This document shows positions 1 to 64,000 of a DNA stretch of 64,000 nt, piece by piece. The notes beneath the pieces are model-generated. The model was given only the letters and a program-made list of their open reading frames with translations, was not told the origin of the DNA and searched no databases. Position 1 is the stretch's first letter, and each line of letters opens with the position of its first letter. The DNA lies in NCBI GenBank assembly GCA_031761875.1, contig CP134492.1, positions 2,976,001 to 3,040,000 of the forward strand, in the 5' to 3' direction. Both the position numbers and the translations under genes were made by a program. The stretch is from Bacillaceae bacterium IKA-2 (GTDB lineage Bacteria; Bacillota; Bacilli; Bacillales; Anaerobacillaceae).

Positions 1-303
1 TTAAGATTTTTATATGGGATTACGATTGGCGGTCTAATTCCTTGTATGACTGCTTATATTAGGCAGTTAGCACCTCTTTCTATCCAAGGCGAAATGTTAG
101 GTTACAATCAAAGTTTTCGATTTTTAGGAAATGTTATTGGTCCCGTATTAGGTGGTGTCGTAGCTGGTTATTTCGGCATTTCATTTGTCTTTATCTTTGG
201 AGCTGTATTATTAATACTCAGTATCATGATTCTTTGGTATTCTTTAAAGGCCGATAAAATCACTACCGCCGCTACTGAGCATAGACTCGTTGAAAAAGTA
301 TAA
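1..303 (+). CDS. MFS transporter, C-terminal end (partial)
   Basis: The reading frame is open from the first base of the window and ends at the TAA at 301-303, so the 5' part lies outside. The visible 100 residues contain the late transmembrane segments of a major facilitator: a GIT-IGGLIP glycine-rich helix, the GNVIGPVLGG motif that resembles the family signature of drug efflux MFS members, and a final hydrophobic helix ending in a basic tail. It sits in the inner membrane; the substrate cannot be told. A multidrug-efflux type (like YttB or Bmr relatives) is most likely from the GPxLGG motif. The gene is followed by a hairpin that terminates the convergent gene on the other strand. Confidence 0.7.
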   Translation, partial: LRFLYGITIGGLIPCMTAYIRQLAPLSIQGEMLGYNQSFRFLGNVIGPVLGGVVAGYFGISFVFIFGAVLLILSIMILWYSLKADKITTAATEHRLVEKV

Positions 304-344
304 TTCTATATCTGTCTGCTTCGATATTGACAAAAAGTATTTAA

Positions 345-385
345 CAAAAAAGATGCCCCATGAAGAGAAATCTCTACAGGGCATC
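345..385 (-). terminator. Intrinsic terminator of the DUF302 gene
   Basis: A 7-bp stem (GATGCCC at 352-358 with GGGCATC at 379-385) is followed on the minus strand by a T-run (complement of 345-351). It lies just beyond the stop of the DUF302 gene and also separates it from the convergent MFS gene. Confidence 0.75.
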
Positions 386-421
386 CAAAAATCTGGATTA
401 TTGAACAAAAGACTACATTCT

Positions 422-805
422 TTAGATACTCTTATCTATAGCTGATATAAGCCTTTTTTCAATATCCAATCCGATCTCATTTAATTTTTCATCATTTATT
501 AATTTCATAAAAAATGTCGGTTTCGGCAAACCGATTTTAGTTTTACCTTGATCGCTATAAACAACAATTTTACAAGGCAAGAAGTAACCAACCATTTTGT
601 TTTTGTCTAACACTTTTTTGGCTTCATGTGGATTACACACTTCTAAAACTTTATAGGCTTCTTCAAATTCTAACCCTTTTTCTTGCAGTTTTTTTTGAAT
701 GTCAAATTCCCATAAAACTCCAAACTCTTCTTCCGTTAAACTCATTTTTAATTTTTCAATTGTTTCCTCGATGCCAGTCGTTGTTTCAACAGTATAATCG
801 AACAT
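422..805 (-). CDS. DUF302 family protein
   Basis: The 127-residue product has the layout of the DUF302 fold: an N-terminal beta strand with DYTVETTTGIEETIEKL, a central VLEVCNPHEAKKVLD segment with the family's conserved cysteine and N-P-x-x-A pattern, and a strand LPCKIVVY. The CNP and LPC cysteines are typical of this family. DUF302 proteins are small soluble proteins of unknown biochemical role, often near redox or metal genes. The start is well supported by AAGGAGAG seven bases upstream. It stands alone on the minus strand with its own terminator. No transmembrane segment is present. Confidence 0.8.
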   Translation of the reverse strand: MFDYTVETTTGIEETIEKLKMSLTEEEFGVLWEFDIQKKLQEKGLEFEEAYKVLEVCNPHEAKKVLDKNKMVGYFLPCKIVVYSDQGKTKIGLPKPTFFMKLINDEKLNEIGLDIEKRLISAIDKSI

Positions 806-1118
806 GTCTATCTCTCCTTTTTTTTGTTAGAGTTTCAATACGAACATAAAGATCACGAATACTACCATAGGTATATACTAGTAAATTTTCACGTTTTTGT
901 CAAACACTAAGGATTATACTTTGCCCGTGGTACAAAACCCGTTAATCAGTTTTTTTCATCTTCAACCGCATGATAAACGATTTCAATCGTTGCGTTATAT
1001 CCACTCGCTATTATCTCCATTATTACAATTACGCTAAAACTATTGTTATAACTGTCTTCCATATTATCCAACAATGCTTTCATTTCTCTCAAATTGAAAG
1101 TAGAGGTGAGATTCTTCA

Positions 1119-1871
1119 CTACTTCAAATTAAATCCTTTGCTCTCTAAAAATCCTTTTATATGAACCCTTCTTTTTTCAGAAAACATCTTGGCGATAGTA
1201 TTCGTCCAACCTGTATTTTTATTATTAGTAGTCCTTGACTGATAGTAAGACTTCATCGTCTCATCATATTGATCTAATAACTGACCATAATGATCCTCTT
1301 GATATGTTTCCTCATGTAAAATCAGTGCAAGTGGTAATCGTGGTTTAACTTCCACCTCTTCATCTGGAATACCTAACGTGAGACCGAACAACGGAAAAAC
1401 TTTATCTGGCAGGTTAACAAGTTCGCTAATTTGTTTGGGGTTGTTACGAATACCGCCAATATAACAGCCACCATACCCTAAAGATTCTGCTGCAGTTAAG
1501 ACATTTTGAGCCATAAGAGCAGTATCAACGACGCTGACAATAAAGGTTTCAGTTGTATCATATTGCATCTCTATTCCTTCCTTTTTACAAGCATACTCTA
1601 GCCTTTTTAAGTCAGCACAAAACAATAAAAATAGTGGGCATTCACTAACCTGTTTTTGGTTACCTGCTAACACACTAATTTTTTCTTTTTTAGCTTTATC
1701 CTTAATTTGGATTACTGAATAGGCTTGAACAAAGCTTGATGATGCGGCACTTTGTCCCGATTTGATTAGTTCATTTACATGTTCGTTTGGAATATCATCT
1801 TGCTTGAACTTTCGAAAAGACCGATGGTTCTGAATGATTTTTATCGTTTCAGATAAATGTTCTTTGTTCAT
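1119..1871 (-). CDS. nfrA: NfrA-type NADPH-dependent nitroreductase / flavin reductase
   Basis: The 250-residue length and sequence fit the NfrA/FRP group of FMN-dependent nitroreductases. It opens with a helix leading to NHRSFRKF, the R-S-x-R phosphate-binding motif for FMN. It then has SGQSAASSSFVQ (FMN contact), an ESLGYGGCYIGGIRNN segment that is the family hallmark around residue 130, and LFGLTLGIP near residue 160. Known members reduce nitroaromatics, FMN or protein disulfides with NADPH. The gene lies downstream, on the same strand, of a TPP riboswitch and a hairpin terminator, which suggests control by thiamine pyrophosphate; that would be unusual for this family. A substrate in thiamine metabolism cannot be inferred from the protein alone. 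Confidence 0.85.
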   Translation of the reverse strand: MNKEHLSETIKIIQNHRSFRKFKQDDIPNEHVNELIKSGQSAASSSFVQAYSVIQIKDKAKKEKISVLAGNQKQVSECPLFLLFCADLKRLEYACKKEGIEMQYDTTETFIVSVVDTALMAQNVLTAAESLGYGGCYIGGIRNNPKQISELVNLPDKVFPLFGLTLGIPDEEVEVKPRLPLALILHEETYQEDHYGQLLDQYDETMKSYYQSRTTNNKNTGWTNTIAKMFSEKRRVHIKGFLESKGFNLK

Positions 1872-1963
1872 AATTTCTCAGCTCATTTCTTATTTAATGT
1901 CAATATCATTTGGGTAAATACCCCACATGTTAATCGTAAACCCAAGTGGAAGTAAAATACAAC

Positions 1964-1990
1964 AAAAACCACTTCTATAGAAGTGGTTTT
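1964..1990 (-). terminator. Hairpin terminator below the TPP riboswitch
   Basis: An 11-bp perfect stem with a TATA loop (1965-1975 with 1980-1990) is followed on the minus strand by a T-rich stretch. It sits between the TPP aptamer and nfrA. It fits the expression platform of a transcriptional-attenuation riboswitch, about 50 bases after the aptamer. Confidence 0.7.
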
Positions 1991-2035
1991 ACTAAGCAAA
2001 ATCTATACAAATTTGCCAATCATATATATCCATAC

Positions 2036-2115
2036 ATCTTCCCTGCGCTTATTGACCTAGATCAGGTTAAAAGGGTTGAGAGAAGATGTCTCTCTCAGCT
2101 TTTAAAGCGCCCTAG
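2036..2115 (-). promoter_or_regulatory. TPP (thi-box) riboswitch aptamer
   Basis: Read on the minus strand, the segment has the strongly conserved parts of the thi-box in order: AGGGCGC opening P1, GCTGAGAG in the pyrimidine-sensor arm, then an ACCC..AACCTGATCT block of the pyrophosphate arm, and GCGCAGGGAAG closing P1. P1 pairs GGGCGC with GCGCAGG with minor mismatch. Thiamine pyrophosphate binding normally favours the downstream terminator, here the hairpin at 1964-1990. The first gene downstream on the same strand is the nitroreductase nfrA, not a thi gene. Confidence 0.85.
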
Positions 2116-2327
2116 CATTGATTATCATTTATTTATAAACATTATATACCTCATTATTATTATTATGTACTCCTACCATATTATAGAAATTTTCCAATCA
2201 ATACTCGCGTGATATCAAACATACCACTGCCAAGCAACGAAAAAAAACTCTCTCTTCAGGGATAACATAGTTTATTGCAACCGCTACTGCTTTAGAGACT
2301 TACTTATCAACAAAAAAAATTTATAGT

Positions 2328-2576
2328 TTACACAATCTGCTGGTCTTGATTTTCCTCGCTTAATAAGGATCGCATATTAATAACTTGAGTTAGTTCTTTC
2401 CTATTTAATAAATAATGAAAGTGTTGAATCGGCATTGAGCCATGACCTTTTCCATCCTTAAGAGTGAATTGAATTACATTTTCATTCTGCCAAATAATCG
2501 TAAACGTCTCTGCCGAGTTAAAATTTCTTTTAACCCTTTCAGTAATTTGATATTCAGTTCCAATTTCAATTATCAT
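2328..2576 (-). CDS. Hypothetical protein, 82 residues
   Basis: I do not recognise this small protein. It is soluble, with alternating strands (EIGTEYQITERV, ETFTIIWQNENVIQFTLKDGKG) suggesting a small beta-rich fold, then a helical tail. The putative ATG is preceded by an AAAGGGG sequence on the minus strand, which supports translation. It is a single gene between the divergently transcribed DUF421 gene and the TPP riboswitch region. Confidence 0.5.
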   Translation of the reverse strand: MIIEIGTEYQITERVKRNFNSAETFTIIWQNENVIQFTLKDGKGHGSMPIQHFHYLLNRKELTQVINMRSLLSEENQDQQIV

Positions 2577-2775
2577 TAGAAGTGTGCCCCTTTTACAATT
2601 TTTTTCTCTGCTAGTATTTCTTATTTATTTTTTTTCATACATTGTTTATGTCATTTGGATGTATAACAACATTTTGGGAAAAATAAGAAATACTTAAGCA
2701 TTAAACCAAATTACATTCAGAAAAGGGAAATATCAATAGTTTTAAGATATTACGATAAATAAAGGGGCGTAAAAA

Positions 2776-3501
2776 ATGTTGGAAACTGGAAAAGAGCTAT
2801 TAATTATTTTTGGACGAATAGTTACAATTATTCCATTATTACTGTTGATCACCATATATATGGGGAAGCGTGCCATTGGCGAATTACCAATATTTGATTT
2901 CTTAATTATTATTACACTTGGCGCTGTTGTTGGTGCTGATATTGCTGACCCAAGTATTAAACATTTTCCAACAGCTGTCGCAATCATTTTAATTGGAATC
3001 TTTCAAAAAATTGTCGCTAACTGGAAAATCTCCAATCGCAAACTCGGGAGATTAATTACCTTTGAACCAACTGTTGTTGTTCAAAACGGGAAATTTCTTG
3101 ATGACAATCTTAAAAATAATCGATATTCTATTGATAACATTCTCCAAATGCTTCGCGAAAAAGATGTATTTAACATTAACGATGTTGAAACTGCTATTAT
3201 CGAAGCGAACGGATCATTAAGCGTGTTAAAAAAACCAAATAAAATTCCGCTTACGCCTGATGATATGAATATCGTCAAAACAACTTCTGGACTTTCTTTT
3301 CCTATCATTATAGAAGGAACCATTTATACAAATGTTCTAAGGACCTTTAATCTTAATGAATTGTGGCTGAAGCAGCAGTTAATCGAGCAAGGAATTAATG
3401 ATATAAAAACTGTCTTTTTTGCTTCTATCAATCATGATCATCACTTGCATGTCTCTTTAAAAAATGATAAAAGTATCAACATTCCACCAATACTTCACTA
3501 G
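2776..3501 (+). CDS. DUF421 membrane protein (YetF/YcaP family)
   Basis: The 241-residue product has three N-terminal transmembrane helices and a C-terminal soluble DUF421 domain. Family marks include MGKRAIGELPIFDFLIIITLGAVVGADIAD, split here by a helix boundary near residue 40. There is then the RLITFEPTVVVQNGKF strand region around residue 97, in which most members have a G-x-P-x-x-L-I-x-x-G pattern. Relatives such as B. subtilis YetF, YrbG and YkjA are spore-forming-lineage inner membrane proteins of poorly known role, some in spore membrane. AAAGGGGCG upstream supports the start. It is monocistronic and followed by a hairpin. Confidence 0.85.
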   Translation: MLETGKELLIIFGRIVTIIPLLLLITIYMGKRAIGELPIFDFLIIITLGAVVGADIADPSIKHFPTAVAIILIGIFQKIVANWKISNRKLGRLITFEPTVVVQNGKFLDDNLKNNRYSIDNILQMLREKDVFNINDVETAIIEANGSLSVLKKPNKIPLTPDDMNIVKTTSGLSFPIIIEGTIYTNVLRTFNLNELWLKQQLIEQGINDIKTVFFASINHDHHLHVSLKNDKSINIPPILH

Positions 3502-3572
3502 TTAAATTGGTTAACAAATTTTGAAGAGTATCTCAGTATTTATAGACTCATCTATTAAAAAAATAATTAAAA

Positions 3573-3598
3573 CGGCAGAAAATACTGCCGCTTTAATT
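3573..3598. terminator. Hairpin after the DUF421 gene
   Basis: CGGCAG (3573-3578) pairs with CTGCCG (3585-3590). A T-rich run follows on the plus strand, and a longer one follows on the minus strand, so it can act on both transcripts. Confidence 0.55.
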
Positions 3599-3715
3599 AC
3601 GGAAATCTAACAACGGAGCAGTCAAAATCCCAATAAACTATAGATGACCCGCGATGATTTTTTGTAAAAAACATTTACTTCAATAATAGCTTTGAATAGA
3701 TGTGTTAATTTCCCT

Positions 3716-4078
3716 TTAATAGTAAGGGTATTGATAGGGATACTGATACAGATACGGATCAATATAGGGTAATAGCGCTAATGCACCTAATGTAGCAAGT
3801 GGAAAAGTGCGACGTCTAAAGCGTCTAAACCTTCTTCTAGGGCGGTGACCATAACCATAATATTGTCGCTGATCAGATTCAGATTCATTTTCACTTTCTC
3901 GCTCCATTACATCCTCACCAACTAACACGGTAATACGATCCGGATCTACATTTTCAATAATCCCATCAAAAAAACTTCCGTCTGTCATTGTTAAATTAAC
4001 GTGATGGTACAAGTTCCTTTTGCAATCATCATATAAAGTCTGTTGTTGGCTATGATAATCCTGTCTTCCTAAAGTCAT
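3716..4078 (-). CDS. Small LSm-like protein with Arg-rich and Tyr/Pro-rich tail
   Basis: Residues about 20-58 (CKRNLYHHVNLTMTDGSFFDG followed by a strand and ITVLVGEDV) look like an Sm/LSm or small SH3-like barrel: a helix, then VNLTMTDG-x-x-FDGII as the bent beta hairpin. A short acidic linker follows, then an Arg-rich stretch (RPRRRFRRFRRR), a hydrophobic ALGALALLPY helix and a Tyr/Pro-rich end. Such small proteins with basic and aromatic tails are common among Bacillus spore coat or exosporium candidates; that role is inference. The start follows an AGGGGAGATGAAG-type ribosome binding site. Confidence 0.55.
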   Translation of the reverse strand: MTLGRQDYHSQQQTLYDDCKRNLYHHVNLTMTDGSFFDGIIENVDPDRITVLVGEDVMERESENESESDQRQYYGYGHRPRRRFRRFRRRTFPLATLGALALLPYIDPYLYQYPYQYPYY

Positions 4079-4290
4079 TTTTTACTTCATCTCCCCTCGA
4101 ATACATGATATTCATCTAAAATGAGAACAATGCCACTTTATCGAAGGAAACTGTATTAATTCATTTCCCTGGATGATTCACGATCACCACCCCGTACTAG
4201 CATCGCTTCCATTTACCTGATTTAGGTTCGATAATACAAATAACAATTCCTCTTTCCGATCATTTTTCGTTCCGGATTTTCTCATAATAA
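4079..4290. other. Intergenic stretch upstream of the LSm-like gene
   Basis: No open frame of note. The region presumably holds the promoter of the minus-strand LSm-like gene, but I see no convincing -35/-10 pair. Confidence 0.4.
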
Positions 4291-4336
4291 AAAGCAGCAG
4301 ATCTTCGATCACAAATCAAAGATCTGCTGCTTTTTT
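4291..4336. terminator. Strong bidirectional terminator-like hairpin
   Basis: A 13-bp perfect stem (4291-4303 with 4321-4333, AAAGCAGCAGATC and its complement) ends in a T-run on the plus strand and an A-run on its other side. No protein gene reads into it from the left on the plus strand; on the minus strand it would end any transcript coming from the repeat block at 4350-5755. Confidence 0.75.
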
Positions 4337-4349
4337 CCATTTCGGAAAT

Positions 4350-5755
4350 AGCAAAAGCGACCCCATATCCCAATTCGGAACACAAGATCGCTACACTATT
4401 GATAAATCTAACATTAATTAAAATCCCTTCTAAATACGTTCCTAAATCAATCTACATTGATAGTATTTATTTATTTTTTGCCCAGTTCCCAGTTCCCTAA
4501 ACGAACAGGTACACTTCACTTCGTCTAGCCAGTGTTACTGTAAAGTACTCTTTCTTTAAAGGATATTAATTTGTTAAAAAAAGCTTTATGGCATTTTGTT
4601 TTCCACTCTTACTGCTTACTAAACTAACCAGTACACTTCACTTCGTCTAACTAGCTTAACTATAATGTAAAGTACTCTTTCTTTAAAAATATTACTTGTT
4701 GAATGAAGCTTTATTTCATTTTACTCTCTCAGGCCACATGCACTAAACATTCTAGTACACTTCGCCCCTCAAATCATTGAAATCAGTCCCTTCATTATAG
4801 GATAGATTACTTTTTGATAGCCCCTCTCTATTTAAGAGGTAATGTGTGGCTTGTGTTAATAATATCAATTATAAGTAGTAATGTAAATATTCAAAATACT
4901 CAATTACGGGCTATTTTTAATCTATTTACTTATATTTTCTTCCTATTATAGCTTTTTTCAACGTTTTTCAATTTTCTTACCGTCCATTTTAAAACTCTCT
5001 TGATCATGCTGGTTATACACTCCAAAATGTATTAATATTGATCAGCGTTTCAATTCCTGACTCTCCATATTAAGCAAAAGCGACCCCATATCCTAATTCT
5101 CGGCATACAAGGTCGCTACACTATTGATACCTCTAACATTAATTAAAATCCCTTCTAATACATTACCTAGATCAATTTAAATTGATAGTATTTAGTTGTT
5201 TTGTTGCCCCGTGTACTTATCTAGCCAATACAATACACTTCGCTTCAGCTTACTTATTCTTATCGGAAACCTGTATTTATTTGAAAACTTACACTTTCAA
5301 GAAAAACATTGTTTTGTTGAAAAAATCTATATTAAATTTTTTATTCGTGGTTCTACATGTACTGATCTAGCTACAACACTTCATCTTGCTTAGCTTAGCT
5401 TAATTTAATTTACCTTACCTGTCTTCCAGCAAAATTCAATACCTTCGAGAAAAGCTATTACTTTGTTAAAAAAACTTTATTACATTTTTCACTCGTGGTC
5501 CCCGTGTACTAAACTAGCTAATACACTTCGCTCACACAAGTCATTGGAATCAGTCCCTTCATTATAGGATGGATTACTTTCCATTAGCCCCTCTCTATTT
5601 GAGAGGTGATGTATGGCTTGGGTTAATAATACCTAAAATAATTAGTAATGTAAATATTCAAAATATTCTATTTTCTAATACATTTACCGTATTTACTTAA
5701 CTATTCTCTTTATTTCAACATTTTTCGACGTTTTTTAATTTTTTTTTCAGATCGA
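4350..5755. repeat. Two diverged copies of a composite non-coding repeat module
   Basis: Two modules share the same order of parts. Part A (4350-4484 and 5072-5205) begins GCAAAAGCGACCCCATAT and includes a GCGACC..GGTCGC inverted repeat. Part B is a set of sub-repeats, each opening with TACACTTC(A/G)CTTC at 4510, 4632, 4756 and at 5234, 5375, 5522, so with periods near 123 bp in module 1 and 141-147 bp in module 2. Part C (4756-4985 and 5522-5755) contains a CCCTTCATTATAGGAT block, a CCCCTCTC..GAGAGG hairpin and a TAATGTAAATATTCAAAAT block. Only short out-of-frame ORFs occur; the copies differ by many point changes and small indels, so the duplication is old. Confidence 0.8.
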
Positions 5756-5873
5756 TAAACTAAAGTTTTTATTGCTAATTTTTAAAATTACAGCTAGCAA
5801 CCACTTTAAGAAGGTACAAGAGCGTCTACTCTGCCCATAGTGGTTTTAATAGCCCAAATACGAATCACTTTTT

Positions 5874-6848
5874 TTAATTGTTTTTCAATCTCGTTTTGGC
5901 TATCCATGCGCCGCCAATTACACCTGCATCGTTTCCTAATGATGCAATCGTGATTTCTACTCCTTCTAAAACTTTAGGGAATGAAAAACGTGCAAATTGA
6001 TTTTTAAGCGGTATTATTAAAGTATCTCCCGCTTTTGAAACTCCTCCACCAATTACAATTTTCTCTGGATTTAAGCCATTTGCTAAATTTGCTAAAGCTA
6101 ACCCCAGATACAAAGTAACTTGGTCAATGACATTCTTAGCAATCTCGTCATTTTCCTTTGCACAGTCGAGAACTAGTTTTGCTGTTAGCGTTTTGTGCTC
6201 ATTGTAAAAATCTCTGAGCTTACTATTGATCTTCGTTGAACATACCTGTTCTATTGCCAAACGAACAATGCCTGTTGCTGATGCAATCGTTTCAAGACAA
6301 CCTTCTTTACCGCAATTACAATGTGCTCCGTCATTAATAACTGATGTGGTATGGCCAATTTCACCCCCAGCACCATTTATGCCGTGGACTATTTTACCAT
6401 TAGAGATAATGCCGCCTCCTACACCTGTTCCTAATGTGACGAAAATTAAATCATTAGCTCCTTTTCCAGCACCTTTCCACATTTCACCTAGTGCTGCTAA
6501 ATTAGCATCATTGTCAACCGCGACAGGTAAAGCGGTTTCCCGCTCAAGTAGATCTTTTAAAGGGAAATTACTCCATCCTAAATTTACAGCAACTTCAACG
6601 GAGCCATCATAAAAATTAATAGGGCCCGGAGCACCAATGCCGATTCCGATCAGCTTGGTTTTCGGTTGATTTAAATCCGCTAATTTTTCGTGAATGGAGT
6701 TGGCAATATCCGTTGGTATTCGCTGTCCTTTTTCACTTTTATCCGTTTCAATTTCCCATTTAGTGATCAACTCACCGTCTTCACTAATAAATGCCAGTTT
6801 AATAGTAGTACCACCAATATCAACGCCACTCAACCATTTTTCGTCCAA
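5874..6848 (-). CDS. ROK family sugar kinase (glucokinase-like)
   Basis: The 324-residue protein is the usual length for ROK glucokinases. It has the N-terminal phosphate loop DIGGTTIK at residues 10-17, a GIGAPGP loop near 75, DNDANLAALGE with the catalytic Asp near 113, GTGVGGGII near 140, the E-x-G-H motif GGEIGHT near 161, and the zinc site CNCGKEGCLE near 177. It would phosphorylate glucose (or a related hexose) with ATP in the cytoplasm. It starts with TTG after AAGGGA. It is downstream of msmX on the same strand, beyond a long inverted repeat, so it likely uses the glucose released by imported oligosaccharides. Confidence 0.85.
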   Translation of the reverse strand: MDEKWLSGVDIGGTTIKLAFISEDGELITKWEIETDKSEKGQRIPTDIANSIHEKLADLNQPKTKLIGIGIGAPGPINFYDGSVEVAVNLGWSNFPLKDLLERETALPVAVDNDANLAALGEMWKGAGKGANDLIFVTLGTGVGGGIISNGKIVHGINGAGGEIGHTTSVINDGAHCNCGKEGCLETIASATGIVRLAIEQVCSTKINSKLRDFYNEHKTLTAKLVLDCAKENDEIAKNVIDQVTLYLGLALANLANGLNPEKIVIGGGVSKAGDTLIIPLKNQFARFSFPKVLEGVEITIASLGNDAGVIGGAWIAKTRLKNN

Positions 6849-6915
6849 AATTGTCAGTCCCTTGCAAATGAATTTTGTTTTTTTATGGTAATTAAAAACT
6901 ATATTTGGAATTTAT

Positions 6916-6950
6916 GAATAGACGAGGGAGCGAAGTTCCCTCGTCTATTC
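6916..6950. terminator. Long perfect inverted repeat between msmX and the ROK kinase gene
   Basis: A 14-bp perfect stem (GAATAGACGAGGGA at 6916-6929 with its complement at 6937-6950) and a 7-base loop. There is no real T-run on either side, so it may be an attenuator or an mRNA processing/stability element rather than a complete terminator. Confidence 0.5.
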
Positions 6951-6985
6951 ATCCTATATGATTGTTAAAACATCTGTGTTTCTTA

Positions 6986-8077
6986 TTAACGAATTCTTAA
7001 TTCTGTTTTTGGATCGAAAAAATGTGATTTGTTCATATCAAGTGCCAACTTAATATCTTGACTATTACGGTAGGTTGTACGAGAGTCGACCCGTGCAACA
7101 AAGTCTTGGTTTAATACTTTTGAGTATAGGAATGTCTCAGCACCCATTAATTCGGCAACTTCAATTTTCGCTAAAATTTGAGTACCTATTGAAGATTCTA
7201 TAAATAAAGGCTCATCGTGAATATCTTCAGGGCGAATTCCTAAAATTAGTTCTTTACCTTCGTAATCTTTTAACAGTTTTACCTTGCCTTCTGGGACCTT
7301 AATTTTCACTTCATCTATTTCGAAATATCCATTTACAAGCTTTCCGTTAAAGAAGTTCATTGCCGGTGAACCAATAAACCCACCAACAAAGATGTTTTCA
7401 GGAAAGTCATAGACTTCTTTTGGTGCGCCAACTTGATGAACAATGCCGTCTTTCATAATAACGATTCTAGTTGCCATCGTCATCGCTTCCGTTTGGTCAT
7501 GCGTGACATAAATAGTCGTTGATTGCAGACGGTGATGCAGTTTAATTATTTCAGCACGCATTTGAACACGTAATTTGGCATCAAGATTGGACAAGGGCTC
7601 ATCCATTAAAAATACTTGTGGATCACGAACGATGGCACGTCCTAAAGCAACACGCTGTCGCTGACCACCTGACATTGCTTTAGGTTTACGATCAAGCATT
7701 TCTGTTAAACCAAGAATTTGTGCAGCATCTTTAACGCGACGGTCGATTTCTTCTTTTTTAAATTTACGAAGTTTTAAACCGAAGGCCATATTTTCATAAA
7801 CATTCATATGTGGGTAAAGAGCATAGTTTTGGAATACCATAGCGATGTCCCGATCCTTTGGTGCAACATCATTTACAAGGCGATCGCCAATGTAAAGCTC
7901 TCCTTTTGAAATCTCTTCAAGTCCAGCAATCATTCTAAGTGTTGTTGATTTTCCGCAACCTGACGGTCCAACGAAAACGATAAATTCTTTATCTTTAACT
8001 TTAAGGTTGAAATCTGATACAGCTTCAATTCCGCCATCATATACTTTGTAAATATTTTTCAATGTAATTTCTGCCAT
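6986..8077 (-). CDS. msmX: Multi-sugar ABC transporter ATP-binding protein MsmX
   Basis: The 363-residue protein has the ABC ATPase core followed by the MalK/UgpC-type regulatory (TOBE/OB) domain from about residue 240. Walker A GPSGCGKST is at 37-45, the signature MSGGQRQR near 134 and Walker B VFLMDEPLSNLDA near 155. ATG at 8077 is chosen because GGAGG lies nine bases upstream, rather than an in-frame ATG 15 bases further out. In Bacillus, MsmX energises many family-1 sugar permeases that lack their own ATPase. The oligosaccharide permease operon at 16-19 kb has no ATPase gene, so this protein is its likely partner. It lies beside a yxkF-like regulator as in B. subtilis. Confidence 0.9.
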   Translation of the reverse strand: MAEITLKNIYKVYDGGIEAVSDFNLKVKDKEFIVFVGPSGCGKSTTLRMIAGLEEISKGELYIGDRLVNDVAPKDRDIAMVFQNYALYPHMNVYENMAFGLKLRKFKKEEIDRRVKDAAQILGLTEMLDRKPKAMSGGQRQRVALGRAIVRDPQVFLMDEPLSNLDAKLRVQMRAEIIKLHHRLQSTTIYVTHDQTEAMTMATRIVIMKDGIVHQVGAPKEVYDFPENIFVGGFIGSPAMNFFNGKLVNGYFEIDEVKIKVPEGKVKLLKDYEGKELILGIRPEDIHDEPLFIESSIGTQILAKIEVAELMGAETFLYSKVLNQDFVARVDSRTTYRNSQDIKLALDMNKSHFFDPKTELRIR

Positions 8078-8210
8078 TTTGTACGCCTCCAATAGGTTAA
8101 TAACTTATGACTTTATTGTAACTAGTCAGAGCACTTTCGTAAATTGTAAGCGTGCACAAAGATTTTCTGCGTTTTTGTGCACTTTGCAAAAAAAAATCTA
8201 TTGTAAATGA

Positions 8211-9113
8211 CTATTTTCGTGTCGTTTCTTCCAAGCTAATTAGTAAATACATTGCCGCAGCTTTAGAAAATTGCTTAATATCTATTCCAGTTTTATCAAT
8301 AAATTTATCAATACGATACTGTAAGCTATTTCGGTGCATATATAGTTTTTTTGCTGCAAGTGTTGTATTTAAGTTAGATTCGAAAAAGACTTTAATTGTT
8401 TTCAAAAGTTCTTTATCATCGCGAAGGATCTCAATTGTTTGGAGAAGTAGCATTTTTGTCAAATCCGATACTTCATTAACCAAGAGGAAAGGAATGAGGA
8501 GTTCTTTTTGAAATACCTCATTTTTTGGGAGAGCACGTCTTCCAAGCGAAAAAGCATTTTTTTCCCAAGAAAATAGTTCTTTAGCAACTTCAAAAGTTGA
8601 AAAGCTACTTCCTAAAAAAAATGAAATTTTTATATAAAAATCAGCCATGATTGCTTCAACTAGGCTAGTACCATCATATTCTAGCTCTTTAATAGTTGTA
8701 GAATACTCGACAATAAAGCCTTCATTTGCGCTAGTCCAGACGAGGGTTACTTCGTTTTGAAAAAGACTTTTGATTGCTTCTTCAAATTCAGTTTCATTTT
8801 GTAAAATGCCGCTAATCTGAAAATGAACAAAGCGATAGTAAGGTGATGCTAGTTCAGTGTCTAAAACTTTATTTCTTGTCACTAAATTTTTCCAAAATTT
8901 TTGGTTATCAGTTTCGAATTTATTTTGATGATTAATAGGTGTTAAAAATATATTTAGTAAATTTATTTGATCTTCTGTTAACAAATTACTGTTGAAATAA
9001 ATGATGTCAGTATTTGAGGACTGATATTGAAGAATCTCTATATTCTGCATGTTTGGGATTTCTTCCCTTTCAATGACAGCTTCTTTTAAAATTTTTTTTA
9101 ATTGTTCCTTCAT
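8211..9113 (-). CDS. yxkF: PucR/CdaR-type transcriptional regulator (YxkF-like)
   Basis: The 300-residue product ends with the PucR-type C-terminal helix-turn-helix: a segment LLKTIKVFFESNLNTTLAAK followed by KLYMHRNSLQYRIDKF, whose H-R-N-T/S-x-x-Y-R pattern is diagnostic. The N-terminal two thirds is a variable sensory region with no motif I recognise. ATG at 9113 is preferred over an upstream TTG because AAGGAG lies just before it. In B. subtilis the yxkF gene is next to msmX, as here, but the regulated genes are not known to me. The gap to msmX (about 130 bp) argues for a separate promoter for msmX. Confidence 0.75.
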   Translation of the reverse strand: MKEQLKKILKEAVIEREEIPNMQNIEILQYQSSNTDIIYFNSNLLTEDQINLLNIFLTPINHQNKFETDNQKFWKNLVTRNKVLDTELASPYYRFVHFQISGILQNETEFEEAIKSLFQNEVTLVWTSANEGFIVEYSTTIKELEYDGTSLVEAIMADFYIKISFFLGSSFSTFEVAKELFSWEKNAFSLGRRALPKNEVFQKELLIPFLLVNEVSDLTKMLLLQTIEILRDDKELLKTIKVFFESNLNTTLAAKKLYMHRNSLQYRIDKFIDKTGIDIKQFSKAAAMYLLISLEETTRK

Positions 9114-9274
9114 AATAATCTCCTTCAATGCTGTATTAAAGAAAGGGTACCAAACAAAGTAGACAAGCGCAATGCAGAAGTTGAATGTGGAATTGTTGCG
9201 GCAAATATTTTAGAGGAAAATCATCACCAACCCAATCTCTAAAATGCTAAAATGAAATCTTGATACCTATGAAT

Positions 9275-9308
9275 ACTCCCCCCAATACGCACGCGTTGAG
9301 GGGGGAGT
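9275..9308 (-). terminator. GC-rich hairpin at the end of the sugar operon
   Basis: ACTCCCCCC (9275-9283) pairs with GGGGGGAGT (9300-9308), just after the GH94 stop. The T-run is weak on both strands, but the position at the end of an eight-gene operon supports a terminator or 3' stabilising hairpin. Confidence 0.6.
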
Positions 9309-9328
9309 TCATACTTTGATTGATTAAT

Positions 9329-12300
9329 TTAAAGAAAAATCTCAATAATATTCGAATCTTCCTTAAGCTTTTGCTTTAATTCTTTTTCATTAATATAAAA
9401 TCCACCTTGACGATATCGGTTGCTTACTAGCTCGCTCATCACATCTTCACCATTTATACGCACGCTGTTTTTTTCTTGGTTTAGATGGTAAACAAACGTA
9501 ACAGGACGACCATTTAAGATAAAGTCGAGTTTTAAGCCATCGAATCTTTGAGGTAGAATTGGATCAATTACTAAACCACCTTTTTCCGGACGAATACCTA
9601 AGCAATTCGAAATCAATTGATTCATATAAATTCCAGGACCACTAGAATAAATGCGCCATCCACCTTTAACTACAACTGTGCCCTCACGCAATTTATTAAA
9701 ATTCTCTTCTGCTTCATAACGTGTATTAAATTTGCCATCCGAGCTACTAAAATAAGCATTACTTTGACGATAGTCTGCATTTGGAACAACATCTTGTATT
9801 TTAATTGGATTAATCTTTAAAAGACCATCCCAAACTTCTTCGACTTTTCCTAGCTTTGCCATCGCCTCAACAAAACGGATATGTGCATGAACATATTGCA
9901 AACCTATTTCTCTTCCGAAATTAGCTGCTAATTCAGCACGTTTAAAGTGAGTACTAACCCCTCCAGCGTAATTGGCTGGTCTATCCATTAATCGGACACC
10001 ATCTGGGCAGTAAAGCTTCTCTTTAATTAATTGATAATGTGCTTCTGCTTGTTCCGGAGATAACAACTCACTAATCATACTGCGCGTCATCGGCAGAAGA
10101 CGATAGTTAATTCCTGTCTTCGTATCCGTTGGATGCAGCATTAATTCTGCTTTTCCTTCTTCCTCCATATAAATAAATCCAGGAATAACATCAGTTTGGA
10201 GCATGTAGCGGTCGAAGTCCTCTTCAATTTTAAAAGCTAATCCCTTTAATTCCTCTGCTTGTCCTTCATCTACTTCTGACAGTACTTCAGCTAATTGGTT
10301 AATCACTTGATACGTTAAGGAAACAGTCCAGCTACTAACCATATATTTCTTTAACTGTGAATTAGCCGGTTGCAGTGTGTCATCCCAATCCCCATCTCCA
10401 TAGGAAGATAAATGAGTTCCGTGTATGAAATGTTGCTTGATGTATTCAATTTGTTTTTTTAGATGATCATAAATAGTAGCTGTCTCTTCTGTAAACTCGA
10501 AACGTTCGCGACTAGTATAAGGTACTTTTTCTTTTAAAATACTAAAATCATTTGTTGTCGCTAAATAGTCACCCAAAACTTTTAAAGGCCAAACAATAAC
10601 GTCTCCGTGACTTTCCTCTTGTTGAATATGAACATATTTATCAAACATAAACCATTGTGGCCAGTTGCCCTCATCTTCATATTGATGAGAATACAAAATT
10701 TTAATAATTTCTTTAACACTATTATATTTTTGTGTTGCCATAAAATATTCTGTTGGACCTTGGCAAACATCACGCGTGCCCCAAGCTGCTCCACCGTATT
10801 GTTCGAGTCCATGGGGAACAGAGTAATGGACTAACATATTATGCGTATACCACCAAGCTAGAGAATTCACTTTTGCTAATTCTTCCGTTACAGAACCATT
10901 TTGGGATAATTGGAATCCGTTTAATACCTGACGATAAAAATCACGAAATTTTTCTATTTCAATATTTATATTTTTCTTAAACAATGGTACGTTTTCACCA
11001 TGAAGCAGACCTTGTATCGTCAAAACCCATTCACTCGTAGTATTTAATTCTAATACAACCACTGACGCTGATTGAGGAACGATAGTAGCGTCGAGCAAAC
11101 TCTCGTCTCTTAAAGAATACTCTGTACCATCAACACTCATTCGATAGGAGAGGTTTGGATATACTTCAGCACTGTCTGATCCTTGGCTTGCAGATATTGA
11201 GATAACATTACCGTCTCTGACAATTTTATAGGGCACTTCATATTCATTGTTATTCATAACGATTTGATTCGTCACAAGATAACGATATTGTTTGCCACTT
11301 TCTGAACGAACCTCTAATTGAATTTCCGGTGTATCAACGGTTGTAAAATTAGCGATGATAAACGTTTCCGTTTCTGTTTTATAGTACCATCGTGCGTAAT
11401 TAAAACCTATTTCAAAAAGAGAAGGCATTGTTAGTAAACGATACGTTCCTTCTATTTCTACATAAATACGTTGACCTGAGGTTTTGATAATGTTCAACGC
11501 ACTGCGGGCATTGGTTATCATTTTGTTAAAAGATGTGTTACCAACCACAACCTGCGAATTGAAGATTCCATACATATAACACGTAGTAGTAATCGTATTT
11601 TCTTTTATTTGATCATTTTCTCCACTCATTAAAATGTGACCATGAGGTCTTTCGACAAGCATCTCTTTTGCTTTTAATACGACATGTTCATGTGTATCTG
11701 TAAAAAATGAAAGCAGACTATCTTCCTTCCATTCTTCTTGAAGGCGCTTAGGATAAATTTCTTCCAGGTCTTCCTTTGGCATGTTAAGCGTTTCTAGTGG
11801 CTTTCCAATCGACAAAGAGGCACTACTTTTAGTTGTTTTAGTAGTACTAACTAAATTCCTTGCCTTCACTTGTCCCCAGGCATTTTTTACTTCATTTCCA
11901 AATCCTAAAGATGTGATAGCATCTGGGTGATCTTCTTTAAATAAACCATAAAAAACAAACTGCTTTGGCCCATCTAGGGTCACTCGTTCTGTTTGCAGAC
12001 CGGTATACGCAAACTCATATTGGTAGACTTCATTTGGAAGCGATTTTTTTTGCAACACTTCTGGCTCATTTGTTTCTTTATACGATAGACCGAAGAATTG
12101 AAATCCGTCCGTTGAGTATCCAACCGTTTTTGCAAGCGAACCTTGTTGTAAGTACGGAAATGTTCCGGATTGTTGTTGATTTTGCCTTGAACAAACCACA
12201 TAGCCTTTAGAAGCATCTTCAAAAACCGCATGATCAATATATTGTGATAAGTATGCTTCATTACTTCGAACTGCATCTTTATCGGCAATACCTAGATCTT

Positions 12301-12661
12301 GACCATAAATAAGATCAACTTCAACATTTTGTCCATTAACCGTTACATCCCAAAACCAAACTCCTTGCTCAGTTAAGTGGAAAATAACTTGATACTCAAC
12401 TTCCTCGAAGGTTCCGTGAAAGCTAACGTGCTGCTCAGAAAATTGGACACGACTATCTGAATGAACGCCTAGTAATGGTTTCACTTTTATCTCGCCTAAG
12501 CGATGCAGCCTTAAATATATGTTATTTAATGAACCGTCTATTCCATTAGACAGCCATTGATTAATTAATGTATGATTATGTGTTGCTGCAAATATATCGC
12601 CACTATTTAAAAAGGTGAAGCAATAATTTCCTGCTTTAATTTCAGTATTTTTTGTTGACAT
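9329..12661 (-). CDS. GH94 glycoside phosphorylase, probably 1,2-beta-oligoglucan phosphorylase
   Basis: The 1110-residue length is that of the 1,2-beta-oligoglucan (sophorooligosaccharide) phosphorylases of GH94 rather than the about 800 residues of cellobiose phosphorylase. An N-terminal beta-sandwich region (1-300) precedes a linker and an (alpha/alpha)6 barrel that includes YGGAAWGTRDVCQGP near 625, YGDGDWDD near 750 with the general-acid Asp, and MTRSMIS near 855. It would split terminal beta-1,2-linked glucose with phosphate to give glucose 1-phosphate, in the cytoplasm. It is the last gene of the operon, 21 bp after the GH3 gene. The combination with GH3 and an ABC importer is as I recall it for Listeria innocua. 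Cellodextrin or another linkage cannot be excluded from sequence. Confidence 0.8.
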   Translation of the reverse strand: MSTKNTEIKAGNYCFTFLNSGDIFAATHNHTLINQWLSNGIDGSLNNIYLRLHRLGEIKVKPLLGVHSDSRVQFSEQHVSFHGTFEEVEYQVIFHLTEQGVWFWDVTVNGQNVEVDLIYGQDLGIADKDAVRSNEAYLSQYIDHAVFEDASKGYVVCSRQNQQQSGTFPYLQQGSLAKTVGYSTDGFQFFGLSYKETNEPEVLQKKSLPNEVYQYEFAYTGLQTERVTLDGPKQFVFYGLFKEDHPDAITSLGFGNEVKNAWGQVKARNLVSTTKTTKSSASLSIGKPLETLNMPKEDLEEIYPKRLQEEWKEDSLLSFFTDTHEHVVLKAKEMLVERPHGHILMSGENDQIKENTITTTCYMYGIFNSQVVVGNTSFNKMITNARSALNIIKTSGQRIYVEIEGTYRLLTMPSLFEIGFNYARWYYKTETETFIIANFTTVDTPEIQLEVRSESGKQYRYLVTNQIVMNNNEYEVPYKIVRDGNVISISASQGSDSAEVYPNLSYRMSVDGTEYSLRDESLLDATIVPQSASVVVLELNTTSEWVLTIQGLLHGENVPLFKKNINIEIEKFRDFYRQVLNGFQLSQNGSVTEELAKVNSLAWWYTHNMLVHYSVPHGLEQYGGAAWGTRDVCQGPTEYFMATQKYNSVKEIIKILYSHQYEDEGNWPQWFMFDKYVHIQQEESHGDVIVWPLKVLGDYLATTNDFSILKEKVPYTSRERFEFTEETATIYDHLKKQIEYIKQHFIHGTHLSSYGDGDWDDTLQPANSQLKKYMVSSWTVSLTYQVINQLAEVLSEVDEGQAEELKGLAFKIEEDFDRYMLQTDVIPGFIYMEEEGKAELMLHPTDTKTGINYRLLPMTRSMISELLSPEQAEAHYQLIKEKLYCPDGVRLMDRPANYAGGVSTHFKRAELAANFGREIGLQYVHAHIRFVEAMAKLGKVEEVWDGLLKINPIKIQDVVPNADYRQSNAYFSSSDGKFNTRYEAEENFNKLREGTVVVKGGWRIYSSGPGIYMNQLISNCLGIRPEKGGLVIDPILPQRFDGLKLDFILNGRPVTFVYHLNQEKNSVRINGEDVMSELVSNRYRQGGFYINEKELKQKLKEDSNIIEIFL

Positions 12662-12682
12662 TATGCTCTCTCCCTATTCATT

Positions 12683-14848
12683 TTATTTATGCAGTTTAAG
12701 ATGGACTGATTCTACTTGCTGACTATTTGGCCCTACATAAGCAATAAAATCTCCCGCATCACTCTTATATTCTAAATCCGAATGATAATAACGAAGACTT
12801 TCTTCTTTTAGCATGAATGTTACAATTTTTGCCTCTCCAGGCTCTAGCTTGATTTTCTCGTATCCGCTCAATTCCTTTAAAGGCCGGACAACTTCACCTG
12901 CCACGTCTCTAACATACAGCTGCACGACCTCTTCTCCTGTTACATGACCCGTGTTTTCTACCGTGATTGAAACGGTAACCGGATCGTTTGAAGTAATAAC
13001 TTCTGCTGATAAGGATAATTTACTGTAGGAGAACGTTGTATAACTAAGTCCAAAACCAAATGGAAATAGTGGCTCATTCGGTATGTCTAAGTACTGTGAC
13101 ACATAGCGTACTTGTCTATCCACCGCATCTTTTGGTCGCCCCGTATTAAAGTTATTATAATAAACGGGAATTTGTCCAACCGAATACGGGAAAGACATTG
13201 TTAATCGCCCTGAAGGATTGACATCACCATAAAGTAAGTCAGTTATTGCCGGTCCACCTTCTGTTCCCGGAAACCACGCTACTAATATCGCATCTGAATG
13301 TTCAATTACTCCATGCAAATCTAGTGGGCGCCCATTAAATATAACCGTAACGATCGGCTTCTTTAATTGTTTCATTTTCGCAATAAGTTGAAGCTGTGCT
13401 TCAGGTAATTTAATATTTGCTCGTGATCCCGCTTCGCCGCTCATTTCTGAATGTTCGCCTAATGCTAGCACGATTACATCTGCTTGATTCGCTACTAGAA
13501 GTGCCTCTTGATATTGCTCCTCTGTTATCGATTCAATATCAGAACCTTTTGCTATACTAAGGTTACTTGGGTCAATTTTCATTTTAAAACCATCTATTAA
13601 CTTGATCGCTTCGTTTTCAGATCCTAACCATGACCAAGGACCTAAAATATCCCCGTTATCTGCAAACGGACCAATCAAGGCAATTTTCTGCTTTCGCTGT
13701 AAAGGGAGTACTTGTTCATTTTTTAATAGAACGCACGTTTTAGTCGCTAATTCACGCGATACTTGACGATGGTCCTCACTCAAAACTATTTCTTTTTCTA
13801 GCTCTTCGTTTGCGCCACGATATGGATTTTCAAATAAGCCGAGCTTATCTTTTAATTTTAAAATTCGGAAAACGGATTCATTAAGTAACTCTTCTTTAAT
13901 TTCTCCTTTTTCTAGCAACATTTTTAAGTTTTTCAAATAGCAAGAAGTCATCATTTCAATATCGATTCCAGCCTCTATTGCCTTAAACGCTGCTTCAGCT
14001 TCATCTGCTGCAACACCGTGTGGAATCATTTCTTTAACAGCACCCCAATCAGAGATAAGAACACCATCAAAGTTCCATTCATCTCTTAACAAGCTTCGCA
14101 TCAAGCGTTTATTTCCTGTAGCAGGAATTCCATCTACTGTATTAAAAGCAGCCATAACCATTTCGCAGCCTTCATCAAGAGCAGCTTTATAAGCCGGTAA
14201 ATATAATTCACGTAATTCTCTCTCTGACATGTTAACTGTATTATAATCACGTCCACCTTCTGGCGCTCCGTATGCAGCAAGGTGCTTTACACATGCAGCA
14301 ACTCGGTTACCATCATTTTTCAAATCTTCCCCTTGAAAACCACGTACAAAAGCTTTCGCAAACAAACTGTTTAAATAAGAATCTTCACCTGTCGACTCCA
14401 TTACCCGCCCCCAACGTGGATCTCGTACTAAGTCCACCATTGGTGCAAATGTTACATGAACCCCAGACACTGAAGCTTCTTTTGCGGCGATTTCTGCACT
14501 TTTTTCGGCCATCTCAAGATCCCAGGAGCAACCAATTGCTAACGGGATTGGAAAAATAGTTTTATAACCATGCACAACATCCGCCATGAAAATTAATGGG
14601 ATGTCAAGGCGATTATTTTTCAAATGAGCCTTCTGGATTTTAATAACTTCTTTTGCTCCAGACGCTCCAAGCACCGAACCACAGTTAGTTATTTCTTCTT
14701 TATTTAAACTTAAACCAGATAACGGACCCGTGATTTGACCTTCTGTTTCTGCTCCTTCAAAAAACGGGGTCGCTAATTGCATTAGCTGGCCGATTTTTTC
14801 ATCGACTGTCATCTTATCGATTAGAATTTTTAGTTTATTTTCGTTCAA
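12683..14848 (-). CDS. GH3 beta-glucosidase
   Basis: A 721-residue GH3 enzyme without a signal peptide, so cytoplasmic. The (beta/alpha)8 domain carries the DPRWGR segment near 125, ACVKHLAAYG near 186 with the substrate-binding Lys-His, and VLISDWGAV near 265, whose Asp is the nucleophile. The alpha/beta sandwich domain follows with EHSEMSGEAGSRAN near 470, then a fibronectin-III-like C-terminal domain. I choose TTG at 14848 because GGAGG lies seven bases upstream; the longer frame opens without a ribosome binding site. In this operon it likely hydrolyses sophorose or short 1,2-beta-glucans left by the GH94 phosphorylase. Confidence 0.9.
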   Translation of the reverse strand: MNENKLKILIDKMTVDEKIGQLMQLATPFFEGAETEGQITGPLSGLSLNKEEITNCGSVLGASGAKEVIKIQKAHLKNNRLDIPLIFMADVVHGYKTIFPIPLAIGCSWDLEMAEKSAEIAAKEASVSGVHVTFAPMVDLVRDPRWGRVMESTGEDSYLNSLFAKAFVRGFQGEDLKNDGNRVAACVKHLAAYGAPEGGRDYNTVNMSERELRELYLPAYKAALDEGCEMVMAAFNTVDGIPATGNKRLMRSLLRDEWNFDGVLISDWGAVKEMIPHGVAADEAEAAFKAIEAGIDIEMMTSCYLKNLKMLLEKGEIKEELLNESVFRILKLKDKLGLFENPYRGANEELEKEIVLSEDHRQVSRELATKTCVLLKNEQVLPLQRKQKIALIGPFADNGDILGPWSWLGSENEAIKLIDGFKMKIDPSNLSIAKGSDIESITEEQYQEALLVANQADVIVLALGEHSEMSGEAGSRANIKLPEAQLQLIAKMKQLKKPIVTVIFNGRPLDLHGVIEHSDAILVAWFPGTEGGPAITDLLYGDVNPSGRLTMSFPYSVGQIPVYYNNFNTGRPKDAVDRQVRYVSQYLDIPNEPLFPFGFGLSYTTFSYSKLSLSAEVITSNDPVTVSITVENTGHVTGEEVVQLYVRDVAGEVVRPLKELSGYEKIKLEPGEAKIVTFMLKEESLRYYHSDLEYKSDAGDFIAYVGPNSQQVESVHLKLHK

Positions 14849-14899
14849 TTTTATTCCTCCAAGACTTTTGTCTTTGTAAATAGACTGTGACATAAAGCA

Positions 14900-15502
14900 T
14901 CAAATTAATCGTTCCTTTTCACTCAAAACTCGGCGATATATCAATAAATTTTGAAAGTAAATGATCGTCGGAATAAAAGCTAAAATTCCTAGGTAAGGTA
15001 ACAAAAATACAAATAGTGCAGTAATAAATAACAATACGGCTAGTATCAAAGTCAATCCTAGGTTTTTAACCGCGAACATAATACTTAAACCTAGTGCCTT
15101 CTTAAACGACGCTTCTAACATTACATTAAAAGGAATTACATATACGTGAACCATAAATGAAAGAACGAGGAGTAAAATAGTGATCGCCATTCCAGCATTG
15201 GCTAACCCACCATTGCCTCCACTCATTGTGTAATAAAAATAGGTAGCTGTTGCGATTATTCCCCAACCAATGAAAAGTAAATAACTCCTCCAGAAGTATA
15301 TTTTAAATCCATGAAAGAATTCTTTCGACAAGCCGCTACCTTCCCCTTTCACCCATTTATACAAAACATGATAAAGGGCAAAAGTAGCTGGAGGAATGGT
15401 TATAACCGGAAGGCATACGACAACCCACAGTAGATTTAACATCCAAAAGTCTGTAATCATATCTAATTTTTGTTTGAATGCTGATTCATAAAAACCTTTC
15501 AT
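14900..15502 (-). CDS. YesL-like DUF624 membrane protein
   Basis: The 200-residue protein has the DUF624 pattern: an N-terminal WMLNLLWVVVCLPVITIPPA helix with the family's L-P-x-x-T-x-x-P motif, followed by about four more transmembrane helices. Members are almost always found in operons with family-1 carbohydrate ABC transporters in Firmicutes (YesL in the rhamnogalacturonan locus), where an accessory role is assumed but unproven. It lies between the TPR-like gene and GH3, with AAGGAGTGAAGGTGG upstream of the ATG. Confidence 0.85.
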   Translation of the reverse strand: MKGFYESAFKQKLDMITDFWMLNLLWVVVCLPVITIPPATFALYHVLYKWVKGEGSGLSKEFFHGFKIYFWRSYLLFIGWGIIATATYFYYTMSGGNGGLANAGMAITILLLVLSFMVHVYVIPFNVMLEASFKKALGLSIMFAVKNLGLTLILAVLLFITALFVFLLPYLGILAFIPTIIYFQNLLIYRRVLSEKERLI

Positions 15503-15560
15503 TCCACCTTCACTCCTTTATCTGTTTTATCTTTCGTCAGGCTAAGAGGACATTGAAATG

Positions 15561-16082
15561 TTATTTATTTAATAATTCAAGTTGTTCTTCTGCTGCTTTT
15601 TTTATTGCTTCGTTTCTACCAAAAGCGTTAATGGCAAGTTCGAAAATTTCTTCTGCTTTACTGTATTCTCCATTTTCGCTATAAAGCTTTCCAGATTGAA
15701 TAAGAATCTCTGGTAAATGTCGGTTACTCGATCTAAAATGTTCTTGGAAAATGAAAAACCCCTCATCAGCTGTTAACTTTTCATAGATAATCTCGTTAAT
15801 TTTTTCTTCTGCCTTTTGGTATAAAGACGGCTTAGGAACGGCCCACTTATTTGACCAAGCCGCTAGAACCTGTTCGTAACCACCAGTATAAACATATGAT
15901 CCAAGTTCTTGATCATATTCTTCTCCACCTTTAAGAGCTAATCCGTAATCTCCTGCTTCGAAATTTTCTGTGCCCTGCTCGTAAAAGTTCAAAGAATTTT
16001 GATAGGTTTCATACCAGACAAGACTATAAATCAAAATAAATCCAACAATAATAGAAATAGTAGCTATGATAAATTTTTTCAT
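15561..16082 (-). CDS. Membrane-anchored TPR-like protein in the sugar operon
   Basis: The 173-residue product has an uncleaved-looking N-terminal transmembrane anchor (residues 4-24). An outward-facing helical domain follows with two TPR-like pairs: FYEQGTENFEAGDYGLALKG near 33-52 and SGKLYSENGEYSKAEEIFELA near 130-150. I recognise no enzyme motif. It sits 11 bp downstream of the second permease gene, so it is co-transcribed and may be an accessory membrane component of oligosaccharide uptake; that is inference. Confidence 0.65.
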   Translation of the reverse strand: MKKFIIATISIIVGFILIYSLVWYETYQNSLNFYEQGTENFEAGDYGLALKGGEEYDQELGSYVYTGGYEQVLAAWSNKWAVPKPSLYQKAEEKINEIIYEKLTADEGFFIFQEHFRSSNRHLPEILIQSGKLYSENGEYSKAEEIFELAINAFGRNEAIKKAAEEQLELLNK

Positions 16083-16093
16083 AATCTCACCCC

Positions 16094-16936
16094 TTACTTC
16101 AAGCCTACGCCTGAGAATGCTTCAATAAAGTACCGTTGTAGGAAGATAAAGACTGCAACTACTGGTAACGTCACTAACGTTGTTGCTGCCCAAAGTTGCT
16201 CTAAAAATTGACCCGGTATCGTCGTTTTAAAGGAGTAAAGGCCTAATTGCAACGTATACATCGACTCATCACGTAAATATAGAAGTGCCATAAATAAGTC
16301 ATTCCAGCTTCCCATGAACGTTAAGATAGCTACTGTTGCCAAAACCGGTTTTGTCATCGGAATAACAATTTTCCAATACACCTGGAATTCATTTGCACCA
16401 TCAATTCTTGCAGCTTCCAAATAAGCAGTCGGAATTTGCGTCATAAACTGACGAATCAAGAAAATGTTATACGCACTTACTGCGACTGGGATGATCATTA
16501 CTTTATACGTGTTTACCCAGCCAAAACTATATAACATAGAGTAAGTTGGGATTAATAATAAAATTGATGGAATCATCATCGATCCTAATACTATTTTAAA
16601 AATAAGATCTCGACCTCTAAACTTTAGCTTACTAATCGCGTAAGCAACCATTGAGTTCAAAATAACGTTTAGTATTGTTACACTAACGGCAATAATTACA
16701 CTATTTTTAAAAAGTACAGCGATATTTAAAGTAGTAAAAACTTTAATATATCCACTAAGTGTCCATTCTTTTGGTAATGACATTGGGTAATGAATAATTT
16801 CCGTCCCTGATTTAAATGAATTTAAGATCATAAAAACAAACGGATACATGACTACAATTGACCCAATAGTTAGTAAAAAGTAAATTAATAGTTTTGAAAG
16901 GTCTTTCTTTCGTATGAGTTTAAAGTTTGCCATCAT
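16094..16936 (-). CDS. Carbohydrate ABC transporter permease (MalG/MsmG type)
   Basis: The 280-residue protein has six predicted membrane helices and the coupling EAA loop EAARIDGANEFQVYWKIVIP near residue 190, which contacts the ATPase. The tail GLK is typical of MalG-type permeases. The ATG at 16936 follows AAAGGAGG by five bases (a second ATG is adjacent); the longer GTG start would overlap the ribosome binding site. It forms a heterodimer with the permease encoded 11 bp upstream. Confidence 0.9.
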   Translation of the reverse strand: MMANFKLIRKKDLSKLLIYFLLTIGSIVVMYPFVFMILNSFKSGTEIIHYPMSLPKEWTLSGYIKVFTTLNIAVLFKNSVIIAVSVTILNVILNSMVAYAISKLKFRGRDLIFKIVLGSMMIPSILLLIPTYSMLYSFGWVNTYKVMIIPVAVSAYNIFLIRQFMTQIPTAYLEAARIDGANEFQVYWKIVIPMTKPVLATVAILTFMGSWNDLFMALLYLRDESMYTLQLGLYSFKTTIPGQFLEQLWAATTLVTLPVVAVFIFLQRYFIEAFSGVGLK

Positions 16937-16947
16937 ACACACCTCCT

Positions 16948-17838
16948 TTATTCATCTTCGTTGCGATTTATCAGCATCCATTGAATTGTCGTTAAGATTA
17001 AAATCACAATCGCAAGAAGTAAACCAATTGTTGAAGCATAGCCCATAGACATTTCGTCAAAACCTGTTTTGTATAAATAAAGAACTGGTGTAAGACCTGA
17101 ATTATGCGGTCCACCTTGTAAGTCGAAGATCATGAATACTTCTGTGAACATTTGCATTCCGTTAATCACGTTCATTGTCATGACAAATAATATTTGTGGC
17201 TTCAATAATGGTAAGGTTATTTTCCAAAATTGGATCCACCAGTTAGCGCCATCGACTTCAGCCGCCTCATATAATTGTCTATCTATCGAAAGCATTCCAC
17301 CTAATAAAATAATCATTTGAATTGCAAACCACTTCCAGCTATTAAAGACTGCTAAGATTGGCATCGGTAGCCATTTTTCAAAAGTCCAATAAACCGGATC
17401 ACTTAACATATTCATTTGCAATAAGGCGTGTTGTACTGGTCCATTTGGACTTGCTAGAAACTCAAAAATAATCATTGCTGCAGCAACGGAAGTTACTACA
17501 GGTAAAAAGTAAATTGCACGAAAAATTCCAGATCCTTTTGTTATTTTTTTTAGTAATAATGCTAATCCAAGCGAAATAACAAAAGTAAGAAAAATGAAAA
17601 TTGATTGGTTATAGATAATATTAAATATTGATTGCCAAAATAGCGGATCTTGTATTCCTTTAATCCAGTTTCCAAAACCTACAAATTGAGCTTTCTGTGG
17701 TTCAATAACATTTATAGTTTGAAAGCTCATCTTGACCGCTAAAAACATTGGATACGTTAGAAAAACTAAGAAGTAAACAATCCAAGGTAAAGAAAAGAGA
17801 TAGCCCCAAGTTGATTCCCGCTTAAACGATTTAAACAT
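16948..17838 (-). CDS. Carbohydrate ABC transporter permease (MalF/MsmF type)
   Basis: The 296-residue protein has six membrane helices and the EAA loop YEAAEVDGANWWIQFWKITLP near residue 205. The N-terminal WGYLFSLPWIVYFLVFLTYP helix is typical of the UgpA/LacF group. ATG at 17838 is chosen because GAGAAGG lies upstream and the earlier TTG would overlap that site. It pairs with the MalG-type permease downstream and would be energised by MsmX, since no ATPase gene is in this operon. Confidence 0.9.
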   Translation of the reverse strand: MFKSFKRESTWGYLFSLPWIVYFLVFLTYPMFLAVKMSFQTINVIEPQKAQFVGFGNWIKGIQDPLFWQSIFNIIYNQSIFIFLTFVISLGLALLLKKITKGSGIFRAIYFLPVVTSVAAAMIIFEFLASPNGPVQHALLQMNMLSDPVYWTFEKWLPMPILAVFNSWKWFAIQMIILLGGMLSIDRQLYEAAEVDGANWWIQFWKITLPLLKPQILFVMTMNVINGMQMFTEVFMIFDLQGGPHNSGLTPVLYLYKTGFDEMSMGYASTIGLLLAIVILILTTIQWMLINRNEDE

Positions 17839-17930
17839 TCCAAATCCCTTCCTTCTCAATTTGAACTTTGGCTACCGTTTATTTATGCCAAAGTCTCAAT
17901 TTTACTGTGGATTTATGTGGTATTAAAGCG

Positions 17931-17962
17931 ATAGTCTGCACCTCGTAATAGATGCAGACTAT
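17931..17962 (-). terminator. Intercistronic hairpin after the binding-protein gene
   Basis: A 10-bp perfect stem (ATAGTCTGCA at 17931-17940 with 17953-17962) lies between the binding-protein stop and the first permease gene, with only a modest T-rich tail. Such hairpins often allow higher levels of the binding protein than of the membrane subunits by partial termination or 3' protection. Confidence 0.6.
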
Positions 17963-17976
17963 CAAAATACATATTT

Positions 17977-19335
17977 TTATTGTCCGTCGAGAATTTTTCT
18001 AGCTTCGCTTGCGGCGACTTCAACTGCTTCTTCTACAGTCATTTCATTTTGAATAACTGATTTTATATAGTTTTGTAATAAAATGTTACTAATATCATCT
18101 ACTTCAGCTACTGCTTCGTTGATAATCGTATTTTCTAATTGATCAACGAAAGGTTTGATATCGTCGGCTTGAAAATACTCATCATCCACTAGAGAAGTCA
18201 GTGTTGGTAACTGCTCTAATACTTTAAGAGATTCTAAGTTAACATCATCGTTCATCATAAACTTAATAAATTCAAATGATAACTGTTCACGTTCTGGTTG
18301 ACTCTTGAATACCATTAGTGAACGTCCGTCTAAAGTAGACCAACTTGTGTCTCCTGCATTTAATACTGGAATTGGTGCAATTCCAACATCTTCACCAATG
18401 ACCATTTTTTGGTCTTTTGCTTCATTCAAGTTTGCTTTCCAACCATAACCAAATTGTAACCACATACCTACATTACGACTGAAAAATTCGTTACCTTCCA
18501 TAGAAGAAGGAGCAAAAGTTTGAGCTTTATTCATGAATTCATAGAAATCCACTAACTTCGCTTCTTCTTGATCAAAGACAATATCTGTTCCTAACTCATT
18601 AAATAATTGGTACTCAGCATTATTAAAGTTGTAGTAAATTTGCGAATTCATTGTCCAATACCAACCACCCCAAGCAAGTGCTTCGTTCCAGAATACGTTT
18701 CCGAAAATATTCGTATTATCACGGGCTGGTAGGTCATTAATTTTCTCAGCATACTCTAAGTATTGCTCGAAAGTTTCTGGTGGACTGTTTGGATCTAGAC
18801 CTGCTTCTTCAAATAGTTCTTTGTTATAAATCATCATTTGCGTTGTAGCATTCCAAGGAACATAATATTTGCCACCAAAATCTTCCTGAACATACTGTGG
18901 AGAAATACGTTCAAATAACTCCTCAGAACCTGCCATATCCTTTAAGTCTACTATTAAGTTGTCTCTTGCAAACTTAGCTGGTTGATAACCAAAAACACCA
19001 ACTAAAACATCAGGAATATCACCTGCTGCAATACGAGCAGTAAGCTGTCCGCCATCCGGCTCTTGTTCAACAATAACTTTCACCTCAGGATTTTCATCCA
19101 TAAACTTCGCTGCAACAACATCCCTTACATGTTCCAAATAATAGCCTCCAGATGGAACCATAACTTTAACTTCACCACTTAACTCTTGCGCTTGCTCTTG
19201 CTCTTCTGTTACATCTTCTTTTTGTGCTTCTTCATCTTCAGTATTATTTTCTGTACCTGAACCACAAGCCGACAATACCAAAACCAACATCAGAACTACT
19301 ACTAACGAAACGAAACTAAATAAATTCTTTTTCAT
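17977..19335 (-). CDS. Extracellular oligosaccharide-binding lipoprotein of an ABC transporter
   Basis: The 452-residue protein starts with a lipoprotein signal peptide: basic start, long hydrophobic stretch and lipobox LSAC with the lipidated Cys at 24. A strongly acidic linker rich in Glu follows. The rest is a family-1 solute-binding protein, with the typical TQMMIYNKELFEEAGLDPN segment near 165 and a GDVGIAPIPVLNAG-like segment near 330. It is anchored outside the membrane and hands sugar to the two permeases downstream. Gene order and the enzymes in the operon point to 1,2-beta-oligoglucans as ligand. Confidence 0.9.
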   Translation of the reverse strand: MKKNLFSFVSLVVVLMLVLVLSACGSGTENNTEDEEAQKEDVTEEQEQAQELSGEVKVMVPSGGYYLEHVRDVVAAKFMDENPEVKVIVEQEPDGGQLTARIAAGDIPDVLVGVFGYQPAKFARDNLIVDLKDMAGSEELFERISPQYVQEDFGGKYYVPWNATTQMMIYNKELFEEAGLDPNSPPETFEQYLEYAEKINDLPARDNTNIFGNVFWNEALAWGGWYWTMNSQIYYNFNNAEYQLFNELGTDIVFDQEEAKLVDFYEFMNKAQTFAPSSMEGNEFFSRNVGMWLQFGYGWKANLNEAKDQKMVIGEDVGIAPIPVLNAGDTSWSTLDGRSLMVFKSQPEREQLSFEFIKFMMNDDVNLESLKVLEQLPTLTSLVDDEYFQADDIKPFVDQLENTIINEAVAEVDDISNILLQNYIKSVIQNEMTVEEAVEVAASEARKILDGQ

Positions 19336-19395
19336 AATTTCTCCTCCTTAAGATAGTGAATAAATCACTTTAGTGTTTTTATATTCAACCAGAAA

Positions 19396-20409
19396 TCATT
19401 GAGTAGTCGAATTACTAGTAGCACCACAAGATTCCCGAATGATTATTTCAGTAGAAAGCTGATAATTCCTTTTTATTAACTGCTTTTCATCAAGTACTTG
19501 AAATAAAATGTGTGAAGCTAAAGTACCCATCTCATATTTAGGCTGTCTTATTGTTGTCAAAGCAGGCGTAACATATTCTGCAATCTGAATATCATCAAAG
19601 CCAATTACACTAATATCAGTTGGTACTTTGATATCCTTCTCTTTAAACGCTTTCATTCCACCGATAGCCATTTCATCATTAGCATAAAAAATAGCTGTAG
19701 GTAAATCGCCTTGTATGATTAAGGTTTTTGTTGCACTATAGCCACCATCACGAGTAAAGTTACCTGAGGTATTCCATTTTGCTTCATAAGGTACTCCCTG
19801 TTCTTTTAATGCTCGTTTATAACCTTCAAGTCGCATTTTGTTATCATAAGAACCGCTCGAACCACTGATAAAGGAAACTTTCCGATGTCCTTGATCAAGC
19901 AAATACTTTGTCGCTAAATACCCTCCTTGTTCATTATCGACAAGAACATTTAGAAGATAATCACCTTCAAGAAGACGATCCAATAACACAATAGGGAACC
20001 CTTCTCGTTGAGATGTTTTAATAATTTTATCGCTAATATTATTAGCTAAAACAATAACCCCATCTACTCGTTTTTCCCTTAAAAACTTTACTGCAGTTGA
20101 ATCTGATCCGCCAAGTGAGCTACAAGCAATGAGGTCATACCCATTGGCTATCGTTACTTCTTGAACCCCTTTTATTAACTCCGAGTAAAACGGTCCCGAT
20201 AGATCTTTTAAAATTAACGCAATCGTCTTCGTGCTACTACGCTTCAAATCCATGGCAGCTCCATTTTTTTGATAGTTCAATTGTTTAGCAGCTGCAAACA
20301 CTTTTCTTTTCGTTTCTTCACTAACTTTATCTTTTCCATTTAAGGCAATTGACGCCGTCGATATCGCAACACCAGCTAGTTTTGCCACATCTTTAATTGT
20401 TATCAACAT
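19396..20409 (-). CDS. LacI family transcriptional repressor
   Basis: The 337-residue protein begins with the LacI helix-turn-helix (TIKDVAKLAGVAISTASIAL) and hinge helix, followed by a periplasmic-binding-protein-like sensor domain. That domain has FYSELIKGVQE, RVDGVIVLA, FPIVLLDR and SVIGFDDI motifs in the expected order. ATG at 20409 is chosen, with AAAGGGTGTGAGG upstream. Two identical palindromes TCGAAACGTTTCGA flank its promoter and are its likely operators. It stands 60 bp before the binding-protein gene on the same strand, so the repressor probably controls itself and the whole operon. Confidence 0.9.
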   Translation of the reverse strand: MLITIKDVAKLAGVAISTASIALNGKDKVSEETKRKVFAAAKQLNYQKNGAAMDLKRSSTKTIALILKDLSGPFYSELIKGVQEVTIANGYDLIACSSLGGSDSTAVKFLREKRVDGVIVLANNISDKIIKTSQREGFPIVLLDRLLEGDYLLNVLVDNEQGGYLATKYLLDQGHRKVSFISGSSGSYDNKMRLEGYKRALKEQGVPYEAKWNTSGNFTRDGGYSATKTLIIQGDLPTAIFYANDEMAIGGMKAFKEKDIKVPTDISVIGFDDIQIAEYVTPALTTIRQPKYEMGTLASHILFQVLDEKQLIKRNYQLSTEIIIRESCGATSNSTTQ

Positions 20410-20453
20410 CCTCACACCCTTTAATAACTAAATTTAATTATGAAAGCGCTTCA

Positions 20454-20467
20454 TCGAAACGTTTCGA
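20454..20467. promoter_or_regulatory. LacI-type operator O1
   Basis: TCGAAACGTTTCGA is a perfect 14-bp palindrome with the central CG typical of LacI-family operators. It lies just downstream of the lacI promoter. The adjacent TGAAAGCGCTTCA (20441-20453) resembles a catabolite (CcpA) cre site with one base missing. Confidence 0.75.
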
Positions 20468-20480
20468 ACTGTATATTTAT

Positions 20481-20510
20481 ATTTTAACCCTTTATACAAT
20501 GATATGTCAA
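20481..20510 (-). promoter_or_regulatory. Sigma-A promoter of the lacI/sugar operon
   Basis: On the minus strand TTGACA (complement of 20505-20510) is followed after 18 bases by TAAAAT (complement of 20481-20486). The two operator palindromes lie on either side of it, which fits repression by looping or by blocking RNA polymerase. Confidence 0.7.
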
Positions 20511-20528
20511 GAGTGTTTTAATTATTTC

Positions 20529-20544
20529 ATCGAAACGTTTCGAT
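20529..20544. promoter_or_regulatory. LacI-type operator O2
   Basis: ATCGAAACGTTTCGAT contains the same 14-base palindrome as O1. The centres are 76 bp apart, about seven helical turns, suited to binding by one repressor tetramer or two dimers around the promoter. Confidence 0.75.
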
Positions 20545-20599
20545 TAAATGCGTCGAGACAGATATAGATAAGAAAATTAATGAGCATAAGCGCTTGGTA

Positions 20600-20880
20600 G
20601 TGTCCGGAGGAGGCACGCCTTCGGACAGGATCGCGCTTCCCACTCTTCATCCTGTCCGAACATGGCACGCATGGCACGCCTTCGGACAAGATCGCACTTC
20701 CCACTCCTCATCTTGTCCGAACATGGCACGCCTTCGGACAGGATCGCACTTCCCACTCTTCATCTTGTCCGAACATGGCACGCCTTCGGACAAGATCGCG
20801 CTTTCCACACCTCATCTTGTCCGAACATGGCACGCCTTCGGACAAGATCGCGCTTCCCACTCTTCGTTCTGTCCGAACAA
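20600..20880. repeat. Tandem array of five 52-bp hairpin repeats
   Basis: The motif CACGCCTTCGGACA recurs at 20614, 20675, 20727, 20779 and 20831: a 52-bp period, with one extra 9-bp duplication (CATGGCACG repeated) in the first interval. Within each unit TTCGGACAAGAT and ATCTTGTCCGAA form an inverted repeat, so each unit can fold into a 12-bp-stem hairpin. Units differ by a few A/G and C/T changes. GC content is much higher than in the surroundings. The array stops about 60 bp outside the left end of the integrated element. Confidence 0.85.
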
Positions 20881-20901
20881 GGCCAACTCTCACAAAAAAG
20901 A

Positions 20902-20927
20902 AAACCCCTTGCTACACAAGGGGTTTA
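20902..20927 (-). terminator. Native terminator of the tRNA-Val transcript, now displaced
   Basis: An AAACCCCTT/AAGGGGTTT hairpin (20903-20927) is followed on the minus strand by a T-rich tail. It directly follows, in the minus direction, the 3' fragment of tRNA-Val at 20943-20992. Before integration it must have lain about 15 bases after the tRNA gene; the element has moved the intact tRNA 19.7 kb away. Confidence 0.7.
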
Positions 20928-20942
20928 AACATTCTATTCATG

Positions 20943-20992
20943 ATGACCCGTGGGGGGCTCGAACCCTCGACCTCCACCCTGTCAAGGTGGCG
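20943..20992 (-). other. Left attachment site (att copy; 3' part of tRNA-Val)
   Basis: These 50 bases are identical to 40673-40722, covering the anticodon arm, T arm, acceptor 3' strand and discriminator base of tRNA-Val. Beyond 20992 identity with the tRNA stops abruptly. A further eight bases to the left match with one change. This is the classic scar of a tyrosine-integrase element that uses a tRNA 3' end. Confidence 0.9.
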
Positions 20993-21171
20993 GATTACCT
21001 ACGTGTTTTTAAAGTCCTTCAAAATGTTAATCTGATGCGGTTTGTAAGCTATATTCCTTTTCAATTAGGGATATTATATCCTATAGCACCGCCAACTTGC
21101 AAGATTTATTATGCTACAGTCTGTAAATCTTTTTTATGCTTCTTTAGAGTAGTCTATGTAGTCCAAAGTAG

Positions 21172-21354
21172 TCATTTTATTTCTGCTGTATGCTTTCGGT
21201 GTACAGCTACTTCTGTAATAAAATGTGCATATATCAAGTCCTCTAATGTCTCTTCCAAACTGATACTAATACCTATTTCATCATTATGGTGCTTAGTAAT
21301 TTCCTCCATCATTTTAAATATTTTTGGATTAATTGTTAAAGTGATTTGTTTCAT
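21172..21354 (-). CDS. Small hypothetical protein near the left att site
   Basis: A 60-residue protein starting MKQITLTINPKIFKMMEE, chosen because AAAGGGG precedes this ATG; an upstream ATG has no ribosome binding site. An N-terminal strand followed by two helices resembles small ribbon-helix-helix-like regulators found in excision modules, but the match is weak and I do not assign a role. Confidence 0.45.
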   Translation of the reverse strand: MKQITLTINPKIFKMMEEITKHHNDEIGISISLEETLEDLIYAHFITEVAVHRKHTAEIK

Positions 21355-21886
21355 CTCTTTTATCCCCTTTGTCATTTAGGTTAGGTTAGTAGAACTTTTC
21401 TTTCTCACCTTAACAACGACAGGGTGATTAATATCAGACAAAACTATTGTTTATTTGTTTTATTTATACATATTTTATAAGCTTTTTCAAATTCTATTTG
21501 ATAGAATTAATATATACTCTTCAATATTATTTAATAAACGATGGAGTAGTCACCAAAAGACAATTATTTAAGCAAAAGGAGTAAGTTAGTTATTAAGATT
21601 AAAAAAACTTTAGTTAATTATGCTTACGACTTTCTTGATAATTCTCTATACCATTATCAGCTAGCAACCGATGAAGATTAATATTCACTATTATGGAAAT
21701 CTGCGTTGTAATTCACTGTTTATTTGTTAGGTTTATAGCTTCTTTTAGTTGCTTCAAATATACCTTTAACCATTAAATCTTTTTATTCGACTCATTTAGA
21801 TACGTTTTCTTTACACTCAATATCGGACAGGATACTAATTTCTGCCAAGACTAATTTTATCAATGGTTTATTAGGAGGTATTTTAG
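21355..21886. other. AT-rich stretch without a gene inside the left end of the element
   Basis: No open frame above about 40 codons and no obvious hairpin. Probably holds promoters for the flanking, divergent genes. Confidence 0.4.
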
Positions 21887-22480
21887 TTGATTGAAGAAAT
21901 ACTTAAGTTCTCGATAGGTTCGATAACAATTAGTGCGGTTGTTGTATTTATCAGTAAAGGGATTTTTAATACATTATTAAGTAAAGATATTGAAAACTAT
22001 AAAACAAGACTTAATAAGGAATTAGAAGGACATAAATCAGAATTACAGAAAAGCATTTTTGAACATAAAACAAAATTCTCCAATTTACATGGAGAAAGGG
22101 CTAATGTAATTAAAGAACTATATAAAAAGTTAACCAATTTAGAAACTTATCTAAAGGATTATTATTCAGATATTACAGATAATCAAGATAAGTTACTGGT
22201 TGGGAAAACATTATCTACCTTAACAACTTCCTACCTTGATTTTATGGAATACTTTAACCATAACCGTATTTTTTTTGATGATAATGTTTGTTTTTATATT
22301 GAAGAAATTTCTGCGATTACATCTATTGTAATTGGTGGTGGTTACGAAGAAAATGATAGTGTTCATTCTCTAGTCCTAACTAGTGGATGGAATAAAACAG
22401 TAAAAATGCTGATTGATGACGATATACCTAAGTTCAAAAAAGAGTTAGAAAATATGTTCAAGAGGATACTAGAATACTAA
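21887..22480 (+). CDS. Membrane-anchored coiled-coil protein of unknown function
   Basis: The 197-residue product starts with TTG after TTAGGAGG. Residues 7-28 form a transmembrane helix, followed by a charged coiled coil (ENYKTRLNKELEGHKSELQ and onward, about 36-75) and a helical domain. This layout, one N-terminal anchor plus an E/K-rich coiled coil and an alpha-helical cytoplasmic part, is common among orphan proteins of genomic islands. I recognise no catalytic motif. It is monocistronic and points towards the IS21 element. Confidence 0.65.
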   Translation: MIEEILKFSIGSITISAVVVFISKGIFNTLLSKDIENYKTRLNKELEGHKSELQKSIFEHKTKFSNLHGERANVIKELYKKLTNLETYLKDYYSDITDNQDKLLVGKTLSTLTTSYLDFMEYFNHNRIFFDDNVCFYIEEISAITSIVIGGGYEENDSVHSLVLTSGWNKTVKMLIDDDIPKFKKELENMFKRILEY

Positions 22481-22641
22481 TTTTCACATACTTAATACCC
22501 ACTCTTTCATGTTAACCCTATACACCTTAAACGCTGTATCTTTCATCATACTAGAGAAACCAATGCATAGTAAATCATAAAAGATACAGCTGTATTTGTC
22601 AACTCAAAAGCGGTCCACGAATCAGTTGAAAAAAGGTCCAC

Positions 22642-23388
22642 TTATTTAGTTGGTTTTAGCCATGACATTGTCTCTTCAAATCGGTGACTTACTTCTCGTG
22701 AAATATCTAAGATATGTGATTTGTGAGCAAGTCTATCTACAATTGCACCAGTAAGCATCGGGTCTTTAAAAATCTCTTCCCAGCGATCAAAAGCCAAGTT
22801 TGTTGTTATGATTATTGATCCTTTATCGTTTCTATTTGATAATAAATTAAATAGTATTTCACAACCAATTTTGTCAAATGATACGTATCCCAGTTCATCT
22901 AAAACGACAAGACTGTACTTTTCAAATTTGGTTTTATATTGCGATAGTTTGCTTTCACTCATTGCTTCTTTTAACTCTATTATTAAGTTAGGTACAGAGA
23001 TAAACAATACACTTTTGCCTTCCAAACACGCCTTAATACCAAGCCCAATACTATAATGTGATTTCCCGCAGCCAGGAGATCCTATTAAGATTATATTTTC
23101 TTTATTTTCAATGAACTGCAACGTTTCTAGTTCTTCGAATTTCGGTATAAATTTCTTATGGTACTTACTCTTGTCGAAGTCTTCTAAGTACTTGTTAAGA
23201 GGGAATTTAGCCCTTCTGAGTCTATGTTTTAAACCATTCTCAAGCCTTAGTTCTAATTCTCTTTCGAGTAGACGACTTATCAGCTCTCGGTGGGTCATGT
23301 TTGTATGGTTTGCTTCATCAAGAAGCATTTGATAATTGGTTTTTATATAGGGTAATTTTAGTATATGGGCCATTTCTTGTATTTGCAT
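22642..23388 (-). CDS. istB: IstB-like ATP-binding transposition helper
   Basis: The 248-residue AAA+ protein has Walker A GSPGCGKS near residue 104, Walker B LVVLDELGYV near 165, the sensor ITTNLAFDRWEEIF near 197 and the typical IstB end RLAHKSHILDI..SHRFEETM. It is the ATPase that directs IS21 transposase to target DNA. It begins immediately after the IstA stop (TAA then ATG), the usual IS21 arrangement. It appears intact, though its partner gene is interrupted. Confidence 0.95.
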   Translation of the reverse strand: MQIQEMAHILKLPYIKTNYQMLLDEANHTNMTHRELISRLLERELELRLENGLKHRLRRAKFPLNKYLEDFDKSKYHKKFIPKFEELETLQFIENKENIILIGSPGCGKSHYSIGLGIKACLEGKSVLFISVPNLIIELKEAMSESKLSQYKTKFEKYSLVVLDELGYVSFDKIGCEILFNLLSNRNDKGSIIITTNLAFDRWEEIFKDPMLTGAIVDRLAHKSHILDISREVSHRFEETMSWLKPTK

Positions 23389-23391
23389 TTA

Positions 23392-24057
23392 TTCCACCTC
23401 CGAGAAACATAATTCGTTATATCTAGATACTTGCCTTGTAGCGATGTTGCTAAGTGCAGTTTTATCTATGTGCATAGATGGAATAATATCGATATGAGAT
23501 TTATTGTATGTTTCTAGAATCAATAGTATTTCTTCGATTGGTTTATCATCATTTTCTTGAATGATCTCTATGAATTTTTTCTTGTTTCTGCTAAAATTAG
23601 TATCATAGATGGCTTTTAACCTTGGTATGCTTTTTAGAGCGTGGGAGTTCTTGATTGCACCTGGTTTTTTGTTTAATGAGTTTAAGTAATGTTTAATTTT
23701 AATACTTATCTCGTTAGTACCATCTATTTTTTTGTGTTCACAAACGAGTATGTTGTTTGAATAAAAGCCTATTGTGTCGTAATATTTCTTGATTGTTATT
23801 AAGCGTCCTACAAGATACTCCGGTACTGAATAGTGGTTGTTATCAACTCGTACAAAACTATATTTATTTGGTTTTTGCACTGTAACTGTTGCAAGATCAA
23901 GCTTTGGTTTTGTAGGTTGAAGATGTTTTATTTCTTCAGAAATAGTGCTGTCTTTATTGAGTTCTATCAATATAGTATTCAAGTATTCACGTGCATCATC
24001 GAATGTCTTAAACTTATAAGTTAACGCAAATGCTTTCTTCACGCTGCCCTCCACATG
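23392..24057 (-). pseudogene. istA: IstA transposase, C-terminal fragment
   Basis: The frame begins at the RIT insertion and reads HVEGSVKKAFALTY, which continues the NEKG that ends the N-terminal fragment at 27559. It then gives the IstA C-terminal domain with NHYSVPEYLVGRLITIKKYY, typical of the beta-barrel region. Residues after the DDE core lie here; the first part is 3.5 kb away. With both pieces joined the protein is a normal IS21 transposase of about 500 residues. Confidence 0.9.
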
Positions 24058-24186
24058 ACCCTTCTAATGTAAAGCTTTGCATTAGAAGGGTAATGAAAAG
24101 TATATGATAATGTAAAGTAAGGCTGTTAGATAACTATAAACAAAGTGATTCTAGTTGTTTTACTTTACATTTTCAATGGCTATATT

Positions 24187-24218
24187 TAATATAGGCGAGG
24201 TCGCCTACGTTAAATATA
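24187..24218 (+). promoter_or_regulatory. Inverted repeat before the first RIT gene
   Basis: An imperfect palindrome (ATATAGGCGA, GG, TCGCCTA, with flanking TTTAA/TTAAA) ends just before the AGGAGG of the first recombinase gene. It could be an operator or a leader hairpin that limits translation. Confidence 0.45.
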
Positions 24219-24231
24219 GGAGGTTATGATT

Positions 24232-25479
24232 ATGGAACAAAAATATCAAACATTTGAACAACTGTCCTCAGAAGTAGTTAAATCCCTTCGGGATATGTCC
24301 TATTCCGAATCAAGGATAAGCCAATATCGTTCCGCGTGGCAAAAACTGGCTACTTTTATGGAAAACAATCAGATTGAGTATTATTCAGCGTCAGTAGGTG
24401 GAGCATTTATAGCTGACTTTATTGGTACTGGGAAATACGAGGAATTTAGCCATTGGGAAAAGAGCATAATCCGGTGTGTGGATGTTCTAACTGAATTTCA
24501 GTCTACAGGAACGTTCCAATACAGAAGGGCAAAGAAATCCTACCAATTTTATGGTTGCATCGGTAATCCTATGGTGGATTTCCTTAATCACCGAAAATCT
24601 TTGGGTATTACAGAAAATACGCTTGGTCATTACCGATTAAATCTTCATCGCTTTCTTAGTTTTTTTAATGAAGAAGGAGTCATGGAAACCGAAGCAATTA
24701 AAAAACAACACATTTTAGGATTTGTGAATCAGCTTGGTTTTTATACACCTGCAACGCGCCACAGCATGCTTACCACTTTACGTGGGTTTATGAGATATCT
24801 ACATGACAATGGGTATACAGGGATTGACTTTTCATACCTAATTCCAAAAGACAATTACAAGAAGCAATGTAAACTACCCACGACATATACGAAAAATGAA
24901 GTTGAATCATTAATCAATACTGTTGACAGAAGTAGCCCAAAAGGGAAGCGTGATGCTGCTATGATACTATTGGCTGCACGATTGGGATTGAGGGCTTCTG
25001 ACATCTGTCTGTTGAAGTTTGAAAACATACACTGGGAAAAGAATACAATTACACTTGTTCAACAAAAGACTAAAAATAAGATTGAGCATCCACTTTTAAT
25101 AGAAATAGGAGAGGCTATTATCGATTATCTGAAGTATGGACGGCCTAAATCTGATCTTCCTTATGTCTTCCTACATGCAATCCCGCCATATAACTGCCTA
25201 AATAGATCGACTTTGCATAGCATTGTTACTTTTTATCTCCGTCGTGCTGGCATTAAAAACATAACAGAAAAGAAACATGGTCCTCATGCTTTGAGGCACA
25301 GTCTTGCTGGGCAACTACTGGAACAAAAAATACCCATCCATGTTATATCAGAAGTGCTAGGTCACAAGAATACCGAAAGCACAAAAACTTATTTACGAAT
25401 AGACTTAACATCTTTGAGCCAATGCGCATTAGATGTTCCACTCTTAAAAACGCCATTTTATGCCAAGGAGGTGGAATGA
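24232..25479 (+). CDS. RIT tyrosine recombinase A
   Basis: The 415-residue recombinase has an N-terminal core-binding domain (SAM-like, about 100-200) and a C-terminal catalytic domain. It shows the Arg in ARLGLRASDICLLKFENI, Lys in QQKTKNKIEHPL, the H-x-x-R box HALRHSLAGQLL, the GHKN segment and the Tyr in TYLRIDLTSL. All catalytic residues appear present. ATG at 24232 is chosen: GGAGG is eight bases upstream, too close to the earlier ATG. It overlaps the next gene by one base. In RIT elements three such enzymes act together in excision and integration. Confidence 0.9.
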   Translation: MEQKYQTFEQLSSEVVKSLRDMSYSESRISQYRSAWQKLATFMENNQIEYYSASVGGAFIADFIGTGKYEEFSHWEKSIIRCVDVLTEFQSTGTFQYRRAKKSYQFYGCIGNPMVDFLNHRKSLGITENTLGHYRLNLHRFLSFFNEEGVMETEAIKKQHILGFVNQLGFYTPATRHSMLTTLRGFMRYLHDNGYTGIDFSYLIPKDNYKKQCKLPTTYTKNEVESLINTVDRSSPKGKRDAAMILLAARLGLRASDICLLKFENIHWEKNTITLVQQKTKNKIEHPLLIEIGEAIIDYLKYGRPKSDLPYVFLHAIPPYNCLNRSTLHSIVTFYLRRAGIKNITEKKHGPHALRHSLAGQLLEQKIPIHVISEVLGHKNTESTKTYLRIDLTSLSQCALDVPLLKTPFYAKEVE

Positions 25480-26450
25480 TGCCGAACTATTGTGGTATTT
25501 ATGCTGGTTTAATCGAACAGTACATTGATTTCAAAAGAAACCTCGGTTACAAGTTTGTTGATGCCACTTACACACTTTCGTTATTTGACAGATTTACAAT
25601 AGATAATGCCGTATTAAAACTCGGTCTATCAAAGGAGATTGTTGATAAATGGAGTGAGAAGCGTCCAAATGAATCAGACAAGACACGTTATGCGAGGATT
25701 CATTATATTGCAAAATTTTCCGCCTATTTAAATGATATGGGATATCCATCACATATACCGAGATTGCCTAAAAAGTACAGCAGTACGTTTGTACCACATA
25801 TTTTCTCGAAAAAGGAAGTGAATGCATTCTTCGATGCATGTGATACGCTTAAAGTTAATAGACGATTTGAAACAACTGTGTATGTACTCCCCGCTTTATT
25901 TAGAATGCTATATGGCTGTGGCATCCGTATCAGCGAAGCGTTATCCCTAACATGTAAGGATGTTGATCTTGATGCAAAAAATATTATTGTCAGGGAAACG
26001 AAAAACGGCAAAGACCGAATACTCCCATTATCTGAAACACTAACTGAGGTGTGTATTCAATATAGGAATGTTCGTCCCGGCAAATATGAACCGAAAGGTT
26101 ATTTTTTTATCAAGAACAATGGGCAAAAATGTAATGCCAAGGCAATATATGAATGGTTCAGAAAAATACTCTGGAATGCAGGAATTCCACATGGTGGGAA
26201 GGGTTTTGGCCCAAGAATGCATGACTTTCGTCACACTTTCAGTGTACACTCTCTTGTGAAAATGTCAGAAGCTGGGCTAGATTTATACTACTCACTCCCA
26301 ATATTATCAAAATATCTTGGGCATCAGTCATTAGAGGCTACAGATAAGTATGTAAGGCTAACATCTGACATGTACCCTGATTTAATTAGAGAAGTAGATA
26401 ACGTTTGTGCCTATGTATTTCCGGAGGTTGACCATTATGAAGCCGACTGA
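25479..26450 (+). CDS. RIT tyrosine recombinase B
   Basis: The 323-residue recombinase starts within the stop of gene A (ATGATG, AAGGAGG seven bases upstream). The catalytic domain shows MLYGCGIRISEALSL (Arg), ETKNGKDRILPL (Lys), MHDFRHTFSVHSL (H-x-x-R), LGHQSLEATDKYVRL (His and Tyr). The N-terminal part carries the core-binding domain from about residue 5 to 110. Translational coupling with A and C fits the fixed trio order of RIT elements. Confidence 0.9.
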   Translation: MPNYCGIYAGLIEQYIDFKRNLGYKFVDATYTLSLFDRFTIDNAVLKLGLSKEIVDKWSEKRPNESDKTRYARIHYIAKFSAYLNDMGYPSHIPRLPKKYSSTFVPHIFSKKEVNAFFDACDTLKVNRRFETTVYVLPALFRMLYGCGIRISEALSLTCKDVDLDAKNIIVRETKNGKDRILPLSETLTEVCIQYRNVRPGKYEPKGYFFIKNNGQKCNAKAIYEWFRKILWNAGIPHGGKGFGPRMHDFRHTFSVHSLVKMSEAGLDLYYSLPILSKYLGHQSLEATDKYVRLTSDMYPDLIREVDNVCAYVFPEVDHYEAD

Positions 26451-27456
26451 TTTCTCTCGCTATCTGACAGGATTTCTTACAAAATACCTGCCAGGAGAAA
26501 TGGGGTTCAGTATAAATACGATTGCCTCTTATAGAGACACATTTGTACTTTTCCTTACATTTATCAAGGATAAAAAAGGAATAAAAACAAATTCTCTGAC
26601 GCTGGGCATGATTAATAAGGAAATGGTTATTCACTTTCTTGACTGGATAGAAACAGAGCGTGGCTGTAGTACAGCCACAAGGAACGTCCGCCTTGCGGCA
26701 TTACACTCTTTCTTCCAATATCTCCAGTATCAGAGCCCCGATAATCTTTTGGAATGGCAGAGAATCCTTGGAATCCGGGTTAAGAAAACAGAAACAAAAT
26801 CAATCAGTTACCTAACGCTTAATGGGATCAGACTACTTTTGGAAATGCCTGATCAGTCAACTAAAATAGGACGAAGAGATCTTGCTCTTTTGTCAATTAT
26901 GTATGAAAGCGGTGGAAGAGTACAGGAAATCATTGACCTCACTCCGTCACAAGTACGTTTTGACAGACCATGTACTGTAAAGTTAATTGGTAAGGGGAAT
27001 AAAGCCCGGATAGTCCCTCTGATGGATGCTCCGTTAGATTTATTAAATCGATATATGGATGAGCAGGGGCTGTTAAGTTTGTCAGCAAACATGTACCCAT
27101 TGTTCTGTAACAAAAGAGGAGAAAAACTGACCCGGGCAGGGGTGAATTACATACTAGATAAATATGCACGCAAGGCTCGTATTAAAGATCAAATATTAAT
27201 CCCAGAACGATTTAGCTGTCATTGTCTGAGACATTCAAAAGCTATGCACTTACTCCAAGCAGGAGTTAATCTCATATACATCCGTGATATACTAGGTCAC
27301 CGTTCTGTCCAAACAACTGAAATTTACGCTAAGGTAGATTCAAAACAAAAAAGAGAAGCAATTGAAAAAGCATATACAGATGTTGTACCAAAAGGTGCAC
27401 CTTCTTGGCAAAAAAGTGGAGATTTATTGGAATGGCTAAAAAGATTTGATAAATAA
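26437..27456 (+). CDS. RIT tyrosine recombinase C
   Basis: The 339-residue recombinase overlaps gene B by 14 bases; CGGAGG lies nine bases before the ATG. The catalytic residues are in MYESGGRVQEIIDLTP (Arg), LIGKGNKARIVPL (Lys), CHCLRHSKAMHLL (H-x-x-R) and LGHRSVQTTEIYAKVD (His, Tyr). It resembles the XerC/D-like third member of RIT trios. About 65 bp after its stop the right inverted repeat begins. Confidence 0.9.
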   Translation: MKPTDFSRYLTGFLTKYLPGEMGFSINTIASYRDTFVLFLTFIKDKKGIKTNSLTLGMINKEMVIHFLDWIETERGCSTATRNVRLAALHSFFQYLQYQSPDNLLEWQRILGIRVKKTETKSISYLTLNGIRLLLEMPDQSTKIGRRDLALLSIMYESGGRVQEIIDLTPSQVRFDRPCTVKLIGKGNKARIVPLMDAPLDLLNRYMDEQGLLSLSANMYPLFCNKRGEKLTRAGVNYILDKYARKARIKDQILIPERFSCHCLRHSKAMHLLQAGVNLIYIRDILGHRSVQTTEIYAKVDSKQKREAIEKAYTDVVPKGAPSWQKSGDLLEWLKRFDK

Positions 27457-27558
27457 AATAGTGTTTGCGTTGCAGATAATGTAAAGTAAAACAGCGAGGG
27501 ATCCTTTACTTACGGTTATTTAACAGCCTTACTTTACATTATCATATACTTTTCATTA

Positions 27559-28343
27559 CCCTTCTCGTTTCCACTGAAACAATTAGTGACGTTGATATCG
27601 AATCCGTAGTAGAGTGACAATTTTAGCAAATTCTCATTGAGGACTTTTTCAGTTTTACCTATGAATTTTGATACTACATTTCTCATATTGTCGTACACAA
27701 TCTCTGAATAAACGCCACCTAACATATCGAAGAAACGCACATGAGAATCCATAAAGACGTCTTGCTTTTGATTCTTATATAAATACGCCCATCTGAAATC
27801 AGCAGCTGGTGAAGATAGTACAGCTAGATGATAGGTATTGATCTCCCCGTTTATTTCTAACTTCACTTCGCCAAAATCATATTCAAGTCTTTGCCCTAAA
27901 TCATATGATTGTTTAATAAAGCATTCCTTAGGTTTGTTTCTTTTTTCTCTGATTTTATTTGTAATAGTTGTATATCCAATATCAAACTTTTCATTGACTA
28001 GCATTTGGTGAATTTGCAAATTAGTCAGCTGTTGTTTATGTCGACCTAACTCTTTACACTTTTCAGATTCACTCTCTAGGATTTCGTCTAATCTGGTATC
28101 GATTTCTGCTGTGTACTTTCTTGGCTTTCTATTTTGAGCATTATACTTTGGTGCCTCGCATATTTTTTCTTGTACTTCTTGTACTTCTTTTTTATTAACG
28201 TCTAAGGCATTCAACAGAGTATTGTTCTTCTGGTACTCATTCCAATAGATTGCGACTGTTTTCCGATTGATGTTTAAAAGCTTGGCAGCTTTTCTATTGG
28301 ATACACCTTGCTGCTTTAGTTTTATTATTGCATGTTTGTCCAT
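27559..28343 (-). pseudogene. istA: IstA transposase, N-terminal fragment
   Basis: The fragment starts with a helix-turn-helix region (HAIIKLKQQGVSNRKAAKLL) and continues into the DDE catalytic core: YDFGEVKLEINGE with the first Asp near 130 and VYDNMRNVVSKF with the second near 205. It ends at NCFSGNEKG, the segment just around the third acidic residue, where the RIT element is inserted. The open frame runs 25 bases further into the RIT end. Start ATG at 28343 is preferred, with GGAG upstream; longer versions are possible. Confidence 0.9.
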
Positions 28344-28489
28344 TATCTCAATCACTCCATCCCACCCCTTTACTGCCATCATAACAGTAAGAGATTAGTG
28401 TTAAAGTACTGGACCGTTTTTCAATTGATATTATTCTATTAATGGGCCACTTTTAGAGTATCATAAACAACAGCTTTTCTCATTGTCAT

Positions 28490-29137
28490 TTATAAATCTT
28501 TTTTGTGTTTAAAAGCTTCTAGATACTTCAAGTCAATAGGAAGCTTTTTAACAAGAATATATACTTCCTGTGGTGATAAGGCAAGGTATACATCATTAAA
28601 TCTGCCAGCAGATGTGGGTACGTCTGCTGACTTAACTTCAATACCAGTATAGATATAGTTTCTTCTACCAGCATTAAATTCAATGGTCTGTACTTCCATA
28701 TCAAGCTTATTTACTTCATGCAATGCTTCTGCTTCTTTCATGATAGCTTGAATGTAAAGGTATTTTTGATGCATCATTTTAGCATAGGCTTTTCTTTCCA
28801 CCAGTTGTCTTTCATCAGTGAAAATTGAGTGTAACTTCTTAACTTCTTCAGCTGATTTAATTTTGAAATTCTGAAGGACATTGTTCAACACTAGAAATTC
28901 TTCAGAACTTTTCTGTAGTTCTTCTTCAAGGCTATTAAGCTTCTTCTTCAGCTTTGTTTCCATTAATTCGTTATCCTCTAGTACTCTTTTTTCGATAGCT
29001 TCATTCATTTCTACTTCTTTGATGAAACGAATTTCTAACTGTAATTCTTCATTTCTAGTGGAACAGGTACTAATTTGCTGATTTAGCTTGTCTAGTTTGC
29101 TGTTATAATCGCAAATGAACTGTTGTACTTTCTCCAT
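28490..29137 (-). CDS. Coiled-coil protein, last gene of an overlapping operon
   Basis: The 215-residue product is mostly a long coiled coil (about residues 5-130, rich in Glu, Lys and Leu). A C-terminal part follows with GRRNYIYTGIEVKSADVPT and a helical end. I recognise no family. The start codon overlaps the stop of the upstream gene by one base, so translation is coupled. Coiled-coil proteins of this kind occur in phage early regions and in some anti-phage systems; neither is shown here. The IS21 element lies just after its stop. Confidence 0.6.
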   Translation of the reverse strand: MEKVQQFICDYNSKLDKLNQQISTCSTRNEELQLEIRFIKEVEMNEAIEKRVLEDNELMETKLKKKLNSLEEELQKSSEEFLVLNNVLQNFKIKSAEEVKKLHSIFTDERQLVERKAYAKMMHQKYLYIQAIMKEAEALHEVNKLDMEVQTIEFNAGRRNYIYTGIEVKSADVPTSAGRFNDVYLALSPQEVYILVKKLPIDLKYLEAFKHKKDL

Positions 29138-29373
29138 TATCTTACACCTTCTTCTTCATGGATTATCATATGAGGGAAATTCGTTCTGAATAGATGCAAG
29201 TCTTTCTTTTCAACCATGGCGACACCACGATTAAACTTATATCCTAATCTTTCACCATCAAAATAAGTGTATACTTTCCCCCTATTAGTTTCAGACACAA
29301 AAACCGGTATCTCAACCTTTACTAAGCTATTATCAAAGTACTTACGTAGATAATATAAGCGTTCGCTACTCAT
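29137..29373 (-). CDS. Hypothetical protein, 78 residues
   Basis: The product begins MSSERLYYLRKYF, with GAAGGTGAT upstream; a longer GTG/ATG start lacks such a site. Beta strands predominate (VKVEIPVFVSET, GKVYTYFDGERL). It overlaps the upstream gene by eight bases and the downstream coiled-coil gene by one. Unknown function; the coupling implies it acts with its neighbours. Confidence 0.55.
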   Translation of the reverse strand: MSSERLYYLRKYFDNSLVKVEIPVFVSETNRGKVYTYFDGERLGYKFNRGVAMVEKKDLHLFRTNFPHMIIHEEEGVR

Positions 29374-29794
29374 TACTATCACCTTCACATTCTTTTAGAA
29401 TAAATATCTCAAACTCCTTAATGTTTTCAAGCCTGTTGAAATAAGTATAGAAGTACACGTTTCGTTGCATCATCTTGTATAGTGGCTGGAAGAACAGTTG
29501 TGACTTGATTACGTTTCTAGCTAGACTATTGAACATACGCTTATCAGCAGTCTGTTTTAGCGTTTCTAGTTCTGTTATAGCCTTGAATTTATGCTTGAAT
29601 AGCAGCTGCTTTAATACGTTCTTAACAATATTATCAATATCCTTTAGTGGTTTTTCATTTAAATTGAGTTCCAGCATTTCAAGCTTTGTTATCAATAAAT
29701 CTAGCTTCATATTTTTGACATCAACGTCTTTTTCGCTGTTATATTCACTGCATAAATCAGTTAGTTCAGCAACAAATTCCTCAATAAGCTTCAT
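29366..29794 (-). CDS. Hypothetical helical protein, 142 residues
   Basis: An all-helical, soluble protein with many Leu and Lys/Glu residues (LDLLITKLEMLELNLNEK near 30-47) and no known motif. The start overlaps the stop of the preceding gene (ATGA), so it is translationally coupled. The gene belongs to a four-gene early-type operon of the element. Confidence 0.55.
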   Translation of the reverse strand: MKLIEEFVAELTDLCSEYNSEKDVDVKNMKLDLLITKLEMLELNLNEKPLKDIDNIVKNVLKQLLFKHKFKAITELETLKQTADKRMFNSLARNVIKSQLFFQPLYKMMQRNVYFYTYFNRLENIKEFEIFILKECEGDSNE

Positions 29795-30066
29795 TTAGAT
29801 ACCTTCCTTTGCTGTGTTTTAATCATCGTGTTAATCAATATCAAGAAGGTACTATCTAAGCCATGCTGTTGTAGCAATTCCCATACAATTTCTTTTTCGT
29901 AAACCGTATAGCTGTTAGTACGCTGCTTATAGCAGATATTTTGCCTCGTACATTTCATTCTGATAGCTATGTTGTCGTATTTAAGTCCGTATACTCGTAC
30001 TAGTGCTGAAATGGTAACAGCATCTAGCATTTCTAGTGTTTTGGCTTTATCATAGTTCACTGTCAT
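29791..30066 (-). CDS. Small helix-turn-helix-like protein, first gene of the operon
   Basis: The 91-residue product contains VRVYGLKYDNIAIRMKCTRQNICYK, which reads like a sigma-70 region 4 or helix-turn-helix unit (a helix, a turn at KCT, and a recognition helix RQNICYKQR). It leads the minus-strand operon and overlaps the next gene by four bases. A regulatory role is inferred from the motif and position. There is a GGTGTGAATGAC ribosome binding context. Confidence 0.5.
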   Translation of the reverse strand: MTVNYDKAKTLEMLDAVTISALVRVYGLKYDNIAIRMKCTRQNICYKQRTNSYTVYEKEIVWELLQQHGLDSTFLILINTMIKTQQRKVSK

Positions 30067-30440
30067 TCACACCTTTCTGGTTATTTTTTTTGTATCTCAA
30101 ATAATTAACGCTGTCTTTCACAATTTTTGACTAAATTTAGGAACAAAAAAGAACATCACCAATAAGGCAATGTTCCAAAATTAAAGAGTTGTTTTTGATG
30201 CTGTTGCTGTCATTGAAGTTGAAGCGTAAAGCTAACAAACAGCATCAATCATGGTTGATACCCACATAAAATTCTTGTCCTAGAAATATGTAATGCAACG
30301 GTAATGTGGTACCGTTCTAACCTTATAGATGCTTGGAGGTATGAAAGTTCGCAGATAAGTTGTGAAAGTTTAGTGAATAATTTTTACAATAAATACAAGA
30401 GTTAACTGGTGGTGTACAGAGTGAGTTTAAGGTAAAGACT
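30067..30440. other. Non-coding stretch with a short hairpin
   Basis: Apart from a GAACAT..ATGTTC hairpin at 30152-30175 I see no structure I can name. The promoter of the minus-strand operon is presumably here. Confidence 0.35.
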
Positions 30441-31189
30441 TTATTTACTGGAGTAAGTTTGTCTAATAGAGATTTTTACAAGCCTCAATAGACCAGGCAT
30501 TGTTCTCTCCATTTCTTTAATAACAGTAACAATATTTTCATCTGTTGATATATGTCCTATTCTATTTCTTAAAGTTGTATAAACTGGTGCTTCTTCAGGT
30601 TCCCCACTACTTCTTATCCGGGTCATATCCTCTACATTGGGTTCAAACTCTTTGATAAATCTGTTAACTTGGTTTTGGCTATCTTTATTTAATAAATATA
30701 GAAGGCTATATAGTAAAATATACTTGGTCATAGTATCATCAACAGATAAAATTGTTCTCAGCATCATATAATAAGGGCTATTTCTAAGTTTATCTAGTAA
30801 TTGTTCATTTTCAAACTCTTTTTTAAAAAAAACTGTGTTATCTCCAATCACTTGAGATGTACTAAATGTTGTGGAAGAAGAACGTAAATTTACTATCCTT
30901 TTACCATTATTATAAAATTCTGATGGATAATATTCTTTGTAAGCTATATCAAATTGATAAGACAAAAGATTAATTATATCTAATACAATACTAGAAGTTA
31001 ACTCTTCAGCTTCTTCTATAGTTAATTTATCATTTATGAAATGTATCTTTATACATACAAATCCGGATTTTTTTTCTCTATTTCAATAAATGATATATTG
31101 TTTTTATTATACTGTTTTGTTATTTTATCAGATAAATGAACGTTCATATTAACATCATATTCTATGTAGTTGATTAAATTTTCCGTCAT
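30441..31189 (-). pseudogene. MauJ/HEPN-like protein gene with a frameshift at an A8 run
   Basis: The downstream 174-residue frame ends with TTLRNRIGH-S-TDENI, the R-x4-H pattern of HEPN-like domains and a common feature of MauJ-type proteins. Its start lacks a ribosome binding site, and coding sense continues upstream through DKLTIEEAEELTSSIVLDIINLL to a run of eight A (31068-31075, minus strand). In the other frame a further 40 residues (MTENLINYIEYDVN onward) begin at 31189 after GGAAGGG. One base change in the A-run would join them into a protein of about 250 residues. It could be a mutation, a phase-variable tract, ribosomal slippage or a sequencing error. Confidence 0.6.
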
Positions 31190-31764
31190 ATATAAGTCAA
31201 TCCCTTCCAAATTAATACTTAAGATGATACTACTGTTTCACTAACAGGATACAAAAAAATTGTGCCTTATTAGAGTATTAAACTCATTTTGAACTAAACA
31301 GTATGTATAAATTAATTATATATGAACCTATAGTAAAAAAATACAAATTATAATATAAGATAACCTAAACCAGTAAGCGTTACTTAGCTTCGCTAGTTGT
31401 CCAGCTAAAGGTGTCCAACCATATAAACCTTATCTAATATTAGTTCCTCTAACAAATTAATAATTGGTTAGTTTTTAACTGCGGTTCGAATGGAATGAGA
31501 ACGCATCTTTTGACTTTTATCTTTTGTCTTTTTTTAGATTCGAGTGTAATGAGAAGCAAATCTTTTGACTTTAATAACACTATTAAAGTAAGCCAAATTC
31601 TATATATCTCTTTTAAGGGAGAAGTCTTGAAACCATTGGTATAACTGGTTTTTATAAAAAAATAAGCCAAATAACTTGGTTATGTCTGATTAAAGCTGAT
31701 TGTTCGTTAGTTAAGTAGAGGAAGAATTTAATCCCTCAATAACCTAACGTCAGGGGAAATCAGA
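31190..31764. other. Non-coding stretch with a short direct repeat
   Basis: Two imperfect direct repeats of about 32 bp, each with AATGAGAA and ATCTTTTGACTTT, lie at 31487-31518 and 31542-31573. An ORF on the minus strand across them has no ribosome binding site and is rejected. The upstream region of the helicase-like gene starts near 31700. Confidence 0.5.
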
Positions 31765-33018
31765 ATGACTAATGTTAATATTGTAGACTCAGTTATGGGT
31801 AGTGGTAAAACTAGTTGGGCAATTCAACATATGAATGAAGCAGAAGGAGATACTAATTTCATCTATATCACTCCATTCCTAAGTGAAGTAAGACGTGTTT
31901 GTAAAGATGTTCCAAATCGTAAGTTCATTGAACCAATACACAAAGGTAAAGGTAAGCTGGAAAACTTGAAAAAGATGATTTTAAATGAAGCTGATATTGC
32001 TACAACACATAGTCTTTTTCAATGCTTCGATGATGAAATTATCCAGTTACTAAAGACTGGTAAATATACGTTGATACTAGATGAAGTAATGAATGTGGTA
32101 GAACAGTATGATTTGAACAAGGATGATTTACAGTTATTAATACAGAATAAGATGATACTAGTTGATAAAGTGACTGGTTTGATTACCTGGAATAGTCAAG
32201 GTGATTTTCAGGATACAGAGTACAACAAGATAAAGAACCTTGCTAAAACTGAAAACCTATACTTCTTTGAAAATACTATCCTATTTTGGACGTTTCCAGT
32301 ATCAGCATTTCAATCATTTAAAGAAATATATATAATGACGTACTTATTTAAGGCACAGCAACAGAAGTATTACTTCGATATGTACAATTTGGAATACTCG
32401 TACCAAGCAGTACAGAAGTTAGATGATAAAAGATATGTACTTCTAAATCATACTGATAGGAAGCCAATTGATAAAACGCTGATGAAGGCACAGATAAAAA
32501 TCTATGAAGGTAAGTTGAATAACGTAGGTGATGGTAAATTCAATTTTTCTGTAAGCTGGTTTGGCAATGAAGAAAACAGACACCTCATAGAAAAACTAAA
32601 GAATAATTTGTACTCGTATTTTAAGAATAATGTCAAGACACCATCTGAAGTAAATATGTGGACGTGTTATAAAACTGATATTCCTAAACTAGTGGGGAAT
32701 GGTTATCGAGGAATTAAACATAAACCTGGAACACCACATTCTAAGAAGGAATGTCATGTAGTTCACAATGCACGTGCTATGAATGAATTTAATCACAAAG
32801 AAACATTAGCGTACGCTGTTAATCGCTTTATGAACCCATATGAGAAGAAGTTCTTTCTGTCAAAAGGGATTACGGTAGATGAAGATATGTATGCATTGTC
32901 AGAACTCATTCAATGGATATGGAGAAGTCGAATAAGAGAAGGTAAAGCTATTAACCTATACATCCCTTCTAAACGCATGAGAACGCTTCTGAAGGACTAT
33001 CTTGACAATGATTTATAA
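31765..33018 (+). CDS. P-loop helicase-like protein
   Basis: The 417-residue protein starts after CAGGGGAAAT. It has Walker A MGSGKTS at residues 11-17, a strand FIYITPFLSEVRR resembling helicase motif Ia, ATTHSLF near 80 (motif Ic-like), and Walker B LILDEVMNVV near 99 with D-E in the DExx position. A late ELIQWIWRSRIREGKAI near 390 places Arg residues where motif VI would be. It resembles SF2 DEAD-like proteins found in Bacillus phages, with a role in element replication most plausible. No primase or DnaA-like domain is visible. Confidence 0.7.
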   Translation: MTNVNIVDSVMGSGKTSWAIQHMNEAEGDTNFIYITPFLSEVRRVCKDVPNRKFIEPIHKGKGKLENLKKMILNEADIATTHSLFQCFDDEIIQLLKTGKYTLILDEVMNVVEQYDLNKDDLQLLIQNKMILVDKVTGLITWNSQGDFQDTEYNKIKNLAKTENLYFFENTILFWTFPVSAFQSFKEIYIMTYLFKAQQQKYYFDMYNLEYSYQAVQKLDDKRYVLLNHTDRKPIDKTLMKAQIKIYEGKLNNVGDGKFNFSVSWFGNEENRHLIEKLKNNLYSYFKNNVKTPSEVNMWTCYKTDIPKLVGNGYRGIKHKPGTPHSKKECHVVHNARAMNEFNHKETLAYAVNRFMNPYEKKFFLSKGITVDEDMYALSELIQWIWRSRIREGKAINLYIPSKRMRTLLKDYLDNDL

Positions 33019-33059
33019 AAATAACTACTATAGAAGAGGACTTTACTAGGAAATAAAGA

Positions 33060-33215
33060 ATGGACTTTCCTATTCTTAAAGAGATAATATGGCAATCAGA
33101 AATAGCTACCGATAGTAAAGTAAATCAAATGGAAATTGAATTTATCAGACAATATCATTCCAATAATCCGAAAATTGGTTATAACCAAACACCCAAATTT
33201 AAAGAAACAGATTAA
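33060..33215 (+). CDS. Short ORF, possible GIY-YIG endonuclease remnant
   Basis: The 51-codon frame encodes MEIEFIRQYHSN followed by NPKIGYNQTPKF. The E-x-E-x-x-I..Y-x-S-x-x-P-x-x-G-Y-N pattern is the C-terminal end of many GIY-YIG proteins. The N-terminal catalytic part is missing, so this is probably a decayed fragment. It could also be an unrelated small gene. Confidence 0.3.
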   Translation: MDFPILKEIIWQSEIATDSKVNQMEIEFIRQYHSNNPKIGYNQTPKFKETD

Positions 33216-33293
33216 AGTTAGATATTTTTTAAAAGGACTTTCAAATATCTTTATCGAATTACTAATAAAATACTATTTTAGGAGTGATTGGTA

Positions 33294-33614
33294 ATGGATA
33301 TTCAGAAACAAGTGTTAAATGAAATATGTGAAAGAGTAGGTTTAACTACTTATTGGTCATACAAAAGTTACTATAATCAGCACTCTATAGATTGTGCTAA
33401 AGGAGAAATAAATGCTTACACCGATGTACTATTAAAACTAAACGGAAAAGATGATATAGAGGAAAGCGAAGGGCAAGATTTTGTATATAGTCTAATGAGT
33501 ATTCATGTAAAAAATGGTTACAGAACTGGATATGAACATATAGATGATGCCATGGTACGTGAATTTATAACGAAGGATTTTAAAGATGTAATTCAAGAAA
33601 CATTAAGAATATAA
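33294..33614 (+). CDS. Hypothetical protein, 106 residues
   Basis: Starts at ATG 33294 with AGGAG upstream. Soluble, mixed helix and strand, with no known motif; the sequence DIQKQVLNEICERVGLTTYW at the start suggests a helix. A terminator follows the stop, so it is the last gene of a short plus-strand unit. Confidence 0.55.
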   Translation: MDIQKQVLNEICERVGLTTYWSYKSYYNQHSIDCAKGEINAYTDVLLKLNGKDDIEESEGQDFVYSLMSIHVKNGYRTGYEHIDDAMVREFITKDFKDVIQETLRI

Positions 33615-33624
33615 TAAATTTTAT

Positions 33625-33660
33625 AATCCCCTGTCTTAATCGGCAATAGGGGATTTTTTA
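33625..33660 (+). terminator. Intrinsic terminator
   Basis: AATCCCC pairs with GGGGATT and is followed by a T-run, right after the stop at 33614. Confidence 0.8.
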
Positions 33661-33774
33661 TTGTTAAATATGAGAAGGCTAAGGTTATAGTAAAGAAGAG
33701 TTTATTGGTTGAAGCATCATATTCTACAAACTGTTGCTAATGTTTAGCATTGGGTTACATTAATGGAGGATGAA

Positions 33775-34074
33775 ATGGAAAAAGTTAATATCATATATAA
33801 AATGTACGATAGTGTTAGAGTACCACCAGAGTACGAAATTCACTTATCAGGTTATCGAATTGATGCTAAACATGTTGTGTATAACCAAGCAGAATTTATT
33901 GTCATTAATTTGATTTCAGGTGAGACCAATAAGGGAATAGTTGTAGATGGCGAATCTGAATATTGTCCTGTACACATAGAGGCGGAAAATTTGGATGGAT
34001 TTATTGATATTGCTGATGATGCAGTTGTTAATTTTATGAAATATCTAATTAAGGTTAAGGATAGTAAAGATTAA
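33775..34074 (+). CDS. Hypothetical protein, 99 residues
   Basis: The start at 33775 follows GGAGG by five bases. The product is acidic and beta-rich (YEIHLSGYRIDAKHVVYNQA then a hydrophobic strand), with no family I know. Alone between the terminator at 33625 and the recombinase gene. Confidence 0.5.
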   Translation: MEKVNIIYKMYDSVRVPPEYEIHLSGYRIDAKHVVYNQAEFIVINLISGETNKGIVVDGESEYCPVHIEAENLDGFIDIADDAVVNFMKYLIKVKDSKD

Positions 34075-34407
34075 ATCATTAATCTTAGTTGGTATATTTC
34101 GTTTTTACAGCAGAAATTACTTTTAAGAATGTGGTAACAGGAACAGGGCAGAATGCGTGTGAAAAAAATAAGCATGGTAGTTAATTTATTATTGTCGTTA
34201 AAAGGTTTTATCTATTTTTATAGGGCATGAAGCTGAACTAACCCTTAGCTAGACAGAATTTTTACCAATGTAAGTTATTACATATATTCATACATTCAAT
34301 TCACTGATTTTATTAGCTTTTCACCACTTCAGGTGATATAATATCCTTGGCAGAAAAATCATACATTCAGAACGCTGAATTTACTGAACTGAAAGGGTAG
34401 GTACATA
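34075..34407. other. Non-coding stretch before the minimal recombinase gene
   Basis: CATACATTCA is present at 34293 and 34363, about 70 bp apart, and ACTGA(A/T)TTT-like words recur around the second copy. These could be recombinase or regulator sites. Confidence 0.4.
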
Positions 34408-34968
34408 ATGACAACAGCTAATCAGATTAAAGACGTTCAACCTATTAGAAGCAAAAAACTGCTAGAAGATATGAAGTGGAGTTTAAAACGTCACTGTAGC
34501 GAACGAGATTACATAATGTTTCTTATTGGAATCAACACTGGTCTACGTGTTGGCGATTTATTAAAGCTGAAGGTTAAAGATGTGAAACGGAAAAATAAGG
34601 TGATTATTCAGGAAGGAAAGACGAAAAAAACAAGAACGATTAATCTTTCAAACATCTATGATGAGTTACAGTCCTATATCACCAATAATCCTTCAGATTG
34701 GCTGTTTCCTAGTCGTAAAGGGGATAATCCTATTACAACTACACAGGCGTACAGGCAGTTAAATAAAGCTGGTGAAATGGCTGATATTGAAGATGGTATT
34801 GGTACTCACACTATGCGTAAAACGTTTGGTTACTGGTTCTATAAGCAGAATAAGGACGTAGCGAAGCTTCAGAAGATACTTAATCATTCACATCCTGAAA
34901 TCACCTTACGTTACATAGGGATAACTGATGAAGAGATTGAAGATGATTTGAATAACTTTGTCCTATAA
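34408..34968 (+). CDS. Minimal tyrosine recombinase without an N-terminal domain
   Basis: At 186 residues it consists almost only of the catalytic domain: GINTGLRVGDLLKL (Arg), EGKTKKTRTINL (Lys), HTMRKTFGYWFY (in which the usual H-x-x-R-H reads H-x-x-R-K), LNHSHPEITLRYIG (His, Tyr). The core-binding domain of integrases is absent. Similar short recombinases occur in Bacillus phages and plasmids, where some resolve dimers or act as integration-excision helpers. AAAGGGTAGG precedes the ATG. Confidence 0.85.
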   Translation: MTTANQIKDVQPIRSKKLLEDMKWSLKRHCSERDYIMFLIGINTGLRVGDLLKLKVKDVKRKNKVIIQEGKTKKTRTINLSNIYDELQSYITNNPSDWLFPSRKGDNPITTTQAYRQLNKAGEMADIEDGIGTHTMRKTFGYWFYKQNKDVAKLQKILNHSHPEITLRYIGITDEEIEDDLNNFVL

Positions 34969-35042
34969 CGTAGTTCCCTAGTTACGTAACAGCATCTAGG
35001 AATTTGTATATTAATATTCAAATATGGGGGGATGTGATTAAG

Positions 35043-35426
35043 ATGGAAGTATTAACACCTGTAGGATTAAGAATAGTATTAGTTGAGGTAGGTAAGAAAC
35101 CTATAGAATATAAGACGATAAGAAGTCATGCCGGAGATGATGATGAAATGAGAAATACAGTAGGTGGCTGGCTAAAATGTATTAAGCTGCCACACAATAT
35201 TGATTTGTGGATTAATGAGGAAGGAATGTATGAGGGCTTTGATATTAACTTTTTCACAGCTACTGTAGAAGAGGAAACTGGTGCTATTAAGTTAGTTGAT
35301 GAGATAAGAGGAAATGCTTTCTTTGCGTCACATGATGAAGGTGATTTTACAGTGTCACTGTCAGATAAACAAGTAGCTAGAGTTATGAATATATTTAGGA
35401 GTGATAGGAAGATAGTATTAATATAA
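35043..35426 (+). CDS. Hypothetical protein, 127 residues
   Basis: Chosen start at 35043 follows GGGGGG by eleven bases; a GTG nine bases earlier is an alternative. The product is soluble and acidic with mixed strands (GLRIVLVEVGKKPIEY, IDLWINEEGMYEGF). Residues IRGNAFFASHDEGDF are notable but match nothing I recognise. A hairpin terminator follows. Confidence 0.55.
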   Translation: MEVLTPVGLRIVLVEVGKKPIEYKTIRSHAGDDDEMRNTVGGWLKCIKLPHNIDLWINEEGMYEGFDINFFTATVEEETGAIKLVDEIRGNAFFASHDEGDFTVSLSDKQVARVMNIFRSDRKIVLI

Positions 35427-35439
35427 TAGCAAGACAGGG

Positions 35440-35463
35440 GACTGGATTATTCCAGTCTTTTTC
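35440..35463 (+). terminator. Intrinsic terminator
   Basis: GACTGGA pairs with TCCAGTC and is followed by TTTTTC, 14 bases after the stop. Confidence 0.75.
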
Positions 35464-35542
35464 TTATATACATGAAGACTGGTAAAGAAACTTGCCCAAA
35501 GAAGCAGAGTTAAACAAGCTGTTAGATTTATAGAGTTACCTG

Positions 35543-35586
35543 AGTACCTTACTAGTGTTACATTACTGGTAGGGTACCTTTTTTGC
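35543..35586 (+). terminator. Second hairpin terminator
   Basis: A long imperfect stem (GTACCTTACTAGT with ACTGGTAGGGTAC) followed by CTTTTTT. No gene lies between it and the previous terminator, so it may protect the repeat region downstream from read-through. Confidence 0.65.
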
Positions 35587-35589
35587 GTT

Positions 35590-35900
35590 ACAGGACTTCC
35601 ATATAGGGCTTCCTAATAGGAGTGGTATACAGCTTATACAGGCTAGTATAGGCGTTTCCATACAGGGCTTATATACAGGCTTATATATGGGCTTTATATA
35701 GGTGCTTTATTAACTGCATATTCTCGCTATTAACTGGCTTAATAGGCTTAATAATAGGCTTTATATATGCGTTTAATTGGCTAAATAAACTGCGTATTCC
35801 CTTTGGCTTCCCTTTAGCCTTTATTTGCTTGGATTAATTGGATTAATTAATTGGATTAAATGAGTGAGTTAAACGAGTGAATAAACTAAATGGATTGAAT
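35590..35900. repeat. AT-rich region with short degenerate repeats (iteron-like)
   Basis: Words such as GGCTTATATA, GGCTTTATATAGG, GGCTTAATA and GCTTTATATATGCG recur many times between 35600 and 35790. They are followed by ATTGGATTAATT-type repeats and GAGTGA(G)TTAAACGAGTGAATAAA at 35830-35885. There is no open frame. The composition and spacing resemble iterons or an AT-rich unwinding region next to a replication origin; it could also be a slippage-prone spacer. Confidence 0.55.
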
Positions 35901-36109
35901 TAATAAAAAGGCTTGACTTATTTAGGGGGGTATGCATGGGTAGGCATGGGGGGAATACTCGGTAAACAACCTGTTGACCATTTTTTTATTATTTTTTTAA
36001 AAGTGGCTTCCAGTAGTGACGTGGCTGCTAGTAATCCCTTTGTCTGAAATTGTACCACTATCCGTTATCAATGTGTAAGACAAACTAACAGTAAGGGTGA
36101 TGATATATT

Positions 36110-36493
36110 ATGAGTGATTTAAAGGTATTAGGCTTATTAGCAGAGGTTTCGGTTGAAAAGTATCGTAAAATGTTTAAAGGGTTCGAGGAAGCTTCTTTGG
36201 TAATATACGATGGAATGAGGTATGTTATGGTCGAGACAATGGATGCTGAAACTTTATTTGACTCACGCTATTTAATATCCGATGAGGGGGTAATTAGTCA
36301 CAAAGAGTGCATTTATTTTGGTGAATTATTTCCGATTGAAGCATTTGATTCAGATTCTAATTCAGAAGATGGTAAATTTTGTTTTTCTAGTGAAGCATGC
36401 GTTGAAATGGATAAAGAAATAAATGAAGAGATTTTAAGTCAAATAGAAGACGTTATAAGGCATAAGGTCACTGAACAAAATTATATGAAATAG
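36110..36493 (+). CDS. Hypothetical acidic protein, 127 residues
   Basis: AAGGGTGATGATATATT precedes the ATG. The protein is acidic and soluble; no motif recognised. It is a monocistronic gene with its own terminator at 36537, within the element. Confidence 0.55.
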   Translation: MSDLKVLGLLAEVSVEKYRKMFKGFEEASLVIYDGMRYVMVETMDAETLFDSRYLISDEGVISHKECIYFGELFPIEAFDSDSNSEDGKFCFSSEACVEMDKEINEEILSQIEDVIRHKVTEQNYMK

Positions 36494-36536
36494 GATTGGC
36501 AATTAAACAAGTTCTCAATAACTAAATGCATTACAT

Positions 36537-36570
36537 TACCAGCTGATTAACCTCAGCTGGTATTTTTATT
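36537..36570 (+). terminator. Intrinsic terminator
   Basis: TACCAGCTGA pairs with TCAGCTGGTA and ends in TTTTTATT. Confidence 0.8.
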
Positions 36571-36613
36571 ATGGTCATGTGAGAATAGCACAAGTAACAG
36601 TAGCGAATACAAG

Positions 36614-37021
36614 TTATGTCCATCTGTATTCATTAACCTTTATATCTAAAGAATGCTGGATAGCTTTTCCTTTATCTGTTGCTGAACAATCAATAAACTT
36701 AATAATGTGATTTCCTTTAGATACAGTATCAACGAGTAAGTTTCCGATATCTCTGTTAACCCACTTCTTTCTGCCTGTTTCCATATATCTAAAACCAACA
36801 TTAGCTTGAAGATAAAGATTAATAGTGCAAGGTTCTTTAAGTTTCTCAATAGCTAGAATTGAAGCAATCATAATTGACCTGTAATGGGTACTACCTAATG
36901 TGCAAAAGTACATTTCAGATGTTCTATTGTAATACTGTAAAAAAGCGATTGCATGACCGCCTAGATTAGACTTTTGATATTGCTTTATGCATATGTTTAC
37001 TGTCTTTTGTTCCTTTAACAT
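36614..37021 (-). CDS. RNase H-fold protein, apparently lacking catalytic residues
   Basis: The 135-residue product (ATG at 37021, AGGGGG upstream) follows RNase HI topology. AIAFLQYYN..YFCTLG stands for the first hairpin, HYRSIMIASILAIEKLKEPC for the helix normally reading N-R-x-E-L-x-A-x-x-x-A-L, and TINLYLQANVGFRYM for the strand normally ending T-D-S. The E of R-x-E-L and the D of T-D-S appear replaced (Ile and Gln). W-V-N and a late NHIIKFID strand follow in order. It therefore may bind RNA/DNA without cutting, or be decayed. The longer ORF start lacks a good ribosome binding site. Confidence 0.5.
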   Translation of the reverse strand: MLKEQKTVNICIKQYQKSNLGGHAIAFLQYYNRTSEMYFCTLGSTHYRSIMIASILAIEKLKEPCTINLYLQANVGFRYMETGRKKWVNRDIGNLLVDTVSKGNHIIKFIDCSATDKGKAIQHSLDIKVNEYRWT

Positions 37022-37152
37022 ATCATAATTCCCCCTATAGGATAAATTATAGGGTTCTACGCTAATTGCGTACAACTTATTTAGAGTAGGTTGATATGAT
37101 ATAGACCATCTTGATTACCTTAAAAATTAAGGTATGAATAGTCAACACTAAA

Positions 37153-37352
37153 CTAGACAACTTTATTAAGGTGTTCAACTTTAAACTCAATTGGGCTTAA
37201 ATAGCCAAGTTTCCCGTGAATGCGAAGGTAGTTAAACCAGTGGACGTAGTCATATAATTCCCTTGTCAAATCTTCTAGACTGTCATAATGCCTACCTTTG
37301 ACAAACTCTGTCTTAATGATTTTAAAGGTAGCTTCTGCAACTGCATTATTTT
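37153..37352 (-). pseudogene. IS3-family transposase (OrfB), C-terminal remnant
   Basis: On the minus strand the frame encodes NAVAEATFKIIKTEFVKG, then YDSLEDLTRELYDYVHWFNY, then LGYLSPIEF and a stop. These are the last 65 or so residues of an IS3/IS150-type transposase including the region just after the final catalytic Glu. The upstream part is missing and the frame breaks near 37352, so it is a truncated relic. Confidence 0.85.
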
Positions 37353-37798
37353 ATGGGAACCCTTCCAAACCACACAAACTGTGTACCATATATTCATACT
37401 AAATTTTATAGTTTTGGTGTCGTAAAACCATGACAACGTTTATAAGTAGGGGTGCGGTGTTCAGCGTTAAAATATATAAGTTAGCGTAAAATTATGACAC
37501 ATTTTACTTTACTATGCGAAAGTGGAACACGTGACCTAGACGTTCCAACACAGTCCATAGATAGATGCACAACTAATGAAAACACTAGAAAGGTCACGTG
37601 GAATAATCGCTAAAATGTTAATGCGAACTTTTCCCTTCGAGGTCGTCATTGTTAATTGTACGATAAGTCACTAGTTCTTTTACTTTAAAGTGGGGAATTG
37701 GTGAAGCACGTTTTTATTAGCTTTATTTCATCTTAATTAATAGGGTGCATATGACAAATTTTATTTCTGTTTCTTCATAGTGAAAGCAATGGAAATAA
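37353..37798. other. Non-coding stretch with an inverted repeat
   Basis: CACGTGACCT (37528-37537) and AGGTCACGTG (37591-37600) form a 10-bp inverted repeat separated by 53 bases. I see no gene; the stretch may hold more IS debris or the ends of a lost element. Confidence 0.45.
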
Positions 37799-38899
37799 CT
37801 ATAAATGTTCTACTAATCTATTATTTACAAATTCTTCAGAAAGTTCTTCATTATAATTAAAGTAAACTAATTTTATTCCATGTTTTTGACAGAGGTCTTT
37901 CTTTTTATTATCACGTTCTTTTGTCTTTTTTAAAGCTGGTTTACCACCCCAATGCTTAATAGGTTTAAAATGCTGAATACCTTGATATTCTATACCTATA
38001 TTAAATTCTTCAATGAAAATATCTAACTCTAGGTAATCTAAAATTTTTGGTCTATAATGGCGTTTTAAAGTCATTTGTGGAAACAACCGTTCAACTATAT
38101 TATATAGAATGGTTTCACTTGTCCAAGCTTCACCAATTTTTTTATGGTCAAACCTTAAACGTACTTCATTCTCTATAATTGTATTTATTTTTCTGTGTCT
38201 TTTATCAACGATTTTACTAACTTCATAAGCCCATATATGTTCAAAATCATTACTGCTAATAGTTTTATTGGTACCTTCTATATGTGAGTCATCTAATTCG
38301 TTTAAAACTTGATTTATTTCATCATCACTATATTTATTAAGACATTCTTTTTCTCTTACTTGTTCAAACAAATCACTATATTTAAAATCAAGTAATTCTA
38401 ATAACTCATCAGAAACTAAGTCTTTTTTATAATAAAATGAAGATGGAAGAACACCATTTTCATAATATTTCTTTTGGATGTACCATCCAAATTTTTGTTT
38501 AAATTTTCCGCCATACATAGGGTTACAAAATCTAATTGAAGGAATAGCTTTATTACATTCATGACAAAGCTTATCTTCAAATGGTATGTAATTTATAATT
38601 TTTTCATTTTCGGGAACTTTATCTTTTATTAGTTTCCTAACAAGTTCTGTAGGAAAGTCTTTAGTACTTAGCACGTAATAGCTTTCGATATTCTTTTCTT
38701 TAAAGTCAAGAAAGTTTTTACCACGCAATCTCAAATATATATCATTTTGATAAAGTCTTAGGCTTATATAATTTTTCACAGCTTCTTTCATACATGAACA
38801 GAAAATATATTCAGACTTTTCATTTTGCTTAAAAACTACAAAGGCACCTAGAGGATATTGTACTATTGGAAACGGTAAATTCTCTTTTATGATAGGCAA
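37799..38899 (-). CDS. Zinc-ribbon protein with a C-terminal PD-(D/E)XK-like nuclease domain
   Basis: The 366-residue product starts with TTG after AGGAGG. A CHECNKAIPSIRFC cluster near 112-125 suggests a zinc ribbon. The C-terminal 90 residues show LDYLELDIFIEEFNIGIEYQG: an Asp followed nine or so residues later by E-Y-Q-G at 304, then RDNKKKDLCQKHGIKLVYF. This D..E-x-Q plus R-D-x-x-K arrangement is that of PD-(D/E)XK and Vsr-like nucleases. It is a stand-alone cargo gene with no methylase beside it, so it could be a defence nuclease, a homing enzyme or a modification-dependent endonuclease. Confidence 0.65.
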   Translation of the reverse strand: MPIIKENLPFPIVQYPLGAFVVFKQNEKSEYIFCSCMKEAVKNYISLRLYQNDIYLRLRGKNFLDFKEKNIESYYVLSTKDFPTELVRKLIKDKVPENEKIINYIPFEDKLCHECNKAIPSIRFCNPMYGGKFKQKFGWYIQKKYYENGVLPSSFYYKKDLVSDELLELLDFKYSDLFEQVREKECLNKYSDDEINQVLNELDDSHIEGTNKTISSNDFEHIWAYEVSKIVDKRHRKINTIIENEVRLRFDHKKIGEAWTSETILYNIVERLFPQMTLKRHYRPKILDYLELDIFIEEFNIGIEYQGIQHFKPIKHWGGKPALKKTKERDNKKKDLCQKHGIKLVYFNYNEELSEEFVNNRLVEHL

Positions 38900-39166
38900 G
38901 TTCTTTACCTCCTAAATGAATGAATATTTTTCAATACAAATAATTTATGGAGTGTTCCCCCCCAAGAAATGAAATAATTACCTAACTTTCATTTTAACAT
39001 CGATTGGAATATGTTAGTAGATTTTATTGTCGAATAATCGCAGGGTAGGTGAACTTCTAATAAAATTTGAAGTGAAAACTAATTTAATTTGAAGGTTTAT
39101 TAATATAAAAACCGCCCACGCTGGACGGTCTTATTTGCTTTTTGTTTCTGTTGTCGAATAGGTGGG
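38900..39166. other. Non-coding stretch upstream of the nuclease gene
   Basis: It contains ACCGCCCACGCTGGACGGT, an imperfect hairpin at 39109-39130, followed by a T-rich run; otherwise nothing recognisable. Confidence 0.4.
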
Positions 39167-39425
39167 CTAATCTTTAAACTGCATATCTATATTTATTTGG
39201 CTGCCTTCTCTAACGCAGACTACTTTATCAATAATACATTTTCAACGTTCTATTTTGCCTATCTACTGTTTGTGTATCTATGGTTGTTAAATTTTCTAAG
39301 AGACTTTCAATGTAGGCTACATCGTTATCAACATTATTACTAGCAATAGTTTCTGTTAGATGCAACTGCATTTTCTTTTTTTGTTGATTGAATGATTAAA
39401 AGCTTCACTTGCAACATTTATCATC
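39167..39425 (-). pseudogene. Large serine recombinase, C-terminal remnant
   Basis: In two frames the minus strand encodes NVASEAFNHSINKKRK, then NDVAYIESLLENLTTIDTQT, then IDKVVCVREGSQINIDMQFK and a stop. This order and the final V-C-V-R-E-G..I-x-x-x-F-K strand are those of the coiled-coil and end region of large serine recombinases found in Bacillus. At least two frame changes and the lack of any catalytic domain show that it is a relic. Confidence 0.55.
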
Positions 39426-39430
39426 AAACA

Positions 39431-39453
39431 AAAAAGTCCCCTATTAAGAGGAC
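39431..39453 (-). terminator. Terminator of the integrase gene
   Basis: GTCC and GGAC arms with a CT/AG extension, followed on the minus strand by a six-T run, ten bases after the integrase stop. Confidence 0.65.
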
Positions 39454-39462
39454 GTTTATTCT

Positions 39463-40500
39463 TTATAGTAATATCTTTCGTTCTTTACTTAACTTCCCTT
39501 TTAGTATATTTAATGGTGAGTAGCGGTCATGTTGATTTTTCAATGCTTTATTTGAAAGATGAGTATAACGCAATACCATACGTATATCTTTATGTCCTAA
39601 TATCATCTGTAAGTGCCTAATATCGCCACCTGCTTCAAGGAAAATGGTAGCACCAGTATGCCTAAATAAGTGGGGATGAACCCGTTTTGTAATACCAGCC
39701 TTTACAACGAATTGTTTTAAACGTTTTCTGAAATGGTTTGCTTCCATTGGTTCTCCATAGTTTGCTAAAAAAATATAATCAGTTTCAAATTCTTCATTCT
39801 CGTCTATCAGTTCAGTCAACAGTTTCACTGTACTTTTTTGAATAGGTATTATCCTTGTCCTTCTACTCTTTGAGGTTTCAGAACGAATAGTTATTACACC
39901 ACTTTCCGCATCAATATCCGATGCCTTTAGTGATAGTGCTTCATTAATTCTTAAGAAACTGTCTAGTAGGACGTTCATTAATACGTAATCTCTAAAGTCG
40001 GTATATCTACGTAGATTAGGTGCATTTAGTAATCTCTGAAGTTCATCCAAAGTTAGGACAATTATTGCTTCATCATTCTCTTCTACCTTCTTCACTAATT
40101 GTAAAGGGTTACTATCTACAATACTTTCGTCACAAAGGAATTTGAAAAATGTTCTTAGTGTTTTTAAACGAGTATTCACAGTGACTGGTGATAATCCAAT
40201 TGTCTTTTCTTTATCGTTTTTAAATGCATGACCATCAAATCTAACTTTCTCTTTAAGCATAAAGACAATGTAGTTTCTCATGATTTCAGAAGTCATTTTG
40301 TTAAAGATTTTTTCAATACCTTTAGAGTCAAGATATTCAATGAAATAACTGTAATTTTCATGGTAGCTTTTTATAGTTTTAACCGTTCTACCTTCAGCGG
40401 TTTTTGCTATTATAAATTTCTCAAATAAGTAATCCAGTGAATGCGACTTTCCAACTAATTTCCTTTCAGTTTTAACTCGTTTACCTAATCTTTCAGCCAT
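39463..40500 (-). CDS. int: Tyrosine integrase of the tRNA-Val element
   Basis: The 345-residue enzyme has the N-terminal SAM-like core-binding domain (about 25-130) and catalytic domain. That domain shows LLDSFLRINEALSL (Arg; the usual T-G-L-R reads S-F-L-R), ETSKSRRTRIIPI (Lys), HPHLFRHTGATIFL (H-x-x-R-H), LGHKDIRMVLRYTHL (His and Tyr). ATG at 40500 follows AAAGGGG; the upstream ATG does not. It lies 173 bp from the intact tRNA-Val gene, the standard place for an integrase that recombines the tRNA 3' end. It would insert and excise the 19.7 kb element. Confidence 0.9.
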   Translation of the reverse strand: MAERLGKRVKTERKLVGKSHSLDYLFEKFIIAKTAEGRTVKTIKSYHENYSYFIEYLDSKGIEKIFNKMTSEIMRNYIVFMLKEKVRFDGHAFKNDKEKTIGLSPVTVNTRLKTLRTFFKFLCDESIVDSNPLQLVKKVEENDEAIIVLTLDELQRLLNAPNLRRYTDFRDYVLMNVLLDSFLRINEALSLKASDIDAESGVITIRSETSKSRRTRIIPIQKSTVKLLTELIDENEEFETDYIFLANYGEPMEANHFRKRLKQFVVKAGITKRVHPHLFRHTGATIFLEAGGDIRHLQMILGHKDIRMVLRYTHLSNKALKNQHDRYSPLNILKGKLSKERKILL

Positions 40501-40672
40501 AAAAAAATCCCCTTTCAATTTGTAATTGAAAAGGAATTTGCATGTAACCACCGTGTATTTATAGGCGACACCCTGATAATTATAGCACCGCCACCATGTA
40601 CTTTAATATACGTATAGTCCACTGTTTATCAACCTAGCAATAACGTTGATTTAACGCCATTCAGTATTCATA

Positions 40673-40722
40673 ATGACCCGTGGGGGGCTCGAACCCTCGA
40701 CCTCCACCCTGTCAAGGTGGCG
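40673..40722 (-). other. Right attachment site within tRNA-Val
   Basis: Identical over 50 bases to the left copy at 20943-20992. Here the sequence continues into the 5' half of the tRNA, so this side holds the intact gene restored by integration. Confidence 0.9.
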
Positions 40723-40746
40723 CTCTCCCAGCTGAGCTAACGGATC
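40674..40746 (-). tRNA. tRNA-Val (anticodon GAC)
   Basis: The 73-base gene folds fully. The acceptor arm GATCCGT pairs with ACGGGTC, the D arm contains AGCTCAGCTGGGAGAGC, and the anticodon arm CCACC-TTGACAG-GGTGG gives GAC in the loop. The variable loop is AGGTC and the T arm is GAGGG-TTCGAGC-CCCCC with one wobble. CCA is not encoded. It reads GUC valine codons. The gene now lacks its native terminator, which is beyond the left end of the integrated element at 20902-20927. Confidence 0.95.
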
Positions 40747-40979
40747 TAATTTTTCCGACAAACTTATAATATCCTTTTTAATATCGCTTTGTCAATATAA
40801 TTGTTAGTTGAATCCAAATCATCTATCATATTGAGTGAGACCATTACCACTTCAACGCTCGCTAAAGGAGAATTTCATTCATTAATAGACTCTGCTGATA
40901 TTTAGTTTTGCTTAGATATTTAATGATGCAGAATAGGAGTAGCCCTATTCTTTTAGACTACTCCTAATTCTAATCCAAC

Positions 40980-41537
40980 TTAACCAATTCGATCTTCTTC
41001 TTCTCGTCTATTTATTTCATCTTCACGAACTTGTTCTTCCTCGTCGCGGATCCGATGAGCAAGCCGGCTTGAGGCGTTTGCAGCAATACTACAGATTAAA
41101 TCATCTAAAAACGTGTGGATATGATCGGGATCTTCGTCTAATTTTTTAATAATTCCAGTCTTTACTTTATCCAAATATCCAAATGTTGTTACAGCAATAC
41201 TTCCGTAACCAAAAACGCTGCCAAGAGCAATTGTTTCATCAACTCCAAAAAGTCCTTCATCAGTTTCCACGATTGATTGTAGCGGTTCAGAAAGTTTCCC
41301 TTGTTCTGCTAATTTATCTAACTCAACACCTACTAATATAGCATGTTGGATTTCTCGCTTTTCCAAAACAGCGTCAATACTTTTAAGACAATCGTCTAGT
41401 TTTAGCGATGGAGTATATTTTACTTGCATTTCATGGACAATTTTAGCTATATCAATTAGTTCGACACCACGCTCTTTTAATAAATCTCTCGCTGCTTTTG
41501 CAACAATGTTGCCCTCTATAGGTTCTCTATTTTTCAT
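40980..41537 (-). CDS. yutG: YutG-like protein (phosphatidylglycerophosphatase A family)
   Basis: The protein has the COG1267/PgpA-like layout known from B. subtilis YutG: KAARDLLKERGVELIDIAKIVHEMQ near the start, GSVFGYGSIAVTTFGYLDK in the middle and DDLICSIAANASSRLAHRI near the end. The family is annotated as dephosphorylating phosphatidylglycerophosphate, but the YutG branch is uncharacterised in my knowledge. I prefer ATG at 41537, with GAGGAG eleven bases before, over a GTG 63 bases earlier; this gives 185 residues. Confidence 0.75.
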   Translation of the reverse strand: MKNREPIEGNIVAKAARDLLKERGVELIDIAKIVHEMQVKYTPSLKLDDCLKSIDAVLEKREIQHAILVGVELDKLAEQGKLSEPLQSIVETDEGLFGVDETIALGSVFGYGSIAVTTFGYLDKVKTGIIKKLDEDPDHIHTFLDDLICSIAANASSRLAHRIRDEEEQVREDEINRREEEDRIG

Positions 41538-41762
41538 ATATGATTGCACTCCTCTGCTGAAATTTCTAAGTTCGCTCTTTATTTTATCATGAGTATACAC
41601 TTTTTTTATACCTTTCTATATATATATATTCATAGAGGCAGTTTGCAGTCACAATTCTAGACTCGTTACATTGTCATTTGACTTTATATTTCGTTTTTGA
41701 AAAGTAAAATGTTATATTATAAATATAGGTAACAATGAGGTGTATTGATAAGGAGGTTTCAA

Positions 41763-42485
41763 TTGAGTTTTGAAGGAAATATAATTGACGCTACAATAAA
41801 TAGCCGTTTTTTGCAAGAAGAAATTACCATGAAAATTTATTTACCAGAAAACTATTCACAGCTTTATACTTACCAGCTCCTTATCGCTCAGGATGGTGAT
41901 GATTACTGGAAAAAAGGCAAACTGCCATCTTTAGCAAGTCAACTTCTTGAAGAGAAAGCAATTAACAACCTCATTATTGTCATGATTCCTTACCAGAACA
42001 TTGAAGACCGTAATCAAAAGTATCATCCTAATGGTTCAAAAAATAATCAGTATATCCGCTTTTTGGCAGAAGAATTAGTAGCATATTTAGAAGCAAAATT
42101 CCATACCTTTGAACTCGCTTCTGGGAGGACGTTACTCGGCGATTCTCTTGCAGGAACTGTATCTCTACACGCGGCTTTCCAATATCCTTACACATTCGGT
42201 CAAGTTATCGCGCAATCGCCATATATCCATGATGATACGATGAAGCAGTTAGAGTTATTTGAAAAAACGGAACAACTTCGCCTTTACCACGTTATTGGTG
42301 ACAAAGAAACGCAAGTAGAAACTAGTAAGGGTAAAAACAAAGATTTTCTATCGTCAAACCGAGAGTTTCATAAGTTGTCTCAAGAAAAAGGAATCGACGT
42401 CTTCTATGACGAATTTAATGGAGAACACACATGGGCTTATTGGCAAAAAGATCTTAAACGTGCTCTTACCTTAATGCTTTCATAA
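41763..42485 (+). CDS. yjcH: Putative esterase, YjcH-like
   Basis: The 240-residue product belongs to the esterase D / enterochelin-esterase-like alpha/beta hydrolase group. GDSLAGTVS near residue 125 is the nucleophile elbow with Ser in G-x-S-x-x-G, and a late GEHTWAYW carries the catalytic His. TTG at 41763 is selected because AAGGAGG lies six bases before it. In B. subtilis yjcH precedes yjcG and yjcF, the same order as here. Confidence 0.85.
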   Translation: MSFEGNIIDATINSRFLQEEITMKIYLPENYSQLYTYQLLIAQDGDDYWKKGKLPSLASQLLEEKAINNLIIVMIPYQNIEDRNQKYHPNGSKNNQYIRFLAEELVAYLEAKFHTFELASGRTLLGDSLAGTVSLHAAFQYPYTFGQVIAQSPYIHDDTMKQLELFEKTEQLRLYHVIGDKETQVETSKGKNKDFLSSNREFHKLSQEKGIDVFYDEFNGEHTWAYWQKDLKRALTLMLS

Positions 42486-42603
42486 CAATGAATGATTTTC
42501 ATAATTGAAATTGGCTCTCACTAGGTATTACCCTAATGGCGATTAATCCGTATTATGAAATTCATTACATTAATAAGAAAATAGAACTTAGGAGGGATTT
42601 ATT

Positions 42604-43113
42604 TTGAAATATGGAATAGCTATTTTTCCATCAAAAGAATTACAAGATAAGGCCAATGCATTGCGTAAACGTTATGACTCTCATTACGGTCTAATTTCAC
42701 CTCACATTACTTTAAAAGAGACATTTAGGCTTAATCAATTAGAGTTACAACCGGTTGTAGATCAACTGAGGGAAATCGCAAAAGAAATAAAGCCATTTTC
42801 ATTAACCGTTTATAAATATAGCTCTTTTAGCCCGATCAGTAACTCAATTTACCTAGGGGTTCAAGAAAATGAAGAGCTCTTGAAACTTCAGAAAAAGTTA
42901 AATAATGATACGTTGGCACAAAAAGAGCCATATCAATTTGTTCCACATATTACAATTGGCCAAGATTTAAATGATGACGAGTTTCATGATATATTAGGAA
43001 GATTGAAAATGAAGGATATCCACCATGAAGAGGTTTGTGATCGTTTCCAACTTCTTTATGAACTAGACAATGGTTCCTGGACTGTTTATGAGACGTTTGT
43101 ATTGGGAAAGTGA
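42604..43113 (+). CDS. yjcG: 2',5' RNA ligase-like phosphoesterase YjcG
   Basis: The 169-residue product has the two H-x-T-x motifs of the 2H phosphoesterase superfamily: HITL near residue 34 and HITIG near 115. TTG start with AGGAGG eight bases upstream. Family members act on cyclic phosphate ends of RNA or nucleotides; the substrate of YjcG is unknown to me. Its stop overlaps the start of yjcF by four bases, so the two are translationally coupled. Confidence 0.9.
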   Translation: MKYGIAIFPSKELQDKANALRKRYDSHYGLISPHITLKETFRLNQLELQPVVDQLREIAKEIKPFSLTVYKYSSFSPISNSIYLGVQENEELLKLQKKLNNDTLAQKEPYQFVPHITIGQDLNDDEFHDILGRLKMKDIHHEEVCDRFQLLYELDNGSWTVYETFVLGK

Positions 43114-43550
43114 GCAAAAAAATAATGAACATTGTCAAAGTTGAAAAAGAAACCCAATTAAAAGATGCTTTCGCTGTAAGAGTCAAAGTGTTTGTTGATG
43201 AACAAAAAGTACCACCTGAAGAAGAAATTGATCAGTTTGAAGATGCAGCCACCCATTTTGTCGTATATGATCATGGTAAACCAATTGGTGCAGGTCGTTT
43301 ACGTGAGCTTGACGGTTATGGAAAGCTCGAGCGAATTTGTATTGCTGCTGATTACCGTGAAAAAGGCATTGGAAAACTTATTATGGATGCGATTGAAGTA
43401 GAAGGCAAAAATCAAGGTTATCATGCCTTTAAACTTAACTCTCAAACTCAGGCAATCGGTTTCTACCGCAAGCTTGGCTATGAAGTATGTTCGGATGAAT
43501 TTCTAGATGCTGGGATACCTCATGTAACGATGAAAAAAACTGAAAACTAA
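43110..43550 (+). CDS. yjcF: GNAT family acetyltransferase YjcF
   Basis: The 146-residue acetyltransferase has the acetyl-CoA pyrophosphate loop in IAADYREKGIGKLIM (R-x-x-G-I/x-G) near 90, and the FYRKLGYEV segment typical of GNAT ends near 127. The first strand region AFAVRVKVFVDEQKVPPEEE is the typical YjcF/ElaA opening. GTG start overlaps the yjcG stop. The acetyl acceptor is unknown. Confidence 0.9.
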   Translation: MSKKIMNIVKVEKETQLKDAFAVRVKVFVDEQKVPPEEEIDQFEDAATHFVVYDHGKPIGAGRLRELDGYGKLERICIAADYREKGIGKLIMDAIEVEGKNQGYHAFKLNSQTQAIGFYRKLGYEVCSDEFLDAGIPHVTMKKTEN

Positions 43551-43678
43551 TCAAAGCAATGAGCTTAGGCTTATTGCTTTTTTTTTCTGATGTATGTTTC
43601 TCCTAAAAATTCCTAATAATAATAAGAAAAAAATCTTGATGGATGTTTTTCAGTTCTTTTTTTGAAAGGGTATTGCTC

Positions 43679-44809
43679 ATGAAAGATAAAAAAATACTAA
43701 TTTTTTCTGTGTCATTTGGAAATGGACATAACCAAGTTTCCAGTTGTTTACTAAGTCACTTAAAAGCAAAGCATTTTGATGTAGAAATCATCGATACGTT
43801 TGAGGTCATTAATACATTATTCCATAAAATTGTTCTTGAAGGCTATTTAGCACTTCTCCGCTTTCAGCCGAGGCTATGGGGGAAGCTCTATCAATATTCA
43901 GAGAAAAAACCAAATTCAATTTTTTTTCAGCAATCTAATGCCTTCGTCTCCAATCAGCTTCAGCAAATTTTACGAGAAAAGCAAGCTTCAACAATCATTA
44001 CCACACATCCGATTGCAACCACACTTCTTGCAAATGTGATTAGAAAAAACAAGCTTAAATGTCAACTTTACGCCTTGCTAACAGATTTTGCTGTACATCC
44101 AATGTCTGTTCATCCGGAAGTCCGTGGCTACTTCATTGCTTCAGAACACTTACGCTATTATGCTAAGCTTTATAAGCTTGATGAGAAATTATTTTTTGCG
44201 ACAGGGATTCCGACATTAAAAGAAAATTTTCAGAATTTCACGAAACCCGAGTGGCGGAAAAAACTTCATTTAGAAGCGAATATGAAAACCCTTTTGGTAG
44301 CTGGCGGCGGCGTTGGTCTTGCTAAATTCACAAAGATTTTATCTGGATTAGAAGTTTTTGATGAGCGATTACAGATTATTTTTGTCACTGGTGAAAATAA
44401 ACGGGCAAAGCAAAAACTTGAGCGGTTGCAAAGTAAGCATTTGATTCGAGTATTGGGATTTACAAATTTATTTATGGAATATTTAAAAGCGAGTGATGTC
44501 ATCATCACAAAGGCTGGTGGCGTGACCATGTCAGAAGCATTAGTTTGTGCAACTCCTATCCTCATTTTCCAACCCCTTCCTGGTCAAGAAGAGCAAAATA
44601 GTCAATTTTTAATGAATTATGGTGCAGCCATTAAAGCTGAAATTATTGAAGAGATCCCTGTTTTATTAGAACGGATCATTTTCAATAACCACTATCATAA
44701 AATAATGACCGAAAATATGAGGGTGCTTAAACAGCCACATGCAGCAAGTAAAATTGCAGAAATTGTCTATAGAGATTTTCAGGATAGTCTCGAAAGTTTA
44801 ACACTGTAG
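43679..44809 (+). CDS. GT28-type glycosyltransferase (MGDG synthase/UgtP-like)
   Basis: The 376-residue protein opens with LIFSVSFGNGHNQVS, the G-x-G-H membrane lipid acceptor motif of MGDG synthase and UgtP-type enzymes. It carries a C-terminal nucleotide-sugar domain with VAGGGVGLAKF near 207 and TKAGGVTMSEAL near 280, as in GT28. It would transfer a hexose from UDP-sugar to diacylglycerol or a related lipid at the membrane. ATG at 43679 follows AAAGGG; a longer ORF start is unsupported. Monocistronic, ended by the hairpin at 45009. Confidence 0.85.
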   Translation: MKDKKILIFSVSFGNGHNQVSSCLLSHLKAKHFDVEIIDTFEVINTLFHKIVLEGYLALLRFQPRLWGKLYQYSEKKPNSIFFQQSNAFVSNQLQQILREKQASTIITTHPIATTLLANVIRKNKLKCQLYALLTDFAVHPMSVHPEVRGYFIASEHLRYYAKLYKLDEKLFFATGIPTLKENFQNFTKPEWRKKLHLEANMKTLLVAGGGVGLAKFTKILSGLEVFDERLQIIFVTGENKRAKQKLERLQSKHLIRVLGFTNLFMEYLKASDVIITKAGGVTMSEALVCATPILIFQPLPGQEEQNSQFLMNYGAAIKAEIIEEIPVLLERIIFNNHYHKIMTENMRVLKQPHAASKIAEIVYRDFQDSLESLTL

Positions 44810-45169
44810 AACAAAGTGCTGAGTGAAGAACGTGGATCCTTGGGGGAATGTTTCAAGCTTCAACTGATCACGTGATAAGCATGACGCGCAACCTCAAAGT
44901 GCGGTGCAGGTATGTGATCTATGTGGATTTGAACAATAAACTTAATTCTGATGATTAAATAGCCGTTTTTGACGAATAAGACTATTTCCGATATAAATTA
45001 ATTAGCATAACTAAGGCTTTCGCCAAGATTTCACTTGCGAAAGCCTTAGTTTTATCATACTTAAGCGATTTGCATCACTCTTAAAGTGCAAAAAATATCG
45101 GATAAATAGCATTAAACTATCTTTTTATCCGATATTCAATCTAGTCTATTCACTTTTAGCCTATCTATT
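44810..45169. other. Intergenic region with two terminators
   Basis: It holds the hairpin at 45009-45052 for the glycosyltransferase gene and a second inverted repeat at 45092-45136 (ATATCGGATAAA with its complement) for the minus-strand gene at 45170. The rest shows nothing recognisable. Confidence 0.6.
45009..45056 (+). terminator. Intrinsic terminator
   Basis: A 15-bp stem (AACTAAGGCTTTCGC with its complement at 45037-45051) followed by TTTT. Confidence 0.8.
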
Positions 45170-45445
45170 CTAAACAACTTCATTAATATAGTAGCCTTTC
45201 CCAGTCATATCCCGGATCACTTTATTTTTTTTAGATTTATTTGGGTCATTTGATTTACTGAATCTATTTGACCTATAGTCAATTTTTCGGCGACGGTTAA
45301 ATTCTTCTTTTTCTTTATCCGACAAAATTCTGCGAAAACTCCCTTTTTCAACTGCTGATGCTGGTTTAATACCGGGATGGGTCGGATCAAAACGATTACC
45401 ATACAAAACTGACTGCTCATCACGTACTGGTGGAATGTAACCCAT
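45170..45445 (-). CDS. Small basic hypothetical protein
   Basis: The 91-residue product starts at ATG 45445 (GGAGGTG upstream) with GYIPPVRDEQSVLYGNRF. A basic middle (FNRRRKIDYRSNRFSKS) and a lysine-rich end follow. No domain recognised; it may bind nucleic acid or be a spore-associated small protein, both guesses. It is conserved in place beside yjcD in this window only as far as I can see. Confidence 0.5.
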   Translation of the reverse strand: MGYIPPVRDEQSVLYGNRFDPTHPGIKPASAVEKGSFRRILSDKEKEEFNRRRKIDYRSNRFSKSNDPNKSKKNKVIRDMTGKGYYINEVV

Positions 45446-45707
45446 AATAATCACCTCCGTATTCATTTTAAAACAAATACTCTTATTATCTATTACCCTT
45501 AATTCGTAAATTAAAACCAGATCGCGCTTAATAGGAACTTAACCCACTAGATTATTATGCTAACATCCCTTACAAGTTGCTTGTTTTTTTGCTATATTGG
45601 TTTAGTAGTTTTAATGTCGCAGAAATTTATTTAATTTTGAGATTGAGATTAAGAATGAAAAAACTACCTAAAAAAGTAGCTGACTTACCTAAATATGGAG
45701 GCTTTCC

Positions 45708-48008
45708 ATGCAAATTGCTTATTATAAAGAAAAAATTATTCATTTAACAAAAGTCGAGCGCTCAGAATTACAACGGCTTTTCCTTGCTAGTCAAAGAGGT
45801 GAGCTTACTTGTCCCAGCTGCCAACAAAGTTTGAAACTTAAAATTGGTATTCATGAGCAGCCTTTACTGATCCATCCCGCGCAAACTTTTAATTGTCAAG
45901 AAACCATTGCTGCATTAGAAAAAAGTGATGCCTTACCTGAAGCAATCCTTTCTGAACCTAAAAAAATTGGTAGCTTTAACATGCCTTCAAAACGGGATAT
46001 CAAGGTTAATAGTAATGTCGCCACCTTATCCAAAACAGTAGCAACTGTTGATTGTTGGCAGGATCCTTATCAAGTCAAGAGTGTCCCGCCGTATAAAAAC
46101 ATTGCCAAACAAGTACCGCCACATCCCAATTACTTGTTAGACCAAAATCAGTGGGAGGCTGTCTCATCAACTGAAGGACCACTTCTCGTTTTAGCTGGAG
46201 CTGGTAGTGGAAAAACGCGCGTGCTTACATCTCGAACAGCGTTTATGTTATCTGAAAAAAATGTTCCAGCTAACCGCATGCTACTTGTTACATTTACGGC
46301 GAAAGCCGCAAAAGAAATGAAAAAACGGATGGCACAAATCAAAGGAATCTCACGGCAGGATTTAAATACACTTGTCGTTGGGACGTTTCATAGCATCTTT
46401 TACAAAATGCTCATGCATCATCAAAGCACACTCTGGCAACCAGCCAATCTATTAAAATGGGACTGGCAACGAGAACAGATGATTAAAGAAGCTTCGCGTG
46501 AGCTAGGTGTTGATGAGAAGGAATTTGCTTTTGATCAAGCGCTCTCGCAAATCAGCTATTGGAAAAATCAAATTATCTTACCTTCCGGGATCAAAGCTGA
46601 AACTGATTGGGAAGAAAAAGTAAAGTTTTTATATGAACATTATGAGCAAACAAAAAAGCAAACCGGTCAATTTGATTTTGATGATATGTTACTAGGCTGT
46701 TATCAACTTTTAACAGAAAATCCATTATTGCTCGAAAAATATCAAGAGCGTTTTTCTTATATTTTAGTTGATGAGTTTCAAGATATTAATAAAGTTCAAT
46801 ATGAAATTATTTCTCTTCTCGCTCATAAATCAAAAAACTTGTGTGTCGTTGGTGATGATGATCAGTGTGTGTATAGTTTTAGAGGCAGCGATCCTTCCTA
46901 CATTTTAAATTTCGACACTGATTTCCCTAAGGCCAAAGTCGTAGTTTTAAACAACAATTACCGTTCCCACCATGCGATCGTTGCTAGTGCCAGAAACGTT
47001 ATCTCGCAAAATAAGCTACGAAAATTGAAAGACGTTGTCGCCGTTACTAATAGTGAGAATCGGCCACTTCAATTTTTTCCTTACGACGAAGAAGAAGAAG
47101 CAACGATGATTGTTACAGATATGAAAGAAAAAATTGAAAATGGTGCTCATCCCAATGATTTTGCGATCCTTTATCGAACGAATTCATCAGCGAGAGCTAT
47201 TTTTGAGCGTTTAGTCGATTCAAATCTTCCGTTTCATTTAGAACAAGAAGGTGAATCTTTCTATCGTCGCCGAACCGTTCGCAAGGCGCTCGCATATTTG
47301 CAACTAAGTTTCAATCCCGATGATCAAGAAGCGATCAAAGAATTGCTAGGTACGATGTTCATTAAACAATCAAGTTTAAGAGATTTAAAGGGGTTATCAA
47401 TCTTAAACGATTGCTCTTTATTAGAAGCGATGCCTCTTATATCCGATATCAAAGCTTTCCAACAAAAAAAATTAAAAAAAATCATTCCACTTTTTAAAAA
47501 TCTTCGCGAATTAAAGTCAGTTGCAGCACTAGAATGGGTTGAAAAAGAAATGGGCTTAAACGACTATATTAAGAAAAATGGCAACGAAGGAAATGTTATT
47601 GATAAAGGTTCTGATGATTTACGTGATTTAAAAGTAGCCGCTGCTAGCCATGAGCAGATTAGTGATTTTCTAGCGCATGTTAAACATATGATTGCAAAAG
47701 CAAAAGAGTTCAAAGGTCGACCTGAAAACGAGAGTAGCATCCAGCTAATGACCGTCCACAGAGCGAAAGGTTTAGAATTTAATACGGTGTATATCCTTAG
47801 TGTTGTTGAAGGTGCAATGCCTCATGATTACGCACTTGAAGCGTTTCGCGAAGGTAAGTTAGGACCACTAGAGGAAGAACGCCGCTTGATGTATGTTGCT
47901 GCAACTCGGGCCATGGACGGCTTGTATTTATCTGTATTACAACGAAGACGTGGTAAGAAAGCAAACCCTTCGAGATTTGTTCGGGAAATGAATACGATGA
48001 AATTATAG
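45708..48008 (+). CDS. yjcD: UvrD/Rep-family DNA helicase YjcD
   Basis: The 766-residue SF1 helicase has motif I GAGSGKTRVL near 163, motif II LVDEFQDIN near 353, motif III VVGDDDQCVYSFRG near 383 and motif IV NYRSHHAIV near 422. Motif V LMTVHRAKGLEF is near 685 and motif VI EERRLMYVAATRA near 724. An N-terminal extension of about 140 residues has a C-P-S-C plus Cys pair (positions 36-39 and 64), perhaps a zinc site, as in Bacillus YjcD. It would unwind DNA in repair or replication. The gene is in the yjc neighbourhood. Confidence 0.9.
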   Translation: MQIAYYKEKIIHLTKVERSELQRLFLASQRGELTCPSCQQSLKLKIGIHEQPLLIHPAQTFNCQETIAALEKSDALPEAILSEPKKIGSFNMPSKRDIKVNSNVATLSKTVATVDCWQDPYQVKSVPPYKNIAKQVPPHPNYLLDQNQWEAVSSTEGPLLVLAGAGSGKTRVLTSRTAFMLSEKNVPANRMLLVTFTAKAAKEMKKRMAQIKGISRQDLNTLVVGTFHSIFYKMLMHHQSTLWQPANLLKWDWQREQMIKEASRELGVDEKEFAFDQALSQISYWKNQIILPSGIKAETDWEEKVKFLYEHYEQTKKQTGQFDFDDMLLGCYQLLTENPLLLEKYQERFSYILVDEFQDINKVQYEIISLLAHKSKNLCVVGDDDQCVYSFRGSDPSYILNFDTDFPKAKVVVLNNNYRSHHAIVASARNVISQNKLRKLKDVVAVTNSENRPLQFFPYDEEEEATMIVTDMKEKIENGAHPNDFAILYRTNSSARAIFERLVDSNLPFHLEQEGESFYRRRTVRKALAYLQLSFNPDDQEAIKELLGTMFIKQSSLRDLKGLSILNDCSLLEAMPLISDIKAFQQKKLKKIIPLFKNLRELKSVAALEWVEKEMGLNDYIKKNGNEGNVIDKGSDDLRDLKVAAASHEQISDFLAHVKHMIAKAKEFKGRPENESSIQLMTVHRAKGLEFNTVYILSVVEGAMPHDYALEAFREGKLGPLEEERRLMYVAATRAMDGLYLSVLQRRRGKKANPSRFVREMNTMKL

Positions 48009-48110
48009 ATAAGAAAAGCATCTAGTGCTAGACATCATTCCATTAAAAACTTCTATACTTTAATGAATTTCATAATTCTTATTTTGTGCCATTAGGATAC
48101 TATATCTAGT

Positions 48111-48140
48111 TGAGTTAAATCGTTCTCAACTAGATATAGC
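48111..48140. terminator. Inverted repeat after yjcD
   Basis: TATCTAGTTGAG pairs with CTCAACTAGATA across six bases. The T-run is weak. It is close to the yjcD stop and probably a terminator. Confidence 0.5.
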
Positions 48141-48189
48141 TTGATATGGCAAATTTATTGGTATTATGAAATTCACTCACTTATTTATC

Positions 48190-48231
48190 TTAAAACAAAC
48201 CATCAGATTAATTATCCTGATGGTTTGTTCG
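48190..48231. terminator. Hairpin for the small minus-strand gene
   Basis: AACCATCAG pairs with CTGATGGTT, flanked by A/T-rich runs, just beyond the stop at 48238. Confidence 0.6.
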
Positions 48232-48237
48232 TGCTAT

Positions 48238-48501
48238 TTATATCCACGACCAACCTTGTCTTTTAGTTTTTTCAACTGGCTTTTCATTAGTAGTTTCCTC
48301 CGCCACTTCTGTTCCTTCTGTGGCGGCTGCCTCAGGAATCGGTGCTGATACTGGTCTTGGTCCCATGAATACAAGATCATCCCAAGGTGAACGCTTTTGA
48401 TGTATCTGGGGTTGTTCCTGAGTTATATCCACGTTTACTTCTTCTTGTGTTATTTCTTCTTGTTTTATTTCTTCAACTTTTTTAACTCGTTTCCTTTTCA
48501 T
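48238..48501 (-). CDS. Low-complexity Glu/Thr-rich small protein
   Basis: The 87-residue product has an N-terminal basic tip (MKRKRVKK), an acidic EEIKQEEITQEEVNV repeat-like stretch, a SPWDDLVFMGPRP core and a Trp end (GWSWI). It has no signal peptide. Short, charged proteins like this often occur among spore coat or exosporium components; no family was recognised. GGAGG lies upstream. Confidence 0.5.
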   Translation of the reverse strand: MKRKRVKKVEEIKQEEITQEEVNVDITQEQPQIHQKRSPWDDLVFMGPRPVSAPIPEAAATEGTEVAEETTNEKPVEKTKRQGWSWI

Positions 48502-48808
48502 TTACTACCATCCTCCTGACTTGAATTGAACTAGATTAATTCAATGAAATTATTATCCTCTGGGATATACGATAACCTATATTAAGCTATGCCATGCGTC
48601 ATTAAATGTGTAGGTTTTCCACTGATATTTTTCGGAATTTCATCCAATGATTAATTATCGATGAGTATTTCACCCATTTTTCTTCATTCCTATTCGAATC
48701 AATCACGCTTCCCCCTAATACTAATACGATATAACAGCCCTACTTTTTTATAAGAAACTGTCTATAAAAGCTGGACTAAGAATCAGTCAAGCTAGAAAGG
48801 AGACAATT
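48502..48808. other. Promoter region of the hexuronate/glycosyltransferase operon
   Basis: I see no gene. The GAAAGGAG before ugd at 48796 is a strong ribosome binding site; no sigma-E or sigma-K promoter can be claimed with confidence. Confidence 0.4.
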
Positions 48809-50089
48809 ATGAAAGTATCTGTTATTGGTACCGGTTATGTTGGTTTGACAACTGGAACTGTATTAGCTGAATTTGGTCACGAAGTTTATTGTATCGATAA
48901 AGATAAACATAAACTTGAGCTATTAAATCAAGGTGAAATACCGATTTATGAGCCTGGATTAAAAGAAATGGTAAGTCGAAATAAACAATTGGGAAGACTT
49001 CATTTTACTGATGATATTGATGATGCCATAACAAGATGTGAAGTTATTTTCATTACTGTGGGAACTCCACCACAAAAGGACGGTAGCCCAAATTTAACTT
49101 TTATAAAAGAAGTAATTGCTATCTTAGCTGATAAGATAACATCACACAAAACGATCGTTATTAAAAGTACGGTTCCACCTGGAACAAACGAATGGGTCGC
49201 ACAAACTTTATCTGAAAAGGGAATTGATCAAAAGTTATTTGATGTCGTATCAAATCCTGAATTTTTGCGAGAAGGATCTGCAGTTACGGATATGTTAAAT
49301 CCAGATAAAATAGTTATTGGTGTAAAAAGACCTGAGCCAATAAAAACAATGCAAAAACTTTATCAAAAGGTGAATGCTCCTTATATCATCACTTCATTAA
49401 CAGGAGCAGAAATGATCAAATATTCTTCAAATGCTTTTTTAGCTACAAAAATATCATTCATAAATGAAATTGCCCGAATTTGTGATGCATACAACGTTGA
49501 CATTAAAGACGTTACTTTAGGACTAGGTACAGACCCTAGAATTGGACCGCTTTTTTTAAATTCTGGTTTAGGTTTTGGTGGCTCTTGTTTTCCAAAGGAT
49601 CTTCAGGCGCTTCAACATGCCGCCTTACAAAAGAATATTGTTCCTGAAATTCTGATTGCTGTACAGAAAGTAAATGATACTCAGGTTAACTTTTACTTTG
49701 AAAAATTAGTACGTGAATTAACTAGTATTCGAAATAGAAAAATTACTGTTTGGGGATTAACATTTAAACCTGAAACAGATGATACAAGATTTTCGAGAGC
49801 CCTGAGTTTAATTGATAAATTAGTGAATGCCGGAGCAAATGTCCATGCTTATGACCCGGTTGTTTATATCGATACGCCACCACCTTTTTGTCACAAAAAA
49901 ATTTATGACTCCATTCAAGATTCAGATGCACTAATCATTGCCACAGAATGGAATGAATTTAAAACGGTTGACTGGGATAAGGTGAGTAAATTAATGAAGG
50001 GAAATGTTATTATCGATGGCAGAAATTGCATTAATCGACAAACTTTGAAAAATCATAATTTTAAGTATATTGGGGTGGCACGACCATGA
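48809..50089 (+). CDS. ugd: UDP-glucose 6-dehydrogenase
   Basis: The 426-residue enzyme has the N-terminal Rossmann motif GTGYVG (residues 7-12), FITVGTPP near 88 and NPEFLREGSA near 150. The catalytic Cys is in GFGGSCFPKD near 260 and the UDP-binding KPETDD is near 328. It oxidises UDP-glucose to UDP-glucuronate with two NAD+. It starts a three-gene operon; its stop overlaps the epimerase gene by four bases. In Bacillus this enzyme (TuaD) feeds teichuronic acid; here gene context points to a spore or cell surface glycan. Confidence 0.92.
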   Translation: MKVSVIGTGYVGLTTGTVLAEFGHEVYCIDKDKHKLELLNQGEIPIYEPGLKEMVSRNKQLGRLHFTDDIDDAITRCEVIFITVGTPPQKDGSPNLTFIKEVIAILADKITSHKTIVIKSTVPPGTNEWVAQTLSEKGIDQKLFDVVSNPEFLREGSAVTDMLNPDKIVIGVKRPEPIKTMQKLYQKVNAPYIITSLTGAEMIKYSSNAFLATKISFINEIARICDAYNVDIKDVTLGLGTDPRIGPLFLNSGLGFGGSCFPKDLQALQHAALQKNIVPEILIAVQKVNDTQVNFYFEKLVRELTSIRNRKITVWGLTFKPETDDTRFSRALSLIDKLVNAGANVHAYDPVVYIDTPPPFCHKKIYDSIQDSDALIIATEWNEFKTVDWDKVSKLMKGNVIIDGRNCINRQTLKNHNFKYIGVARP

Positions 50090-51039
50090 ATATTATCGTC
50101 ACAGGAGCAGCTGGTTTTATTGGATCCCACCTTTGTGAACGGTTGTTAGTTGAGGAGAGTCATAACGTCATCGGGATTGATGGTTTTATTGATCCGAAAT
50201 TAAAACCACTAAAACTAAGAAACTTGACAAAATTACTCCAGCATCCCCGTTTCAAATTTATCAGTGAAAATATGTTAACGATCGATTGGGAAACTACCCT
50301 TTCGAATGTTGAGATCATTTACCATTTGGCAGCGATACCAGGTGTACGCTCAAGTTGGGGAAAAGACTTTGACGCATATGTCAGTAACAATATTAATGTC
50401 ACGCAAAGATTGCTAGAGGCTTGTCGAGGTATTCCTATCAAAAAATTTATTTACGTTTCTACCTCATCCGTTTATGGAGAAAAAGCTGGAAAGGTATCTG
50501 AGGATAGTAACCCTACTCCACTATCTCCATATGGTGTTACGAAACTAACTGGAGAATATTTATGTAAAGTCTATCAAAAAACGGATCAGATCCCGATTAC
50601 CATTCTTAGATATTTTACGGTGTATGGGCCTAGACAACGTCCTGATATGGCGTTCCACCGATTTATTCAACATATCCTACAAAAAAATCCACTTCCGATT
50701 TTCGGGAGTGGCATGCAAACTCGTGATTTTACGTATGTAGCTGATTGTGTTGAAGCGACTGCTTCCGTTTTATATGCAAAAAATATCATTGGAGAAACGA
50801 TAAACATCGGTGGAAAAGAACGAGCTTCGATATTAGAGGTCATTTCAATCATTGAAGACATCCTAGGAAAAAAAATCGCGGTAAAATTCCTTGAAAAACC
50901 TCGTGGCGAACCTATGCATACGTGGGCAGATATAACAAAAGCTGAACAACTACTTCAATACAAGCCAACAATCCCCCTTAAAATCGGCTTAAAACACGAG
51001 CTAGACGACCTAATTAATCTGTACACGGGTGGAGACTAA
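50086..51039 (+). CDS. NAD-dependent UDP-sugar epimerase/dehydratase
   Basis: The 317-residue extended SDR protein has GAAGFIGSHLCERL at the start, the Y-x-x-x-K pair in SPYGVTKLTGE near 147, and RYFTVYGPRQRPDMA near 178, typical of UDP-glucuronate 4-epimerases and UDP-glucose 4-epimerases. As it follows ugd with overlapping reading frames, UDP-glucuronate to UDP-galacturonate interconversion is the best guess. Its stop overlaps the following glycosyltransferase gene by one base. Confidence 0.88.
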   Translation: MNIIVTGAAGFIGSHLCERLLVEESHNVIGIDGFIDPKLKPLKLRNLTKLLQHPRFKFISENMLTIDWETTLSNVEIIYHLAAIPGVRSSWGKDFDAYVSNNINVTQRLLEACRGIPIKKFIYVSTSSVYGEKAGKVSEDSNPTPLSPYGVTKLTGEYLCKVYQKTDQIPITILRYFTVYGPRQRPDMAFHRFIQHILQKNPLPIFGSGMQTRDFTYVADCVEATASVLYAKNIIGETINIGGKERASILEVISIIEDILGKKIAVKFLEKPRGEPMHTWADITKAEQLLQYKPTIPLKIGLKHELDDLINLYTGGD

Positions 51040-52178
51040 TGAAACTTGCTTTTATATGTACCGAAAGTCTTCCCTCACCAGCGATAAGAGGTGGAGCAAT
51101 TCAAATGATGATTGATGGAGTTACTCCTTTTCTTAAAGAGAAATATCAAATCACAATCTATTCAGTTAGCGACCTAGACATGCCAGACTATGAAGTAGTT
51201 GACGATATAGAATATATTCGGTTTCCTAGCGCTCATTACGAAAATGGAGTTGCGTCAAATTTAACAATACAGGAATTTGAGATCATTCATGTTTTTAATA
51301 GACCGAAAAATATTCCGTTATATAAAGCTGCAGCCCCCAATAGCAAATTCGTTTTAGGTTTGCACAATGAGATGTTCTCTGAAAGAAAAATATCTTCACA
51401 ACTTGGTCAAGAAGTTATCCTATCTGTTGATAAGATTGTTACAATTAGCAACTATATTAAGCAAACAATTATTGAACGTTTTCCAGAAGTCACGCCAAAA
51501 ATAAAAATCGTCTATTCAGGAGTTAATTTACACGAGTACCCACCAATTTGGACGACTCGTGGAAAAGAAATTAGAAATATTTATCGAAAAAGATTTCAGG
51601 TAGAAAGAAAAAAGGTCATTTTTTTTTCTGGAAGACTTACTAAAAATAAAGGCACTCACCTGTTAATTAAAGCAATGAAATCAATTCTTGCTAACCACCC
51701 AAGTGCCGTATTAGTTATTTCAGGAGGTAAATGGTTTAGTAACGACGACGCCAATCAATATGTACGCTATTTGTATCGCCTTGCCAAACCATTTGGTAAC
51801 AAAATTATTTTCACAAAATTCATTCCAGCCCATGAAATTGCAAACTTATTTCTGATGAGTGATATTTTTGTATGTAGTTCACAATGGCCAGAACCACTAG
51901 CTAGAGTTCACTACGAAGCAATGGCAGCTGGTCTCCCTGTAATAACAACAAATCGTGGTGGTAATTCCGAAGTGATCCTGCATCTATATAACGGCTATTT
52001 ACTGGGAGAATATAACCAGATAAGTTCTTATCTCAAAGCCATTAATTACTGCTTAAAAAACAAAGAAATTTGTTCATGGATGGCTAGAAACGGAAGAGCC
52101 TTTGTTGAAGCTAATTTCCAATTTCATCATGTTGCTCGTCGACTTGAAACAGTTTACACTGAGCTTTTTGAAAATTGA
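51039..52178 (+). CDS. GT4 glycosyltransferase, CotSA-like
   Basis: The 379-residue GT-B enzyme starts FICTESLPSPAIRGGAIQ, a segment shared with the CotSA-like protein on the opposite strand. It has FFSGRLTKNKGTHLLIKA near 195 and the E-x7-E motif EPLARVHYEAMAAGLPVI near 286. It would use a UDP-sugar, probably the uronate made by the two preceding enzymes, and an unknown acceptor. The two CotSA-like genes face each other, separated by a strong terminator. Confidence 0.88.
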   Translation: MKLAFICTESLPSPAIRGGAIQMMIDGVTPFLKEKYQITIYSVSDLDMPDYEVVDDIEYIRFPSAHYENGVASNLTIQEFEIIHVFNRPKNIPLYKAAAPNSKFVLGLHNEMFSERKISSQLGQEVILSVDKIVTISNYIKQTIIERFPEVTPKIKIVYSGVNLHEYPPIWTTRGKEIRNIYRKRFQVERKKVIFFSGRLTKNKGTHLLIKAMKSILANHPSAVLVISGGKWFSNDDANQYVRYLYRLAKPFGNKIIFTKFIPAHEIANLFLMSDIFVCSSQWPEPLARVHYEAMAAGLPVITTNRGGNSEVILHLYNGYLLGEYNQISSYLKAINYCLKNKEICSWMARNGRAFVEANFQFHHVARRLETVYTELFEN

Positions 52179-52192
52179 CTACTATAAATACA

Positions 52193-52240
52193 GAAAAAAG
52201 GTTTAAGGCAAAAAATTCTGCCTTAAACCTTTTTTCGTTC
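52193..52240. terminator. Bidirectional terminator between convergent glycosyltransferase genes
   Basis: AAAAAAGGTTTAAGGCA pairs with TGCCTTAAACCTTTTTT. A-run and T-run on either side allow termination of both transcripts. Confidence 0.85.
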
Positions 52241-52274
52241 CAAGCCGTTCCAAGCTAATGTTTACGACCGCTCT

Positions 52275-53822
52275 TTATCTTATCTTGATCTTTGTCTTTA
52301 TCTTGATCTCTACATCCATCGATAACCAAGGTTTTGCTGGAGGGTTATTCTCAAATATATAAACTCTCCTCTTCGGCTCCTCCTCTTCTTCTGCTTCTTC
52401 TTCTTCTTCTTCTTCTTCCTCTGCTTCTTCTTCTTCTTCTTCCTCATCATTTTCTTCTTCTTCGATTTCTTTCACAGCTTCTACTTTTTCCGTATCTTCT
52501 GTATCTTCTGTATCTTCTGTATCTTCTGTTTCGTTCTCAAGTTCAACTTTATCAATGAATTCGTCAGTTTCTTCACTAACTACTGGTTCTACTAGTTCTA
52601 GTTCTAATTCTACTTCGTCTATTTCACGTTCCTCCACCTCTAAACGATCGGTTCCAATTTGAATGTTATTTTTTATTTTCTCTTCCATTTCGGCCCACAC
52701 TGAGGAAATATCACTGACAACGCGATCCCAACTATATTTTTCTTCTGCAAGCTTTCGTCCGTATTTCCCTAGATCAATTCGTAAGCTTTGGCTAGACAAT
52801 AGCTGAGATAGATAATTTGCAAATTCTTGTGGGTTCTCTGGATTTTCGATTACAAAGCCATTTTTATTCACTTCAATAACCTCGGCGTTCCCTCCCCGGG
52901 CAGTCGTGACGATTGGCAAACCAGCAGCCATGGCTTCATAATGAACTCGTGCTAGTGGTTCTTGCCATTGAGAAGGGCAGACAAATATATCAGAGGCAAT
53001 AAACCAGTTTTGAATTTCATCCGGTGACACAAAACCTGTCGTAACAACAGGTGTCTTGATCCGCTCACTAAGAGCACGGACATAAGCTATATAGTCGGTA
53101 ATGTCGTTTTGACTAAACCATTTACTTCCAACTAGAACTAAGGCTATATCTGAATGCTCACGCTCTAATAATGGAATTGCTCGAACAAGAACATCAGCAC
53201 CTTTATTTGCAGACAGCCTACCTGCAAACAAAATAACTTTTTTCCCTTCAAGACCATGCTCTTTTCTAACTGCTTCTCGAATTCGCTTTCCCTTCTCTGT
53301 ATAGGAAGGAACGAAGCGATCTAAGTCTACCCCTGAATAGATGGTTTGTAATTTTGGTGCCGCTTCTGGATAAAGTTCAACAAGTGCTTTCCCAATATAA
53401 TCACTAATTGTGATAATTTTATCTAGTTGTGCAATTGCATTTTTTGCTTCTTCTGGATCGATTTTCTCGCGCTTAAACATATCGTTATGCATACTTAAGA
53501 CGATACGTGTAGTAGGCAACACTTCCCGGACTGGGTTTACTAAGCGCGGTCGATTAAAGACATGAATTAAATCAAAGGACTGGTCCTTTAAATAATCAAC
53601 TACACCTTCAACGTAAATCTCTACTAGTTTTCCTGGAACACGTACGTAATTAATCCCGTCAACTGTCTCCCTTTCTGGTAATGAAGGGTCTGTAATACCT
53701 AAAATCGTAATATCATGATTTTTACTTAAACTCGGTACTGATCCGGAAATGTAAGTTTGAATAGCGCCGCCTAATATTGGTGGAACTGGTAACTTCTCAG
53801 TACAAATAATTAGTACTTTCAT
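52275..53822 (-). CDS. cotSA: CotSA-like GT4 glycosyltransferase with a long acidic tail
   Basis: Residues 1-375 form a GT-B enzyme of the CotSA type with LGGAIQTYISGSVP, LFAGRLSANKGADVL near 196 and the E-x7-E motif EPLARVHYEAMAAGLP near 290. From about residue 385 to 490 follows an unusual low-complexity extension: mixed Glu/Val, then TEDTEDTEDTED tetrapeptide-type repeats, then long Glu runs. It ends with a basic tail (IKIKTKIKIR) after a PKRRVYIFENNPPAKPWL block. B. subtilis CotSA is a coat-associated glycosyltransferase of about 377 residues, so the tail is an addition. The gene overlaps cotS by four bases. Confidence 0.9.
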   Translation of the reverse strand: MKVLIICTEKLPVPPILGGAIQTYISGSVPSLSKNHDITILGITDPSLPERETVDGINYVRVPGKLVEIYVEGVVDYLKDQSFDLIHVFNRPRLVNPVREVLPTTRIVLSMHNDMFKREKIDPEEAKNAIAQLDKIITISDYIGKALVELYPEAAPKLQTIYSGVDLDRFVPSYTEKGKRIREAVRKEHGLEGKKVILFAGRLSANKGADVLVRAIPLLEREHSDIALVLVGSKWFSQNDITDYIAYVRALSERIKTPVVTTGFVSPDEIQNWFIASDIFVCPSQWQEPLARVHYEAMAAGLPIVTTARGGNAEVIEVNKNGFVIENPENPQEFANYLSQLLSSQSLRIDLGKYGRKLAEEKYSWDRVVSDISSVWAEMEEKIKNNIQIGTDRLEVEEREIDEVELELELVEPVVSEETDEFIDKVELENETEDTEDTEDTEDTEKVEAVKEIEEEENDEEEEEEEAEEEEEEEEEAEEEEEPKRRVYIFENNPPAKPWLSMDVEIKIKTKIKIR

Positions 53823-54922
53823 ATAGAATTACCTTCTTTCCATTCTTCTCTCAGTTGCTCGATTACTGCCCATTTCGTTTTATCTATTTCAACGATCCTA
53901 CTGACTAAGCTATCTAGTTCGCCGTCCATAAATAAGTTTGGTTCATAAAGCAATTCCTTGACATTTTTATAAAATAAGTTTGGTAGCGACATATCGATTA
54001 GGAGAATTTCAAAAATTCCATCTTCAATTGGGTTTGTCTCGTGATAAGCATCAATCATTCCTTTAGCCCATGTGAAATCCCAGCATCCAAGGTCATCCAT
54101 TGTACCTGAAATCAACTTCTGTAAATCCCTAATCGGAAGATCATATGCAACTCCATCTAGATCTATGATCCACATACCATCTGCGCCTCTTTGTCCATTT
54201 GACCAACCATAATCTTGATGAACTAAACCCCATTCTTTATTTCCTCGTGCTGCCAACTCATAGTAAGAGGACTGTTCAAGAAGTTGTAATGCATTTCGAG
54301 CTTGGTCTTCAAACATGTCTATAACAGCTAAAATGGTTGAACTCGCTTGCATTTCAGGATACGCCTTAGCAACATCACGAAACCAATCCATTTTCTTGAC
54401 CATTTTTTTATACGTCTTTGGCCAACGATATAACCTTGAGGCTTTTTCAGCTCCATTTGGCGGTGTGTATCCTTTTGAAAGCTGATGAAACTCACCAATT
54501 GCACCACAAAGTAATTTAGCTCCTTCTAAGTCTTTTCCTACCTGTTCTAGCGGCTCAATCCATTCTGCAACAAACCAAAGCTTCCCTCCCATTTCCACAA
54601 AATTCTCTCCAGTTTTTGTTTTGATAATAGGAGGAACTTTCGCTTTTTTTTCTACGACTAAATACTCTTGTGCCCCTAAACTAAATAGGCTTCGTGTTGG
54701 TCGTCGATGCAAAATTTTAAGACTCATCGGCCCTTTATCTGTATCAATTTTCCAAATTAATCCACCCTTATCAGCTTTTGTTGTAATTACTTCCATTTGA
54801 CTTACGTTCATATCGTAGTGAGTAACTACTTGTTGTGCCATATCCTCAATAAAAGCCGGGACAAAAAAGTCTCCAAGCGTTCCATCTAAATCCCAAGGAA
54901 TAATTAATTGTTCCTCATCCAT
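53819..54922 (-). CDS. cotS: CotS-family spore coat kinase-like protein
   Basis: The 367-residue protein belongs to the CotS/CotI/YtaA group of aminoglycoside-phosphotransferase-like folds. GLIWKIDTDKGPMSLKILHRRP near 55-75 is the Lys-bearing strand pair, HQDYGWSN near 222 is the catalytic loop with Asp, and WIIDLDGVAYDLP near 235 is the metal-binding loop. Active members (CotH-like unrelated) aside, CotS is a coat protein in B. subtilis transcribed with cotSA, as here. AGGAGGGGAAG precedes its ATG. Together they mark sporulation in the mother cell. Confidence 0.9.
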   Translation of the reverse strand: MDEEQLIIPWDLDGTLGDFFVPAFIEDMAQQVVTHYDMNVSQMEVITTKADKGGLIWKIDTDKGPMSLKILHRRPTRSLFSLGAQEYLVVEKKAKVPPIIKTKTGENFVEMGGKLWFVAEWIEPLEQVGKDLEGAKLLCGAIGEFHQLSKGYTPPNGAEKASRLYRWPKTYKKMVKKMDWFRDVAKAYPEMQASSTILAVIDMFEDQARNALQLLEQSSYYELAARGNKEWGLVHQDYGWSNGQRGADGMWIIDLDGVAYDLPIRDLQKLISGTMDDLGCWDFTWAKGMIDAYHETNPIEDGIFEILLIDMSLPNLFYKNVKELLYEPNLFMDGELDSLVSRIVEIDKTKWAVIEQLREEWKEGNSI

Positions 54923-55201
54923 TTCTTCCCCTCCTGGTTCCTATTCTAATAATTACTATATTCAACAGATGAAAACGTGGATGGACGTTTGTCTCGAAAA
55001 ATGAAAAAACCCTGAAATACTGCCTTTTCCTGACTCGAAATCTTAATAGAGGTTTGTTCAAGAAGGGAAAAGCCAACCTATTTGAACAAATCTCAAAAAA
55101 AAATAAAATGAATTTTTTTAATTATCGTAATTCAAATAGTGTTTGTGACATATCTTAAAGGGAAATAGCCCTACAAAAAACGGTTTTCTAGGAGGCGAAA
55201 A
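54923..55201. other. Divergent intergenic region
   Basis: Contains presumed promoters for cotS-cotSA on the minus strand and the small gene at 55202 on the plus strand. No confident sigma-K type promoter could be read. Confidence 0.35.
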
Positions 55202-55525
55202 ATGAGTAAGGAAATTCAAGAGCTTACAATTGAACTAGAATTAGCTGATGATTTAGCATACGAACTTCATTACGACGAAGACGAGGTGAAAATCTTTAAG
55301 AAAACAACTGAAGGTGAAGAAGAAGTTGACAATGATGGGAAAGTAATAAATTCAAATTTGGTGTCCGAATTGTCTATTTCTTCTGATATGACTTCAGCCG
55401 AAATTTCTGAAAAAATACTTAAAGTATTAGGCAATAATTCGTTTATTGAGCTTGATGTAGAAGTAGTTTTTGCTGATGGAACTGAAGTTGAATTTAAAAT
55501 AGAAGAAAAAGAGGAAGAAGAGTAG
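55202..55525 (+). CDS. Small acidic protein, YusW-like
   Basis: The 107-residue product is very acidic with alternating strands (IELELADDLAYELHYD, FIELDVEVVFADGTEVEF) that recall the YusW-like domain. It lacks the lipoprotein signal of B. subtilis YusW. AGGAGGCGAAAA precedes the ATG. Its surroundings suggest a link with the spore surface, but no role can be stated. A hairpin CTCCCTCA..TGAGGGAG (55560-55590) follows. Confidence 0.5.
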   Translation: MSKEIQELTIELELADDLAYELHYDEDEVKIFKKTTEGEEEVDNDGKVINSNLVSELSISSDMTSAEISEKILKVLGNNSFIELDVEVVFADGTEVEFKIEEKEEEE

Positions 55526-55557
55526 GACTTTAAAAGTCAAGAAAAATAAGAAAAATG

Positions 55558-55592
55558 ACTCCCTCATCCTATAATTATAGTGTGAGGGAGTC
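55558..55592. terminator. Hairpin after the YusW-like gene
   Basis: ATGACTCCCTCA (55558-55569) pairs with TGAGGGAGTCAT (55582-55593), between the convergent genes at 55202 and 55632. Confidence 0.75.
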
Positions 55593-55631
55593 ATTTGATT
55601 TTGAAGCTTAGACGAGAAAACGTTCGTTTCC

Positions 55632-55952
55632 TTACTTGTCACAATCGTCTTCAAATCCTTCTGTTTGGTAGAGTTCTACCACATCTTCGAGCTTGAATTG
55701 AAGAAGCATTTGGTTTTTAATAATACCTCTTAGTGTTTTATCAATTGAATGATTCACTGATAAAAAATCTTCGAAATTAAGTTTATTTTTCTTGTATTTC
55801 TTAATAGCAACCTGCAACTTCTCAGCTTCGGCGTTCAATATGTGAGATAAACCTATTTCTTCTAATGCAATAGAAGATAGTAATAGATTTAGTGCTTTTT
55901 TCTTAGTAATTGTTACTTTAGGGTTAATATTTGGAATGTTTGGCATTGACAT
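55632..55952 (-). CDS. Small helical protein with conserved spore-associated look
   Basis: The 106-residue product contains ALNLLLSSIALEEIGLSHIL, a pattern that I know from a widespread group of small Firmicute proteins of unknown function, often near spore coat or exosporium genes. It begins with Pro/Asn-rich residues (MSMPNIPNINP) and ends acidic. No catalytic motif. A ferritin-like helical appearance (E-E-x-G-x-x-H) is suggestive only. Confidence 0.55.
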   Translation of the reverse strand: MSMPNIPNINPKVTITKKKALNLLLSSIALEEIGLSHILNAEAEKLQVAIKKYKKNKLNFEDFLSVNHSIDKTLRGIIKNQMLLQFKLEDVVELYQTEGFEDDCDK

Positions 55953-56092
55953 CTAGAGCCCTCCTTTGATTATTTCTTTTCATTATATGTAAAAGATTTT
56001 TTTTTGTTCTTATGCACATAAGCATGATCTGATGCTTACAATGTATAAATGGTTAGATGTTCTGATTAAAAAAATCAAAAAGGTGATTATCA

Positions 56093-57316
56093 ATGGAAGC
56101 AATTGTTTTTATTGGGACCAATAAATCTGGATCAAGCCGGGATGCCATAAAAGCTGCTCAAAATCTAGGGTATTACACAATATTATTTACAGATAGAGAA
56201 AACATCGTAAAACAAAGAGTTGATTATCCAGATGTGGATTTGATGATAACCATTGACATTAACAATATTGAAAAAATGAAAAAGAAAATTGCTAAACTAC
56301 AACATCAAGGAAATCTTATCAAGGGAATAGTCAGTTTTATCGACCAGCGTGTGTTAACCGCTGCGATCTTAGCAGAGGAATTCTGTGAACATACTTTTAT
56401 CTCAAAATCGATTAAGATCATGGAAAGTAAACTGTTAACTCGGCTGCACTTAAAAGATCTAACTTATACACCTAAATTTGCGACTATTCATAAAGACGAG
56501 CAGACAGAATCAACTTCACCAAAAAAATATCCTTTTATTTTAAAAGCTCCTCATTCAACTGCTTCAAAAGATGTCCATCTAGTTAGAGATCAATCAGAGT
56601 TTAGTCAGGTTGTTCAAAAACTGTTCACTAAATTCCCAAGCGATCCAATACTAATGGAGGAATATATTGATGGTGATCAAATTTTAATAGAAGTTATGGT
56701 CATTAACGATACACCTTGTATTATTGCTGTTATTGAACAAGAAATCTCTAACGATAATCAATTTGTGATAACTGGGTATAAACTTTTATTAGAACCTCTT
56801 GGTGAATTGCAGAAAGAATTAGAAACGATCGTTAAAGAGATCGTTAGATTACTGGAAATCAGTAATGCTACGCTACACCTTGAACTAAGGAAATCAAATA
56901 ATGATTGGAAAATAATTGAGATTAATCCAAGGGTTTCTGGAGGCGCAATGAACAGGATGATTTCCTTTGCATATGGGTTTAATTACGTAGAAGAAACTAT
57001 TAAATTGTTATTGGGTGGTGAACCAAACATAATACCCTTATATAAGCGACCAATTTTCACCCAATATATATCGTTAGCCCTAAAAGGATATCTCCATAAA
57101 ATAACAGGGAAAAGCCGAGCGTTACAACATCAAGGAATACTTGAGGTGTACACAAAACCCCGGAAAGGTACAAAAATTTTCCCGACGAGAACAATGGGCC
57201 AAAGATATGGCTATATAATAGCAACTGGTGAAACTGCCGACGAAGCTCGTCAAAATGCAAAAATGGCAGCCGAAAAAATTGAATTCAAGATTATTCCATC
57301 TAAACTTCATAGCTAA
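56093..57316 (+). CDS. ATP-grasp ligase, paralogue 1
   Basis: The 407-residue enzyme has the PurK/carbamoyl-phosphate-like ATP-grasp layout: FIGTNKSGSSRDAIKAAQ N-terminal Rossmann-like domain, YPFILKAPHSTASKD near 145 with ATP-binding Lys, ILMEEYIDGDQI near 190, and the Mg-binding EINPRVSGG near 282. It most likely ligates an amino acid or carboxylate to an amine, consuming ATP. It is about 45% similar by eye to the protein at 59959, with which it shares the opening motif. It leads a two-gene plus-strand unit with the unknown gene at 57401. Confidence 0.88.
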   Translation: MEAIVFIGTNKSGSSRDAIKAAQNLGYYTILFTDRENIVKQRVDYPDVDLMITIDINNIEKMKKKIAKLQHQGNLIKGIVSFIDQRVLTAAILAEEFCEHTFISKSIKIMESKLLTRLHLKDLTYTPKFATIHKDEQTESTSPKKYPFILKAPHSTASKDVHLVRDQSEFSQVVQKLFTKFPSDPILMEEYIDGDQILIEVMVINDTPCIIAVIEQEISNDNQFVITGYKLLLEPLGELQKELETIVKEIVRLLEISNATLHLELRKSNNDWKIIEINPRVSGGAMNRMISFAYGFNYVEETIKLLLGGEPNIIPLYKRPIFTQYISLALKGYLHKITGKSRALQHQGILEVYTKPRKGTKIFPTRTMGQRYGYIIATGETADEARQNAKMAAEKIEFKIIPSKLHS

Positions 57317-57400
57317 ATAGTTAATTGGTTGATCATAATCGTTTTAATTCGTGAAATTCCATCTTCGATTCTTTAGAATATATGAAATGAGGTTTGTTTT

Positions 57401-58204
57401 ATGACAGAACCTAGTGATTTTGATTGCATCTTAAATAATAAAGAATTAGCTGATCCAGCATCAAAAATATTTGAAACAGTTTTTTATGATGAAACTATCC
57501 TTTCAAATTTAGTTTTTTCTAATGCGGAAATAATAAGTCTATTATTAGACTGCAATAATTTTCTTGCTGATTTTTCAATTAATAAAATTCTAGATTTATC
57601 TGAATCAATTAATAGATTTATTGAAACAATATATATGAAAGAATGGCTAACACTTAAAAAACTAGAAATTAGCTCAGATCTTAAGTTCCTTAAACAAAAT
57701 CACTCTATGACAGAGGAAATTAGACTAACAATTGAAAATAAATTTTTAATGAACGACGATTATCCTGATTCTATTGTGAAATTAGAGCATGTACTGATTG
57801 AATTTATGAATTCTGTTGAGATATATGCTAGTAAGGAAGAATATCAAACAAATTATGCAAAAAAACTTTTTAATTTAATTAAAAATCAAGTGGAAATAGG
57901 GTTATCTCAACTAATCCAGTTGCAAGCTCTTATCGTAAGAAAAAGGAAATTATTTAATAATCTTATTATCAAAAATTATGAAGTAAGCGCTACCTCCTAT
58001 GCTCATCATCAAGATGACCAAGCCAATCAAAGTGAGCAACAAAGGAATGAATTCAAACCATTTCCAAAGGTGAAGTTACCGTTGGAAAAAGTCATCCATA
58101 ATATCGGAATTTACTATTTAAAAAATCAAGGTTCATATCTTCCTAAAATTTTTGTTAAAGAATTTCCTCTTATAAAACCGTGGTTAAATGAAAATATTTT
58201 TTAA
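57401..58204 (+). CDS. Hypothetical protein, 267 residues, paired with the ATP-grasp gene
   Basis: GAGGTTTG lies upstream of the ATG. The protein is soluble and largely helical, with a central TKKTLEISSDL-like helical region and a polar segment (HHQDDQANQSEQQRNEF near 205-222), then a conserved-looking end VKLPLEKVIHNIGIYYL. No family recognised. Position 84 bp after the ATP-grasp gene suggests a common transcript; it may be the substrate carrier or an accessory subunit. Confidence 0.55.
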   Translation: MTEPSDFDCILNNKELADPASKIFETVFYDETILSNLVFSNAEIISLLLDCNNFLADFSINKILDLSESINRFIETIYMKEWLTLKKLEISSDLKFLKQNHSMTEEIRLTIENKFLMNDDYPDSIVKLEHVLIEFMNSVEIYASKEEYQTNYAKKLFNLIKNQVEIGLSQLIQLQALIVRKRKLFNNLIIKNYEVSATSYAHHQDDQANQSEQQRNEFKPFPKVKLPLEKVIHNIGIYYLKNQGSYLPKIFVKEFPLIKPWLNENIF

Positions 58205-58319
58205 AGGTGATTTTCACTATAGAACAATTACCCTATATAATACGATCAAAAGACCTCACCACACTTTACTAAGCAAGTTTACTTTTTTGTGCATTTTTTT
58301 GCGGTCTTCACTAAGTCAT

Positions 58320-58368
58320 CTCCAAAAAAATAATGGACCAGTATGATGGTCTATTATTTTTTTGGAGA
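58320..58368. terminator. Bidirectional terminator
   Basis: TCCAAAAAAATAATGGACCA pairs with the matching stretch from 58347 that ends in TTTTTTTGGA. It separates the plus unit at 56093-58204 from the minus-strand ligase genes. Confidence 0.85.
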
Positions 58369-58371
58369 TGC

Positions 58372-59775
58372 CTAATCCTGTTTTCTATTGCCCCTTAAAG
58401 AACGCGTCAATTTAGCCATATCCTTACTGCCCATAATTCCTTTTACAAGAACAATGCTTTCACTGTTTACAATAGAATTTAATTGAGAATATATATCTTC
58501 ATATTTTGCAAAGGTATATAATTTTCCTTTGAACCCTTTTAATTCAGCCTCAACTGAAATTTCCTTTGATATCTCACCTATCGTAACTAAAGTATCGATA
58601 TCGCTACCTGCAATTATTTGACCGATCTCGCGATTAATCGCGAGCGACCGATCAGCTAGTTTCTTCATGTCACCAATAATAACTTTTTTAGCTTTTTCTT
58701 CGCTAGATATTTGCCCTAATACTTTAATGGCAGCTTTCAGAGAAACTGGATTCATGTTCCATGTATCATCAATAATAGTTGCCCCATTTAAGCCAATGAC
58801 CTGCTCAAGATGCCTTTCAACGTCTTGATAACTTTTTAATCGCTCGATTGCCTCTGCTATTTCAACTCCGACAGTATGGACAGCTGCAATCGCTGTTAGT
58901 GCGTTGTATACTTGATGTTCACCAAAGCTTGGAATAACAATCAACCATTCTTTATTATCGAAATGTAAAGTAGACTCCATACCATTTTCTCTAAATATAA
59001 TGTCTGAAGCACGATAATCAGCGTTTTCTGATAATCCAAAGTAAATGACTTTTCCATGAAAGTTTTGCAAACTTATTTTTTTCGTCTTCTCGTCATCAGA
59101 ATTTAAAAGAAGTACCCCATTTGAATTTAAACAGTTAACCAACTCCGCTTTTGCTTCAATATAGCGATCGACCGTTTTGCATAAATCTAAGTGATATTCG
59201 CCTATGTTTGTGATAATCCCAATTGACGGTCTAAAATATTTACAGTGCTTCGTTACATCTCCGGGCCTCCCGACCGCTGTTTCAAAAACACCAACTTCCG
59301 TTTCGTCATCTATGCCGACAAGATAATTAAATGATTGATAGACATTATTAAAGCTTGATACAGTTGAATTCACCTTATATTTAAACTGTAAAATATGTTT
59401 AATCATCTCTTTTACTGTTGTTTTACCTGAAGTACCGGTAACCGCAATAATCGGTATTTCAAACCTATCGTGATAGTAGTTAACGAATTTCCAATAGGCC
59501 TCTTCGATATTTTTGACAAGGATAATTGTGCAATCAGATAACTTATCAAATTGACGGTAATATTGATCGGTTATAACAACGGCTGAATTTAACAGATCAA
59601 TGGCTTGCCAATTTAGATGTTTTTTTTCCTTTAAAAAAACAAGTAAATGTTGAGCATCTTTACTAAAGATATGTTTTGAAATGCTGACTGCATCTGTAAC
59701 CAACAAATCCTCCCTACCGACAACAATTTCTCCGTTTAACAATTGCTTAAGTTGACCGGCTGAATGAACCTCCAT
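58372..59775 (-). CDS. MurF-like Mur ligase, paralogue 1
   Basis: The 467-residue protein has the MurF three-domain layout: an N-terminal substrate domain (1-105), then the ATP-binding domain with VTGTSGKTTVKEMI near 112, then DDTWNMNPVSLKAAIK near 325, matching MurF's D-D-x-Y-N-A-N-P-x-S-M-x-A-A. Usual MurF adds D-Ala-D-Ala to UDP-MurNAc-tripeptide, but the surroundings suggest a different amino-acid ligase. ATG at 59775 has AGGAGG seven bases before it; the TTG six bases earlier does not. Members of this superfamily also include CapB, CphA and FolC. Confidence 0.85.
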   Translation of the reverse strand: MEVHSAGQLKQLLNGEIVVGREDLLVTDAVSISKHIFSKDAQHLLVFLKEKKHLNWQAIDLLNSAVVITDQYYRQFDKLSDCTIILVKNIEEAYWKFVNYYHDRFEIPIIAVTGTSGKTTVKEMIKHILQFKYKVNSTVSSFNNVYQSFNYLVGIDDETEVGVFETAVGRPGDVTKHCKYFRPSIGIITNIGEYHLDLCKTVDRYIEAKAELVNCLNSNGVLLLNSDDEKTKKISLQNFHGKVIYFGLSENADYRASDIIFRENGMESTLHFDNKEWLIVIPSFGEHQVYNALTAIAAVHTVGVEIAEAIERLKSYQDVERHLEQVIGLNGATIIDDTWNMNPVSLKAAIKVLGQISSEEKAKKVIIGDMKKLADRSLAINREIGQIIAGSDIDTLVTIGEISKEISVEAELKGFKGKLYTFAKYEDIYSQLNSIVNSESIVLVKGIMGSKDMAKLTRSLRGNRKQD

Positions 59776-59958
59776 TAACAAACCTCCTCTCGTTATTTAG
59801 CTTTAGCGAATAGAGCATGTAAGCTATTAGAATTGTGTCTTTTCTTATATCCAATGAGCCTAGCCACTGCATGTTTTAAGCACAAACGCTTTGTTGTTTC
59901 AAAAAAAATCTATGAAAATTGCCCACCTATAGATGCGGGCAATGATGACTTAGGCAAC

Positions 59959-61191
59959 TCAAGCTAATGACAGAGATTCAAGATGAAATTGAATTTCACT
60001 TGCTGCTGTTCGAGCAATGTTCCGCGCTTCTTCAGGATAATCAGCTGATGCCAATACGTATGCGTAGCGGTTACCCATTGATTTTGCAGGAACAAGAAGC
60101 GTTCCCTTTCGAGGCTTTATATACACTTCTTTAACTCCGTCATAAGCTTTCGCTCGATTTTTTCCGGTTACCTTTATTAATTTCCCTTTTGAGCTAACCG
60201 TGATAAAGTGAGCATAGACAGCTTTATTAATCTTTCTGATTAGATCTGGTTCTTCCCCTAGAAATAATCGCACAGTCTCTTTTGCCAAGTTAATCCCTGT
60301 ACTTTCTCTAATAATGCTATTCATCGCTCCGCCCGACATTCTAGGATTAATTTCGATTAATTTCCACCCCAATGATGTTTTACGTATTTCTAGATGACAA
60401 GTTCCATTTTCCAAGCCTAGCTCTTGAATAATACTAACAATCGTATCGTGGAAACTTTGATAGTCGTCTCCCTCAAATTCGGCAGGTAGACTATATCCTG
60501 TTACAATAAAACGATCTTGTTTTGTAATTTCTTGATTCATCGTACCGATAATCGATATTTTCCCTTTATATACAAATACCTCAGCTAAAAATTGTTCACC
60601 TAGTAAATACTCTTCAACGAGGATCGGATGCTCAGGATATTTTTTTTTGAGGTATCCTAAAGCTTTTTTAAGTTGACCAATACTTTCAACTAATAGAACA
60701 TCTTTTGATCCATTAGAAACCGGAGATTTTACGATTAGCGGAAGATGTGCAGCATATTTTTTTGACCATAATTTTATAGACTCTTGATGATTAAAAATTA
60801 AAAAATAGGGGGTTGCTGGGTGATTCTGCAACTCTTCTCGGAATCTTATTTTATCCTCCATTTTATACAGTGCTTTGCTAGATAAATGAGCGAGCCCTAG
60901 TTGTTCAGAGAGCATTGTTGAATAGTATACATATGGATCAATTAAACTAATACAAGCTTTCACATCTTTACCTTGTAATCGCAGAAAATCGATTTCTTCG
61001 AGAATACTCTCTGAATCAAGTAAATTGCTTTTAAACACCATTTGGTGTACATCCGGAAATTCATCGCGTTGCTCCAATTGCTTTTCTTTGTCAGTAAACA
61101 AAACCGTAAAATAACCTAATTTGTCTGCTGCTTTTATCGCTTCTCTACTACTGCCTGACTTATTAGTTCCTATAAAGACGACTGTTCGCAC
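59959..61191 (-). CDS. ATP-grasp ligase, paralogue 2
   Basis: The 410-residue enzyme parallels the one at 56093: FIGTNKSGSSREAIKAADKL at the start, LPLIVKSPVSNGSKDV near 150, ILVEEYLLGEQFLAEV near 193 and EINPRMSGGAMN near 280. It starts with GTG after AAGGAG. It lies between two MurF-like genes on the same strand, so ATP-grasp and Mur-ligase functions are probably combined in one pathway. Confidence 0.88.
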   Translation of the reverse strand: MRTVVFIGTNKSGSSREAIKAADKLGYFTVLFTDKEKQLEQRDEFPDVHQMVFKSNLLDSESILEEIDFLRLQGKDVKACISLIDPYVYYSTMLSEQLGLAHLSSKALYKMEDKIRFREELQNHPATPYFLIFNHQESIKLWSKKYAAHLPLIVKSPVSNGSKDVLLVESIGQLKKALGYLKKKYPEHPILVEEYLLGEQFLAEVFVYKGKISIIGTMNQEITKQDRFIVTGYSLPAEFEGDDYQSFHDTIVSIIQELGLENGTCHLEIRKTSLGWKLIEINPRMSGGAMNSIIRESTGINLAKETVRLFLGEEPDLIRKINKAVYAHFITVSSKGKLIKVTGKNRAKAYDGVKEVYIKPRKGTLLVPAKSMGNRYAYVLASADYPEEARNIARTAASEIQFHLESLSLA

Positions 61192-61251
61192 AAAATATTC
61201 AACTCCTTACGTGCAGTATTTTCAATTCGTAGTTTGTTGTATTACTCTGTT

Positions 61252-62364
61252 TTAGCTTTTTTGATTGGAATAGTAATCTACTAAAAACCTTACCGTTTCA
61301 AACATCTTTAATCCGCTTGCACCCTTAATTAAAATAGTCGACCCGGGTTCAATTAATTTTATTAAATCTTCATGAAGTTTTTTTACAGACGTTCGACTGT
61401 AATGGTTAACTTTTTTAGGATTAAAACCTGCTTCTAATGCTCCTACAGTGATATTTTCAGAAATATTCCCATACGTTAACAAGTAATCTATTCGTTTATT
61501 TTTTAGATAACGCCCAATCGCCTTATGTTCGCTTTCATGACTCTCTCCTAAACCAGGCATACTTCCTAATACAGCAATTGTTTTTTCTCCTTTTATTTCA
61601 CTTAAAGTATCAATGGCAGCCCTCATCGCATCTGGAAATGCATGAACTGTATCATCAATTAACTTAATATCATGATTAAACGTAATCATATCTAAGCGAT
61701 TTTTTGGTCTTTTAACGCTGGTTAACCCTTCTTGAATTTCGCTGACACTAAACCCTAGTTGGTCGGCAACCCCTATCGCAAACAATGAATTGTATAAGTT
61801 ATATTCACCAATAACCGGGGTCGAAAAGTTCTGTTCTTTTCCTGAGATAACTACTTTAAATGATAAACCTCGATCCGTTTGTTGTACTGCGGTTGCTAAA
61901 TAATCAGCACCGGGTTTCATTCCTATCGTTACTAACTTACCCTTAAATCCGTTTACCTGAAGCAATTTTGAGCCTTCATCATCTTTATTAATAAATAGTA
62001 TCCCCGCTGGATTCATCCCTTTGATTAATTCCGATTTGGCTTGAGCGATACCATCAATTCCATCTTCGAAATTACCAATATGAGCCTTACCTACATTCGT
62101 GATTACTGCTATATTTGGTTTAATAATTTCACAGTGTCTCGTTATAACTCCAGGATATGCCATCCCATATTCCAAAACTAACGCTCTATGAATCAAGGAA
62201 ATTTGTTCGAGATGCTGTTCTGTATGATCGGTTCTGTTCCAATAATCACTTGATTCGAATGTAATCCAACGCGTTCGTAAAATAGATGCGATGAAAGCCT
62301 TCGTTGTTGTTTTCCCTGCACTACCAGTAACCGCAATTGTAGGTCTCTGAATTTTAAAATTCAT
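61252..62364 (-). CDS. MurF-like Mur ligase, paralogue 2 (no N-terminal domain)
   Basis: The 370-residue protein begins directly with the ATP-binding domain: VTGSAGKTTTKAFI (P-loop at 14-20), ITNVGKAHIGNFEDGID near 90, then DDTVHAFPDAMRAAID near 225, the MurF-like signature. The N-terminal UDP-MurNAc binding domain of MurF is missing, so the substrate must differ. GGGAGGAAAGTAAGG precedes ATG. It is three bases after the YheC/D-like gene, so these are co-transcribed. Confidence 0.87.
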   Translation of the reverse strand: MNFKIQRPTIAVTGSAGKTTTKAFIASILRTRWITFESSDYWNRTDHTEQHLEQISLIHRALVLEYGMAYPGVITRHCEIIKPNIAVITNVGKAHIGNFEDGIDGIAQAKSELIKGMNPAGILFINKDDEGSKLLQVNGFKGKLVTIGMKPGADYLATAVQQTDRGLSFKVVISGKEQNFSTPVIGEYNLYNSLFAIGVADQLGFSVSEIQEGLTSVKRPKNRLDMITFNHDIKLIDDTVHAFPDAMRAAIDTLSEIKGEKTIAVLGSMPGLGESHESEHKAIGRYLKNKRIDYLLTYGNISENITVGALEAGFNPKKVNHYSRTSVKKLHEDLIKLIEPGSTILIKGASGLKMFETVRFLVDYYSNQKS

Positions 62365-62366
62365 CC

Positions 62367-63434
62367 TTACTTTCCTCCCCCCTTTAAAAGATCCTCTTTA
62401 TGGTGTTCGTTTGCTAAATACTTACAATAGCGAATCATATTTTGCACAACATCCATTTCTAAATAAAAGGTAGGTGGGCATCCAGGTCGCCAGTTTACTT
62501 CATAGATCCATAACTTTTTCATATTATCAAGTGCTGCATCAATTCCTAATTCATCGATAGATTCAGAAAAATGTTTTTGCTGTAATTCCTCGATATGTTC
62601 AGCTAATCGTAATGCGAATTTTTCTAAATAGCGCTTAATGTTGAAAAAGTCATTTCCAAATTGTTGCTTTAAAAAAGGTTCTAAATAATTCATTGAACCG
62701 CCTTGATTAATATTAGAAACAATCGAACCACTTGGACCAATACGTGGATAAATAGACGTGATCACCCATTTACCTTCCCCATTTTTTTGAACATGAAGAC
62801 GAAAATCAAATGGGTTACCATCAGTCGTTCTACACATTAAATAAGGCTGAATAATATGAGATTCTTCCTTCAATTTTTCATTAATAAAGCTTCTTAATTC
62901 TTCATATGATTGGATCGTTTCGACGTTTCCTTTTAATAGCCTAAATTGGTCACCAATTCTTTCAATTAAATTGATATCTTGACCTTTACGCCCATTGACA
63001 GGTTTAAGGACAACTTTTCTATACAGATCAAGAAAATCAAAAAAATGTCTTGAATCTTTGACAATTTCAGATGGAATTAAATATTGAGAGAATTTCCCAG
63101 CCTCTTTTAAACGTTTATAAACATTCATCTTATTCCCAATAGAGTGTGTCGTAAATGGAATAGTTTTCTTTAGTCTGTTAATTATTTCAATAGACTTATT
63201 TAACTTTTCTGGGCTTCCAGCGTTATAAATAACATCAGGAAATGGTAACTCTTTTTCTTGCCAATCACCATTTTCATAAATAAAACCAAGAATAGTTTTT
63301 TGCTTAAAATCCACTCTTTTCGGAGAAAAATAGATGAGTTCAGCGCCTTCCGCCTTTGCAATCGCTGCGTATGGATAGGCTTTTATGACTGTACGAGGAT
63401 CTTTACGATGATGCAACATGCCTATTCTTATCAA
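62367..63434 (-). CDS. YheC/YheD-type ATP-grasp spore coat-associated protein
   Basis: The 355-residue protein opens with IGMLHHRKDPRTVIKAYPYA, the pattern of the YheC/YheD family, and has VVLKPVNGRKGQDI near 140, IIQPYLMCRTTDGNPFDFRL near 195 and IYEVNWRPGCPP near 325 as ATP-grasp parts. YheC and YheD of B. subtilis are coat-associated proteins made in the mother cell. Start TTG at 63434 has GAGGTG before it; a GTG nine bases earlier overlaps that site. It is first in a three- or four-gene minus-strand operon with both MurF-like genes and the ATP-grasp paralogue 2. Confidence 0.85.
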   Translation of the reverse strand: MIRIGMLHHRKDPRTVIKAYPYAAIAKAEGAELIYFSPKRVDFKQKTILGFIYENGDWQEKELPFPDVIYNAGSPEKLNKSIEIINRLKKTIPFTTHSIGNKMNVYKRLKEAGKFSQYLIPSEIVKDSRHFFDFLDLYRKVVLKPVNGRKGQDINLIERIGDQFRLLKGNVETIQSYEELRSFINEKLKEESHIIQPYLMCRTTDGNPFDFRLHVQKNGEGKWVITSIYPRIGPSGSIVSNINQGGSMNYLEPFLKQQFGNDFFNIKRYLEKFALRLAEHIEELQQKHFSESIDELGIDAALDNMKKLWIYEVNWRPGCPPTFYLEMDVVQNMIRYCKYLANEHHKEDLLKGGGK

Positions 63435-63548
63435 ACCATTCACCTCATTGTTAAAAGTAGTCTTGCTACTATCCGTATCTTCTCTTTTATTAAATGATTT
63501 TCCTACTTTTTTTGGAACGGCAGAAGTGATAAATAATGCCCAATTCTG

Positions 63549-64000
63549 TTACGAGTAAATGGCATTTACTAATAAGGGATAAAAATAACCAGTTAATCCT
63601 CGAAAACACACTTCCAATCCAATTAAAATGACCTGGCCACTTTTATCACTTACGATAACGGGATTTTCTTGTCCCTTATGATGATCTGGCCAGTAACCAG
63701 AAATAAAGGCATTATCCCCATTAGTATAGGTTGCTAATACTTCAACCTCGTCGATATTAGTAAACCATGCTGGGCGATAGACAAACCCAATGTCATTTTT
63801 ATTAAAACCAGCAGTTATTGGCGTGTTTTTATAATCAACTTTAACAATGGCATTGTCGTTCCATCCAGAAACATTTGTTTTGACCTTTGTTAATCTAAAA
63901 ACTTTTTGGATCGCTCTTGTAGCTCCTGCTCCTATCGCAATTACCTTACCACCTCTATTAACAAATGATCTTATATTTTCGACGCACGCCTGCTGCTGTT
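63549..64000 (-). CDS. M14-type peptidase (or related), C-terminal end (partial)
   Basis: The minus-strand frame runs from the window edge to the stop at 63549-63551. It encodes GGKVIAIGAGATRAIQK, then VYRPAWFTNIDEVEVLATY, then GYWPDHHKGQENPVIV and GQVILIGLEVCFRGLTGYFY. This order (a Gly-rich amidotransferase-like strand, a V-x-A-x-Y strand, and a late G-x-V-x-L-x-G-F/L..R strand) matches the C-terminal domain of Bacillus M14 carboxypeptidase-like proteins. The catalytic domain would be outside the window. Its 5' part is missing. Confidence 0.6.
   Translation of the reverse strand, partial: QQQACVENIRSFVNRGGKVIAIGAGATRAIQKVFRLTKVKTNVSGWNDNAIVKVDYKNTPITAGFNKNDIGFVYRPAWFTNIDEVEVLATYTNGDNAFISGYWPDHHKGQENPVIVSDKSGQVILIGLEVCFRGLTGYFYPLLVNAIYS

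Follow-up and report, generated by a model that had tools for sequence, protein, structure and literature searches.

A cluster of ATP-grasp and MurF-like ligases in Bacillaceae bacterium IKA-2 with a possible role in building an amino-acid polymer for the spore surface

We analysed a stretch of 64,000 nt of the genome of Bacillaceae bacterium IKA-2 (assembly GCA_031761875.1, contig CP134492.1, positions 2,976,001–3,040,000 of the forward strand), hereafter the window. It contains a cluster of ATP-grasp and MurF-like ligases whose action in one shared pathway is well supported. We consider the chances about even that these are mother-cell, ATP-dependent amide ligases whose joint product is a spore-surface peptide or amino-acid polymer; as to the monomers, the linkage, a polymer rather than an oligopeptide and the location on the spore, this is what we infer. 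The analysis suggests that the spores of many spore-formers may carry an amino-acid polymer.

All six open reading frames picked out by a sequence-only reading of the window (two ATP-grasp ligases, two MurF-like ligases, a YheC/D protein and a partner at 57401) are present where that reading placed them (Table 1). Its 7.5 kb set is part of a longer cluster, however, which continues past the window end with the M14 peptidase, a four-repeat NlpC/P60 protein, two further MurF-like genes and another YheC/D gene, and ends outside the window at about genome position 3,047,540. The YheC/D gene stops 2 nt ahead of the M2 start, in a different frame. X, counted as a member by the earlier reading, exists as an open reading frame but matches no Pfam or NCBIfam family, is found in none of the 80 named loci used here as relatives, and has one weak relative among seven genomes; it may therefore not belong to the system. 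The adjacency to cotS-cotSA holds in the window but not elsewhere, as none of the 80 relative loci has a CotS match above 100 bits or a CotSA match above 150 bits; CotSA is the name we assume for the GT4 glycosyltransferase.

Table 1. Genes of the ligase cluster and its neighbours in the window
Feature	Position	Strand	Length	Remarks
CotSA-like GT4 glycosyltransferase (neighbour)	52275-53822	-		long acidic Glu-rich C-terminal tail
CotS-family coat protein (neighbour)	53819-54922	-		TIGR02906 298.8 bits, cut-off 172.7
A1, L-amino acid ligase-type ATP-grasp ligase	56093-57316	+	407 aa	ATP-grasp_4 + LAL_C2
X, without known family	57401-58204	+	267 aa	membership uncertain
M1, MurF-like ligase, beta clade	58372-59781	-	469 aa	three-domain MurF fold kept, N-domain motifs lost
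A2, second L-amino acid ligase-type ATP-grasp ligase	59959-61191	-	410 aa	ATP-grasp_4 + LAL_C2
M2, N-domain-less MurF-like ligase	61252-62364	-	370 aa	groups with Mur half of fusions
YheC/D-type ATP-grasp	62367-63443	-	358 aa	counterpart of the fusions' ATP-grasp half
M14-type zinc carboxypeptidase	63549-64000	-	C-terminal end of 677 aa	crosses window end; Peptidase_M14 E=6.6e-13

By sequence A1 and A2 are paralogues, with 41% identity over query residues 1–404. Both carry LAL_C2, the L-amino acid ligase C-terminal domain (Pfam, E=2.8e-18 in A1 and 4.5e-20 in A2), and the residues conserved in the family. The best solved-structure match of A2 is the L-amino acid ligase BL00235 (3vot_A, E=1.6e-13), and both proteins are weakly related to dapdiamide synthase. 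A1 and A2 thus share the ATP-grasp_4 and LAL_C2 domains of BacD-type L-amino acid ligases, but genes of their type are clustered with Mur ligases and, in many loci, with a CotZ-type gene too.

M1 and M2 match Mur_ligase_M and Mur_ligase_C in Pfam, with no Mur N-terminal domain listed for either. The fold of M1 still includes the MurF N-domain; its DSR and G-x-x-x-DGH-F motifs, which we take to be the UDP-MurNAc motifs of that domain, are lost, so that M1 is unlikely to use the normal MurF substrate. The N-domain is absent from M2, as had been claimed for the second MurF-like protein; the motif loss in M1 goes beyond that claim. The catalytic core (P-loop, Glu, His, Lys) is present in the cluster Murs; the roles of these residues, and of the ATP-grasp residues, are those we presume for the two families. 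In both sequence and fold, M1, M2 and the Mur half of the fusions described below match MurF best, but the cluster Murs score about 237–266 bits, under the TIGR01143 MurF cut-off of 288.6. The four cluster Murs reach 237.3–263.5 bits where the housekeeping MurF reaches 412.2, and in each of 31 genomes a single MurF exceeds the cut-off (403–476 bits). In the tree the cluster Murs form their own clades apart from housekeeping MurF, the three-domain enzymes falling into an alpha and a beta clade. The ligases do not show the tight grouping with housekeeping MurF or purine enzymes that the earlier reading had named as evidence against itself. An ATP-grasp enzyme paired with a MurF-like one resembles the pair of Ddl and MurF.

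The YheC/D protein of the window matches ATPgrasp_YheCD (PF14398) with E=2.1e-65 (221 bits, cut-off 26.8). This domain is shared with YheC and YheD, coat-associated proteins for which we know of no assigned reaction; in contrast to them, the YheC/D proteins of the window and its relatives are joined to a Mur ligase by adjacency or fusion. We detected 43 YheC/D-Mur fusion reading frames, of which two are truncated at the edge of their locus; the other 41 occur in 41 of the 80 relative loci. The fusions, of about 720 residues, have the YheC/D ATP-grasp first and an N-domain-less Mur second, where the window has two adjacent genes, and they span nine genera (Lysinibacillus, Psychrobacillus, Sporosarcina, Neobacillus, Domibacillus, Heyndrickxia, Peribacillus, Metasolibacillus and Bacillus). 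An alignment of 37 fusions shows no variation in the ATP-grasp residues of the YheC/D half, nor in the Mur P-loop, Glu, His and Lys, and in the L094 fusion Pfam finds YheCD and Mur domains only, plus weaker overlapping ATP-grasp models. These natural fusions suggest a candidate reaction for YheC/D, in which amide bonds are made sequentially with a Mur partner. The reverse fusion, Mur then YheC/D, occurs in six genomes (L170, L171, L173 and L184–L186), and L172 encodes a probable LAL-then-Mur fusion, with LAL_C2 ahead of the Mur at 24.0 bits, below its cut-off of 29.4. ATP-grasp and Mur have been joined in two architectures, and probably in three.

The order of the main fusion, ATP-grasp then Mur ligase in one chain, is that of cyanophycin synthetase CphA1, in which, according to PMC9262961, these two domains make a branched amino-acid polymer. 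The sequence-only reading had compared the two separate activities of the window with cyanophycin synthetase; since they are fused in relatives, the comparison is better than its author knew. The fusions differ from CphA1 in that their ATP-grasp half is YheC/D, their Mur half is MurF-like and the CphA N domain is absent: in 36 of the 41 uncut fusions the YheC/D match begins no later than residue 10, and the other five have longer 5' ends, reading-frame starts having been assigned mechanically. One fusion (L068:9247-11412) scores 63.1 bits against TIGR02068 (CphA1; cut-off 850). Among PDB matches of the fusion model, cyanophycin synthetase 7lgn_B, at rank 35 (E=2.7e-17, 838 columns), is the first of sufficient length to cover both halves, and superposition of the model on this enzyme is poor (TMq 0.34, rmsd 24.7). 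The CphA1-like layout was apparently reached independently.

Co-occurrence was counted over 348 genomes. Of these, 32 have strong A matches as well as matches to YheC/D, M2 or the fusion, 3 have the former only, 2 the latter only, and 311 lack both (by genus: 19 both, 1 and 2 alone, 104 neither), so that they group more than expected by chance. The sets recur across the named genera with CotZ-type and YheC/D genes, in agreement with the conserved system proposed earlier. Scattering of single homologues, which would have spoken against such a system, was found for components but not for the set, since single components also occur outside it; in 22 of the 80 loci an A gene is accompanied only by CotZ, only by YheC/D, or only by those two. 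In a separate set of 12 loci, five have an N-domain-less Mur adjoining CapA/PGA_cap. A gene of the Asp/Glu-racemase family lies beside the reverse fusion in five of six genomes, and none is present in the 80 relative loci; the hint of D-amino acids therefore comes from relatives with another architecture. A multi-NlpC/P60 gene is present in 41 of the 80 loci, and 39 of 42 such proteins of at least 250 aa have both a Cys and a His motif. One repeat, by eye the first, carries the catalytic Cys and His, which the others apparently lack. No homologue of the M14 peptidase was found in the 80 loci. Also recognised by eye were an undecaprenyl-diphosphatase-like gene, cluster c15, near the A gene in 6 of the 80 loci, and transporter-like genes (c4 in 23, c8 in 14 and c5 in 13), which lie farther out, mostly in Lysinibacillus flanks.

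A CotZ-type gene is present in 51 of the 80 relative loci; the one representative tested matches PF10612 (E=1.9e-15) and scores 38.3 bits against NCBIfam CotZ_rel, below the cut-off of 90. No CotZ was found in the window's own genome. As to the suggested sigma-E/sigma-K promoters, a scan of that genome found no strict site ahead of 12 cluster genes. In relatives a sigma-K-type -10 box, CATAnnnTA, precedes 47 of 74 Mur genes by at most 120 nt, against 40 of 513 other genes. Besides the Mur genes, where it is sharply placed (39 of 47 at -27 to -36), the box is enriched ahead of A, CotZ and c0/c6 YheC/D-like genes. The fusion, NlpC/P60 and c7 genes of the relatives show no such enrichment, and neither do the 120 nt preceding stand-alone YheC/D genes. 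Frequent occurrence of the box is confined to 7 of 34 groups for A genes and 6 of 16 for CotZ, and the full two-part sigma-K pattern is likewise in excess in other genes (21 against 5.9 expected from shuffles, n=513). In B. subtilis, yheC and yheD are members of the sigma-E regulon, according to PMC517825.

In the proposed pathway, the LAL-type ligases A1 and A2 would couple free amino acids to give a dipeptide, or would add one residue, and the YheC/D and MurF-derived domains would add residues alternately to the growing chain, as the halves of cyanophycin synthetase do. The three-domain MurF-like enzymes of the alpha and beta clades may form further amide or isopeptide bonds in the same product, which the multi-repeat NlpC/P60 protein and, in the window's genome, the M14 peptidase would trim or release. 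It would then be deposited on a CotZ/CotY-type outer layer where the genome has one. The likeliest monomers are acidic and probably D-configured, and we infer links through side chains. More tentatively, in a reading we hold with appreciably less confidence, the ATP-grasp–Mur pairs (YheC/D-Mur, Mur-YheC/D and probably LAL-Mur) could be template-free synthetases of amino-acid polymers that arose independently of cyanophycin synthetase and form a second class beside it across spore-forming Bacillota, making an undescribed D-amino-acid-containing isopeptide polymer on the spores of many genera. A surface polymer would be an additional chemical layer on the spore and might partly explain what sets the spores of Lysinibacillus, Psychrobacillus, Sporosarcina and Neobacillus apart from B. 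subtilis spores. Its synthesis would also offer a second natural case of polymer formation by ATP-grasp and Mur, for comparison with cyanophycin synthetase.

The kinship of the cluster Murs with MurF, their nearest family, and the N-domain fold kept in M1 are also consistent with the making or remodelling of an alternative peptidoglycan-type peptide (a variant for the cortex or germ cell wall, or a stem linked to lipid or UDP) instead of a free polymer. The hydrolases found here (NlpC/P60, M14 and S11) come from peptidoglycan peptide-cutting families, the M14 protein weakly matches the murein tripeptide amidase MpaA (28.7 bits, cut-off 157), and c15 would fit as well. We nevertheless regard this explanation as unlikely: M2 and the fusions lack the N-domain and M1 its motifs, a normal MurF is additionally present in each of the 31 genomes, the recurrent neighbours are YheC/D and CotZ-type genes, and inspection by eye showed no partner resembling MraY or MurG.

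Modification of coat or crust proteins by RimK-like or tubulin-tyrosine ligase-like enzymes, in which CotZ-like proteins or, in this genome, the acidic CotSA-like tail would receive chains of amino acids, seems improbable to a similar degree. The frequent CotZ-type genes, the Glu-rich tail itself and a weak tubulin-tyrosine ligase match of the window YheC/D (20.3 bits, cut-off 20.1) favour it, but the neighbouring CapA, racemase and NlpC/P60 genes speak for an amino-acid polymer instead, the 80 relative loci showed no CotSA match above 150 bits, and we know of no Mur-type ligase acting on proteins. Still less probable is a bacilysin-type pathway, in which a diffusible dipeptide from the L-amino acid ligases would be elaborated by the Murs and YheC/D. 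It would account for the kinship of A1 and A2, including that with dapdiamide synthase, and for the recurrent transporter-like genes in some flanks; these genes, however, lie farther out and mostly in Lysinibacillus, inspection by eye revealed neither carrier nor oxidative tailoring genes, and CotZ-type genes with sigma-K-type boxes fit a spore structure better.

The spore-surface polymer reading has further parallels among known systems. The CapA/PGA_cap neighbours of N-domain-less Murs recall the poly-gamma-glutamate synthase PgsBCA/CapBCA, but the cluster Murs are MurF-like and accompanied by extra ATP-grasp ligases, and no CapA was recognised by eye in the window cluster. According to PMC5880399, the gamma-PGA hydrolase PgdS has three NlpC/P60 repeats of which one, the second, is active; the multi-NlpC/P60 proteins resemble it in this architecture and differ in the position of the active repeat. 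According to PMC11915815, several Mur ligases and an ATP-grasp protein also belong to the gene set for pseudomurein, a peptide-containing wall; that wall is archaeal, and the window Murs score far under the pMur cut-offs.

All six open reading frames that the sequence-only reading had assigned to a ligase set are present where it placed them. Domain searches class A1 and A2 as ATP-grasp proteins whose C-terminal domain is of the L-amino acid ligase (LAL) kind, M1 (three domains) and M2 (no N domain) as MurF-like Mur ligases, and a fifth gene as a YheC/D ATP-grasp; the sixth, X, matched no family among the domain models. At E ≤ 0.001, A2 matches only itself and A1 in the whole genome. The cluster extends beyond the window end by five further genes; counted over its full length, four of its ligases are MurF-like, two are of the L-amino-acid-ligase type and two of the YheC/D type. 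The coordinates of these and other features are collected in the table.

Features of the window, of its flank and of relatives' genomes
Feature	Location	Remark
X	window 57401-58204	267 aa
YheC/D ATP-grasp	window 62367-63443	
M14-type peptidase	past window end	677 aa
NlpC/P60 protein	past window end	590 aa; four repeats
Two further MurF-like proteins (M1b, M1c)	past window end	464 aa, 462 aa
YheC/D-like protein	past window end	262 aa
Small protein	window 55632-55952	106 aa
CotSA-like glycosyltransferase	window 52275-53822	
Carbohydrate-use run	window 5874-20415	by eye
IstB-like ATPase	window 22642-23388	by eye
Three tyrosine-recombinase-like ORFs	window 24226-27456	by eye; consecutive
Integrase-like ORF	window 39463-40551	by eye
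tRNA-Val	window 40674-40746	
Probable LAL-Mur fusion	L172 9539-11689	
Protein with a weak YheC/D match	L114 12289-14664	791 aa
Fusion gene, apparently degraded	G313:C1:1845534-1847651	eight internal stops
Fusion gene, apparently degraded	G038:C1:521085-522989	one internal stop

The ATP-grasp and Mur ligases are well supported as members of one pathway, because they are fused in two, probably three, architectures, recur in conserved sets and co-occur across genomes. The sets were examined in 80 loci, the best 80 of 109 confirmed A2 relatives, each containing an A gene by construction. A CotZ-type gene is found in 51 of them, an M1-type Mur in 53, a fusion of YheC/D ATP-grasp with an N-domain-less Mur in 41 and an NlpC/P60 gene in 41; all four occur together in 29. 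Among the 41 fusion loci, 39 contain M1, 37 NlpC/P60 and 34 CotZ. In 22 of the 80 the A gene is accompanied by only CotZ, only YheC/D or just those two, and in one by none of the listed partners; loci were truncated at 10 kb or where the contig stops, and some of these absences may stem from that. The CotZ assignment was made on one representative, which matches PF10612 at 57.8 bits (cut-off 24) and NCBIfam CotZ_rel at 38.3 bits (cut-off 90). Two proposed members lacked support: searches of relatives, including these loci, did not bear out X as a conserved partner, and cotS-cotSA was found in none of the 80 at 100/150 bits. The M14 peptidase has no match among the fetched loci up to L114, the 80 included, and may therefore be a local addition.

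An undecaprenyl-diphosphatase-like gene (cluster c15, recognised by eye) lies upstream of an A gene followed by CotZ in L096, L097, L098, L106, L111 and L113, and transporter-like genes recur in the outer flanks, mainly in Lysinibacillus. The 106-aa protein of the window has a relative in genome G003 (locus L006), where X also matches weakly. The CotSA-like glycosyltransferase carries a long Glu-rich C-terminal tail, and the 791-aa protein of L114 has a weak YheC/D match only and lies among other YheC/D-like genes.

Among 348 genomes, a strong A gene (above 180 bits; 35 of the 54 genomes matching at E ≤ 1e-20) is present in 35, a YheC/D, M2 or fusion component (E ≤ 1e-90) in 34, and both in 32. 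At the level of genera, both components are found in 19 of the 22 having either. These counts include related genomes and are not independent; p-values are a guide only.

We detected 43 fusion ORFs in relatives, two of them cut by the locus end and the other 41 lying in the 41 fusion loci. The carriers are Lysinibacillus, Psychrobacillus, Sporosarcina, Neobacillus, Domibacillus, Heyndrickxia, Peribacillus, Metasolibacillus and Bacillus strains. Full-length fusions without stops occur in 11 of 348 genomes drawn from the order and in 9 of 398 drawn from the class; two further genomes of the order draw (G038, G313) have a fusion bearing internal stops. The residues that we take to be catalytic in the ATP-grasp and Mur domains are invariant across the 37 fusions that were aligned. 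In the window the YheC/D and M2 genes are separated by 2 nt and lie in different frames. Separate adjacent pairs are also present in G338, G075, G822 and G390, which makes an assembly error an improbable cause of the split. In the Mur tree the M2 of L058, a stand-alone protein, falls within the fusion clade, a position that suggests later fission. The predicted fusion model (pLDDT 85.5, pTM 0.55) has a Mur half matching MurF; owing to the low pTM, it does not settle the arrangement of the halves.

The sequence-only reading would fail if the ligases grouped tightly with housekeeping MurF and purine-pathway enzymes; scores, structure matches and the tree led us to reject both identities. A normal MurF (412 bits) is present in the genome, adjoining additional Mur hits interpreted as murE and murD. 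For the four Murs of the cluster the scores are 237-264 bits, below the MurF cut-off of 288.6. In this genome and 30 relatives, exactly one MurF per genome exceeds the cut-off (31 of 31, 403-476 bits); cluster-type Murs (E ≤ 1e-50, 237-266 bits) occur in two of the 31, this one and G009, and G022 has one more Mur match (182 bits) beside murF. In a maximum likelihood tree of 91 selected Mur sequences the 20 housekeeping MurFs form a single clade (100/100). A second clade (100/99) unites M2, the stand-alone M2s and the Mur domains of the fusions. The third (100/95) consists of the M1-type proteins and is divided into an alpha subclade (99/95) with M1b and a beta subclade (99/95) with M1 and M1c; the tree leaves the branching order of these three clades unsettled (89/68). 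The predicted model of M1 (pLDDT 91.9, pTM 0.91) matches MurF 4qf5_A over its full length (TMq 0.84, 472 columns). M1 differs from MurF in its N domain, where the DSR and G-x-x-x-DGH-F motifs, which serve in UDP-MurNAc binding, are lost. A second alignment, besides that of the fusions, covered 49 M1-type proteins. The Mur core of the cluster ligases retains the P-loop, Glu, His and Lys.

The fusion shares its layout with cyanophycin synthetase, which is the first PDB match of sufficient length to cover both halves (rank 35, 838 columns, TMq 0.34). However, the fusion reaches only 63 bits where the cut-off is 850 and lacks the N domain, and was rejected as a cyanophycin synthetase. Searches of open-access papers for combinations of ATP-grasp, Mur or YheC with spore, spore coat or exosporium found no paper.

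Six reverse fusions of ∼800 aa, with Mur first and YheC/D second, were found in L170, L171, L173, L184, L185 and L186. An Asp/Glu-racemase-family gene adjoins all of them except that of L173; the L185 racemase, the only one typed further, exceeds the cut-offs of a cysteate-racemase model and of subfamily asp_race. No racemase was found in the loci up to L114, the 80 included. A protein of L172 has a weak LAL_C2 match (24.0 bits, cut-off 29.4) preceding its Mur domain, and judged on these domains is a probable LAL-Mur fusion. It adjoins an S11 D-Ala-D-Ala carboxypeptidase gene, with an A gene nearby. In L174 and L187, too, an N-domain-less Mur has an S11 gene as its neighbour, and one of the 80 loci (L109) has such a gene. 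A CapA/PGA_cap gene lies beside an N-domain-less Mur in five of 12 loci (L182, L183, L189, L190, L193) that form one of two sets of 12 picked from the matches by context, non-randomly; CapA was spotted by eye and then tested, and may have been missed elsewhere. These neighbours, which belong to relatives and not to the window cluster, hint at polymers of amino acids and at D-amino acids.

Among NlpC/P60 proteins of at least 250 aa, 39 of 42 have a Cys and a His motif; where the sequences were inspected by eye, both motifs belong to the first repeat and the remaining repeats lack the cysteine. In architecture, the only aspect compared, this resembles the gamma-PGA hydrolase PgdS, of whose three repeats only the second is active, according to excerpts of PMC5880399; the repeat keeping the motifs is the first here and the second in PgdS. 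From the neighbours and the type of hydrolase we infer that the product may be a polymer that contains acidic D-residues and isopeptide links.

The sequence-only reading had also proposed a search for sigma-E/sigma-K promoters. The cluster itself gave no strict site within 200 nt upstream of 12 of its genes; in relatives, many Mur, A, CotZ and c0/c6 YheC/D-like genes have a CATAnnnTA box, which fits the -10 consensus of sigma-K and, in part, that of sigma-E. In the 80 loci the box precedes 49 of 74 M1 genes, where shuffles give 8.2; the counts, with those of shuffles in brackets, are 33 of 90 for A (9.2), 21 of 38 for CotZ (1.8), 14 of 51 for c0/c6 (3.9) and 55 of 513 for other genes (38.5). 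It is not above shuffles for the fusion (2 of 39; 3.0), NlpC/P60 (2 of 43; 4.3) or cluster c7 (0 of 16; 1.2). Within 120 nt it is found at 47 of 74 M1 genes, in 39 of these 47 cases at a position from -27 to -36, and at 40 of 513 other genes. Groups (genera or single unplaced strains, labelled from record titles) with the box on at least half of their genes within 120 nt number 12 of 16 for M1, 7 of 34 for A, 6 of 16 for CotZ and 0 of 33 for other genes; related species are counted, and p-values overstate independence. The full two-part sigma-K-like pattern gives, relative to shuffles, 15 vs 2.0 for A, 11 vs 1.4 for Mur, 3 vs 0.1 for CotZ and 1 vs 0.4 for the fusion; it is in excess for the 513 other genes too (21 vs 5.9). 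The sigma-E-like pattern gives 6 vs 6.0 for A, 10 vs 4.3 for Mur and 23 vs 23.7 for other genes. The yheC and yheD genes of B. subtilis are sigma-E regulon members according to excerpts of PMC517825. Many fusion genes in several of L066-L080, without CATAnnnTA, have an upstream element GAACaTCTGTCC...TGAATTTAaTA.

The CotZ-type and YheC/D genes, together with the -10 boxes in relatives, argue moderately for a pathway serving the spore; the window genome alone hints at it weakly. The full reading, a mother-cell ligase pathway building a peptide or amino-acid polymer of the spore surface, has in our judgement an even chance of being correct. A peptidoglycan-type product, for which the S11 neighbours and the undecaprenyl-diphosphatase-like gene speak and against which the lost N-domain motifs of M1 stand, is rather unlikely, and modification of proteins by the ligases is about equally improbable. 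That the ligases make a small molecule, as the transporter-like genes would favour, we consider more doubtful still.

Elsewhere in the window, the tyrosine-recombinase-like ORFs, the IstB-like ATPase and the integrase-like ORF beside tRNA-Val suggest mobile elements. The carbohydrate-use run comprises a ROK kinase, large glycoside enzymes, ABC transporter parts and a LacI-type regulator.
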